Below are positions 1 to 64,000 of a stretch of 64,000 nucleotides of DNA, one piece after another. The DNA is taken from NCBI GenBank assembly GCA_947179485.1, contig OX359249.1, forward strand, positions 12,816,564 to 12,880,563. Direction: 5' to 3'. This DNA is from Allacma fusca (Eukaryota; Arthropoda; Collembola; Symphypleona; Sminthuridae). Position numbers and translations under genes: made by a program. Below the pieces are notes generated by a model. It saw only the letters and a list, made by a program, of their open reading frames with translations, had not been told where the DNA came from and did no database searches. Numbering within the stretch: position 1 is the first letter of the stretch; each line of letters starts with the position of its first letter.

Positions 1-3000
1 AACACTTATTGTAATTCTTTTTTCAAAGTGCTAAATATTACGCAATCTCTCCCCTCACTCCTCCATCACACAATTCGAATTCATTAGGCCAAAGGGAAAA
101 CATTTCTTTCTTCGCTACTGACCTTAGTTCAGAGTTTGTTTTGTAGAGGGGAAAAAAATGCATGGTAATTCATGGAAAATACCTCCTTCATAATTACTCA
201 TACATTGAGAGCTTCGTGATATCTCACCCCTATACTTTTGACTATTTTAATTCCCTCTGACCAATAATAATTATTTAATGGAATTGCTAAAAAAAAAACG
301 CGAGCACGATTTTCTACAAGTATTTTCTTCCCTTTTCTTAAGTTTTAATTAAAAAAAATGTCAGTGTGGAAAAGATGAACCGTTTTATTCAAAACTGACT
401 TTTTTTTCCCAATAGTACCAGTCCTAGAGGAAAATCCTTCAAATAGATCCCACGAGGTGCATTTGCATACACACATATAGCTCCGTGTAAATAGCTCACA
501 GTCCCCATTGTATGTTTTCAATCCTCCCAAGTTTCACCAAATGCGTGAAGACCTCTATTAGGCAATAGTAGTGTGGATGAGAGGAGGTGCATTAAAAAAA
601 TATATTAAAAATTAACACTTATTTGCAATGTTTTTGCTTTAGGTATAGGGGAGGGGAGAGAGAGAGACAGAGATTGTGCGTTTAAGTGGAACAGTTATGA
701 AGCCAATATTTGGAAAAATTGTGAGTGCAATAACGTGGGAATATTAGGGACGGTTGTTATTATCTCTTTAGCAAATCGCCTCAGAAGTAACTGTAAAAAC
801 GTTTAATTACGAAAGCCCTACATTGTTTCAAGTCTGAGGTATATATTATGGTAGGATTATGTGATGCTGTCAGTGTCACTTGCTATAGTCAGAAGACAGA
901 AGATATAAAAACTTTTTGATCCTATAGGTACAAAAAAACTCCCATATAAATGTAGCTTACAGAGGGGATTGGGCAAGACCGACAGTTATTTTGAAAAAGC
1001 AGCCCTTTTAAATACTCAAGTGTATTTTTCTCATCTCTACTCAAGTACCATTTTGGGGGGGTATAATTTGGATAAAATATTTAAGGAGTAATCTACCAAT
1101 GGGAAATTGTGGGTTACGCATTACAACCTCAAAGAATGTGAGTGATGGGCTTGTTGCAGCAAAACAGAAATAATGACAAATCATTTGTATACACTTGATC
1201 CTAACAATACTAAGAGTTGGGCTCTCAAGAGTGTACATACTGTATGTATCTCTGTGACTGTGTACAGGTTCCTTTGATGAATTACTTACAAGAACGTGGC
1301 AAACGCATTGTACTACTCAAACCACTGTAGTAGGACCAACGAAAACATGTGCGAGTTACATGAAAAATTTGCTTCCAACGCATCGTATTTAATACTATGG
1401 GTATCTATATGTATGTATGTTATTTGAGTTACGTGTGTGGAATTTACTTCATGCTCTATGTAGATATGTATATCTTTCATCTTTGAAGCACCCAGCCCAT
1501 AGTAGAGGTTAGGTAGATACATACATGACGCATACAGAATGTTGGACGGTCTTGTAAAAGGAGTAGTTTCATGCTCACTTTCATATGATTGCATACAAGA
1601 GTCAGCCTACATGACGAGTTTTCTTACACACATGAAATTATATGCTTGGATTTCGTAGGGAGCCCGAGTGCATTTATACAGTTAGGTAGTGCATTAAGTT
1701 ATGCAAATGAAACGAGCATCTATTAGTTGCTCGGTGTCGTAATCATTTTACATGTGAAGTTGTTGCTCTGTGAGTCTCTCTCCTCTCTTCTTGTATAGGT
1801 TTGACGACAAGGCAAGAAAGTTTTTTCCCCCTCCCCCCTTTGGAAGAGACTCCATCAACATATTAATAATAAGTGTGTTTCAAACATTGGGAGTCTGCAG
1901 GGCACGTCATGGACTATTATGGTACAGGATAGATTGTTTACTCAGAAATCTGTTCTCCTTTGCTCGCCCCTACAATACAAGTGCAATCTTTACGTTTATT
2001 ATGCATTAGTCTGGGCTGTCGTCAGTAGCCAAAAGGCCCATTCAGCTCAAGTTAGCATAATATAAATTGAAAGTGAATACTGAGTACAAGCTCATAGGCA
2101 TAGATACATATGTAGGTATGGTTCATCCTATTGTACACAATATAGTTTTTAGACTGACTCTCCTCCGAGTACCAAATACTAGGAAATCCTTTCATCCTTT
2201 GACAACATTAAGTTGTCATTCTCTCTTAAATTCATTCATTATTTACCCTGGGAACAGAATAGTGTAGGAACAATCCCTCCATGACAATGGCAGACATCCT
2301 CAATTCCTGGTTTCGCAAGTAAACACAAGATTTTCCTCTCCTGTCTCAATACAAACCCTTCCCTGTCCAGCTCCTGGGACAATGGAGTCCTATTAGGAGG
2401 TCTGTGTAACGTCTCAAAAAATGAACATGGTGAAAGATATGTTTTCTTTTTGGAAGAGTAATTTTTTTAATGTAATTACATTTAACGTACAAACATTTAA
2501 CTCAGATGTCAATGTAAATTAATTGTTGAAGCCATTAGCTGTTTTTTGTAGATTAAATCACAGCAACCCAAACCTTCATCTTCCACCTTGCTCATTCGAG
2601 GATTTTATTATTCTCCCTTTAATATTTACCACTAACCTTTTCTTTTTGTCTGTTGTCCTGAAATATGAATAGAAACCCAATCAAAAATTACAAGTAGCCT
2701 TCAAAATTTCCAAACACTTGCTGAGCTTTAATGACTTTACTAAATTAAAACATCCCTGTGAGATCACCTTGGTCAGGAGGACTCCCATTGAAGCGGATTT
2801 CTTCTCTAGTATTAATTTTTTATCCCTCCACCTGGACTAGTATTTAGTTAGTAGGGAAAAGCTGGGGAGCCCGAGGTAATTGCGTCAGTTGGAACGAATC
2901 AATAAATAAATTGCATAATACAAAACTAGTGAGGAGTTTTAATTGAAGTAGGTAAAGTCATAGCCATGGTTTTTTTTTCTACTAAAATATTCTCAATCAT

Positions 3001-6000
3001 AAGAATGAACTCACTCAATCCGAAAGTTGGGAAGAGGCAAACAAAAAAACATGCCATGGTCATTAGTAATTGAACTGATTTTATGTGTACCACGCCTTAT
3101 AGAATTTCATTGTGAGAAGCTCATATGTGAGTGCTCACTCCAATAAATGAGACGGAGGGTTTCATAAGAGTGCCTCTCAACAACATCGCACCAGTGGTCA
3201 GCTGTTTTTTTTTCAATTGAGTTAGAAACATACAAACACATTGACTCTGTACAGTGAAGGAACTTATGCAGTGGAACCTAAACCTGTCTGCAAACAATAT
3301 TCAACAGAATTATTGTTAATATAATATATTTGGAAATAAAATAAACAGACCCAAGTGTGAAAGCGGACTGAAAGCAAGGTTTCAGTGCTGAAAAAAAATT
3401 ATAGGGAAAAAGTGAGGTATGTACATCCACATAGGTACATATGTACATATATGGGGGGAAACAGCTTGTTTACTCTCAGGAATCCTTACATACATAGTTA
3501 GCACGAGCATTAGTTAGCACTAACAATAAGTGAGACACTTGTTAGATAGAAATTACGTCGTTTCATCTACTTTTGCTCCTTCGTCCAAACAGGGCCAAAA
3601 AAAAAATATAATCACTTTTTTTTTACTTCAACGACACAAGAAAGCGCTCAGTGAGAAATAAGCAAGACCGTTGTAGTAAATGACTGGGGCTTTTTTTTAC
3701 TTTACAGTCAGCTCGATAATCAGTTAATGGTTAATTGTGAGAAGAGATTGAGTTTAGAAATTGTAATGAGATTAAATAATCCTTGGGGCTAGGAAATTAG
3801 GATCCTATTAAGGACTTTATGTCCTGAAGCTCTCCACAGGTTTTGGGGAAATATGAATAAAACGTTTCCTCAGCGGATTTTAATAATTATTCTTATTGAC
3901 AATTAGAAATATGCAGAAAGTTGGCTGCAGGCTGCGGCAAGGAGCATACTGTTTGTTGTTTGTAGTAAATCAATCTATCAACGTACATTGTAGTTGTGTG
4001 CATACACTTAGGATTATCACTTGGAGTCAATCCCATGCCTGTAATAAGGGTGTTCCCACAATTGGTAATATCGTTGAAGTTGTTATGTGTGCTTTAGCAG
4101 AAAGGAGTCATGTTTTGATTACATATTAACCTAGAATTCTCAAGTAAATCTGAGCAAGGTTCACTGTGCATTCTGATGGAGTTGTCCTACTATGAGTGAC
4201 ATAATGAGCAGGGGTAGATTGTTTAGTGTTTCTTCAGTGGTAGTATGCAATATATGTAAATATTATTCTATCCCTTCTCATAGTTCAATGTGCTTGATTC
4301 ATTTCATAGAGCAAGGGGATTCCCTCGGGTTGGTCCATGCACAATCTTTTTTTTTTCTGGCCAAATAAATAATACACAGGGATAATGGATGCCTCAACTT
4401 TTTAGAGAATACATGTGAGGAGGGGTCCCTTGACCTAATCTGGTACTTTTAAAGTTGAGGAATCCCAGTGGCCTTTCATCTGTTCATTGCACTTGAGAAT
4501 TAGTCAAACGAAGAAGTTGGTCGTGACTGCCAGGAATTCATATAAATTCATAATATCGTATTGCATAGATACACAATAGCCTCAGGATTTACAACTGAGT
4601 CCAAGCAGGCATAATGAGTCCATAAATGCATGCATAGACGGAGTAATTGTAAAGAATTCCAAAAACAAACTCACCCACACATGCCATACCCACAGTATTG
4701 AGACAAGTGCTTCAAATAATGGGGGACCTTGCCAAGAATGACTTGAGCAATGGGATTTGGTTGGAAAATAAATTGAATCATCTGCAATCGGTAAAAATCC
4801 CGAAGGAGCAAGGGAAAACTCCTTGGAAAGGTGTCTCTTGTCATTCAAACTTGAATGGATGGTACTTGATTGGAGATTAGAAACTTCAAGAATTTCTTTT
4901 CATTTCTTTATATGTGGACTGTCACGTATCTCTTATTTCTAAACATTGACACTATTATTTTTCTATGCTAAGAGTATATAGATAAAGAGCAGAGGAGGAC
5001 CCCAGGCCATGTCTTACAATAGTGTAAACAATATCTGATGGTTATCAAAACCCTGGTTGAGATTATTATTTTCGGGGGAGCATAGTGTCATTTAAATTTG
5101 GCCTACTGTGTAAAAAAAAAAAATTAAATGACTATCCATTCAATTCATTTGGACATGAGGGGAAATCCCCCCTGCATGTCAACTGGGTGCTGTTACATGT
5201 CAAATTTAATTTCGTGAATAGGGCCAATTTTTCAAGTATACTATATAATCCCACTGATATTAATATTATCTAATGGAAATTTTTGTTTGAGTAATTTCTT
5301 CTCAATGTCTTTCAACCAAGCTTTTGTGTCCCAAGGTTATTCCCACAATGCCAGTCCCGACTATAGCAAATGAATCCTAGCACACATTCGTCTTCACAGG
5401 ATTGTGTACACACGTACATAGGGATGTGTAAGTATCTATGTATGTACGCATAGGTTTTTGCCACCCATAGAAACTTACTAGACCATAGTTCAAAGGCAGT
5501 AAAAAGCATGACAGGTGTACTCACATGACTACACGTGTATTATAGGTCAGAAATGATTAAGTATCCTATTAATTTTTTAATGTTGTTTTGAAATCCCTAG
5601 TATTTCTTGGAAAAAAAACTTTCCTTATTCAGGATCCTTATGTATACCGTCCTCTGACTTTACTCTATATTCCACGTAAAAATGGACAAGGACTTTCAAA
5701 GGATTATCATGAAACAATAATTGTATTAATTTCATTTGTCTCCACACACAGAGAGAGAGAGAGAGATAACTGCTGTAGTAACGCACGCTTCTACAAACAT
5801 GCAGACTGATTATCCTAACGATTTTTACACATGTTTCCATACATGATTTGCATAATTATGTGAAACTTCCACGGAGAGAAATACGGGTGTGAATCCTACC
5901 CTCAAATTTTAATACTCTTTGAGGAAAATGAAGTCATACCAGGTAGTTTGGGATTGTTAACAATATTTAAATTACAAGTCAAGGTAACCAGACTGACCCA

Positions 6001-6768
6001 TAATTTGATGCAATCATTCCCATTCCCATTTGGATACATCAAACAGTTCCAACCAATTCATTCCTATGATGCGATTACAGATCCCCCAACTCCAAGTACT
6101 GTAGTTGACACAGCAAACATGAAGTAGGATTAAGTAAGCATGTCTGATTATTTCCTTGTAATAAATTGATGACGCCTTGCCATACCATAGCAATGACAAT
6201 TTTAAGTATGGAAAATACTGTTGGTAAATAATTCTCTTGAAATTGCCTATTAATATTATAGACATCCCTACCACTAATAAAATTTGAGTAGATTGTATTC
6301 ATGACCCGAGTATTGTTGGCGAATAGACATGAGCACAGACGTACAATGTAATATGCAGAATAATTTAGACCTAAAAAGCTTGTACTTGTTTAGATAGTTG
6401 AATCTATACAAATATGGACTTGCTCTTTGGAATACCTGCACGAGAGAAACTGTTGATTAGAGATTACTGACTCTCGAACAAATTGTACACTTGGACTTGA
6501 ACATCTCACAGGTGTAGCATTGAAAACGACTTTGAGACTGACGACTGTTTACACATGATAAGAACTTTTTGGGTAAAATATTGAAGACTTGAAAAGTTTT
6601 TATTGTTACAAAATATTTAATGGAAGGACCAAACATTATTACTGTATAATATGAAAGCACAACAAGCTTCTAATTTTTTTTCTATACTTAATAATAATTA
6701 TTTATTATTAAAATAATTTGATCCGAAAAAAAAACAACCAATTTACGATTGAGGAAACCTTACTTTAG
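1..6768. other. Non-coding upstream region
   Basis: This AT-rich stretch has no ORF that looks like an exon. The short open frames here have low-complexity, AT-driven composition and no paired splice signals. It contains short GA tracts (about 653-672 and 5751-5766), GTATGTATGT/GTACATA motifs (1410-1425, 3420-3450) and homopolymer A/T runs. The promoter and 5' exon(s) of the + strand gene that starts to be visible at 6769 probably lie here or further upstream. A weak 8-codon candidate first exon at 697-720 is listed under findings. Confidence 0.55.
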
Positions 6769-6888
6769 GTATTTCCTGAAGACGTGGACGACTTAGAAAT
6801 GAAAAATAATTCCCCGAGGAGCATCCCGGACAATGACGCCATCATTTCTGAAATGAATCCGTCACAGAGAATAACTCAAGCTCTCGAG
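6769..6888 (+). CDS. Exon 1 (first visible) of the modular gene
   Basis: Acceptor ...TTACTTTAG precedes 6769 and a GTGGTT donor follows 6888. It encodes 40 residues beginning VFPEDVDDLEMKNN, acidic and polar, ending TQALE. An in-frame ATG at 6799 (A at -3) could be the true start if upstream exons are untranslated; otherwise the frame continues from an unseen exon. Reading through the donor hits a stop after six codons. Confidence 0.6.
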
Positions 6889-9800
6889 GTGGTTTTATTC
6901 TTAAGATAATACTAATTAATTCCAATCAACTTCATTTAATTTACATTACCACAATCTTATACATTTATTACTATGTTTTGATAATGATACTGATACCACA
7001 TAATTGACATGATTGGACTTGACTTTACCTTTTTTATTGATATATTTATTTAGGATTTTTACTCCTTCGAATTCCAAAGTATTTGAGCACAATCTCATCA
7101 TTCAAAAGGCACCTTTCGCCTCAGTTCTAGAAAAACGGAATGGAAAGGTGTCAGACACACTATAAGTGCCCATTAGCATTTAAGAGATTGGGCAATCTCT
7201 ACCTAAACTTGTTTTGAATGATGGTGATTGAGGCAATCTGACAATGACATAGAACTCCTGGGATTCGTAGTGATTGATCAAGAGAAAAACTAGAAAGTAG
7301 ATGCTTGCCCGTGCTTTTTCACCTCTTAGAATTTGTCATTCTTTCCTCAAGCCCTAGTCCCATTCTCAAAACTTCTCCAAATATTTTTCATCCAGATCTC
7401 CAGCTGATCCCAGTTCTAAGTCCTTTCTTACCTCACTTCACTTATTTTTAATTACTCCCAGCTCCTGAATTGATCCCCAATTTCCACGAACTGGTCACTG
7501 TACACAAGCAGTTTTGACTTTTTAGTGCCTTGTGAAAAAACAAGCATAGACATAGGTTTTATTTTTCAAATTCAATTATTACTAGAAAGCTCACTTTTCC
7601 AATCCAGTGTTCTATTTCCTAAAATACTTCAGCTTTCAAATCAATTTACTGATTGTATAAAAACTTTTTGCCTCCCGTATCTTTTTTTCAAATATTTTAA
7701 TCCAAAAATTATATTTAATGCAAAAACCCTGGGCTGGGTTGTCCTACATGCCTCTGCACAATCGAATGTAATTTATGGAGTTATAATTTGTTTTCAAGTA
7801 ATTTTTTTTAGCCAAGCCATTTGCTTGTGTTAACAATGCTGGAAAGCACATACAGGGCGTCGGAGCATGGCAGGTATTTTTTCCTCTAAAAAGAACAGAA
7901 TTGATCAGAGGACAACGAGGGCTTCTGGCGTATGGGACAGACAAACATATCTTCTACTACTAGTATGAAGCAGACTATGGGATCTGGTCTTCTGGACGTT
8001 GACGACTACGACCATTACAGAAACTGTTAACATGAGAGCAATAACCAGGGACTTACAGGAGCTGAGATTTTAATCTTTTTTTTAGAAACACTCGCATTTT
8101 GGACTTTTGTGACATCTTGTGACATATGGTCACTCAATTGTTTTAACACTTTCAAAAATATACGGTTTGATTTTGACGGTAACGACTTTTACAAAAAAAA
8201 TTGACTGGTAAGTAATCGTGAATCTCTTGTGTGTATATATTGGGTATAAAGAACGTCTCGAAAACATTACGTATGGGAATCAAAAACTTGGGAAACTCGG
8301 CCATTCAAATTCTCGAAGGTACTGGAGTGGCCACGGAACAGGCTCTGGGTACTGGTGCCAGGATTGTTACAGGGGTGGCTGAGACCGCAGCGGAAGCTGC
8401 TGAGACTGGTGCTAAAAGTGCCATTCGTATTGCCAATGTGAGCATAGTATTCTAACATACTACACACAAGAAAATCCTTGATGTTCTCCACACATATTTT
8501 GTAGTGACACCTTTTTGACTAAAAGTAGTAGAATAACACGTAACTCCGTCACCTTTCGTAGTCATATATCTACTCCCAGTAGTGAACACATCCTTCCCTG
8601 CATGACAGTTCCTCATCCTTAGATTTATTGGAAATCTCCCTATTTAATTTCATCACAGGCATTATTTCATTCATTAGTTGTAGAGTCAGTCGTAGGACTT
8701 GTCTTTAGTGTCATTATTAAATACAGTAATTATTATTGTAGAGATTTTATTACACTACCACTAGATACTATTTAGCTAGACTACTAGTACACCTGCCTTA
8801 TGACAGTAGATTTCATCAGAGAGTCATGCAGAGTCTCTCGCACCAAAAAAAAAAAAAGATTCAGCAAGTACATTGTAACTGCAAATTGCACTGCCAAATA
8901 ATGAACCCCCTTAGTATTGATTTTTTTTCCACTGCTTCTTGTAAACATGGTCATATAGTCGAGTGATGTGGCATGAAATTGCCAAATCAATTGACTATGT
9001 CTCTGAGCATCTCAAGCTACTACAGTATATATGCAAGCCTCACGTAACATTCTGCCCTCGGATGATACTCATCTAGTGCACTTTTAAATTTGGAGACTAT
9101 GTACCACACTTTTGCCTAGACGGTCCTAGTGTAGAGATTGGCACTTTTCAAGAGCACTAATTGCAAAACTTACCTCTTCTTTCTAAACTTCAAACTTCTT
9201 TGGACAACCACAAGGAATTCATGTGTACGTGCTCCATTGTGGATTTTCTACTCTACAGAAATCCAGATGTAGACTTTTTTTTCCAATGCATGCACCCTAT
9301 TTGCAAGAGAAAAAAAAAGTACCTGTGTGTGACAATGGCAGTATATACCATCAACAATGCCAAGTTGCATCATATGCATGCTTGCTCCCTTATGAGTCTG
9401 CACGTTCACTTTACTCCCTGACTGAGTAAAGTCAGAGGAGTCATTGCATTATTTTCGAAAATTAAGTACATGCAACAATAAATAATTCCCTCTGATACGC
9501 ACTCTCAGAATTATGTACACACACACACAGGGCTCTGATGAGAGCAGGCACAAAGGTGTGTGCGAATATCACTATATAGAGATAATTTATATTTACTCTA
9601 TAGTATATAAACATGCACTGTGTGTGCCCAATGTAGGTCTACGGGCTATACAGGGATTACTTCACAAGAGTAACCGGACGAGCATGTTTCTGTGCATGTG
9701 TTGACGTCAAGACACTAAATGCTTTTTTTCTCTTTGCCCCCTTCCTCACGAAACTTCTACAGTGGCACTGCCAGCATAACTAAGGGGCAGTTTGAAATTT

Positions 9801-12800
9801 CCCTAGAATATTATTGTATGATATGTGATGATACAATTTTTGATACATGTAATAATGTAGGGATGATCAAACTGGTGAACCAGTTGCTGAGAGCACTTGT
9901 AAAAATGTGAGCTCTTAAAAGTGTAGGAACGACACAGTATACCATAAAAGTAATAATTATCTGTGCTATCAAAAACTATGCACTATTGACCAGTAAAGAA
10001 AGACTAATTACTACCTGACATAAGAGGTCATAATTTAGAAACCTGTACACAATTGGACTCCAAATTGAGGGAGCATATGTACCTTGTACTGTACTGGGTG
10101 CCGGGGCTCCGCTCAACAAGAGAGAGAGAATTGTCTACTTCCTATTACAGAAACGCATGTAGTCTAGATAATTGATAAACCTCATCGATGCAGGACTGGT
10201 GATGAAATTTTTCACTTTTACAATCCACCGAGCGTTTATTGCATGAGTTATGTCACTAATCCAAATGCTATAATTTGTTTTCGGGTATGAATCGTGTGTT
10301 TGTGAGATGGTAGTGGGTAGGTTATGAGTAATCAACTACTTTTTGTAATAATCCTTGCAAGTTGTACATTTATATATGGTATGAGTGGAGTGTGTGAGTT
10401 TGTGTGACATTTTATAACATATGTGTGAATCTTCAAGGGGGAATTTTTAAAGAAATTTTTCGGGAAACATTTAAATGTAGGGTGTCGCCAACTCTTTGAG
10501 CCAATCAACCAAAGTGCTCGTGGACACCAAGACCCAGCTCCTCAAGGGATTGACTGGTGGGGCTGCTTCATCCCTCCAGGCTGATGCTTCCTCCAACTCG
10601 GAATCGGTTCAAAGGAACGAGCGTGCGAATACTGGTGGATACTCCTCCGGTGGATACCCCTCAACATCCTATGTACGAACGAATTTGTATATGTAGAAAA
10701 AAAAGAAGGCCTACGGAGGAAAAATCTTGCACTTAATTAATTTTCTTATTTTTCCATTTTCTTAACAACTAACTGGTGATAACATTTGGGGCTTTTTTTA
10801 AAAAAAAAAACTCATACGGCGTTTTAACCCTTTTGCGGTATATGCCTATAATCTGTACATTTCGGGTGCTATAATAATTATGATGATACTCTACTAGTTA
10901 TAATTTATATAATTACAAATATATTCTCGTAAAAAATCCTGCACTTCTCTAGATATTTGGAAGGTCAGCCTTTTGACCCTCTCTATAAACTCTCAAGTAC
11001 AGAGTGATCTCTCAGATTCTTTATACGTAACGACTGTCTTTTAATTTTTTCTCGGAACACTCCTCTGGAACCAGATACTACAGTGTACTTTGTACTATAG
11101 TATTTAGATAGATACTTATAAATAATGTAAATTACTCTATGCATTGTTACCCTTGACTGGACCACAAAGCTTACTGTAGTGTGCACTGATTTCTCCTTTA
11201 GGGTCCGAACACTGTTGCTGAAACTCCCAACAACTTTCTCAATGTTTTCTCTCAGGCTGCAGCCAACACTGTCAACTTTGGTACCCAATTACTCAATAGT
11301 CTTGTCGGAGTTGCCGCCAACATTCTTCAAGTAAGATCTTGCCCTGTGATCAGTCAATGATCTTTACCATCTTTAACAAGAGCAGAGATTGTGGACGCAT
11401 TTTTATGTATAACCTTAAAGTCAATAAGGGTCACTGTAGCACAAGTCAGGATTTCTCCTACACTCCATATTTATTATTACCCCATAAGGGATAAATTAAC
11501 TCCAGACCTCTGTTTGTTTCTCACACTCACTCATTAAGCTACACATGCGTTCATACGCTCATTCTTACACTGACATTTGAATGTGAAATGATCTCTGCTT
11601 AAAAAAAAAAGGAATATACATACCTCATCCACACTCACCCTACACTTTTGACTACACATTACCTCAGGCAGGGAATGGTCTGAGTGCTGTAAACCACCGT
11701 TGGAAATTGTTATTTTATTCTCTTATTATCATTCATTTTATTGCAGGGTCAATATTACATCCGTCGTTTGCTTATTCAATACCAAACCCGCAGTTTTCCC
11801 TCTCTTACATAAAGCACCCCCATCCAAATTCAATAGTTAAATAATCAATGGACTATTTCAGTCTTACTTAACTCTCTATTTGTATAATAACAAGCTTTGA
11901 AAAACAAAACATAACAATAGAAAACCACAAGAGGGTCTGTATATGTGTAGGTAAATTTGAAGAAAGTGACCTTACTTTTAATTGCAAAGGAGCTCAAGCA
12001 TTAATGAAGCATGACCGTAGCTATTTGTACATCAAGAAGAGTTTTTCAATGGAGACACAGAGTCTTGTAGGGGATGCAGATATAATTTCAATTTTATGGT
12101 CCAAGCAATAAGTATTTAATTTCTGAGATTTTTTTTCTCTATCTCTCTCGAGCCACTCAAATTAAATTTGAAAAGCCTTTTGATTTATTTGATTGCCTAT
12201 AAATTTAGGATTTGAAGAGTGAGCTTTTTTTTTTCTTCTTCTGAGTCTCTTCGTCAGTGACAAAATAAACACTCCTATAGAAATGTGTGACATCATCCAG
12301 GGAAGGGATAAAAGTCACAATGAAAATTTGATCCATTATGAAATTTGTGAATAGGGAACCGTCTCCACTCTTTTGAGCCTTTTGAATGCCAAGGGACAGG
12401 TTGTCGGAGCCGTGGTTCAATCCGCTCCTCCAGTATTGGCTTCCGTGACTAGAACTGCTGGGGATGTTTTAGCTGCCAAGGCCAGAATCTTTGGAGCCGT
12501 TACTCAGGTAGGAGCTGCTGTGGCTAATTCTATTGGACAACTTGCCACCAACAAAGCAAATTCCCATAGTCCAGTTACTTCCCATGTTAGTACAGCTTAT
12601 GGTGTTCCTGGCAAATATTAATCCTGGAATTCCAGACCAAAGAGGTGTAGCAAAAAAATGCATGTGACTCCCTATTAGTATATAGTATTAATACTCGTAG
12701 TCTATAACTACACTACCTTAAGTACTACTATGTAGCTGTCATATATACTAAAAAAAAATACGAAAGACCAGCTCTAATACCTGACGCTATATCTGAGATG

Positions 12801-15800
12801 GGTGCTCATATGGATTTTTATTTCCTTCGAATTATTTTAAAATTTCGTCCGCGGCTTGATCTATATCTACTCTTTTGATCATGTGTGTGACTGAATTGAT
12901 CTACCGTTTTTTTTTAATTATTTTGATATACATAAATACTTCGTAGTCATTTTTATGTTTCTCATCACAATTTATAGCCTGTGTAGGGATCCCCACATTT
13001 ATTTTTGTATTACAATTTACTTTGACTCTCCCGTGAGTCTGAACAAGATAATCATATATATTTTGTATAAAAAGTAATAATGTAGTATTACCTAAGCTAT
13101 AGTTTAGTTCTTTCGAGCGAGATATCTACATATATATAGCTACACATATACTATTTTACTTCTCTACTAAATAGTATTGTACTGTCCCATTGGATAATCC
13201 TTTTGTGTGAGAGTAAGTGAGTTCCCTATGTAGCGCTCCACACTAGTACATACATAGATAATTACATAATACACTTGACACCTATATAAGTCTCTCCCCT
13301 GACCAAAATGGTCCTTCCCTTCTTAATTCTGATTACATTTGAACGATTTATGCAATTGGTTCAATGTTAACTACTTTTGCCAGTACAGTGGTACCTTGTC
13401 TGGACTTCGGGTGACTCACAATTAGCGAGATGGTTACTAGCATGAGGAAAAGTCTATTATATAGATAGTTGAGCCCGTGTGAATTTTGAAACAGTTTACT
13501 CTGTCAGTTGGAAGGTGTGACATTATAAAATTTAGATGATAAGTTCTCTCAAAAAAGCCAACAAGTATGAACGTGTGAATTTGATTGTGAGACCCTTCTT
13601 AAATCCCCTTTACCTAAATATAATTACATTATATAGATCCCTCTGAAATTTTGAGAGTCCCTCCCTTGGAATCAGTTCTTTCATTTTGAATTTGCTCATT
13701 TAATTTTTGATCTCTTCAGTTGTAATTTTGGGGAAAGTTCCTTATAACTATATTGATCTTGAGATTATTGACAATTTTTAGTCATAATTTTTTTTTAAAA
13801 CGGGAATAATTATTAGTGTTGTTCTAAAATTATTTGGCTTCCATGTGTGCTTTTATTTCCTCTTGGTAATAATTATTATAGTTCGTTGTCCACTCTCTTC
13901 CTCTCTCTCTCTCTCATATCCTCTGATTGAGTCAATCCTAATCGTGTGAATTTCCTATTGACTGAGTACGTCAACTTCAAAAGCTTTCCTTCATATAATT
14001 TTAATGGTTGCTTTACTTACTATAAATTTAAAGCTGGATCGTTTCGTTACCGTTACTTTACTTACCACAACTTACATAATTTACTTCTAGAATCAGAATG
14101 ATATCGCTCTGTGTGCCTATTTTTGCTTTAATTTGTGCATGTTTGTAACCCTTGTGTGTATTAATTTGAATAACGAATGGATATAATGCGAATGTTGTTG
14201 TGTTTTTGTGCTCTCAAATTTATTAACTCATTTGTCGATGGTGTGTCTAACCCTCAATTTCATACGTACTCTCAGACGTTTACTCACTGATACTTTTACA
14301 GATTACTACAAAAACTGAATACTTACTTTTATCGTTTTGTATAAATCCCTCAATATTCTACAGAAATTTATCTTATCATTCAACCAACAAAAATACAGTA
14401 CTGTGTAGTGGACATGCAAGTTTTGATTTAGCTTTTACTGATTGTCGCATTTATGGTTACAAGACGAATTGACTGATGTAGGAACCTTTACTTATAAGAA
14501 TAGTATTTCCCTCTCTTTTTTTTTTTTTTTTAAATTTCTATATAGTTTGCGTACAACTGTTTGAACAACTGTTGTATTTTTGAATCCTTACTCTACTTCT
14601 TTTCATTTGAGAGTGTTTTGCTTTTGTGTATGTGTGAATGACTCATTATCTCAGTAATTATAGTTGACTCGTTAGAATTTTAGTGTAGGTACATACAATA
14701 ACTGTATACAGTAATTTTAATTTAGATAGTATGCATACAGACCAAAAATTATTGTAAGACCAGAGACTAAGTATTTTTTTTTTACTTTAGAATAATTATT
14801 ATTGACCCAATATTTCCCCCCATGGATAAATGTTAGCAACTCCCTCCTATTACTTACTTTTTACCATTCTGTTAGAATCACTGATACAGTGAACCATTTA
14901 GTTGTTGACATGACAATAAAAACAATTATTCGAAAACTGACGTTTCTACTTCGCCTGGACTGATTTGACTTCATTTGGACTTACTACTTGTTAGTTCGAT
15001 ACATATAATTACTGTACACATTACACCAGCATACGAACGGACATCTCTGAAATTTGCTTAACTAACCCATACTTTTTATATGTGCTTTGTAGCTTTAAAA
15101 AAAACAAAAACAAATTATCGAACCTAGAATCTAGCTTAATTGGACCTGGATGAAGATTCTGGATACTTACATTTGGATAATTTTAATTGAAACCTGCATG
15201 TCTGAGCCCATGTGTTGTCCCTGGAGGTGGGTACATGTGTCGCATAATTATTAGGTAAAATTATTTTGACGCATAATTGCCTAACAGAGAGGTGGACACG
15301 CTTCCTCGATATTGCTTCCTCAAATATATCATATATATTTTAACTTAAGTTCGGAACCAATGATAAACTGCAAATTTGACGATGAGTTTTCTCAATTGAG
15401 AAGAAATTGTCCCTATGTTTGAACGTAAGTCTGGAAAGGGATATTTAATAATATTACGATAGAAGCTTCCTCCTAGGAGAATCCCTTAAAGTATATATCT
15501 ATGTATGAAAAGCTCTGTAATTTAGGACTTTGTGGCTGGTAATCGTAATTTTTCGAACTCGAGGGTAATATTGATAATTTGGTATGATATTAAAATTCAG
15601 TATACAAAAATACAGGGTTTGGCTCGTCTCTTCATTGAAGTTTTGAGTGAGGCTAGGAACACCCTTGCGTTGGTGAAAAGCAAAGCTAAGGAGTCCAAAG
15701 CCCGTGTCATGACTGCGAGTGGGAAAGCTTTGAGAATTAGTATAGGGGCTACAACCAGAGGTATTGAGAGTGTTCATGAGGTAAATGTTTAAAACATCCT

Positions 15801-18800
15801 GTTAGAATCTTCTTGACGGCAAAGTGTTGACAACATTTTCCTCCCCCATTACAAATGTACATATCTACACATATGGAATTGCATGTCCTAGCATTTAAAA
15901 GACACTAAATAATTTTACATATAAGCATTAAATGATTGTGAGCTGACCATTATTGTTAACCATTACACTCCCATGAAGTTCAAATTAACCAAATAAGCAC
16001 GGAAATCAAAGGGGGCTTTTATATATTTTTTTTACAACACATGTTAATTACCCACGCATGTCTAATTATTATTATTCCCTGATGGTGAAATGAAACCGCT
16101 GTAAATTAACCAATGCATGCAATCCATCCTCCAACATGAACTGCTCAACAGTCCCTTAATTAATTTACAAAGGCTGATTAACGAACAAACAAAAACTGAA
16201 AGTGAGTCTAATGGCCGTGTGAATATTCTTCCAAAGTTCCTTTCAATTTGAATTTCTCTAGAGTTTATATAACCCCAATGATCATAATCATTCCTTGTAG
16301 CTCCCGTCATATCTCCTCAAACTCAAATGTTCTCAAGTTTTCTATATTAATTATCTCCCTTTTTCTAAAAAAACCAATTACATAAACTCCCCACATTAGC
16401 TATTCCCCACAAAGGATGGATAATGTTTTTTTTTTGAATTTAAAATAATGTAAATTAATGGTTCCTCATTCCATTCAATTGTTCGGACAGGATAGGACAA
16501 TACACTGTAAAAATTACTAACACGCTGTTCCTGACAATCCTCAATATCCTCGCTTGTATCTACATACAAACAAATCTCTTGTTGAGCATTGTCTCCATCT
16601 CCTATATCAGACCCTTTGGTAATCTTGAGCTTGCCCAAGATCCCGTATGTACATAATGAGGAGATTCCATCAGGGAAACCCGCTCTGAGCACGTGGATTT
16701 TATTGAGTTGTTTGTGAGCAACAGAAACTCTCCCTTTATTTTAGCAGTGCTCTCGTGAATAATTATTATTATTGTCACATGAAACTTTATTTTTCCCCCT
16801 TTTAAAATTGTCATCCCTACACATACATAGATAGATATATAAGGAGGGACGACATCAGTCACTTGTGACAAGGGAAACATTCAAGAGTTAATTAATTTCC
16901 TTTTGATGGAATCACTCCTAAAATCCGGGATTCCACTCAGACACAACTCATACCTATCCTTTTGTATGTCTATGTGCATGATGCTATTTGATTTAAATCA
17001 AGAAAACGTGACAAAGTTTAATTTCCGAGTTGTCGTCACTCTCCGTGTGCCTACGTATGTAGATAAGGGCCTCCACTCAAAGTAGGATTTACATAGGCAG
17101 CCCTCGAGTTTCCCATATAATGGTGAAACTTAATAGGCTGAGAGTGATGACAGTGTTGTTAGAGAGCAGTTAACGAAAAACCACATTTTGCATGACTGAC
17201 TTAGGCTCTAATTACACGCTAGAGACCTACATAGTAAAAATTATATAGATGTAGAGCTATCTCTCTGGGAACATTCCCTAAAACAATTTGGTGTTCCGCG
17301 AATGACTCATCCCACACAGTTGTCGTCTCACTATGTATATGTAGATACACTCACAATCAGCCTGAGTGAGACTCCTCATGTGGCAATTAAAACTTCCTCG
17401 AAATGATTTAATTCTCGTTTTAACTTCCATGGGAGTTTACCACAAACCGTTTAGGAACTCACTCAGGAGCATGAGCCTGTATATAAATATGTATATATAG
17501 GGAAGAATCATTGCTACTCCTAAATGTGTAATTTACACCTCTACCTTTCTGCCCCATTCCGGTAGTATAAAGTAATCATTACTGTCCACTTACCCAGCAG
17601 AGTAGGGCTTAGTATATGCCTATATAGATCTATGTAAATAAGTCATCAGATATGTGTAAAATCCCACTGCATGCCTCACTGCCACATATGTGAACTTTGC
17701 TCACAATTAAGGAGAAGATGTGAGATTGATAAAGGTAGATGCTTGCATTATGAACGGAGGAGATTGCAATACCCTGTACAAAGTTAACTCTCCAATGGTT
17801 TGTACAACCGACCTAATTTGTGCGAGAGAAAAAAATTAACAGTAGATTTTATTCCCTTTATATGTACAACCTGGTGATCACACCTGTGGGAAATTTAGCA
17901 CACGCTCAAAACTTTTGCGTAACAATAATCAAATCAATAAACTTATATAGCATCGTACGCTGAACGTACGAGCAACAAGGATACATAATCTATCTCAACC
18001 ACACTCACTCATTTTTTTTTCAATGAACACACACTATCTATATATTTATATAGATAGATATAAAGTATGGGATGAAAATGTAACAAAATTTTGCCGTTAG
18101 GATATGAGTCTCTTCAGGGAGACCGACCTACAAGACAGGGCTCCCAGTGTAGTACTAATGGGACAGCAAACGTTAAATGTTTTCTACAACAAATTATTGA
18201 TAATAATGCAGAAACTGGGATTTTTATGGGAGTTTTCAATGCAAGAAGTTCTCTGAGCCTTTGGACAACTTTCTCATTACATTACCAGCCATCCAAGTGT
18301 ATCTTACAGAGACGTATGTATGTACGTAGTATGGCAAGTTGCCAACGAGATCAGAACAAGTCAACGGTAGCTAGTCACCTCTCTCATAATTAAACTCAAT
18401 TTATTATTCGAATTTTCAAAAATATCTGTCCACAATGGACTCTATGCAGGGAACTTATTACCCCTCAATCCATCTCCCCCAAACCCTGAGCTTTTTAATA
18501 TAGTTGATGGGAAAGATTCTAGAGATTTTACAACTTGTAGGATTTGTCAGGTAGGTAAATCATGTGCTTTGAAAAAAGACTACAGTAACTAATAGACACC
18601 GCTCAATCATTTGAAAGGAAAGCTCCGCTCAAATCAATTGAGAAACTGGTTGAAAAGAGAGACTTGACAAGAGAATAATTTTTTAGGCAAATCCTTCACA
18701 TAAGCAAGAAATTATGAGACAAGGGGAATCGCAAGTGTGGTCCCATTCTGGCTCGAATGTCTTAAAAAGTGTATAAGTTGCAAGAGGAGCGGAAGCAAAG

Positions 18801-21800
18801 GATTTTTTAATTCCATTGAAATTGGACCAGTTGTGGTGGATGCATTGCATGTCCCACTGTATTTCTAAAGTATCAGGTTTTTCGCAATGACAGAGCAAAG
18901 GCGTGGAACTAACTAAGTGGGCATAAATATGTGAGTCCGCCTGAATTGTAATGGTTTTTACTTGCTCAATCCTCCTTCCTTTGGAGGTAAAAAAAAAACC
19001 ATGGAAATACCTTGAGTAGGTGCATAGACATTTTGAACTCAGACTCAGCCAAACCAAAACATGTAGGAAAAGCTGTATTAATGAGACTGACCACTGGAAA
19101 AATACTCATGCAAAATATGGAGTATCTTGTGTGGAAACAATTGAGCTACCGGATGCCGTTGGGACTTAAGTTCGTCAGCCACTTGAAATAATGGAAGGTA
19201 CTAACTTTCAGAAAATTCAGTAGTCTGAGTAACAGCACTGGTGGAGTTTCAATTGTTCACTTTAATTTTCCCCATAATTTTATTCACTAGCTTTTGTTCT
19301 TCAGTTCGCACATATGTATGTATGTCCATAGGTACTTATGTACGTGTATTGCCCCAATAGTCTAATCTACTCTCAGTAAAAAATTTGCAAGACTGCACAC
19401 AAAAATACTTTTCACCCTGTAATAGATATATCACAGTTTGTATTTACCCCCAATAGTGTTTCAAGTTTCATAGAAATGAATTAGCGGCACTCAACTAGGA
19501 ATCACCCCACAGTAATTAAAAAGTAATTTGTTGTTTATACTGTAAATTATGTCTCACTCAGGTGATACACGACTGCACATGAGACTGTAGAAAAAAAAAT
19601 TGTGACTGGGACTACTAGCCTATGATAGGTAGTTCCTACAACTACAAATTGCTTTATAAGTTCAAGTGATTTACTGGTTCTGTACAGATGCACATAATTA
19701 ATTATACCTATATCAGTCCCAATAGAGTAGGTATGCAGGGCTTTGGCAAAAGTCCTACGATCTCCCTTTCCTTGAGTATAAGAATCTTACTGTGAGATGC
19801 CTTGAAAGGACTATGATTAAGACTCATGCTTGGATGTGAAGTGATAAGTTAAAATCTTGCCAAACACTTGTGATTAAAATGCTTGCAAAGAGTTAATCAA
19901 CACTATATAGACATTGCAAAAATATATATTCAAAACCCACATATGAAGGGATTATCTCTTCCTTGTACTAACTCCCAGGTGTGTAAATTAAGCTATGTAT
20001 TTGAGTGGATAGGTCATGTAATTAGTTTATTGCAAATTACTACTTTGGTGTGTGTACAGTTGAGGAGGATTGGAGTAAATGGCTAATTTTGGGGATCCCT
20101 CAGCCATGACGAGTTGTATGGTTGGTGGATTTTTTTTTTCTAAGGATTGTAATCTCAGACGGAGCTCTACTGGCTCAATTATTGTAATTGAATTTATCTG
20201 TAGTTGACTAGGGCACAGTAGTCAGTTCTGAAATCAAAAGTTTGCTCCTGCTATTTATGATCAAATTGTGGGGCTTAATACCTCAATTCATCTCGGAATT
20301 ATAGGCAGACTTGTGTGTGTGTGTGTGTGCAGAGCACATTTGAATTCGTAGTCTCTGTGCAGTTGGATTACAGGGAGATTACGCAAAGGATTGGGATACG
20401 TACATATGTACAGATGCAGATGTAGTAGTAGTGCTCTGTAGTTGATTGAGAGGAGTCTCCTGACAAATTAATTATGTCGCAACGTCGTCATTTGACAAAG
20501 ACAAACAAGAAGCTTACGTAATTTAGTAGGATTTTAGCAGTCCCATTAGATACTGTAACTTCTCATCAAGTCCATTGTGGTACTAGTGTGTCCAACTTTT
20601 CGAGAGTCCCAGTATCCTTAACTTTATTCCCATGTAGGAGATAGAGGGGCCAACAGTCAGAGGAGTCCTGAACAAGAGTCAATTAGCATGTCCTATACAT
20701 ATGTATGTACTTTTGACTCATTCAAAATCCTGTTTATTTGTAAAACATGTACAAATTGTGCCTGGGTTGACGTTGCCTTGGCAAGCATCTCATCATGTCA
20801 ATACTCAGGGGGAAACTTTTATTGTCTCCCTCCCCGACCAGCTTTTCAAGACGTCGTGGGCTTGAGACTGTAGAGTATCTGTAGTAGTGCAGTGAGAAAA
20901 AAAAATGCAGTGTGAGAGTAGTATAGGAATGTGAACTTGCCAAAAGTGCTCTCTCAAAACTATTTTATTTACGACGAATTTGCAAAAAGCACAAGTTAAA
21001 TTCGCGAGTTACAAATTATTGCAAAACTTTCCAAAGATGATAAATCACACTAAAAGTTCCTCCCAAGGATGATAACTTCATTAATAATGAGGCAATTGAA
21101 TAACCAGAAGAAACTTTTACTCTGTACTTGTATCTATCTATATGTGTAGCATCCGAGTCCAATTTAGGCCGTTCATTGAACGCTGCTACAACTCCGTGTA
21201 GGACATGTACACACATAGGAGCTGAGAAGGAACCAAATGTCCTTACCCAAAGTATGGAGAACAAAGTGTCCTGTATATGTAGATACATATAGTCATGTCC
21301 CAAGCTCAGACTATTACTTAATAAAAGGCAGAGTCAGAAGATGAAACTAAGAGGAAATTGCTATTATTACCGTGATGAGTTAGCCATTTCCAAGTTATGT
21401 ATTTTAGTACGGTTTAAATAATGCTGTATAGTTGTCCCGCTTTACGCTCATCACACCAATTTAGCTCTGTATGGATATTTTGCTAGTAGTTGTATATCAA
21501 GTAGTTTTGTGTATGTAGTAATTTGCACTGAGTAGTGTCTTGGCAAACTCTAATAATTAAATTTACTGTAGTAGAATCACTAACACTACTGCCTTGTCCT
21601 TAGGATTTCTAGACCGCACCCTTCTCTTCCCTTTTGTTGAAATGTACTACTTTTCTCTGACAAAATTATATCCTTGTGGTGAAAGGATACTCCAATTATT
21701 TAGAATTATTCGGTGATGACTCAATAGAATTTTCTATGTAATAAATCAGGCTGCCGTCAGTTTTGGAAGTCAGCTGGCCCGTGTTTTCGGTGACACTTTC

Positions 21801-24800
21801 AGTGGACTCTTGAATCGTCAAGGTGGGGAAGGAGGAAGTGGGGGAAGTCCTCTGGCCCAACTTGCTCAACTTTTTTCAGGTCTTACCTCCCGTGGTAGCG
21901 GAAGCTCATCAGGATTGTCCGGATCCGGAAGCTCACCTGCTAACCTTCTGGGGGGTGTTGGAAACGTATGACAGAAATTAATTACTCTTGTTCTTACCCT
22001 CCATTCCAATATGGAGTGTGGTGAGTTTGGTGTGTGTGGGTGGAGGGGGGGATATTTATTACTACTGTGACAATATGTAATTACGTTTTATTATATTAAT
22101 AGTTTGCCCAGACTGTCATCAACTCTAAGTTGAATTTATTGAATGGACTCTTGGCACCCTTCACCGGCGGACGTCCCTTGCTCAACTTCGGAAATAGAGG
22201 CTCATCATCATCAGGATCCTCCTCCTCCTCCTCTTCATCTTCATTCTCAGAACCTAATTTCAGAATCTCGATTGCGTCTGCATCCACACCCAACAGCATC
22301 TCAGTTTCCAGTCCATCAGACTCCTCAACAAAAAGCAGTGGTCCAGTAGGTGTCTCTTCCCCAATTATTTCATCCCCTTAACAAAATCTACTTAAATTCT
22401 AGTGGTTATACAATTTCATATGCCATTACTCTTGTGTCTGCTTACTTTTTTTTTTAACTTGATTTCAATCTGGAACCTAACTCATAAGCTGAAATTTCAT
22501 TTCCTTTTTTCCTTTGCTTTATTATTATTTTTTTTATCGAAACTTGTCAGTGATGAGTTGTTCTTCCTCCGAAACTTTGTTTCTTTGACATGAGAGTCAA
22601 TGGAACTTTTACAACAACAGGATATTTTTAAATCTCTAAATTTCCTTAACTTCCTTCCTTCCTTCAACAATGCTCAGGAGAAATTTTGATTGTCTATTTT
22701 ACGTAACAATGCATCTTCTAAATACACTCTGCAACTTCCATTTTTATATTATCCCTTACTTTTTATATTTTACAAGAAATCCTTCGTGACTAGTACTTTT
22801 AAAGAGTCAGATATATATTTAGCGTCGAAGAATTTTTTTTTTGTGTAGCTCTGTTGCATTTCTTTTGTACCAAATGAACAAATTTAAATTCAGAATCGAT
22901 GATTTTATTTTTGCTGCGTGCTCCGGACAGCAACCATTTTGGTATTACGTACATTATTAGTCAAGAGTATAGGTTTTAAAGTGGAATTTTAATTTTTATG
23001 AGAGGAGCCCCTCTCAATTTTACCATTTTGAGATTATGGTAAAAAAAACAATCCATATTATAGTTTGTATGATGGTGAAGGTTTCCTGAGTATGTGATAT
23101 ATTTTTGCAGGCACGAAAAAAAAACATGAAGTTGACTGAATGTTATAATTCCTATAGGTACTACTACAGCTTGAACGTATTTTCTGGTAGAATACACAAA
23201 TAATTTATTTGTCCATTGCAACAATTTATTTATTATTACGGTAATAACTTCAATTCAAAGATAGGTTGAGACTGGGTTTAGTTTTTATTGGCACTCATCA
23301 CAGAGCTGTCTTTCTCCAAAGATTCTTCCTGATGTTTTCAACAGTGCCTTACGAAATCAGAAGGGTTTTGTTTGTACACACAAACACACGCACTAAAAAC
23401 TCTCTCCCTTCCTATCCCAACACTTAATACAGTATTGTGTCATGTCACATTTGAAATAGTTGCTGTTCCCAGTACCACACTGGTCTTTTGTACTTGTACT
23501 ATATCCTAAAACATGTTTGCCATTCTAATGCCATAAACTCTGTTGCCTGAAATTCCGTATTATCAATGATAGAGCCGGGTCGCCAACAAGTACTTAATTT
23601 TTCTTAAAGCCATTGAAAAATAAGCCTTCAGAAAACTAACTTAACGAAGTTCGTAATTCATTGTGTAGGTACCTCTGCAATAATATTACACCTTGAAACT
23701 TTGTAAAAAAAATACTGTATTAAAATTATGTAATGGTATTCTGTAGTGTAGTGTTGTTGTTGTATGTACCTGCCCCCCCCCCCCTTCAAAAAAAAATTAC
23801 AAGTGACTGTCTTCCATCTTTCGAAAATGTACAGATATGAAATCTTGAATCTTTGCATAATACCTTTTTGTAGGTGATTATTGTTTGCTTTGTTGTTTGT
23901 TCGGTGGTTTAAGAGGACACATTTTGTGAATTAGGCTGGTATTATGTTACTTGGTCGCGTTATGAATGTTTTAGTTGTGAAAAGTCTCATGTAAATAACT
24001 TGTCCACTGTTTTTACATGTAGAATTTATTATTTTAGGAGTAAATGGAATGATTATTTTTCAAAGTTTTTTTTTTTTAAAAAAAACAACACACTTCGGGT
24101 AAGTCATAGTTAAGGACGAAACTCACACCTCGGAGGAATACCGAGCCTAGGGGAGGTCAGAGGGCTATTATCTTTTAGCTGTCCAGATCCATTCACATTG
24201 TACAATAATGCTTGATAAGGACTGGACAGATCTTTCTTGCTAGTGTCAATTATGATAGTATTACTTTTTGCAATATATACTTTTAATTTCGGATTTTCAT
24301 TTACTATACTATTACTATACTCCTTGACAACTTTTTCCAGTAAGGAAACATTATTTATAAATAATTTCCCTCTTGTGTTACTTCAGGATTCCTGGGTGGT
24401 GTTTTGTGACTAACTGTGCCTTTTGTAATCTTTGATATAATTAAATATGTAGTCCACAATGTAAGATAGCATTAGGAAAAAAAATGGATCCAAGTTAATG
24501 TCAAGGAATCCCAACAAGCTATAGCAATTACCTACAGATAAAAAATTATAGTGTGTGTAAATATATTTATACGAAAAACCGAATGTTGATTGCTTTGGTT
24601 GCTCAAGATGGTACTCAACTTCGAGTAGTTGTAAGTTTGTTTTTCCACAAAAATAATAAAAGTCATATTTTTTTAAAAAAACTTCAGCGCTACTCTAAGC
24701 TTTGGCAATATAATTTTCAATCCCGGTGTTTTTTTTCAGTCATTATAAGAACAGTAACTCTTCTACTTTTCTGGATTCCTTTATGAAATATTATACTCCT

Positions 24801-26656
24801 ACTTAGATCTTCGTCAGCCCGGGTCAAGTCATCTTGCTTTCGCTTTGTTTTTCTTTCAGCGACAATACAAAATAGTTTTGTGTCTACTTTTATTTTATGA
24901 ATGCTGTGAAAGTTTATTGTTTGAATGCTTCCATGTGGTAACTTGGTGAGTGTTCCCAATTGCAATGAAGCGTACACGTGTGGTAGGAATAGACTCTGTA
25001 CATTTGTAAATAAAAACCAGCTTGGCTTGTATTTATAGTAGTTCCTTGCAAAACTCATTTATAGTCAGTCTATGAAATTTTAAAGAAACTATTTGTATGC
25101 TGAGCTGACACAGCTCCGATGGAACATGACTTCCTTGAGATGAAAACAACGTGCACAAACTCAAGTGCAAATAAATAGACAGTTAATGAAAAGAATCCCT
25201 TAGGGAAAATATTGTATGCAGTTGCAAAAAAAAACAAGATGTAAATATTCCGGAGAACTTTTAAATTCCAGAGATCAAAGTGGAAAAAAGGTTCGGAAAT
25301 AGCCAATGAACTGTGTATGCACACCTGCTTTGAAGTATGTAACTCAGAGTTGATTCAAAGGAACGGTAATAATTTGTGAATGATAGAGCATTGTAAAAGT
25401 TCTCACGATCAAATCATACAATTCCCAGGAAAGCCAAGCTCTCAGAAATGAGTGAACCTTTTTTCCTCAAAAAACTTTGTCTTTGAAGTGGAAAGAGTTT
25501 TCAGAATGTATACATTTCTTGTGTAGGGTACAATTTAGAAATAATTATTACTACGGTAATTTCTTATTGAATACTGTAGTAGGATTTAGGCATCTCCATA
25601 CATACTTCCAAATATGTACTATCATTTAAAGTCATTACAACCAAGACTTTGGATTGACTTCATAAAATAAATTGATTTCAATCCTGTTCCCTTGGGGGAA
25701 ATCGGAGATTGGTACAAGTTCTGACGTGGGGAGAGTCTTTTAAGTTTTATTTGTTTCCTCTTAGTTTATATATAATAATTATATATTCTAATACAAAAGA
25801 GGGGATTCTGGAGAACTTGTCTTTCGGGAACTTGTCCCCGAACATGGTTATAAAATACTAGGAATTATTTTTTGATTCATGGGTTATTGCCCTAAGAACT
25901 CCTTCCAAGGAGCTAGACAATGGGTGTACCTTTCTCCCTTGTCGACCCTGATTTCTTTCTGATCACGTTGAGAATGTTTTCTGGGCTACTGAGAATCACT
26001 TGCTCCAGTGATGTGTAGTACGGCTTGTAACATTAACATTGGCGTTGGTTGATTCTATCCTCGATTCTATATTCTTGGGCTGTTTGTTTAAACATCTTGT
26101 ATTGATTTTCTGGGGATACAATCTCTTCTCTTTTCTCTGCTTCCCTTCAATGACAGCCCTTGAGAAAGTTTCCTCTGGCTTAACTCTGTCTGTACTACTA
26201 TCCTATCCGGTTATCCGGTATTGACTAACGTATGAATGCGGAATGTATGTTCCTAACAAGGACTCCGACTGAGTGTGTGTTTTTGATTGTTAATGTTGCA
26301 TGGCGCAGCGCTCTCCCAGGTTTTATTTGTCCCCGGAAGCCACACCAAAAACGGACGGTCAATTAACTAGCTCAAATTTGATTGCTACTTTCAAGAGTGG
26401 AGTTTTCAAAGGGATCGTCGACCAGTTTAACACAGACTTACAGACCAGGATCAAGAAGTTATCTTCCCCTGTGGCCAATGATCCCATCCTCGGTAGCTAT
26501 GACAACAGCTTCACCCGTAGTATCTTCACTCCCAAGGCCAGTACCGGATTCAACTCCAACTCCAAGGAGAACACTAATGGATTGGACTTCTCCAAGCTCC
26601 TGCCACTTGCATTTGCCAATGCTAATTTGAATAATGATTACTTCAACTTTAACTAG
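6769..26656 (+). CDS. Unrecognised modular multi-exon gene, Ala/Gly/Ser-rich protein with alternative 3' ends
   Basis: Gene-level entry. Coding exons seen: 6769-6888, 8252-8437, 10481-10672, 11202-11330, 12355-12507, 15616-15780, 21750-21965, 22103-22345 and 26309-26656. Every internal exon is a multiple of three (40, 62, 64, 43, 51, 55, 72 and 81 codons) and every junction is phase 0, so the chain reads open for 583 residues to TAG at 26654-26656. The exons are visibly richer in G+C than their surroundings. The predicted protein begins acidic. It continues with Ala/Thr/Gly-rich amphipathic helix (exon 2), a GGY-type Gly/Tyr/Ser stretch (exon 3), short hydrophobic helices (exons 4 and 5), a basic helix (exon 6), Gly/Ser linkers and a Ser tract (exons 7 and 8), and an Asn-rich C-terminus. 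I recognise no domain. The start codon is not fixed: a first ATG is at 6799, but the frame is open to the acceptor and upstream exons are likely. No signal peptide is visible. That these exons form one gene is inference from phase and order. Confidence 0.68.
8252..8437 (+). CDS. Exon 2 of the modular gene, amphipathic Ala/Gly/Thr-rich
   Basis: 62 codons, phase 0 at both ends. It opens NVSKTLRMGIKNLGNSA and runs into a repetitive Ala/Gly/Thr/Glu segment such as GVAETAAEAAETGAKSA. The AG at 8250-8251 is the only acceptor between the upstream in-frame stop (8219-8221) and the conserved-looking sequence, though its pyrimidine tract is poor. The donor is AAT|GTGAGC. The pattern of small and charged residues suggests a long amphipathic helix of the kind seen in LEA or perilipin-type proteins. 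That resemblance is compositional only. Confidence 0.7.
10481..10672 (+). CDS. Exon 3 of the modular gene, ends in Gly/Tyr/Ser-rich stretch
   Basis: Acceptor AAATGTAG, first codon GGT (Gly), 64 codons, donor TAT|GTACGA. The N-terminal half continues the helical style of exon 2 (GVANSLSQSTKVLVDTK). The C-terminal half is disordered and contains a GGYSSGGYPSTSY stretch reminiscent of structural or cuticle-like proteins. If the rather weak donor is not used, the frame ends after seven more residues at TAG 10694-10696, giving a possible alternative end. Confidence 0.72.
11202..11330 (+). CDS. Exon 4 of the modular gene, hydrophobic helix
   Basis: Strong acceptor (TTTCTCCTTTAG), first codon GGT, 43 codons, consensus donor CAA|GTAAGA. 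It encodes polar then hydrophobic sequence with FSQAAANTVNFGTQLLNSL and ends VGVAANILQ. This is an amphipathic or weakly hydrophobic helix, too polar for a confident transmembrane call. Confidence 0.75.
11747..11812 (+). CDS. Alternative terminal exon 5a of the modular gene
   Basis: An excellent acceptor (CATTTTATTGCAG) is followed by GGT in phase 0 and 21 codons (GQYYIRRLLIQYQTR then SFPSLT) to TAA at 11810-11812. There is no internal donor, so it can only be a last exon. An AATAAA at 12264-12269 lies downstream and before the next exon (12355). That fits a short isoform of about 230 residues made from exons 1-4 plus this one. Confidence 0.55.
   Translation, partial: GQYYIRRLLIQYQTRSFPSLT
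12264..12269 (+). other. Candidate polyadenylation signal for the exon 5a isoform
   Basis: A canonical AATAAA about 450 bases after the exon 5a stop and about 85 bases before exon 5b. Its position would allow premature 3' end formation. In AT-rich DNA the hexamer also occurs by chance. Confidence 0.3.
12355..12507 (+). CDS. Exon 5b of the modular gene; can read through to a stop at 12621
   Basis: Acceptor ATAG, first codon GGA, 51 codons to donor CAG|GTAGGA. It encodes GTVSTLLSLLNAKGQVVG and a Val/Ala-rich helix ending IFGAVTQ. If the donor is ignored the frame stays open for 37 further codons (beginning VGAAVANSIGQLATNKAN, ending TAYGVPGKY) to TAA 12619-12621. The extension keeps coding-like composition, so both a spliced and an extended terminal form are plausible. 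The extended isoform would be about 297 residues. Confidence 0.72.
14915..14920 (+). other. Candidate polyadenylation signal for the extended exon 5b isoform
   Basis: AATAAA within GACAATAAAAAC, 2.3 kb after the TAA at 12621 and before the next exon at 15616. It would imply a long AT-rich 3' UTR. Chance occurrence cannot be excluded. Confidence 0.2.
15616..15780 (+). CDS. Exon 6 of the modular gene, basic helix
   Basis: Acceptor TACAG, first codon GGT, 55 codons, donor GAG|GTAAAT. It encodes GLARLFIEVLSEARN followed by a Lys/Arg/Ala-rich stretch (KSKAKESKARVMTASGKAL) and ends GIESVHE. It is strongly charged and predicted helical. The frame is open upstream to about 15532, but the composition changes at the acceptor. 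Read-through of the donor would add only three residues. Confidence 0.75.
21750..21965 (+). CDS. Exon 7 of the modular gene, Gly/Ser-rich
   Basis: Acceptor AAATCAG, 72 codons, donor AAC|GTATGA. It begins AAVSFGSQLARVFGDTF, then Gly/Ser-rich linkers (RQGGEGGSGGSP and SRGSGSSSGLSGSGSS) around a short hydrophobic LAQLAQLFSGL segment. It is separated from exon 6 by a 5.97 kb intron in which I see no further convincing phase-0 exon. A stop follows the donor one codon later, so splicing is required here. Confidence 0.75.
22103..22345 (+). CDS. Exon 8 of the modular gene, Ser tract; can read through to a stop at 22381
   Basis: Acceptor TTAATAG, 81 codons to donor CCA|GTAGGT. It starts FAQTVINSKLNLLNGLL, then TGGRPLLNF, then a run of nearly uninterrupted Ser (encoded at about 22200-22250 by TCA/TCC/TCT codons) and more Ser/Pro/Ala-rich sequence. 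If the donor is skipped, 11 further Ser/Pro-type residues lead to TAA 22379-22381, giving an isoform of about 479 residues. AATAAA at 24655-24660 is one possible 3' end for it. Confidence 0.75.
26309..26656 (+). CDS. Terminal exon 9 of the modular gene
   Basis: 115 codons plus TAG, starting RSPRFYLSPEATPKTDG after the AG at 26307-26308, which alone keeps phase 0. The sequence is Ser/Asn/Thr-rich with a helical SGVFKGIVDQFNTDLQTRI segment and ends NLNNDYFNFN. The pyrimidine tract before this acceptor is mediocre. An ATG at 26300 would give MAQ plus the same frame, so a separate single-exon gene of 118 residues is the alternative. Coding-like base composition starts sharply here. Confidence 0.62.
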   Translation, partial: RSPRFYLSPEATPKTDGQLTSSNLIATFKSGVFKGIVDQFNTDLQTRIKKLSSPVANDPILGSYDNSFTRSIFTPKASTGFNSNSKENTNGLDFSKLLPLAFANANLNNDYFNFN

Positions 26657-27530
26657 ATTTTTTCTTAGAAGCACACTACTTAATTTTTTTTTTTTGGTTA
26701 TCCCGAGATCTTTTAGACTTTCTGTTATTAGTGTTGACTTAAATCCATGTTTTTGTACACACAAACACACACACACATACACACTTTGTATGACTTTATG
26801 TAGGGACCAAGGATCAACTCAGTATTTCAACCTAATTTAGTTAAAACTTTTTCAGAATATTTTGTGGGGGGATTCGATTTTTTTTTCGTGGTTGTAGCTC
26901 AAGTGCTATCCAGCTTTTTTTTGCACTGTTTTTAATTCTTTTAGATCATATATCCACCCAATTATATTCTTTAAGAGTAGGTTTTGTTTTGTTAACCATA
27001 GTTTTAGCACTCGCGAAAGTTTTCGTTATTTTTATACGCATGGTTCTTCAGTACTACTGACTTTTATATGGAACGAGAGCGGACTTTGTTGGAGGATCTT
27101 GTGAGAGAATTTGGATAAGATAAGTCAAGGAAGAGATTTTTATTTTACACGTCAAACATTGTTAGGCATGATGATGAGATCCTAGTATATATACTTGGGT
27201 CTGGTCAGATGAGCTTTTTTGAGTTCTGATAGCTTTTGAATTGTTTTTTTATTTACACATTGAGTAAGGATGTGTGAAATCCCCGTATGGGATGTATAAT
27301 GGACCGTATAATGTAAGATGTGTTTAGATTTCAGAGATTTTTCCCTCTGTAAATCTTACTTGTTTCTTTCGCTGGAGTAGGGAATAGTAGGAAATCTATA
27401 AATAAATTTGTTTTGTTGTTTACAAAATACCCGTTGATACTCGGATATGATTGCTGATGTATGGAATATGAATGACGAAGGTTTGCAAGTATTGATTTGT
27501 AAATGTTTATGTAATAAAGTTACACAGGAA
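26657..27530 (+). other. Probable 3' UTR of the modular gene with AATAAA at 27513-27518
   Basis: T-rich sequence follows the TAG, with a CA microsatellite (26760-26777). A canonical AATAAA sits in TGTAATAAAGTTACACAGG at 27513-27518. Nothing coding is seen. The UTR length (about 0.87 kb) is ordinary for animal transcripts. Confidence 0.45.
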
Positions 27531-30500
27531 AATATTTTAAACTTTTATGACTGCCCTACTTTGATCCAGCAATCCCCTTGACGGGTGTTCATTTCTGTTG
27601 GATATGTCATATATGCTGGGCTAGTCCTTCATATTAAAGCTTTTAACTCCAAAGCATACATACATAATTATTACATATGTCCATTTGCCTTTTAGGATTC
27701 CTTGCGTAACACCAATTGGTTATGAAATACATGCTCAAATCCACACAACTTGAACAGTCATTGCTGTCACTTGTACTGCTTCGGTGTATGAATTAACATG
27801 GAATTTGTCCTGGGTTCCTACATGCCATAATATACTTGATCATGGGATTGATACATATGAAAGATTTTGATGGTGTCGTACAAATGATTCACTGTGAAAG
27901 TTGATAGCCGGAAATTTGAGTTACGTGCAATTGTTTAGAGAGACAGCTACTCTACTATTTGTTTGTCAAAAGTGAGCAGGTATACATTTCTTTATTTTGA
28001 CTTTAATCGTGTGAGTAAATCGCACAAACATTCATTTCATAACATGTCCGGAGCAGTCGTTCGAAGAAAAATGTTCATGGAGACCTTCAGACATCCCTTC
28101 TTTATGCATGCTGACCCTGTCGTCAAGAAACATACACACGATCTTTTGTTCAATATAGTATTTATCTATATTTTATATTTTTAAGTTTTTATTAAATATA
28201 ATGCGATATCGTTTTCGTTTATTACTTCTAAACTTGCAAAACACTAGGTAATATATAGATATATATATATATATATAGTACAGTGTGTATTTATGATTAG
28301 AAACAATGATTAGCTATTTTATAAATTTTCCCGGAAATTCAGTTTCCCGTCTCATTTCACACTCCATTTACAATTCTATAGGTTATGCATGTGTCAAATC
28401 CTTTTTGACGTTTTTGTAGAAAAGAACAGGTATATAATAGACAATGATAATTAAAAACACATGAGACATTTAGCACACATTGGTCACATTAACTATATAA
28501 TAGTATTCATTAGACTCTTAGAATAACTGTCGGCCCTGCTCTCATCGTCACCTACTCCATTTAATTTGATTATAGCTTTTGTCCATCTGCTAAACCCATC
28601 CTTGCTCATCGTCATCCTCGGTAGATCCCCCTCGGACTCTACTACATACTCGGGGTAATTTTATAATAATTCTGTGCCTCACAATACCTTCGAGGAAATG
28701 ACTAGCTGCCGGGGGAAAAAATAAGCATAACTATTCTGTAACCACTTGAGATGTGATGTTCTATTTGTAATCCAAAACAGCAACAAAAATATAACTCAGT
28801 TGGCACTCAAAAGTATTAATACAATAACTACTGAACCTGATCATCCCCCTCTAAAAGGGCTCTAATCACGAGGAAAGTCAATCAGAGACTGTGGATAGAA
28901 TTGCATTCATATTTGTTTCCATTTATGTAGTTATTCGTTGGTGATAATTTGCATTAAAATTCCTCCTATTTACTGGCACACATCCACATGTGTCTATATT
29001 TATATGATGACTTAACCCTATGAAATCTACCTTGCATTGGATAGCAAACAAGAACCATTGGTAAGCATATGATTTCCTTTGGAGTATATTTAATTCCTGC
29101 ACACTCATAAATAACTAGTAATTAAATGCTATCCTTAGCACGGTCCTAATTTTACATATGTATTTATATATAATGTGACATAGTAAATTAACCTTAAAGC
29201 GTAAATAATAATAATAATAGTAATAACAACATTTTACCAACCAAAATTTCAGTCTTAGTAATAAAAACCAAATAACAACATGGATAAGAGCCGAGTATTT
29301 TCCTCGTCAAAACCGCACTCAGGTAATAACTAATCCAATCAGGTAGACCTCAAGTCACATGTAAATTAATTCACTTAAATATACCTTAAATTAGACAAAC
29401 TTAATAAAAAGCAGCAGGCTCTGTTGTTCCATTGAGGACGAAAAAAAAACCCCTGGCTGCACTTCCCTAGATACACACCCATACTGTAAATATTGACGTA
29501 AATTAAGTGTCTTTTGTAAACCATGATCGCACATAAATATAAATACATCCACTTCCTCCTCACTCACATCAGTAATTAAATGTATACAATACTAATAATT
29601 ATTATTACTATTAAAAACAAGGGAAAATCCCGACCTCATGGGTGTCCTTACAGTGAAGAATCTTACCGTACATTTATGTACTATTTTAACAAAAACTAAT
29701 TATTTGGTGATCCATACTATGTAACTATTATAATTAGCAACGTTACAAACTCACATTAATGGGATCATAAATCCATTTAATAATATTGTTATATTTCATG
29801 ACCAGAATGCATTCATTAATTGCCTGTTGTAATTAATGAGATAGCATTTGTTTTTAGAATACATTCCCTAGTTTGCCTTCCGTGGATGAGACGGCAATAT
29901 AAATTACATTTTAACAAAACTAATGATTTGATAATTATTTGAGTTATCTCATTCTAAATTCTATTTGGAAGCAACCCAAGTGCAGTCATCTTCAAGACGA
30001 AACTCAATTAATTAGTTGCCTGACGAGCTCATAATAACTGACTTGAAAATATTACCTGTACGTATGTACAGCTATTTACAGGTACACAATAACATGCAAG
30101 TGATTTTTAGTGTAGTGGTTTCACACAGACAAGCAATCCTTTTTTTTTTTGAGGAGTCCTACAATAATTGAACTGCTACACCATTAAAATACTGCTGGGT
30201 AAATAATAATTACATGACACAAGAAAATTTCTTACAGTAGAAGTAGAGACTGGACCACAGAATAACACAACAAAAAACTAAGAACACCTTTGCCACACAA
30301 GTTTCACGGACAGTGTAATAAGTAATTATCTCCCGTTACCCCTACTACTGAAGGTCTCCTAGTCATTTCTTCCTGTATGTCTTGACTCTTGTCTTCTTGA
30401 TTTGCACACCCCTAATTTTTTGTATTATAGAACTCGACGATTCCGAGAAGTAGCTATGTCCACACACTTGTGTCAGTCACACCTCTACAAGTATTAATTA

Positions 30501-31719
30501 TGGAATGACTGAATTCACAGATCATGGTGAGCTGGTAAGACGCTGCTTTGAGTTTTCTTTTTTTTTACGTTATCAGCTGCGTTTGAACAATCCTGGAGCA
30601 GTTGAGCAATAGGTGAAAGTTGATTCATAGTCAAAACATTTCTTTAGAAATACATAAGTACATATTTTGATGGCTAAGTTCTCTGATGTCCATTACTTTC
30701 ATACCGTTTAATTGTTGTAGTAGTATTGTTGAAAATTCGATTATTCCCTGAAGTAAATTGGGTTGTGGTTGTAAGTTCGCAATTATGTACGTACATATAT
30801 AGAATCTATACTTACATGAGGCGTTAAAATTGAACATAATATACTGGACATTGTTAATATTTATACATACTATACAACAGATGGACAAAATTCAATCAAT
30901 CTCATAGCTCAATGATTTTACATTTGTACGGCTTTGCTGTTTTCAATCTATTCTTATAGTAATGCATATACATAAAACACAAACAGTAAGATATAATCTT
31001 GTAGAGTGTAAGTATAGTGTTTTTAGATATATTTTTTTTTCATTAGGGTTTGACTCGTCTACTTCACAGACCTTTGAACTGTCAAAGTAATATTTCGCCC
31101 AACTATACATATATATATATATATATATATAAGTACACACAATCGTGAGAAGCAGTCCACACAACTACTGGATTTCAAGTTATAGACCATAACAGATTAT
31201 AACAGAGAGGAGGGAAAAGGAAATGAAATAAAATTGAAAATGCAGGGCATGAAGAAAAGTATGCCTAGTGTCGCATACAAAGTAGCATTTTGTAATAACA
31301 CACAAATCAAAATACAGGCTTGTAGACGTAAAACATTCGTAATAGAGTTCCAAGAGGTAGGTTATAATTGTTACAACGTTGTTCCTTCCATATCTACATA
31401 TTTAGTCAGGTCAAGAATATACGTATGTACACGAGCAGCTTATTACAGTTACATACATCCCTCTGTGTATGTACATAGACAGACTGCATGGGTGTACCGT
31501 ACAAGCTCCGTGTAGCACATGAAGATACGGGTTTTAAATTCAAAATGTAAACTATATAAAATTGAACGTGTTCCAAGTATACATAATTTAAGGGCCATGT
31601 GAAAGCCCTACAAAATTAATATTCAGCCTCTTGATTTTGGAAATTAGAAAAATCACAGCACTCTCCATCCCATCTCAAAATCATTTCTGGGTGATAATGA
31701 TGATGGCTCTCCGACTCCC
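27531..31719. other. Convergent intergenic region
   Basis: AT-rich DNA between the 3' ends of two convergent genes. It has TA microsatellites at 28250-28278 and 31109-31131, short ATT/ATA repeats near 29205-29222 and several A/T homopolymers. The minus-strand 3' UTR of the Goliath-like gene must occupy the right part. The best signal I see is the variant ATTAAA on the minus strand at 30707-30712. No convincing ORF: the open frame at about 27963-28184 (+) is short and unsupported. Confidence 0.5.
28250..28278. repeat. (TA)n microsatellite
   Basis: Short TA tract. Others lie at 31109-31131, 57681-57700 and 62572-62586. Confidence 0.85.
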
Positions 31720-32187
31720 TCACTTCTTTAGACTCTTAGTAGTTTCATCTTCAATATGGACAGATGATTTTTCAACGGAGGACTCTTCTTGTGAAGGAAT
31801 CTCATTAGATACGCTACTAGGAGTAGTGTTGACTACCTCATTATGACAAGGTGTCACCGACAGAGATTCGACACCGCTTTCGGCTTGACTGGTCACGTGT
31901 TCGGGTTGATGTTCCACAACCGCAACATGGATGGAATTTGAGTCGGAACAGGTTTTTTCTTTCTCTGTCTCAAGCACAGAGCCATTATCTGCTAATGAGA
32001 CAGGCTCCGAACGTTTTGTTTCTGGAGAGACTCCACACATAGGATGAGTCTTTTCAGGAACTCCAGCTGGTTTCTCACTGGAACTCACGGATGATCTTCT
32101 GCTGCCCGATGAATTCATGGTGCTTTTGACGATAGTTTCCACATCGGCTGAATCAACTATACTACCACGGGGTCCAGCGACCACAGT
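31720..32187 (-). CDS. gol: gol exon 10: terminal tail and stop
   Basis: Acceptor TTTCTAG, 155 codons to TGA at 31720-31722. It begins [18 protein letters not shown], then a long Ser/Glu/Thr/Val-rich tail with many acidic and Ser clusters, ending ETTKSLKK. The tail is probably disordered and phosphorylatable. The phase-0 join to exon 9 fits, but the tail itself has no diagnostic domain. Confidence 0.85.
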   Translation of the reverse strand, partial: TVVAGPRGSIVDSADVETIVKSTMNSSGSRRSSVSSSEKPAGVPEKTHPMCGVSPETKRSEPVSLADNGSVLETEKEKTCSDSNSIHVAVVEHQPEHVTSQAESGVESLSVTPCHNEVVNTTPSSVSNEIPSQEESSVEKSSVHIEDETTKSLKK

Positions 32188-35100
32188 CTAGAAACAAATA
32201 GGAATTTCATATTCAATACATATGTATAATTACACCATCCAAACAAATTTTTTACCAGGAATCATCGTCATCAGGGCATTCCACTACACAGTGTCAATCA
32301 TGAAAGGTGACCGTACCTAACGGATTGGAGCAACCCAAAATAAATTCCTTCTCGAAATAAAAAAATCCATCTACCTAATAATGACATATAACTCCGAGGG
32401 CCCAAAATAATTCCAATTTCTTAGGAGCTCTCACGAGGAGCTGTCATCCCTGAACTTTTACCCATTCCTTTTATTTAACGTATCCTAGCAACATTTTTCT
32501 TGTGTGGGTAGCTTTTTGGATAACAAAAACAGGCTCTTTACACAAAACAAATGTGATACGTTCAAATTCGGTCATCACAAAAATCGTTATGGGAGATTCC
32601 TACGGAGTTGGACTGACTTCCTTTTAATTTGTATGATTGCATGTCATAGCATCATAACAGTATTCAGGCTGATGATGGTTCCAGTTCCTTTCATTCCATG
32701 ATATGCATGAAGAAAGGAGACAGCTTCCTCCAAGGATTACAGGGTTAAGCCCCAGCATAATCGATAGTTTTAACACTCCGGACGCGGGCGAAAAGATATA
32801 TCGTGGAATTTTTATCATAAGACAAAGAATAACTCGATACGAATATCACTGTTGCTCCAAGCACCAACTTGGATTAACACATATGTGGTGAGAATACACA
32901 TGTAGAGGATGTACTGTATAGGGGCTGGAGAAGCCAAGGAGGAAACATAAAATGGGCCGGGAAATCGAGGTCAGCCACTTTTCTAAAGCATGCTTCGGGA
33001 ATTCCAGTCAAATCCCCATTACTGGGTATTGGTCCTAAAAGTTCAACTTTCACCAGAGAAACTTACCAGGGATATTAAGGAAGGTTTTCGTATCGACCCG
33101 AGATTTTGTTGGGAGGGAAATGACGATGAAACTGAAGACTGGGGATGTTCGTCCATCTGAGCAGTATGATGGGTTGGGTGATGCGGCTCATGACTTGGAG
33201 AGTCTGTTTCTCGAGATTCTGAGGAATTCATCACGTTGTCATCCAGGTCTAAATGGAGAATACTTTCCTGGCTCCCGGTAAACTGCAGGACCAATAAAAC
33301 CAGCACAAACAAAATAGGTATCGTCATGATGATGATGATGATGACAGCTTCAACTCATAATCACATTAATCTATAGGACTAGCTACCCCTGTAATACTTT
33401 CAGCAGGCAAAAACAACCTACGAACTGCTGACTACTATTAGATTTCTCCTCATCATCAACCCCCCCCCCTCCCCTGTACAGGAGTAAACTTCAACTTTAC
33501 ATGTACTCTCAAATACTAGAATACGACCTAAAAGGAAATCTATTAATTATACTTCATTTAAATCTTGAGTTTCCTTCCATAATAAAATTATTATAACTAG
33601 GTTCTCTACCAAAATGTATGGCAAGGAACGTGACAGAGTTTACAAATCGAATGAGCACAGCAGGAAGAGGAGTCGGTTGTGATTATGAGTAATTACTTTT
33701 TAATTACCGACTTCTCCACAGTAAACAAATATGTTCAAATGAAATTCTAAATACATTTGAGTTATTATTTAGGCTGGTGCGTGGGTGAGTGACTTTCCTC
33801 ACTTCCGCTCCCATCTTAAATACTTTAAAATGATCCTCAAAATGAAATTAAAGCTTTCCAGGTATTCATTTAATTTAATTCGTTTGCAAAAGACTCAAAG
33901 GCTTTTAGTTTCAGCGGTAGTGCCAAGACCAGTAAAACTACTTACTGTGAATTATTTTAATTCCATGCCCCTTTACAAAGGGGAGATGAAGTTGAAGACA
34001 GTTCCAGGAACTGTTATGCATACTACTCGGGCTAGGAAACTATAGAAGTCCTAACAGAAATAATCTTCTAAAATTCTTTTTGATGTGACGTACGAAATCG
34101 TATTTAGTTTTCAAAGGAACTCCAAAAGTTGAAAGAAATTAATTATTTACTCTGACTGTACCTCATAAATTCTGATACAACATTGACTTATCTCGGTCTC
34201 AGGCACTTCTGGTAACTACTTATAATTTAAAAGTGTTCCTGAATTAGTTTTTCTATTTGCTTACTCTCTCTCGTAAGCTAAATCTGCTGTTACATTTGAT
34301 TACATAAACTACCAGTTTTGGTAGAAAAACAACCAATTTGTATTTAAAGGAGTAGTACTAAAATCAATGGAGTTTCCTTAGAATTCGTAAAAACTTCCAG
34401 AAAATAAAATACCTCCAACTTCAGCATGTCATTTAAATAAATAATAGATGACTTTAGGTTGGAGACATGGTGCACCCTTTATTCCATCGAATCGTATGGT
34501 CATTTTGTGAAATTAAATATTTAAAATGACAGAATTCAGCCCGTGAGGACAGCACCCCACATGAATCCTGATATTTTTCTTCTACATGAAAAAAAGGAGT
34601 TGGAAAGATTCTAATTACTCCCAGGGTAAAGCATATGGAACTTTCAAATCTAAATTTTAATGGATTTTCTTGTAATCATCATTTCCTGATAAGAGACAAA
34701 GTGTAGTTGCGGAAAAATTTAGGAGCAAGGCACAGTGTCGTTTTTCCTACATCTCCCATCCTCATTTGCGGTGAGGCCGAGTCAGAGTCTGAATTAAATA
34801 TAAGTCCTGTGCACACAACACTGCATCTCTAATGTACATTTACTTTAGTAGTAGGAATTCCCTTGTAACTATGCGAAGGGAGACTTTCAAGAAGCTGGGA
34901 CATGTTTACTGTAGTGCCTCTGCATTCTTCATAAAGCCTGACGAGATCCTGAACCGCTATCAGCATCAAACTCCAAAAAGTACACTTGTACACACACACC
35001 AAATTAATTATCTTGCATTTCCTCATTAAATAATATATTTACTCTCCAACTCCTATCTCCTTTCCTCTCGGCTAAGTTAAAATTCACTTTAGCTCAGATT

Positions 35101-38100
35101 GAGTTACACTTTCCCTGTAAGTACAGATAAACCCAAGCGATTCCAACATATGTAGGAAAAGTAAAAGTGAATTATGGAGAAAGTACAGTTCAGGGACATC
35201 CACTGTGGTTACGCCCCTACAAAATAACGCAATGCACTCAGATCAAACTTTCTTTCCTAACAGTACTCTTCAATCAGCAGTAACAGTTCCAGTTGCTCTT
35301 GGTTCAGACGTGGTTTTACTTTTTAAATATGCCCAATTTGTCCTCATAAGATTTAACGGGATGAATCAGGGGGGGGGGAGAGGAATCAATTTCCTTCCGA
35401 AATGTACTAATCTAATTTACTCTAATTCACGTTAGCTCCTAAATTGTCCAGTCTCTGTAACTACCAATAAAATAAAGAGCGGTACAGTAGTAGTAATGGT
35501 AGGAAAATATAGTTAAAAACTTACAATAAACCCATAATATTTCAATATATCCATTTTGCACATTGGACAAGTTCGGTGTTCCAGGAGCCATGGATCAACG
35601 CAAGTCTTGTGAAATTCATGCCTATGTGATTACAACAGATAGACACAAGATTAGTACCCCATATAAAACTATGCCAGGAAAGGCACGTTCCCGTCGACGC
35701 TCTGTAAAGACCATGATCGAGAGGAAGGAATATTTTAAACCACATTATTCCCAATCGTATGTTTCGTCTTCCATCATCATCATCTCCCTTCGTTCATCTC
35801 CTCTCCTCCCTATCTCAATCTCCCTCACGAGCTCATGGTCCCATATCTACAGTAAAAATTGCATTAGAAACTTACTTGCAAGGGAGTGTTCTCAAAGTAT
35901 CACCGGATCGATAGACTTCAATGCAAACCGCACAACATTCACCTTCACTATTCATTTCCTGTAGGAGATAAACCAGACAGAAAAAAAATACAGGATAAAA
36001 TCTATACATATTCACCCGAGTCTTTTGTTTCAAAAACCCGGGAAGGGTAGGTAGTTACTTTGTTGCTAAAATGTTCGAGGCATTGTCTGCATACAAAGAG
36101 ATGGTGAAGTAGCTTAAAAGCTCCACAAGGATTCTAGGAATCCACTCAATTTACCAACTGCGCCATTATGTTAAACCAAATTTACGAGTCAGGCTGCATT
36201 TTTACACATGTAGGACACAATGGATTTCATAAAGGTATATATATGTATGTATGTATCGGGAAGTTCTTGGAACCCCTACCATAAGGTTTTTATACAGATT
36301 AGTCTCCATGTATACATTACATTAGTTGGAAGTTGCATGTCTCAACCGTACAAGGGTTGTGATTTCCAACAGGGAAATTGCATCAACTTTTACCAAACTT
36401 GCACTCCATACCGGAGACGGAGCTACATACATACATACATACATACATAAATACTCCTGGCATGTCTTCCCAAAAGTTTACTTTAACGGAGTCAAAAACA
36501 ACCCGAAAGTGAGGTGAGGGCTTGCTATCATATGAAAGGTAGATCAGATACAATTTCCGGGAGAGGTATTCGGGGGGATAAGAGTCCATAATTTATATCA
36601 AATTGACAAGCTTTTACCTTGTCTGTAAGTTTAATGTTCCTCGTCGGGATTTTCGCTAAAGCCTTCTTCGCTGCATTGCACAACCTCTGCTGTAATGTAT
36701 AAATCATTCAAATCATTAAGTACTTCATATAGAGCCGGTTCCATCATGTATATATTATAGTCCATTCAAAAACAAGTCTTTGGGAAAATTACAGTGATAA
36801 ACCTTTCAACCACACTTGGATTATAGAAGGTGTTCACTCTAGAAATCCCCATGAGGACACCCTTTCATGAATATTACAACAACTGCTCAATTATGACAAA
36901 CATATGGGAAATATAGGAGCCTTTGTCAAAAATCACGGTTTTGTTTACACAAATTTCACAATCAATTATTCATACATTTCCTAAAAAACATGTCCATCAT
37001 TGTTGTAAACACTACCATTTCTTGAGTGACAACCCTTTAATTCCCTGCTCGTGTAATATTTGGAAAGGAGGGTCCAGACATTTAGTACAAGAAATAAATC
37101 AAAGACTGTAGACTCACTGCAAGCCTGTCCTTCGCATGGAGGTACCGGAACCGCTGCACATAGTAGAAGACCAACCAGGCCAGAGATATGATCATTAGGA
37201 CGATAAAAGAGATCGATACAAAAAGAACTGAAGTTCTGGAAAGTTCAAATTGAAATGTTTCAGTACAATTTTATATAACTTAGAATTTTTGCGGTTTTTT
37301 TTTTATAAATTCTCAATGGAGTCATTCGCTACTAAAGGTTAAGCGACGTTGATTGGCTTGATGCCAGCCCTGGAGCATTTCTTCCATAGTAAAATTATAT
37401 TGGGCTCAACCTTCTAATAAAATTCCTAAAGTTAACTTTTAAATATCAAATAAGAATAATTCCCCTGTAAGACTTAATATAATTTGACAGTGGTAGTAGT
37501 TCCAAATGACCTCCGACCAGGAATTTTGAAACCAAGCGAATTCCATGCCAAAAGTTAACATCTCCATGAATATATTACGTATCCCAGCTTAACACATAAT
37601 TCCCAGTTTCAGGGTAAAATAATTCTGTGTAATAATAATAATAATCATAATGGAAACTGAAACGTCAGGATTTCAGAAGTAGGAAAAATTCTGTAGGAGC
37701 ATGGCGCCGAGTCAAAACACCTACACACCCCGAGCCTATGAATACAGCCAATTAGACGAGAGGATGATGGAAATGAAAGTCAAAGGTAGGTATAACAGGC
37801 GTCTGTGCTTGTTCACAGGTGAAAAGCAAGGGCCCTTTACATCCAGAGCTTTCATAACTTTCCCAAGTATTTTTCCATAATAACTGTTCACAACTATTCT
37901 AATGCGTTCCTGCTCTCACGGTAACTTGACCTTGATGATAGTGTTGCCGAGGTAAAATCAATGTACTAATTTGCTCAGACTATCTTTCTGCAAAAATTAT
38001 TATCCCAGTTCCAAAAACTCATTCAATAGCTACGTAATTGAATACATTAGAGTACACTCTCAATACTAAATGTGTCGCTACTGATTCAATGAAGGAACCT

Positions 38101-41100
38101 GATTGCTACTTGATGATTTTATTTTTGATTTGTACATACATAGAATTAAAGGAAAGGGGAATTGCTATCAATCAAAGTCAGTACAAATAGATTGGCGGCT
38201 AATTCTCCAATAGTCCCCCACATACATACATAGGATGTATTAAGTGTGTATACATTTGTTCCAAGAATAGTTCCTATCCTAAGGACTAGAACTAAAAGGA
38301 AGTAAATTTGGAACATGTTAGAAAATTGCCTGACAGAACAAATCCTCCCCATCTTCCTGTAGTGCTGTGAGCATCGTAAGGAAACAAAAAAAACAAACCC
38401 AAATAAATGTATCTTGTCTGCACCTACAAGATTTGTTCCGTAAATCCTAATTCATATCTTATATGTATACTGGGCTGACGGATATCTTCGAACTGATTGT
38501 CAGCGGATGCAGATGCGGAGTGACACCCGATAAAAGAAGGAAAGTTTTTTGGTTTAAATTCTAAAGTGACTTGTACTCCGCGGAACCCAGGCCCTAATAA
38601 CATGGTTGCTTGACTCCGTCCTCAGATTGTTTTTCTCCGTCTTTGTTTAGACAAACATAATTTATGAAAGTAGATAGCTCCTAGGACAGGGCTGATATGT
38701 AACGTCGTCCTCGCCCCTTTAATACAGTTGCAGCTTGCTTGAGTAGTAAAGTCAAGCGTTAAGTAAGTTTATGAGATCATTAAAACTGAATCCCAAGAGA
38801 TAAATTCGCAGAGACTCCGAACACGAAGAAAAAGTTAGAGGGCCATGTGAACCGGTAGAGGAGGACAGGACCATTGAACCAAATTCTGGTCCATGCTTCC
38901 CAGCTACATGTCGCCATTGTAGTTAGTACGAGAGGAGAATAAGTTACAGGAAGAAAAAAAACCCTCTCTCTCTCTCCGAGCTCACCCTTATCGCTCCTCG
39001 TTTCACTACTAGTTCTAACTTGGGGAAAGATTAGAGTTTTGGTTTGATAGGAGCAGCGCAATAGGACCGTAAAAGGTACAAATGGAGAAACTGTCTGAAT
39101 CTACAGCTAAGCTAACAATTGATTAATGAAGGTAAAACCGAGGACATGAAATGGACCAATAAACTCCTAATGATACTTTTGCGTGAGAACATTTTATTTA
39201 AGCTCTTTCCTACTTCAATATGTACACGTCTCCCCCGGTTCCCTTTATGAACATCGTTCCTTCCAAAGAGAGACTTACTTTTACAATCCCTCTTAATCCT
39301 AATAGGTTTCCACATTGAATATTTTTCAACTTCCACGATAAACAATAACTCACACGTAACAATACTCCTGAATCATGTGCAAACGACTGTATTTAATAAC
39401 AGCGTCACTTCTCCATATTCAACCAAAAATAATACAAAAGATATATGCTGGAGGGGATTTCATTCCCCAACGTACCTACTACAAACATGCATACATATGT
39501 CCATATAACTTGAAAATACGAGATTTCGGACCTCATTTCATTATGATAAGCCCTATCCCGAGACATTACCCAAGAGCATGCTAAGAATGCTCCAGGGAAA
39601 ACATATCAAGACATAACTATTTTTACTTATTTTAATTCCTTACATATATATGAAAGTGTGAATTGGAGCTACTTCATCAATGTTAAGTATATATCACGAG
39701 CGGAACGGGTTACTCACCTATTGATTCCATTGTAAGAGGTTCGGGAGTCTCCAACTGTGATATACATGGTAACAGCCGTTCCATTATCTACTAAACTTGC
39801 AATTTCCTCTCCTTTCCATTTGTAGGTCAGAACTCCGGGAATGTTGTCTGAAATGGAATGGAAGTATCTCAGTAAGTATATTTATACGTGCCAAATGTTC
39901 CCATGTTCGTCGACAAATATCGTTATTGCCTTCGAGGTGGTGAGGTTCCCTCCGTGCATTATAATTAGCTACCTTGTATGTATACACAGACACATGAGCA
40001 TTTACTACGGCACACTACTTCTTAATCAATTTCTTATACAAGAGCTGAAGACTCCAAGGCTTCAGCAGTACTCACAATTATGCGTGGCGGATTTCAGGTC
40101 CATGTGATCTAACTCGTCTTTGGCATCAATGTCATACACGACCATCGCTGCTGCTTTGCTTCTCCAAGCGTTCTCCAATTTTTTCTCAAAAGTACAACTG
40201 TAAGAGGACACACAAGAAACCATAGGAATTACTTGAGTGCAGGGCTTAGAGTAAACTAGTACATGTATGATAATTTGCCCCTGGGCTCGCACATCGATTG
40301 GAACTTGAATGTCTGGGCGTAATGTCATTGTAGTAGTATCAGTTCCAAGTTGATGTAACATGCTGGAAAACAATACCAGCCCCAGCATTCTACTTGGCTT
40401 CGCTAGAGCAAAAATAACTTGAGGCACTGGGCTCTTCTTGAGGTATTCAGGGGACAATGAGCAATTCATACGAAAATAGGGATAGGAGAAATAGCATTTA
40501 CAGTAATACTACAAACCTAGCAATCTCCTATTACTCTCTTGCAATTTAGTTCGACAACAGGCCCAACGACTACTGTACGACCCTCACACACATGCCGGCT
40601 GTACATATCTATTCCATACTGTCGAATCAAAGTTAATTATTCCGACGTCAAGGAATCCCTAAGTAGGATGGAATTGTAACTTGTACACTTCCATTGAGCA
40701 ATCTAGTGTTACCCGGAATGACGTGAGTGCAGAACTGAGCAATATAATTATTGGATGTCTTTTCACGTCAGAGTCTATTTTTTACCCGGAGGTAAAGTAT
40801 ACCATCAATTTTTATACCTTTTATTTTGTCAGTATTTTCATCGGGGTTGTCATGGAGTACTCAGGAATTGCAAGATTAAGAATCCTACAGCAAATCCTAA
40901 TTCCTGGAAAGGTAGCTGGAAATTTGTCCTAGGATGAGTCTACATACATACATACGGATACCTGTGTGTTGGGAGGGATCAGTGTGGAAAACTGCAGCAG
41001 AGATCATATACTGAGGAAATCTCAGGATAAGAGATTTCCTCCGGATAAGAGATTTCCAGAGGACTGCACATTTCCAATAAACTTTGTTGACACGGGGTGT

Positions 41101-43034
41101 AGTTAAAGTGTACTCGAGGATTTTTGTTAACAACGGCACAAGTCCCCCTATAACTAGCACGTTCTCTCTCATTCCATTTTTATCTCCCTTACCCTGGGAA
41201 GAGATTGCTGACTTGCACAACTAGAAAAATGTATTTTCTCTCCACTTACTTTCCTCTCTTAATCAGAGCAATCCATGAGGTGTCATTGGGGATATGGTTA
41301 CCAAATGGAAACTCACATCCGTCATGTTCATCCGTACGATTTCTGGATCTCACATGAATCACAACTCCGTAGGCGGACCCGATCTTCCCAAGGCCGAATT
41401 TTCCTATCTGTGAAAAAACATAAGAGATTATTTTTAGAAAACTTGTTAATTTCCTCATTTCTTTTCATTTCCTTCATTTTCTGACGGCGAGTTCCCAGAC
41501 ATCCGTTACCCTTTCCCATGATTAGAACTTTTAACCAAAACTTTATTTTGATTCCCGGGTTATCAAATCACCATATATTTCGGATAAAATTATCTTTGAA
41601 AATCTCCCCCCGCTCTAAACGCTATCTGACTTGGATTTCCATACAAGTTAAAATTTAAATCAAAGGAAAATTTGATAAATCTTAATGGAATAAAGGATTT
41701 TCTACGTCGGAAATTGTTTCCTGTCCCATAAAAGGAAAAACATCCATTCAATTCATGAGATGCAATAACTGTTTTTCTCCCTTGCTTGCTAAACTTCCCA
41801 TCCATGGAGGGATTTATTTATAAAGAAAAACAGTAATTTCCCCCAAATGATGTCTTCAACTGTTGCTTCAAACTGTTGTTCCTGCCTTCGTAAATTACTT
41901 GAATGCCCCAGCCTGACAAACGAGTTAGCAGAAAATTGTCCATTCAAGATATAGTGGCTTCCTAGGATCTGAACCTACAGCTGAGTAAATTTATCACCTT
42001 TTCAAAGGAAACACTGCAAAATTTATGGGAGTAATTACAGTTTATGAGCTCGTTCGGCATTGTACACCTACTATATCTGGTGAGTATCCAGGACAAGTTA
42101 CTGACTTGATCTCTAACCCACCGCCCATAGCATCTACGTGCACAACAAGCTTCTGCACATTACATACATACGAGAGACGGGATGGATGAGCTCAAATATA
42201 TTTTTCTTTTCCTTAGATATAATTATTTAATTTTCATACAACAAGCTTTCGTCTCTGAGCTCCTCCTGCCGTAAAATATTTCCCATTCAAGGTTATATGC
42301 TAAAAAGGTCCCTCAAGCAGGGAGAGAGAGAGAGAGGCCCATCTCCAATACAATATCCTGTAGTAAGTATCTAATAAAAGTAGGAACTCTCCCAATACAA
42401 AACAACCCATCAAGTATTTTTTCTTCGCTATAATTTACAATATATTCCACTGCACTAGTTCCTGGTCCTGTTTCCTCAAAACAATATCTTCTTTTTTTTT
42501 GTTGCTGTCGCACAAATAGATACTAAAAGGCGTTTCCCCCTTCCCTCCCTTCCCGACCCTCCTATAAAAACAATCAATTTAAATTTCCCTTCAAAAATAT
42601 TAATCTCCACATAAACAACACTTTGTCCACACCAGGAACATTTACGGGCTGAGGGGAAACATCTGCTCCTATCCTGCCTTTTTTGCATATTAGATAACTC
42701 CAGCTCTACAAGAGGGGCTCCTTTAACAACCATGGGAATGTTTATATTTACAAAAACAAGCCGACACTTAGTGTCGAATATTTATTCATGAAGTAACCTT
42801 TTCCTTGGAGACGAAAAAAAAAACAAGCAAATCACTCACCTCCGACTTCTCCGTATGTACTTTCTTAGCCCCTTGCACATAATAAGTGAGATTAATGAAT
42901 GCATTGAATGTTGGATCATCACTACGATCCAGGGACCAGTCCGCGGCTGTCGCATCCGAGAATTCCACGAGGAGGATTGAAGCAATAAAAATTCCGAAGA
43001 TAATTTTTTTCCACGATCTACACTCTGATTCCAT
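31720..43034 (-). CDS. gol: Goliath/RNF130-like PA-TM-RING E3 ubiquitin ligase
   Basis: Gene-level entry, ten exons: 43034-42840, 41407-41250, 40197-40076, 39847-39718, 37235-37118, 36689-36618, 35958-35876, 35621-35525, 33282-33067 and 32187-31720 (TGA). They join in frame to 552 residues. The order is: signal peptide (1 to about 30); PA domain (about 70-185, with GCEFPFG and [17 protein letters not shown]); one transmembrane helix (about 204-227); basic juxtamembrane segment ([16 protein letters not shown]); C3H2C3 RING with ligands C274, C277, C292, H294, H297, C300, C311 and C314; and a 227-residue Ser/His/Glu-rich tail. The Goliath family is known for single-pass endosomal/secretory-pathway ligases with a lumenal PA domain and a cytosolic RING that recruits E2 enzymes, and the sequence layout matches. 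The closest type is Goliath/RNF130 rather than RNF13, judged from the RING and flanking motifs. The start ATG at 43034 has A at -3 and G at +4. Confidence 0.93.
33067..33282 (-). CDS. gol: gol exon 9: cytosolic tail, His/Ser-rich
   Basis: Acceptor TTGGTCCTGCAG, donor CTG|GTAAGT, 72 codons, phase 0 at both ends. It encodes [15 protein letters not shown] followed by Ser/His/Pro-rich sequence ([17 protein letters not shown]). It is low complexity and probably disordered. Being symmetric, it could be skipped without frame change. Confidence 0.85.
33325..33343. repeat. (GAT)n microsatellite in gol intron 8
   Basis: GATGATGATGATGATGATGA run immediately upstream (on the minus strand) of the acceptor region of exon 9. 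A short simple repeat only. Confidence 0.7.
35525..35621 (-). CDS. gol: gol exon 8: second half of the RING
   Basis: Acceptor TAATCACATAG, donor ATT|GTAAGT. It encodes [20 protein letters not shown] then [12 protein letters not shown], which supplies H294, H297, C300, C311 and C314. The Trp of the DPWL motif, needed for E2 contact in RING ligases, is present, so the domain looks catalytically intact. Confidence 0.95.
35876..35958 (-). CDS. gol: gol exon 7: first half of the RING
   Basis: Acceptor TATCTCCTACAG, donor TGCAA|GTAAGT. It encodes [20 protein letters not shown] then TLRTLPC, which carries zinc ligands C274, C277 and C292. The intron falls within the Lys codon between C292 and H294. 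Confidence 0.95.
36618..36689 (-). CDS. gol: gol exon 6: basic juxtamembrane linker
   Basis: Acceptor ACATTACAG, donor AAG|GTAAAA, 24 codons, phase 0 on both sides. It encodes [20 protein letters not shown] then LTDK. The RLC...KKA..KIPT motif between transmembrane helix and RING is characteristic of the family. Confidence 0.92.
37118..37235 (-). CDS. gol: gol exon 5: transmembrane segment
   Basis: Acceptor CTTTCCAG, donor GCA|GTGAGT. It encodes [20 protein letters not shown] followed by [19 protein letters not shown]. This is one uninterrupted hydrophobic helix of about 23 residues, then a basic cytosolic stop-transfer region. The sequence is very close in style to animal Goliath/RNF130 proteins. 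Confidence 0.95.
39718..39847 (-). CDS. gol: gol exon 4: end of PA domain
   Basis: Acceptor ATTCCATTTCAG, donor AATAG|GTGAGT. It encodes [20 protein letters not shown] then [14 protein letters not shown], the last strands of the PA domain (I.GVLTYK.KG..I...I/V and VTM.I.VG). It ends just before the membrane segment. Confidence 0.92.
40076..40197 (-). CDS. gol: gol exon 3: PA domain, second part
   Basis: Acceptor CTCTTACAG, donor AATT|GTGAGT, phase 1 out. It completes the Asn codon before Cys119 and encodes [20 protein letters not shown] then [20 protein letters not shown]. The CTF.KK..NA motif and the following hydrophobic strand are diagnostic of PA-TM-RING proteins of the Goliath/GRAIL type. 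Confidence 0.93.
41013..41057. repeat. Perfect hairpin plus tandem arm copy in gol intron 2
   Basis: GAGGAAATCTC (41013-41023) and GAGATTTCCTC (41031-41041) form an 11-bp perfect stem around a 7-base loop. The segment GGATAAGAGATTTCC occurs twice in tandem (41025-41039 and 41043-41057). No coding frame is involved. Confidence 0.75.
41250..41407 (-). CDS. gol: gol exon 2: PA domain, first part
   Basis: Acceptor TTTTTTCACAG, donor GGAAA|GTAAGT, phase 2 out. It encodes [19 protein letters not shown], then [12 protein letters not shown] and SWIALIKRG, the first half of the protease-associated domain with its conserved Cys and the WIALI.RG.C strand completed by the next exon. The NRT at residues 88-90 and the NDT at 106-108 are possible lumenal N-glycosylation sites. 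Confidence 0.92.
42840..43034 (-). CDS. gol: gol exon 1: start and signal peptide
   Basis: 65 codons. [10 protein letters not shown] is followed by the hydrophobic core [15 protein letters not shown] and a likely cleavage site after SDATA. Then comes the start of the lumenal part with [11 protein letters not shown], a stretch typical of the Goliath N-terminus, including an NLT glycosylation sequon. Donor GAG|GTGAGT, phase 0. A TTG four codons upstream keeps the frame but the ATG is the natural start. Confidence 0.9.
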
Positions 43035-45350
43035 TTTTACTTTCAAAGAAACTTATGGGTCGGAAGTTCCTCTTTTGTGTAAATATGCTTGTAGAGTTGG
43101 GGGGGGGGGTGGAAATAAATGAATAAAAAATTCAGGTCTAGCAACAGTAGTATATTGTAGCTCCTTGGAGTTGAACACAAGTAAATTCTAATGTATTCCT
43201 TGACTAGTAAAGTGCACAGACGGTTCAAATTTCAAATCAAATGAAACCCTTTTCAGATCGAACGCTAAAAAGAGAGGGAGGGGTTTGGGGGGACAATGGA
43301 AAAATTTCCAGGAAACTTTTGATTTTGAGCTCTGGTTTGTTCCGTCCTCTTTGAGATGTAGATTGTCCCAAATGAATACAAAAAAAAAAAGTTTTCACTG
43401 GGTTCCGAGCTGTATTCAGGTAAAGTTACTTTCTGTATATAGGTTCTGTAGGGAGAAGTTGGAGTTGCAGTTGTCAAGTATGAAGTTTGGGGCGAAGAAA
43501 CTATTCCAGGAGTGCTGCTCTCACGACTGCAAGCCAGCTCCTCAACTGATTCATATCTGCTCGTAACGACGGGTTTCAACTGTCGACAGGGCAGATGTAC
43601 AGCAATGTAAAGGAGTCACTGCACGTGAATTCCCTATTTTTTTTTATTTTTTTTGCGGGGGTATCGACGTAATTAATAAGTAATAATCCTGTGAGTGTAA
43701 CCAATGTATGTGCTTGTTATGAGGTTCATGGCAATCCAATTGTCACTTGCACGAGCAAGGAAATTAGTTGTAGTTAAGCTCCAGAAACATGTACAGGTGA
43801 ACTTTACTGGGTGAATGTCGACGTTGAGGGGAGTTGTCCAGGCCTGTGTCTGTACTGAATTGAAGGTATTAGCCGACAGCACGTGGAATGGTCAGCCCCG
43901 TGCGGGATTTATCCCAAAAACTCCAATGTGGAAGGACATACACCGATGACCCACAACTTTTTTTCCTCGCTCATTGACTTATAATAACAGGGGACTGTGT
44001 GGAGTGGAAATTAGCACAAAACCATGTCTTCTCATTTGCAATATTTATTACAGAAGTGTCCCCCTCAGTTTGTTATGTCCTCTTCGTCAACCCCAAAACG
44101 TGCTTTGACCAAGCGTGCAAATAGACATCAACTTTAGCGTCGTCCCCACATGAAACACTTCTAGCTCACGGGAAAGCCTCTAAATGGATTATTTGATGTT
44201 TTTAACATTCAATTCCAGATATTTTCAAATAAATATATACCCCTAACCCAAAATATATGATACACTTCCTTTGATTCTTCCTTTTTGCTCAAACCCGGAA
44301 CTTTCTGCATGCGCACTATGAAGACGGCTCTTTGAACCTGGAAAAATAAAAAATGTGTAGCGTTAGGTTAGGAACACTTATTAGCGTGCATATAATTTCA
44401 CATTAAATAGACACTACTCCAGTGATTATTTCTGTAAATAAGGCTCTTTCCTTTTGCAAAATAAACAGACTTAATTATTTATCTAGCTTAAATATCTCCT
44501 CCACATTCTCCACAAGTTTTGGCTTTTGAAAGTTTTCTCAACTACAAATTACATCAAGTGGGGGGACTACACGGGAATTGTGGGATGGGAATATTCCTTG
44601 ATACAGAATATAGTACAGTATGACGTGAAAAATTATATTATGACGAACTCTGTGCACAAGTAGATATTGCACACTAATTATACAGTAGCTTCAAGAATAT
44701 CCTAGCAACCATTCCCCAACATATAAGGCTGATTAATTTATTATTAAATAGTCCAGGAAAATATAACCAATTGGGTTTAATCCCTTTCCAAAATTCCACA
44801 GCACACTCCTGATGCGGATTGTATTATGTGAGCTTCCGTCTCTCTCCGACCCCTATGCGTATATCTACCTTCAAAATCAAAACGACCCAACTCTGGAATG
44901 AGAAACTTAATCCAATGTTTAATTGCAGAGCCCTACTACTGTATGAGTAAAAACAAATGTGAGGAGGCTGAAAATAGCTACGAAGTATATAGCTCTGACA
45001 CTCCATTTACATAAAACTATTTTAAGCTCTAGGTGGCTTCCTGATTGATTCACGGGCTCGTGAATGTTAATTAATTCGTGAATAAAATTCATCATGATAC
45101 CGTTACGTATGTCCATCGTCTGTATGTAATTTCCAAATGGATTATTTTATAATTACTTGTTTCAGAATAAATGCATAGCAGGCATTTGTAGGGGATCGGA
45201 TCCTCTGTAAACATTGTTACATCAAATTGAACGTACCCTATATAAATAACCAGCTGTATACGTCTCCCATGTGTGCTACTCACTCATACACACTATTTAG
45301 TTCGCAAATAAGAAATCAGACAATTTCTACGAAAGTACTTCACGTCGGCC

Positions 45351-45376
45351 CACACACACACACACACACACACACA
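45351..45376. repeat. (CA)n microsatellite
   Basis: Thirteen CA units. Comparable CA/TG tracts lie at 20313-20330, 54533-54554, 55151-55176, 58361-58386, 59828-59846 and 60796-60816. Confidence 0.9.
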
Positions 45377-48300
45377 GCCCAGCATCCTCCATGACAAACG
45401 TAAGTTTGAATTTTAACTTTTTTTTATTGTCTCGAGCTGTTCCTGAATATGCAAATTAGGCAGGCTTGAGTGACTGCACCGGGGGAAAATATATTAAATA
45501 AGCGAGATGTTGACACAATATTACCATCTCTGGTGTACAGTACTGTAGGACGATGGCAGACAGAAGATACGTGCAAGGAATTAATTTTCCACTGTATTAA
45601 ATGTAAACAAATTTTTTAGGGGCGAAGTGAGCAGGAAGTTAGTTCCCTACTGGAATCGTCGAGACGTCTGCTTGTCTGTTTGTCTGCGATGGGATTCTGG
45701 CTTGTCCTCGCAACAACTGCTGAAGAACCATATTTTTTTGTTTACAAGGACGGATTATGTAGATTAACCTGACGAAGCCTACTGATGCCTACTGATTTTG
45801 ATGAGGTCCTTCGTTTCAGCTCTGGGCATTAAAGCAAATCGTATGTAAACACATGGAAGTACATCGTCCCCACCAGATGTCGCAGTCAGAGGATGTCTGG
45901 ATCTCGTTTATACTATTTGCTAGCTATGCAAATAGATAAGTACATTTGCATGTGCAGAAATTGGAAGTAATAACTTGCTCAACCTAGCGTGAATTTTGTT
46001 CCTTAATTAAATTCCTTTCTGTAACTGTAAACATTATCAAGGAGTATAGCCGCGGGGGTGGGAAGTGTCCGTAATTTAAGCCCAGGTTTGGCGTAAATTA
46101 ATTGAAAGTTTTTTTGAAGGTCTTCAAAATGCATGCAGACGTATAGAGAAGGAAAAGAGTCATAGATTGAGTCCCCTAGAGCTGCATCTAGTATTTACTA
46201 CAGTTTGCTTTTTTCTTTCTTTTCCTTCTCATAGCTACAAACATCATTACCACTAGATAAAGTAGGGGTAATTTAAATGAACGTTTGCATTTGCACTATT
46301 TCTGGAAATTTAAGCAAAGTTCGTTCTTAAGGATTACAACAATAATAATTATTATTATTACACTCCCTTGCCTGTGTCACTGTAGTGTCACATCCCTTTG
46401 CCCCTTAGTGACTTAGCACGTCAGTGCTATTCACAGATGAGTTTTACATCACTGACCATGAGGCTCAAGTGTGAGTGTGAGCACAAACATACATTACTAG
46501 TACTTGAGGGAATCTTCGGCGTGGGAGGCATATATCCTACAACAATAATAATAATAGACGAGGGGTAGAGTAGAAATGAAACAACTCCAGGAACTATACC
46601 TTGAGAATGTTCCTCTGTACATAAATGACTTTTGCATGGAAACGCCTTCGTATGTAAACAATATGAAAATTGCAAATCTTTTGTCACATCACAGCACAGG
46701 AAGCTAATCTTGGAGCTTCCTTGAAACCATTTCACTCAAATGATGTAAACTCTCCCTTAATATATTAGTACGAACCTTCCAAAATCATATGCATACGGTA
46801 CTCCCACATTTCATTTCAAGCTCCCGTTACAATCACTAATTCCATTTTAAAAAACATAGTTATTTGAATGGAATTAAAATAATTACTGTCAATTAAAACT
46901 ACGATGCGATTCGAACGTCTCACTTATCAACATGCAATGCTTTCGGCACTCAACATAGAGATCATTCACCTGGTTTAAACACACGAATTTTGTATTTAAT
47001 GGTAAGGGAATATACACCCTGTCAATACAATACCATACACACTATAATTATTATTATTAGACGCGTAGCAGATTTGGAAACAATACAGTTTGGCTACTGT
47101 ATTTCTGATTGGGAGTTCTTTTTAGCTTCTGTAGATAATTAAATTAATTAATCGAATCGCTTACGTGGATAATTAGTACCGATATTGCTATATACACTCT
47201 TATTTTTTAAATTGCTTCCCTCAAAATTAATGTTATTATTATATTATATTATTGTTTAGGCTCTTGAAAATATTATTTATACTTACTACCATATTGTACG
47301 AGGGAATCCCACCAAAAAATAATATCCCCTTAATCCTATATGTAGAACTGTAATTGAAAGGGAACTTTTGAACAGATGATTTAACAGACAAAACACAGGA
47401 GCGGATAAGAAAGTACGAAATCCAGAGTGATATTATTTTAAAAGGTACAACTAGATAGTGGGAAACTGCACTTCTATAGATACTGTTAAACCCCCTGATA
47501 ATATATAAGTATTACACAACGTAATAAAACAGCACAATCCAAATTTTCTAGGAAGCATAAACAATGGATTTTCTTACAGTGCCATTAAAATCCAATAAAC
47601 AGAATTATTATTGTTATTGCTTGCATTAAATACAATGACAAAAGTCATAAAGTCTTCAAAACTCATTTAGACTTAATAACCATAGGAATGGTAGACATAG
47701 CAGAGGAACGTTAGTTTTGGGAGAGGAGTCTCTTCAAAATCCTCTAAATTATTTCAAGGCAAAGTGGCGTCAACGGGAGTAACCCCTCATCGAAGATATC
47801 GTTAAAATAAACTGAATTAGGAATTAGGATAATTCAAAAAGTTTCCCCAACTTGAGAATTTGTCTCAGACACATCTTGACTCGAACTTACTTATAAAAAA
47901 AAATTGAGTTAGGGAAAAGCTTTAGTGCTCCTATTTTTTTCCCTTCTTACGTCTCCTCCCCCTCCATCTCTGTCAAATCTACTGGGGAATAAAATTCTAA
48001 GTTCACTTTTCAAAATTGTATTTTTCTTTTGAAGCCCTTCAGAGAGCAGGAAATAGGAGAGACAGAAGTTGGAGGATATCACTAAATCGAAAGTTCTTTC
48101 CAGAGTGTGCCTCTCTTCTCCAACGCTCCCTATTTCTTTTAAACAATTTTCCCTCCTCCATTGTATAAAATTTTACTATTTAAATTCACTATTAAAAAGT
48201 GAACTGAACTTAATTGAAAGGGCACGTAAACAAAGTTCCAATGACGTCAGGAACTATGAAAATAGCCCGCCTATCCCCCAAACTTTATATGACTTCCGCA

Positions 48301-48932
48301 AAAAGAAAAAGAAATTGAATGTTGGAGGATGTATGTTTATTCAAAGAATTCAAAGAATTTGTCGACCATAACTTGCTCAGGCCCAATTTTCAGCTCCAAT
48401 CTCAAGCCACCTGAATTGAAATTCAAGGCTGGAATATATTTCCCCGCGTATGCACACGAACAAGACAAATAAATCAAAAAAAAATCATGATCACGATCAA
48501 ACGTCAACTCTGGAACACACAGAGTCTTGAAGTTCACCAGATTGAACAACTTTAGCCATTTTGAATGGGAGTAATAACGCTATTAACTCCAGAGGTCCCA
48601 GCGCCTGATTTGAGAACAGTTCCAACAAATACATGTATTAACACATTCAGAAATCAAACTGAGCATCAGGAAACTTCAGGGAATTATACGCGACCTGAAA
48701 TAAATTAGTGTTTTCAGCATGTCTGACGCAACTGAGTTCCTACAGGGAGGCCGGATCAACATTATTTACACAGATTGCTGGGGGAGAATCAATACCTCCC
48801 AGATCCTTAAAATCCACTCTCCACTCCATAAAGGAATAAAAACTTGATAATCTAGAAGTTATCTGGAAGGTCTCAGGATCCTCATAAAGTAACAATACGT
48901 AGGAACCTGGGATAAATACCACTACATCATGC

Positions 48933-48974
48933 ATGTATGTATGTATGTATGTATGTATGTATGTATGTATGTAT
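48933..48974. repeat. (TATG)n tetranucleotide microsatellite
   Basis: About ten copies of ATGT/GTAT in a row. Shorter tracts of the same family in either orientation occur at 36425-36449 and 50917-50941, and scattered GTATGTATGT motifs occur throughout the window. Confidence 0.9.
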
Positions 48975-51124
48975 TTATGTACGTGGACAAAAAATCCATC
49001 AGATCCTTTCATGTCTGTCCGGACAAGAAATAAAGTAAATGCGGGAGAAAAAAACAGATAAGGTGAAACTAAACCACGGAATTGATGCTATTCAAGTGCA
49101 ATCATGCTCCTGCATCAAATTGACTCAACTCGGAGTATGCATCGTCAATGCCACAGGAGTATGTATGTACTGTATATAGGGTCTGGAGAGAATTTACGCA
49201 AGGAGGGATTCCAACCCAAATCCAATAGAGATTCTAAAAGTGAGACAGTCTGAAAGGAGAGAACTCCTTCTCACCCATATTAAATAGAGGAAACCGTAAA
49301 GTACCTTAGACTCAGTCTCTGACAGTCCCACTCAAATACGTCTATCTACATAGAGTTGATACGGTTTGATAATTATACCAAGGTAAGTATATAGGCGCGG
49401 AGAGACCAGTTGCGAAAACCATAAACGCAAGTAATTCCAATGTGTGGTGTATAATGTGCTAAGCTAAAACCTAAACCTGAGAATTCGTGGAAATGTTGAA
49501 AGAGGGACTGAAACTTAACGCCATAGTTTTAATTTAAAAACCCCAATCCCAACACGTGTGCAACCCAAGTTGAAAAATCTCAGTAGCCCTAGTCTAGGAG
49601 GGCATATGCCTACTCACAACCAAGTGTTTAGAGTAATTAGTTGCTCTACGTGAGCGAAAGTAGAGGAGTAAACACATCAAGTTAGTACGAATATATAATT
49701 AGAAATATACTAAAAGGGGTATTTCCAGTAAATTGATCTTGTCAGATAAAACAACAAATTGGGAAACAACTGGAGTTCCACATATATATCTAGATATATT
49801 TATTTAGTATACATTCACAAATGTACATATGTAGTTCCTTTGCCACAGGAGACCAGCACGCAATCTATCATGCAAATCCAGGGACAGGGTAGAAAATTTT
49901 ACTCTAAATTTATGTAGGTCTCAATTTAATTACTTTTCAAGTTACTCCGTAAATCAAAGTTTCCACGAACACCTACACCTAAAGAGTCTGAGAGAAAACA
50001 ACAAAGGGCCCTGCCATATACCTACTCCAGCCACTAAACATTCATAACCTCGGTGAAGTGCCAGTCGGAGAAAATGCACTGAGAGAATGCAACTTTCCCT
50101 CAGTGGAGAGACCCTCGAGATGAAAAACAAATGGGGACATAAACATACATTTTCCATGTGAATATAAATGAGGGAGTAAAATAAAATGGCGGGGGAAAGT
50201 CAATCCCCCCTCCCCTCCTTCCATATAGTCACCAGCGCCTCAGAAAAAAAATAATACAGCATCTAATATAAACGTTTAAAGCTGAAATACTCAATGCTTA
50301 TGATAGAAATCCGACCTTCAAACGTAGTACACGGATATAAAAATATATTGCCATCCAACAACTCAACTTCGGGTCGATTTCAACAACTCGTCTTGAATTT
50401 ACGTCGGACTGAGGGGGCATTAAAGCAAATGCCAAGAAAATGCCAGGGTTTATAACTGTCATCCGCCCAAAAAAAAAAGTAAGTTGACACAACTCGTGCA
50501 ATCTTGAGCCCTTCGACATACACAATGTAAGGAAATTCTACAGTACAGCCATGGAGAGAGCAGTTACGAAGAAAAATGTTCCCTCTACACATTTTTATGT
50601 CATGCTTTGATTTATCAGGATAGTTTTTTTTTTTTTAGCTTCTGTATACTTTGTTATTTCCTTCAACTTTATGTTTCCAGCTTTACAACGATTCCGAAAC
50701 TGACGACGAGAGAACAAAATAGCAAAAACTCCGCAAGGATATTATTATCCTGTGAAAGACCACATAATTCCTTAGGGTTTCTGTAACTATAGTTCCATCC
50801 CAGGGAAGGCTGCTTTCAGCATTAGCTTTAGCTACAATATCTATGTACAAGTTGAAACATTGAAGCTCAAAGTGAGCAGAGCTCTTCTCTATCTTCATGT
50901 GCTAACACATTACATTCATACATACATACATACATACATAGATACAGTACCCCATGAAAACAACCGGCGTGTCGATGAAACGAGCTATGTATGATTATCA
51001 TCGAGGTCCTTGCACTCCTCCTTCCATGCAATCCGCGAATGTACTATTTTATTAGCTACTTTTGTTCAGCTAAGTATGTTTTTCATGTCAAAATCCAATT
51101 TAACCGAGGTATATCCTATCCACC

Positions 51125-51129
<5 letters not shown>

Positions 51130-51170
<41 letters not shown>
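51130..51170. repeat. (GA)n microsatellite, about 20 units
   Basis: Longest uninterrupted GA tract of the window. It belongs to a cluster of GA/CT tracts between 51 and 59.2 kb. Confidence 0.95.
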
Positions 51171-51174
<4 letters not shown>

Positions 51175-52053
51175 AAGGCTATACACAAGAACGGCTTATA
51201 ATTACCACCAACATCATCCCCCCACATACATACATATATCTATATGTATATATGTATGTATGTACTTTGTCAAACTCAGAATCAGAGAATGAGAGAGATC
51301 CTCCCTTTGACCACTAATTAGTCATGATTCTCTCCCTTCCAACTCAACTACTAATGCAAGACAAAATAGTAATAACTGTTATTTTCTAAATGTCAAACAC
51401 ACAAGTACCAGTGACAAATAAAACTCAAGAGAATTTCACAAAGGATTTAGAGGGGGCCCAATGACGTCTTCCACGAATTCCCGGGTATTCTCTCTGACTC
51501 AATAGGGACATCAAAAGGGACCATAAAGTAGTACGCAGTGGAGATTGAGACTAAGTTCTCCTAAAATCCCACATTTTATATTCCATACAAAATTCAGCAC
51601 TTTATTAATTATCTCTGGATTAACTCCGGATAGTGGCAAACCGTGGATAATGTGAAGCCTCACATGAAGTTAAAAAAAAAAAGACGGAGATTTGACATTC
51701 TGAGTTACAATTTATTCTTTTTGATTATACTAGATCTCAGAGTCTATTCATAAAATCCTTTACTAGAAACCCCCCTCCCTTTATTACAGACTCCCAGCAC
51801 TGATTCCCAAGTCCTTGAGAGTTTTGTTAAACATGATTTTCTGTCTCCTAGTTTTTGAACCTCATGTCTTCTCATAAACTACTGATTCTGCGTAGACTAT
51901 TTCGAAGAATCCTGAATTTATTCCTGGAGAAAAACAAGCTCAATTTGTTATTAATTCTCAGATATATTTCTCCGAATCGGATGAGACAGTCATAGGTGAA
52001 CAATATGGGGCGGGAGCCGGGATGCCCATACCTCAGGACTCGTACTCTTTTTA

Positions 52054-52060
<7 letters not shown>

Positions 52061-52097
<37 letters not shown>
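52061..52097. repeat. (GA)n microsatellite
   Basis: About 18 AG units. The flanking sequence has no similarity that I can see to the tract at 51130, so it is probably an independent expansion. Confidence 0.95.
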
Positions 52098-52100
<3 letters not shown>

Positions 52101-52676
52101 CCACGAGGGAAGATAATATCAGAAGCAGTGGAGTCAAATTTGCCCAATGATATTGACTCGGGTGAGATATGGGAGTACAGTAACCATACATAGGCTCACC
52201 AACATACAAGGCCTGAAAATGTTTTTGACAGTTGACACAATACAATTATTCATGGGAAGTTTAACAATTGTACAAAAGCCAGTCTGAAACAGGAGAAATG
52301 CTACCTGCAGACATTCGAGCACTTCATAATTAATGAGGAGTTGGAGAACATGCCTCAGTGTGTTTACCAGGCTTAGATTCTACTCAAATATGAGCAGTAT
52401 ATAGGAGAGTAAGCACACTCACAATGCTCCTATACAAAGGAATAATGAAAGGAATCAACTTAAGAGTTCCACGTTCCTCTGTACACAGGAGAATGGGCTC
52501 ACTAAATAAAGGTACCCGTGTACCACCTATACTTTGTCACTTTACTGCAATTCACATTTTTCCCTCTCTGAGCATGCACATATTTATGTAAAGCATTTCC
52601 CTATAAAACCAACCGGGTCCCAGGCTTTTTCTTTCCAAGACTGAAACCTCTCTGGTCCCAATACTCATACAGTACT

Positions 52677-52697
52677 TACTACTACTACTACTACTAC
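52677..52697. repeat. (ACT)n trinucleotide microsatellite
   Basis: Seven TAC/ACT units in non-coding sequence. Confidence 0.85.
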
Positions 52698-55150
52698 ATT
52701 CAAATATATTTATATAATTATACAAGAGCCCTCATATCCTCAGTACATACATATGTCCACACTCCTATGTCCTACAATGTAGTTAAACACTCCGTCTTGA
52801 GTTTCTTATATTTTGATACAGTCCAGTGCCAAAGTTTGGTCGATGCTTCCCGCTTGCCCTCCCGTTCCTTTTTAAAGACATGTCAATGTCAAATGGGGAA
52901 TGTGATACATGTGTAGATACCTCAGCACATATGTACATACATAGGCACACAAGCATAATTACACATTGATACATACCTCCGGCACGACTGAATAAACTCC
53001 ATGCACGCAAAAAATAATTTTTAGCTCTTTGACATTCCCAACTAATGACTCCTAATACTATAATTATAATAAATCGTCCGACCGTTGTAATGACTGTTGC
53101 TTGACTGCACTCTGCCCTGTGAGTAGTCATCAATACCTTGTTAAATTACAACCACGGACTCTCTCCAACCCCGCTCGCTCAAGATGGTTTAACCTAAGGG
53201 TCTGACTCACAATCAGCCGACACAGGGCAAGTCCCGTTACTTTGTTTTCACGAAAATTGAGGTACATTCATTTCCAGAATTAACTCATGCCAGCAGCGTT
53301 CATAGGAGAGAGAGATATTGATCAGAATCCCGTGGATGTACAGAGGAAAGTCAACCCAAAAATGCTGGCGTCAATTGAGAGAGAGAGAGTGCCTCACCAG
53401 CGCCAGAAAGTAAATGAGCGGAGACTACATGTTCTGTCATCAGACTGTGTGAGAGGAGGTGGGAGTAGAGGTATGTACATATGTTTGGGAGATGGTACAG
53501 TATTAGGATCCCGGTGTGGTCCAAGGGTTTCTTAACCGAGTCCAAACACTGGAACAAATCTGCCTATTAGGAGGATAAATGTGAAAATTTAACTGTCAGT
53601 GTAGTCTTCTGCTATTAATGAGTATAATATTTCACCGATAGTTAGTCCAAAGTTCCTTCCCTTCCCTTCCTCTACTCTACCTTTTGACATCTTCACGCTT
53701 CACATCCACACTTTATTAAACTTCCACGGAGCTTCTTCCCCCCCCCCCACTTCGACTCTAATAAAAGTTATCTTTATGGAACTCTATAATGGATCCCCCC
53801 TCCTCTATGTCCACTAGTGGCCGTAATTTTTCCTAAAAATTATCCCCCTCCTACATGATCGTACTTAAGGGCTAGACAACTCGGACTACAGCAACTTGTG
53901 CATTTATTAAGGCGTAAAGTATTCCGGACATAGGAGCATTTCCCATGTCTGATTATCATGGGATATTTCATTTTTATAGGGAAACTTGAGGGGGGAAAAC
54001 TGGATACTAAATTAGAGCCAGGGCGTTATATAAATCAATAATAAAATATGGAGCCATCCCACGCGGGGACATCCTTCCTAAATGTATGTACATGTGCATC
54101 TCCAGTCCTAAGAACAGTTTTTACTCCACAGGCCGTTTATACCGTTAATCCTGACAATAAATCTAAATGCTCCTTAAACATTTATTATGCATGTCCTACC
54201 CCTGGTGTTCTGAGTGCTTACTGATTAGCCTTAAATACATTAGCAGGAGAGTAGGAATGGTTGGAATGCGTGTATGTACACTTATCTTCTCCACAGCCAT
54301 TTCCGCGAGGAGTACTAAATACCTGCTAATAATCCCTTCTCAGCCTTGAGTATAATAGGGTACACTATATGCCATTTCCCGATGTCATGAAGTACTAATT
54401 TGACATGGGCACATTCATATGTGTAGGTGTGCAGAGAGTTGTCAGACTCAGGAGAAAAAATAAAATACCAAAAAATTTAGAAATGGAAGGTGTATGAGCG
54501 TCCTTCTGGATTTTACGACACAACACAACACTCACACACACACACACACACACAGACCTCCTCCTCACAATAGGTGCTCTAATGGTGTAGGAAAAATTCC
54601 GACTAGGCAAAGTAAACTATTGATCCCGCGGAGACTGTCAATCATCTCCGTGAATAGACTGCTAATCTAATCTCACATGTCATAATAAGACTTGACGTTC
54701 ATTGGCACGAGAAGTAAATATTGTTACTTTGCTTTGAATCCAAAATAAAATCAGACAGGCACGAGTTGATTACCAGGAAAGTGAAATTTGATAAACAAGG
54801 TACAGTGGAGATACTAGGAATTGTTCGGAGATCTCCTGGAGCCCGAGAGACAGAGAGTGGGTGAAAGTAAAGAGAGTTAGAGTAACAACAAGTCAAGATC
54901 AAATATTCCGGGGCTATGTACATATTATGTGTTGCTGGAGTGAATTGAAAATTTATTTTTCAATTACTTTACAGTTACGAATTAATACCTTCACATATTA
55001 CATAAATCGAAATAGAAAATAGAATCATGATATAGATGCAAGGACTCTCGAAATGGAATCTAAAATCACAAAGATGGCTTTCAGCTGTCAAAACCAAAAC
55101 GGTAGAACAGACTTCATGGAGAACTGGCTATGAAAGAGCTTGTCAAGAGT

Positions 55151-55203
55151 TTGTGTGTGTGTGTGTGTGTTTGTGTATATAAATATATAAATATATATAT
55201 ATA
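55151..55203. repeat. Compound (TG)n-(TA)n microsatellite
   Basis: TG tract at 55151-55176 followed by AT-rich sequence and an (AT)n tract at 55189-55203, a common compound simple repeat. Confidence 0.9.
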
Positions 55204-57522
55204 CGACCCAAATGTAAAAAATAGTGAGTACATTACTTGGAAACCTACGGGGGCTCCTTGGAAATCTTCTTATACTTCCTATCAAGTTGACAGGAAAGAT
55301 ATACACCTACAAGCATATAATATGTAGGAGTAATTTCCAGATAGAGAACATTTTTATTTCATGTTATTCCTAAACTCACAAGCTAGCATTCAATTTAGAG
55401 CTACATTCAATTCCTTTGAAGAATTTTCTTTCTGACTAGAGCTTATCTTATCTGCGGTCCAAAATAATTCAACCGCAACAACCTCCAATTTATAAGCTCC
55501 ACAACCTCCTTAATTCTTGAGAAACTATTGTAGCTACAAGAGTCCGTTACATATGTACATATGTATGTCCATATGCACACATAGTACCTACCCCCATACG
55601 AATTAGTTTCCTCCATGACTTCAAACACCTCGTCACAAGTGTACAATAATTATTATTATAGTTCAACCCCAATAACTAGTATTTATCGATTAACCACATT
55701 CCAGCTATTTACTTTAATTCATAAGTCATTGAAATCCGAGCAAATCAAGTCTTCAGATATCCTCATATATCCTCTAAGAATATCATTTTAAATATTTGCT
55801 ATTTATTGTGAGACCATACATTCCCTATAAGGTTATAAAAAAAACTTGTCTTCAAATACATGCAGAGAGTGCTACTAGCCTAGGGTAACATAATTTGAAG
55901 TCCATGTATCCTATACTTTAGCTCGTCTGTCGGTCTTCACATGCCAGAAAATATAAAGTTGGCTGTCATGTTTAGCTTCATAAAAATCTAAAGGGAGCAA
56001 GACTACTTTTTTTTTGCATCTTTAACTTTTCAACCTTTGAAGTGGATTCCAGGTAAGATGGGAAGACTGGGTCCACAATGGGGAACTATTAGGATTTAAA
56101 TGTAGAACATTTCATTTTATCTCTTCTCAGAATTCCAAATGATTGCACTCACGAAATACAGAGTATTTTCCTGTTCACACATGAGATTACCCCGACCACT
56201 ACGGTCATTTCCCGAATTTAACATATGACAACAAAGTATATGTACACATCAATATATGTATGTACATCCTAGCTCACCTCAATTTCCTTCCCCAAGTTCT
56301 CAGGACGATAAAGAATAAGGACTTAAAAGAAATGCTAACCTTCAAAAGAAACAACATTCAGAAAAACACTTGGAATCAATACAAGTTGCTCCTATGGGAA
56401 AAACAACCTTTGCTGCCTCCACTTTGCCCATACTTTAAATTCAATATTTTCATTCATTCTAACCAAATGGAAATGTTCAGAGTGAGCCTTCTATTACTAT
56501 AACAGAACTACAGAACACAATTTTTTTTCTCCTTCCCAACTTTATTTTTTTGTTTTTTACTGTTAACAGAACCCTATTACAGTGTAGACTGAGTGTGCGG
56601 AGAGGTAATGTTAGTGCCAAAAATGTTTTACTACAGTATTGCCAACAACAATACACTCTCTTATCAATCTCAGCAGTGAGCATTGCCCATCTGGAACGTC
56701 TTCCTTGTCAGATAATTATATGTCAGTATTGTAGTAACACTTTTGTAATAACCAATTATTACCTAATTACTCATTTATTTTCAGGATATGTATCTCGGCC
56801 CTTTTGCCAATTGCTATTGTTCAAAATGGGGAGTTGTCATTAGAATAATATGATCATTACTGTCAGGATTTTAAAAACATTGTTTTTATGGGCAATTACA
56901 AAAGCGGCTCTTATTTCAAATTGAATTCTGTGCAAGAGTGTATTGGTACTACGCTATATCTCTTGTATCACACAACTATTACTACTCCCCAAAACATCTG
57001 AAGTAACTTTGTCGTACTTTTTGGCTCCTAGTTTACAAAATTGCCATGATGATTAGATATTATTATACATCGTAAAAATATTATCTGCCCCTCAATTTTT
57101 ATTAATCTCTACGGGAATGATCGAACATGTCAAAGTATTACGAGCAATAATTATTACTGGAGAGATCTAATGACCTCCACACATTCCAGTAATATTTAAA
57201 TTCCTCCACAAAATTTAATACCGTCAAAGGTAAGTACTTCTTTATGTAATTGTGGCGTACAATAATAAAACTAAAAGTAAGTTCCCACAGGGTAAAAAAA
57301 AGACTCGCGCCTCCCTTCCGCTCTTGTGCATGTACAAGTGCTATTTAGTACACGGAGAAGAAAAAAAAAGTGTTTCTATTTTTAGATCAGACGGAGGGTC
57401 AAATTTGACTCTTAAAACTCTACACTAGTCTTAAGATACAAGGATTCCTTCCTTGTAGTCCCCATGCTTTTTGAACCCCAATGAACAATTATCACACAAT
57501 CCATAGAGTGAGGAGAGGTTAC

Positions 57523-57525
<3 letters not shown>

Positions 57526-57553
<28 letters not shown>
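57526..57553. repeat. (GA)n microsatellite
   Basis: About 14 GA units, 75 bases upstream of a candidate translation start at 57629. GA tracts near promoters can bind GAGA-type factors in arthropods; no direct evidence here. Confidence 0.9.
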
Positions 57554-57557
<4 letters not shown>

Positions 57558-58150
57558 AGAGAAAAATCATAAAGTCAATAAAGTTATTCCGCCTTACTCT
57601 TGGAGTTCACAGTGTCCGACGGAGGACCATGGGAAAAAGAGATGTAGTAGCACCGGACATACACTTGAGCTGGAGTGTAAGTATATATATATATATATAC
57701 AGTAGAGGAGTAACGTGGTACACTTTTGTCACCTTGTCACACGCACATGCATATTATAATTATCCCAAGAATAGTATTTCACAACAAATAGTATTCTGTT
57801 GACGTAATAATTAACCCCAAAAACCAGTTAGTTACTATTCAGTAGATACGCTCTCAATATCACTTGCACTGCGTCCTGTAACGCATGAGGAGCCCAATGG
57901 AAAGTACAAGTATTATGCGGTTTTGAAGCATGTATCGACAATCGTCATGGTTTTTCACCTGACACCACCGTATAACTATTCCTGTACAATTGTAAGGATC
58001 AAACTCACATTTTCCCCCCGATAATGTTCTATAAAATTCTAGTAAATCTCCAATGTCCCTTGAAGATTTTTTGTTATTGTTGTTGTGAGTATACTATAAG
58101 TACGGTTTGATTTACTGAAACTCACTCACTTCATTGAGTGGAAGATGAGC

Positions 58151-58151
58151 T

Positions 58152-58176
<25 letters not shown>
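58151..58176. repeat. (GA)n microsatellite
   Basis: Thirteen GA units; one of the clustered purine tracts. Confidence 0.9.
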
Positions 58177-58182
<6 letters not shown>

Positions 58183-58679
58183 CTCAATTGGAGTTATGAG
58201 AGGAGAGTTATTCCTTGGATTAGCAAAATCCTGTAGAGTAACAGACGTTAACTCGTCGGATGGAACTGTACGACTGATGATCAAAAGAAGGTAACTTGGA
58301 ATGTGCCTTGACTGCTGCTGGTAGTGCTGGTGCTCGTGGCAATCACGGCTGTATTTTAAATGTGTGTGTGTGTGTGTGTGTGTGTATGCCAAAGCTCTAC
58401 CCATGAACCAAACTCACTCAAGAGGCACATCCAACCCTATGCATACTGTAGAACAGAACTCCAAAGCTAGGGCTAGGGCTCTCTCTGTATTAAATTCTGG
58501 GGATATAGGCAGTTCATAGGTTCTAAAAACTAAAACTGTGCATATAGAGGAGTGTGTGGGCCTCTGAGCCTGTGTATAGGGAGAGTGTCTGTGTAGTTGT
58601 AGTAAAGGTTATATCCAGGAAGCTGGCCGCAGAATCGATCGTCAGACAGTTGCTGCAGTGCTGTCCGTGACGTCAGCTG

Positions 58680-58702
58680 TCTCTCTCTCTCTCTCTCTCT
58701 CT
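58680..58702. repeat. (CT)n microsatellite
   Basis: About eleven CT units. It is in the opposite orientation to the GA tract 500 bases to its left. Confidence 0.9.
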
Positions 58703-59152
58703 TCTGGGTCTTTGTTGGAGTAGGTTTTTAGAATAGCATATATAGGAAAAACTTCCAACCACCATAACATTCGACCACGACTACGACTTTGACTCCTTTT
58801 AGTAAATGGGATAACATGTCCTATATGCACTGGCAAACTCTTACATTATTTCTTCCTCCAAGTAAGTAATAAGACTTTTACCCAATACAGGCAATTTAAT
58901 CCTCCGTGGATGCTCTAGCCCTGTGGTGCATACGGAGGAATTGCGGTTACAGGTCATATACTCAATGTGCATTGCACTTGTTCTTTCTTTATAAGGTGAG
59001 CTGGGCGAAATGCTTGGACAAACCTGAAACACACCTTAAATTTTATTCTCAAACCAATTATCCTTCCAACTACATCAAATATGTACGTGCGGGCACGCTC
59101 TCCACTCAGCCGAATCAAAGTCTCAAATGTATCATTTTAGAAACTGGAGAGT

Positions 59153-59190
59153 AAGAGAGAGAGAGAGAGATAGAGAGAGAGAGAGACAGA
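59153..59190. repeat. (GA)n microsatellite, interrupted
   Basis: GA units interrupted by TA and CA, continuing into a purine-rich stretch up to about 59235 (GGAGAAAAGGATAGGAGG and similar). Confidence 0.85.
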
Positions 59191-62100
59191 GGAGAAAAGG
59201 ATAGGAGGAGAGACATGGGGAGAGGGGGAAGGAGGGTTGTATCACTAAGAAGTAGAAAAAAAAAACATGAGCATCATCAAGATATGATTTACGTAGTTGA
59301 GATGTTATGCTCGGCTGAGTCAGTATAGAAGATGATCAAAGACCAACTGGAAAAACATATAAGTGGTTCATTACCTACCACACTATTATAGATACTATGA
59401 CCTTACTGTATGGACTCGAACTATTGTAAGTTTTTCAAAGAGCTCATGGATTCAACACCGTGGTTGGAGTTATTATGGTGATGTTTTTTTTTTCTTTCTT
59501 TCAGGGTAAGTTTATTAGGGAATGATAACCACAGGAGGATTGTAAGATTTGTGGTCGGCAGGAAAGAACCTCCTGATAAATTGTAGGTAGTAAGTATTTT
59601 CAGAGGGGAGTTTATTATATTTAATTTCATTCCTTCTGGTTGCCAAATCAAATTGAGCATTGGTGGAAAAAAGACAAGGACCGCAATCTGGATGGGAACA
59701 GATGAGGATTTTCACTTCGGAGCTCACTCAGTCACAATCAGACATTGCATTTCAATACTTGGGCTTGAATATTACTGGGACTCGTATACATTGGATGATT
59801 GGAGCATATGTATGTGTATATTTTGGATGTGTGTGTGTGTGTGTGTCTGTATGTCTGTGTGTAGAGGAGTTGAGGAGCTTGACTGGAGCTACAAATGTAA
59901 GTGATACGGTTCCCGTAGGCCCCAGCGTTTGTTTGCTGAGTGAATGCAAAAGTAATTGCTTGGTAAAATGAGATCAAAATCAGTACTGTATCTGAGTGGT
60001 GAATAAACAACCTTGGAAAAAGTTTGTCAAATAATATTTCCTAGGAAATCATTTCCATTTCAGGGGGTAACCTTCCTCCGGATCAATTGTGACTGGAATT
60101 ATTACCGAGGAACTGGAACAACAGTGATTGTATGCACAAGATCCGAGACGGGAGAGAGGAAATAAGCGGGTTATGAAAATACCTTTTAATTTTCTATTTA
60201 CGAAGGGCTCTCTCTGTCAGATCATTTCCTTTCCCCATGTAATGAGCACGCCGCATAGAGTCAACTTTTACTGGCATATAATTATCAAATCATTACAGGG
60301 AATGAGGGTGAAATAATTTAATAATGATTCATTTAACAACCCTATAAATAATTATTATTCCGACGGAGTCAAGCGAGTCTGAGATTTTGATGTGCCATAT
60401 GTGCCAGGGGCTAAAAATACAGTGGATTACGCTATTCATCCACCAATTACAAAGGAATTTCTCAGCTCACACCATTGTCTCTGAAAAAGTAAAACAAATG
60501 ATTTTAATGCAGTGTAACAAACGTTGTGGGAGTGAAAGTCATAACAATTTTTGTCGAATTTTCAAGTCACGTTTTCTTTCCTTAATGTTTTTAAATATTT
60601 CCTATCTTTTGTCTCACTTTTCTAATAATATTACTATTACTCCTTTCCTACAGGCTACGTCCTATCGACATAGGGCTGGTGTGCACTAGTATGGTGAAAT
60701 CCGATTTTGGAGAGGGGCAATGCAGTATGCACACGTAGTGTAAATAATCCAATTTTATTGTTTTTCAAACAGATTTGCCCTCAATTTCCTCCACTCACAC
60801 ACACACACACACACACTTACAATGCATGTTTACATTTTCGACAAGTCTCAATAAATCTATTTCGACAGGGAAATTTTAGCCGGACTCAAATGGCATTTGG
60901 TCGTATCACAAGTAACATGATTTCCTCAATTCCATCCAAACACCCTCATAATTTTTTGAAACTTTATCGCTCTTCACACAAGTCCATTGTATGGAAATTA
61001 TGTCTAGAAATTTGGGAATTTTACCCATCACTCTCCCGCTTATTGTTAGCTCCATCTTTCGCAATCCTGGGCTTCATTCACCATAACCCCAACTCATTAC
61101 ACTCGGAAGGATTCAGGAGGATTACGGAACATAAGGAATTTACTGAATTGCGCAATGTTTCAGTGTCACAATGTCTGAAACGTTAGGACCGCTGATGACA
61201 ACTCCCAGCCCCGTCAATAACTTCACCGTTTGGGGAGGGAACGCATGATGTTCCGACCTCATAGCTGTTTGGATTTGACTGAAAGAAAAACCATTGTTTT
61301 AGTACGTTCACCTTCAGGAAAAATACTCAAAGTAATAAAAATAGGAAGTAATATTATGAACTGAGTTAATCAAGTTACCTTTGCAAATAAATTATCAGCA
61401 GATTTTCATTTGAATTAGCTCCGTTCCCTATCATTGTTATTTCAAACTGTTTTCCTCCTTTGGTTTTTTTTTAAATATATTTTTTGGCTGCTTCTGCGAT
61501 GTAGACGGAAACCTGCTTACTGTCATGCTGTGATGCTCTAACATTATTTATGTATGTATGCATGGGTGCGTAATCAATTTGTGCTCTCACATGCTTGGCA
61601 CAACTGTCTGTAACCCTTTATAAAATATAATAATAATTATAATTATATATCTACATCCAGGAGGTATACAATACAGTCCATACGCGTCAGTAAATATTTG
61701 CTCCATATTTTCATTTATGATAACTGATAACCTCTATATACTACATAGTAGGAGTTGGAGCTCTAGTACATTCCTACATACATATGTAATTACATACATG
61801 CAGATGAGTATCTTTGTAAGCTCAGTGTACACAAACACATGTAATTATGTGTACGCAGTGGCATTGGAAAATTGCAACTAAATCGTTGAGACAGAGATAA
61901 AAGCAATAGTAGTAAGTAGTTGATTCCCTGTAAGTACTTCCACCTCACTTCGTACGATTAAATATGTATGAACTCAGGACTAGTGTAGTGCCATCCAAGC
62001 CCCCACTCTTTGTACCAGCACTGAATACGTTTGCATTAGCTCAGATTGCCCAATGCACTTGTCATCATAAAAGGAGGACCTCCTCAATGAGATGACATGT

Positions 62101-64000
62101 TTACAATGTATGCACAATTATATTACATACTATGTACTTGCATTGACTTGACGGAGGAAAAGCCTCAACCTCACAGCACAGCACACACACACACCCGGAC
62201 TGTGCTGTGTACATGTCAGGAGCATGTACGTGCTCAATGGACCCTTTCTGCTGATCTCAAAGAAATTGCGCGGCATCCCAACATCCCAGGATGCTTGTCA
62301 AACTTCCCCGATGAGTCCCACAACCGTGCATAAGGACAATCAATGAATTATACGCTTGTTTTGGATGATCTACGGAAATTATTACTGGGAGTATATAGGG
62401 CATGTGATGTGACTTGTTTTGTATAAATACTTACCACTGACGACGTCCTGTGAAAACATGACCATAAAGATTCCCTATCTGTACAAGAATTGGGCATGGG
62501 AGGACTGGAAGTGTAAACATATGGAGACAGAGTTTGTATGGGAAGTCATTATTAATGTGCTTCGGGTATATGTATATATATATATAGGCTCTTGTCAAAT
62601 TGAATGCTCCGTATATAAGTATTTCATTTTTCAATTTTATTGACGTCCAGGTCAGACCGGAACTTCACATAAAAGCCCGGAGCTCTCTCTGGAACCCCCA
62701 TAATGGGGAAAGAAGATCCAGCATCAAAGGATGCAACCTATGACCAAACTCAATAAGTTATTGGGATTCCGAGCCCTCACCTATAGTACTACATCCCAGT
62801 GATGCACCCATGCACTCATGCGGGAAATACCCATTTATAGTGGTTACAGTATCGGAAAATTCCATTTTCTGCCAATACATTATCACATTAAATACTGGAA
62901 TAGGGTTCATGGTGCATACAGAATTTTTCTCTTCTCAAGTCATGCATACCCTTCTCATATTAAATATCATGAAAGGTGAGCACTTCTAGGTTCTCGCTCT
63001 CATCCTTTCCAGATACTTATTCCGATCCAGCTCCCAGAATTTATTTCCAATCACAAAATTACTCTCTCAGGATGACTTTTATATACCTGAGCTTTGGGTG
63101 TCTACAGAGTCGGAGGAAGAACATCCGAAAGTAAGAGCACAACCGGCGGATACCATATCAACCAATGGGAGACTGTGGACATTGTATTAAATCTTGATAC
63201 CTCTCTCTTATATTCCTATTCGGAGGGGGGAAAAAGAGAAGTGCAACATTGAAAAATTAAAAAGCATAACCGCAAAACTCCTGTCAGTCATACCTTACAT
63301 CCAGAGTATGGTGTTCAACCCTGAACTTTTCTGCTGTGGTATGAAATAGCAGTTCACTTTAACTTTTTTTTTTCCCTTCAACTCATATTACAATTTTACA
63401 ATGCTCACCTTGCATACTAAAATACGGGAGGTATTTCTGCCGCAGTTTACTCCACATTTTTATTTCAACATATATGTATAATTGAAATTCAATAGGTACG
63501 GGTTCCTCCCTTATTTTTATACTACTTTCCCTGATTCTTATTTTTCCTTTCCTTTTTTTTATGGTGGAAGTTTTACAGAATTTTTGGCGGAAATTAAATT
63601 CCCATCCGTACGCTTTTCTCCCGGATGGAATGAAACTACACTCGTCAAAATCCACTCCTCAAATCTCCACCCAAAATATTATAGAGAGGGATTTTAGTGT
63701 AGATATCTATAATATGTACTTAATTACTGGAAGTATTAAACAGCAGGGATTTTTTTTTGCACATTTTGTACTAGCCTGTAGCCCTATTACAAATTATTGT
63801 GATCAACTACACTGATTTTTTTTTTAATAAAATGATTAATCACAAGTTTAACGAGCTATTTTTGCATTTTCTAAAGGAAGTGACATAAGTTCATTGCATA
63901 GAGTATGAATCATGACAGGTTTTTATTTTGGTTTGTACTCAAGGAAGCGTTATAGGTAAATGGAGAATAAAACGTTGTTTCAGCACTCCGATGCTGACTG

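Follow-up and report, generated by a model that had tools for sequence, protein, structure and literature searches.

A candidate gene of Allacma fusca whose phase-0 exons may encode one long, splice-adjustable amphipathic helix

Open frames and exon borders at the locus

We analyzed a window of 64,000 nucleotides of Allacma fusca DNA (contig OX359249.1), and all positions are counted within this window. Nine open stretches (E1–E9) were found on the forward strand, each bounded by AG and GT with phase-0 junctions and each a multiple of three in length. Joined together, they encode 40 + 62 + 64 + 43 + 51 + 55 + 72 + 81 + 115 = 583 amino acids (aa). The initial annotation had proposed at least nine such exons and 583 residues, and the same borders and total were recovered, with a reservation concerning the E9 acceptor and the weak splice sites. 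Its proposal that any exon can be skipped agrees with this architecture, because phase-0 multiples of three tolerate skipping. AATAAA motifs occur downstream of E9 at 27401 and 27513. The adjoining gene, which we take to be Goliath/RNF150-like, served for comparison. The features are listed below, with the evidence for each in parentheses.

6769–6888, + strand: E1, a doubtful candidate acidic exon, 40 aa (open frame with AG/GT)
8252–8437, + strand: E2, Ala/Thr amphipathic helix module, 62 aa (codon test, periodicity, AF2 model)
10324–10389, + strand: candidate alternative first exon, signal-peptide-like, 22 aa, unproven (phase-0 donor scoring 4.0, 91-nt gap to E3)
10481–10672, + strand: E3, helix module followed by a Gly/Tyr-rich linker, 64 aa (codon test, periodicity)
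11202–11330, + strand: E4, Pro/Asn start followed by a helix module, 43 aa (splice scores, codon test, periodicity)
12355–12507, + strand: E5, helix module with a strong phase-0 donor at its end, 51 aa (codon test, periodicity)
12508–12621, + strand: E5x, continuation of the E5 frame up to a stop, 37 aa, with a Tyr/Gly tail (codon test)
15616–15780, + strand: E6, basic helix module, 55 aa (codon test, periodicity)
21750–21965, + strand: E7, short helix, Gly/Ser linker and a second short hydrophobic stretch, 72 aa (codon test, moment)
22103–22345 (to 22381 if terminal), + strand: E8, short hydrophobic segment and Ser tract, 81 aa if spliced (codon test)
26309–26656 (stop included), + strand: E9, terminal exon with an Asn-rich end, 115 aa plus stop (codon test)

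Coding evidence and splice sites

In a leave-one-out codon test, in which the other exons train the model, each of E2–E9 scored above all null ORFs of its own length. The null ORFs scoring as high numbered 0/172 for E2, 0/150 for E3, 0/453 for E4, 0/289 for E5, 0/230 for E6, 0/98 for E7, 0/66 for E8 (22103–22342) and 0/8 for E9, for which just eight null ORFs were long enough. The eight best-scoring segments on both strands of the 64-kb window were E2–E9 themselves, a partly circular result because these exons were used for training. Their GC content was matched by ≤ 1.7% of background windows for E2–E8 and by 2.5% for E9. For E1, the GC content lay within the top 3.3% of 120-nt background windows, and the codon use was matched by 74 of 537 null ORFs, so its coding status is unconfirmed. 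The claim that the exons are coding held for E2–E9 in the codon test and was not supported for E1.

The splice sites were scored with a generic matrix. The acceptors of E2 (1.1), E3, E5 (2.7), E6 (2.8), E8 and E9 were weak, with scores of 1.1–3.3 (26–53% of AGs overall score at least as high as each), and weak donors were found at E3 (2.4) and E7 (2.9). In the neighboring gene, sites picked by eye scored 5.5–8.3 as acceptors and 5.9–12.0 as donors. E1 had an acceptor of 4.6 and a donor of 6.0, and E4 had an acceptor of 9.0 and a donor of 7.3, with a rival in-frame acceptor at 11256 scoring 9.4. The donors of E5 (9.3, phase 0), E6 (7.7) and E8 (5.5, at 22345) were higher than the weak ones. At E9, a phase-2 acceptor at 26320 (7.9) scored better than the phase-0 acceptor at 26309 (3.3).

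Several of these sites are no better than many random AGs and GTs, which would fit chance open frames in AT-rich DNA with no gene at all, and E1 fits this description. A codon model trained on the neighboring gene alone also ranked E4 at 300/453 and E9 at 3/8, but this model was too weak; part of its training sequence, a stretch preceding the PA piece, later looked intron-like, and the same stretch was present in the leave-one-out training. Against chance frames stand the leave-one-out scores, the high GC content and the ordered helix phase described below. We therefore consider a locus without any gene highly improbable; chance ORFs are ruled out by the leave-one-out test for E2–E9, not for E1.

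A common amphipathic design in E2–E7

An 11-residue periodicity was found in E2–E6, and a 3/11-type amphipathic moment in E2–E7. The lag-11 self-similarity reached z = 2.5 in E2, 2.7 in E3, 3.3 in E4, 3.8 in E5 and 2.0 in E6 (5/5 of E2–E6). Among 569 null ORFs, 1.9% exceeded z = 2 and not one exceeded z = 3. Adding E5x to E5 raised the score to 5.2. The 3/11 moment exceeded that of shuffled sequences in E2 (0/3000), E3 (p = 0.011), E6 (p = 0.001) and the first 47 aa of E7 (p = 0.008). No 11-residue lag was found in E7, E8 or E9, and the peaks of the all-angle spectrum were not significant in E3 (p = 0.36), E6 (0.06), E8 (0.69) or E9 (0.27). Lags 7, 11 and 18 go up in any long amphipathic helix, a point against the reading preferred below. 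The moment was 0.32–0.34 over 62–164 residues, with a hydrophobic face approximately 165 degrees wide and, within E5, a phase drift from 161 to 105 degrees. Charged residues made up 6–18% (6% in E4–E5), and G, A, S, T, N and Q together 51–59%. The Gly/Tyr, Gly/Ser and Ser stretches are placed after the helices, like linkers or tails.

The starts of E2, E3 and E5–E8 were alike when anchored at the exon border (similarity z = 5.9 without E4, 5.8 for E2–E8); taken singly, the E4 start was not alike (10/24) and that of E8 only weakly so (5/62). The exon ends of E2 and E4–E7 had a border-anchored z of 3.3, and the end of E1 was not clearly like the others (shuffle p = 0.10–0.24). In ordinary local pairwise alignment, E3–E4 alone was significant (z = 6.8), followed at p = 0.04 by E5 against its own extension. 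Among the DNA repeats, for which 20 of 41 families were listed, one (D19; 30 nt, 70%) pairs the inner acceptor of E4 with the start of E7, and may be due to chance. The alike starts and the equal phase are not independent, and a shared constraint could explain both instead of duplication. The earlier description of modules that differ in chemistry was half right: the 11-residue periodicity and the border-anchored similarity rule out chemically unrelated modules, since E2–E7 have a common amphipathic-helix design.

The same modular gene might instead encode helices that pair with each other, in a hendecad coiled coil or in a structural protein of silk-like, cuticle or adhesive type. Lags 7 and 18 were likewise raised in E2, E4 and E5, and Gly/Tyr and Gly/Ser tails are reminiscent of extracellular structural proteins. 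However, coiled coils usually show a narrow stripe and salt bridges, in contrast to the wide face and few charges found here. We regard this alternative, which concerns the role and overlaps with the other readings, as unlikely. An ice-binding protein with 11-residue Thr spacing was also considered and was weighed by eye.

Structure models and database searches

When modeled by AF2 without an alignment and without a control sequence folded alongside, E2 formed helices at residues 2–24 and 29–61 (mean pLDDT 80), and E5 + E5x formed one helix at residues 3–69 (mean pLDDT 79). The absence of a known domain, as initially noted, was borne out by the profile and PDB searches. In Pfam, the joined E1–E8 chain, E9, E7, E5 + E5x, E2, E3, E4 and E8 were used as queries (E6 and E1 within the chain only), with matches listed to E = 10 under HMMER filters that remove most matches above E = 0.1. 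The two matches listed (E = 0.093 and 0.23) both fell short of the cut-off, and no perilipin (PAT), synuclein, apolipoprotein or LEA profile was among them. A PDB sequence search gave three matches, among which a putative exported protein ranked first (E = 0.042). Foldseek found no match in the PDB for the E5 + E5x model, an uninformative result for a lone helix. No confirmed relative was found in viral contigs (query E5 + E5x) or prokaryote genomes (query E7), both being collections without animal genomes, and the Rfam and tRNA searches gave no match.

Helix register across exon junctions

We examined the phase of the hydrophobic face at junctions where both sides had a moment of at least 0.25. 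Five natural junctions qualified, and the face was in register at all of them (−14, +13, −3, −9 and −32 degrees; p = 0.00006–0.00007). The p value was ≤ 0.00034 after 1–3 border residues were trimmed and ≤ 0.0009 with windows of 15–29 residues at 98.2 degrees, where three to six junctions pass the cut; it was weaker (0.001–0.018) at 100 degrees per residue. The E3/E4 and E8/E9 junctions lie outside this test because one side is non-amphipathic. E1/E2 passes the cut with an 18-residue window, at −66 degrees, and the start of E4 is out of register, at −86 degrees from E2. When all forward joins including skips were counted, 13 of 16 were within 45 degrees. The exon borders cut the helical turn at roughly one position, and joins or skips therefore usually keep both the frame and the hydrophobic face. 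As for the claim of a single gene, the helix phase is kept across the testable junctions, which supports it.

Alternative starts and ends: one gene or several

The frame of E5 stays open for 37 coding-like codons past the donor, to a stop at 12619–12621, and in the codon test only 2/633 null ORFs scored as high as this extension. The frame of E8 likewise stays open past 22345 to a stop at 22379–22381. Both exons may therefore also be terminal: E5x is a possible alternative C-terminus, and E8 is either spliced at 22345 or terminal. A control scan of both strands found four signal-peptide-like starts at three places, of which 10324–10389 was the only one on the + strand. Upstream of E1, no such start had a donor above 4.5, and the three weaker ones (donors 1.7–2.3) were unconvincing.

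These observations bear on whether the locus contains two or three neighboring genes of one duplicated family instead of one gene, for example a secreted protein of 217 aa with a Tyr/Gly tail (10324–10389 + E3 + E4 + E5/E5x), followed by E6–E8 and then by E9. Because E5x is coding, E5 may be terminal, which counts against the one-gene model. Separate genes would also suit the open frame of E8, the strongly hydrophobic signal-peptide-like start only 91 nt upstream of E3, the weak E3 and E7 donors and the AF2 helix that continues from E5 into E5x. On the other hand, the E5 donor is strong, and the helix phase is seamless at E5–E6 and E2–E3. Between 12621 and E6 there is one AATAAA (14915) and one ATTAAA (15589), and beyond the E8 stop no AATAAA occurs before 24655 on the way to E9, with an ATTAAA at 23719, which also speaks against separate genes. 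The signal-like exon is one of three such places on 128 kb of strand, and we estimate the chance of coincidence at about one in ten. Taken together, separate genes seem to us somewhat unlikely.

Proposed gene and its relation to known systems

Our preferred reading, to which we assign a probability of about one half, is a single splice-diversified gene on the + strand for a long amphipathic helix that would coat a lipid or similar interface. We infer the single gene and transcript, the duplication, the alternative splicing and the lipid binding alike. An ancestral symmetric (0-0) exon with an 11-residue-periodic (3/11) helix would have been duplicated long ago. Its descendants, since diverged, would be E2–E8 (with less clarity for E4 and E8), some of which gained Gly/Tyr, Gly/Ser or Ser linkers, and E9 would be terminal. 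Splicing would adjust the length of a single amphipathic helix and exchange one tail for another (E5x, the extension of E8, or E9). By analogy with perilipin, synuclein or apolipoprotein helices, the protein would be little folded in solution and helical on a hydrophobic interface, such as a lipid droplet, a lipoprotein or another coated surface, with an affinity set by helix length. The structural or surface-coating role suggested earlier is plausible.

In tropomyosin-type genes, helical exons are interchangeable, and alternative exons keep the helix register of a heptad coiled coil; in contrast, the candidate described here has a period of approximately 11 residues and a wide hydrophobic face. 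As in symmetric (0-0) exon genes, the exons are same-phase multiples of three, with the reservation already made for the E9 acceptor and the weak sites. Perilipin 4 and perilipins 1–3 resemble the candidate in having a long 3/11 helix of weak amphipathicity with many small residues (PMC5889406). The 11-mer repeat helix of perilipins has its counterpart in the periodicity of E2–E6 and the 3/11 moment, which is a likeness of design and not homology; unlike in perilipins, the repeats here have diverged, are spread over separate phase-0 exons and include some aromatic residues and Gly/Ser linkers. The moments printed for synuclein (0.30), Plin3 (0.35) and apoA-I (0.39) (PMC5889406) span the values of 0.32–0.34 found here. 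In the same printed values, the charged fraction is 15% for Plin4, compared with 6% in E4–E5, and 0.24 for synuclein and 0.35 for apoA-I, compared with 0.06–0.18 here (PMC5889406). Alpha-synuclein and exchangeable apolipoproteins of the apoA-I type are described as similarly 11- or 22-residue-periodic lipid helices (PMC5889406, PMC6164224), and helix length was reported to set binding in Plin4 with engineered repeats (PMC5889406).

More tentatively, and with well under even confidence, we suggest that the exons are interchangeable in both frame and helical phase, so that splicing would act as a length dial for a giant helix and its surface affinity. Among the open-access titles and abstract openings listed for helical phase combined with exon skipping, for hendecads and exons, and for exon duplication with amphipathic repeats, none described such an arrangement, which is weak evidence of novelty. 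The suggestion predicts that most skipped forms retain one continuous hydrophobic face. If the gene is spliced in this way, it would provide a natural test of how lipid-surface affinity depends on helix length, and, if the suggestion is true, its exon borders would have been kept for protein geometry, beyond the reading frame.

Coding Signal and Exon Borders

All nine plus-strand candidate exons (E1–E9) were open, bounded by AG and GT, in phase 0 and multiples of three, as the initial annotation had described, and their sum reproduced its 583-residue total. The other features listed in the window were as follows:

31720–43052, minus strand: parts of a gene for a PA-TM-RING protein (Pfam RING, E = 0.00066; PA, E = 0.0047; both under the curated cut-off)
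near 42.8–43.0 kb, minus strand: signal-peptide exon of this neighboring gene
10324–10389, plus strand: candidate signal-peptide-like exon (possible secreted form)
48929–48981, 51126–51174, 52061–52100, and 59154–59195: microsatellites (ATGT, AGAG, AG)

The neighboring gene, which we take from its transmembrane sequence to be a Goliath/RNF150-like ubiquitin ligase, also includes PA, transmembrane, RING, and Ser-rich C-terminal parts. Its presence suggests a metazoan host. Fifteen of the 16 tandem repeats listed lay right of 36 kb.

In the codon test, each exon was scored with frequencies from the remaining exons and the neighboring-gene pieces, and the null set was 937 stop-free stretches of ≥ 90 nt elsewhere in the window, outside the exons and the 31.7–43.1 kb gene. 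No null stretch of equal length scored as high as E2 (0/172), E3 (0/150), E4 (0/453), E5 (0/289), E6 (0/230), E7 (0/98), E8 (0/66), or E9 (0/8). The annotation holds for E2–E9 and is not confirmed for E1, which was not separated from the null set (74/537). E5x, in which E5 continues in frame as far as a stop at 12621, was also coding-like (2/633). E5x, the corresponding extension of E8, and E9 may be alternative ends of a single gene or the ends of several genes. When the codon model was built from the neighboring gene alone, the signal was much weaker (rank 0 for E2, E5, and E8; 4 for E3; 3 for E6; 11 for E7; 3/8 for E9; and 300/453 for E4), and all five neighboring-gene pieces were negative under the exon-trained model, so the test reveals a style common to these exons and no universal codon bias. 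The top eight segments of the window under the exon-trained model were E7, E5, E3, E9, E2, E8, E4, and E6; the lowest scored 18.5 and the next segment 13.2, so no additional exon of this style is conspicuous in the window.

With a generic splice-site matrix, six of the nine acceptors of E1–E9 scored 1.1–3.3, compared with 5.5–8.3 for three acceptors (and 5.9–12.0 for four donors) of the neighboring gene that were chosen by eye. Such low scores are compatible with regulated cassette exons or with wrong borders, and decide neither. A second in-frame acceptor within E4, at position 11256, scored 9.4 vs. 9.0 for E4's own; E4 shortened to this site would start AAANTVNFG, like the AAVSFG start of E7, and a 30-nt repeat (70%) lies there among the DNA repeats listed. 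The top-scoring donor-like site listed (9.9), at position 22020, lies about 50 bases past the in-frame stop after E7, and no coding role was found for it.

Helix Periodicity and Phase

The lag-11 substitution-score z was 2.5, 2.7, 3.3, 3.8, and 2.0 in E2–E6, respectively, and 5.2 in E5 with E5x; in 569 background stop-free stretches, 1.9% exceeded 2 and none exceeded 3. In shuffle tests, the moment of a 3/11 helix (three turns per 11 residues) reached significance in E2–E6 and in the 47 N-terminal residues of E7 (p ≤ 0.011); E1, E9, and the initial part of E8 gave no significant moment. In an all-angle search, E2, E4, E5, and E7 peaked at 98–100° (p ≤ 0.03), as did E3 and E6 without significance (p = 0.36 and 0.06). 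AlphaFold without an alignment predicted a single helix for E5 with E5x (residues 3–69, mean pLDDT 79) and two helices for E2 (mean pLDDT 80); these models are weak support.

The face (direction of the hydrophobic side) of each exon's last 22 residues was compared with that of the next exon's first 22, counting junctions with a moment ≥ 0.25 on both sides. Five natural junctions qualified, with differences of −14° (E2/E3), +13° (E4/E5), −3° (E5/E6), −9° (E6/E7), and −32° (E7/E8), an agreement with p of about 7e-5 against random phase. The borders were derived from splice signals and reading frame, independently of this test. The agreement survived trimming of 1–3 border residues (p ≤ 0.00034) and windows of 15–29 residues (p ≤ 0.0009; three to six qualifying junctions), of which the 18-residue window brought in E1/E2 at −66°; with 100° per residue, p was 0.001–0.018. 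Among forward joins, skips included, 13 of 16 were within 45°, the others being E2–E4 (−86°), E2–E8 (−57°), and E4–E8 (−49°). Splicing of E5 to E6 kept the face, whereas reading E5 past its donor turned it gradually by −63°, where the moment was just 0.22.

Similarity of Exon Starts

Border-anchored, ungapped exon starts were alike (z = 5.9 without E4, 5.8 with it), more so than the ends (z = 3.3), and only 0.03% of random offsets reached the six-exon similarity. Taken singly, the starts of E2, E3, E5, E6, and E7 were within the top three windows of their own exons, and those of E8 and E4 ranked 5/62 and 10/24. Similar starts and equal phase partly overlap as signals. We read both as the product of an ancient duplication of a symmetric helix exon; alternatively, a shared constraint may lie behind them.

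Possible Role

For chains of 62–164 residues (the longest of them joining E4–E6 to the 24 N-terminal residues of E7), the moment was 0.32–0.34, charges made up 6–18%, and the hydrophobic face covered nearly half of the wheel. In PMC5889406, the printed moments of lipid-binding 3/11 helices are 0.257 (Plin4), 0.30 (synuclein), 0.35 (Plin3), and 0.39 (apoA-I), and Plin4 requires > 66 residues to reach lipid droplets, with better binding when longer. A Pfam search gave nothing above the cut-off (E1 and E6 being searched inside the joined chain only), and a search for relatives in the PDB found none. The likeness of the encoded protein to perilipin, synuclein, or apolipoprotein is one of presumed action, not of detected homology. 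A structural helix that pairs with itself, rather than a lipid-bound one, is possible. We infer that the encoded helices bind lipid; the helix length in this gene would be dialed by exon inclusion.
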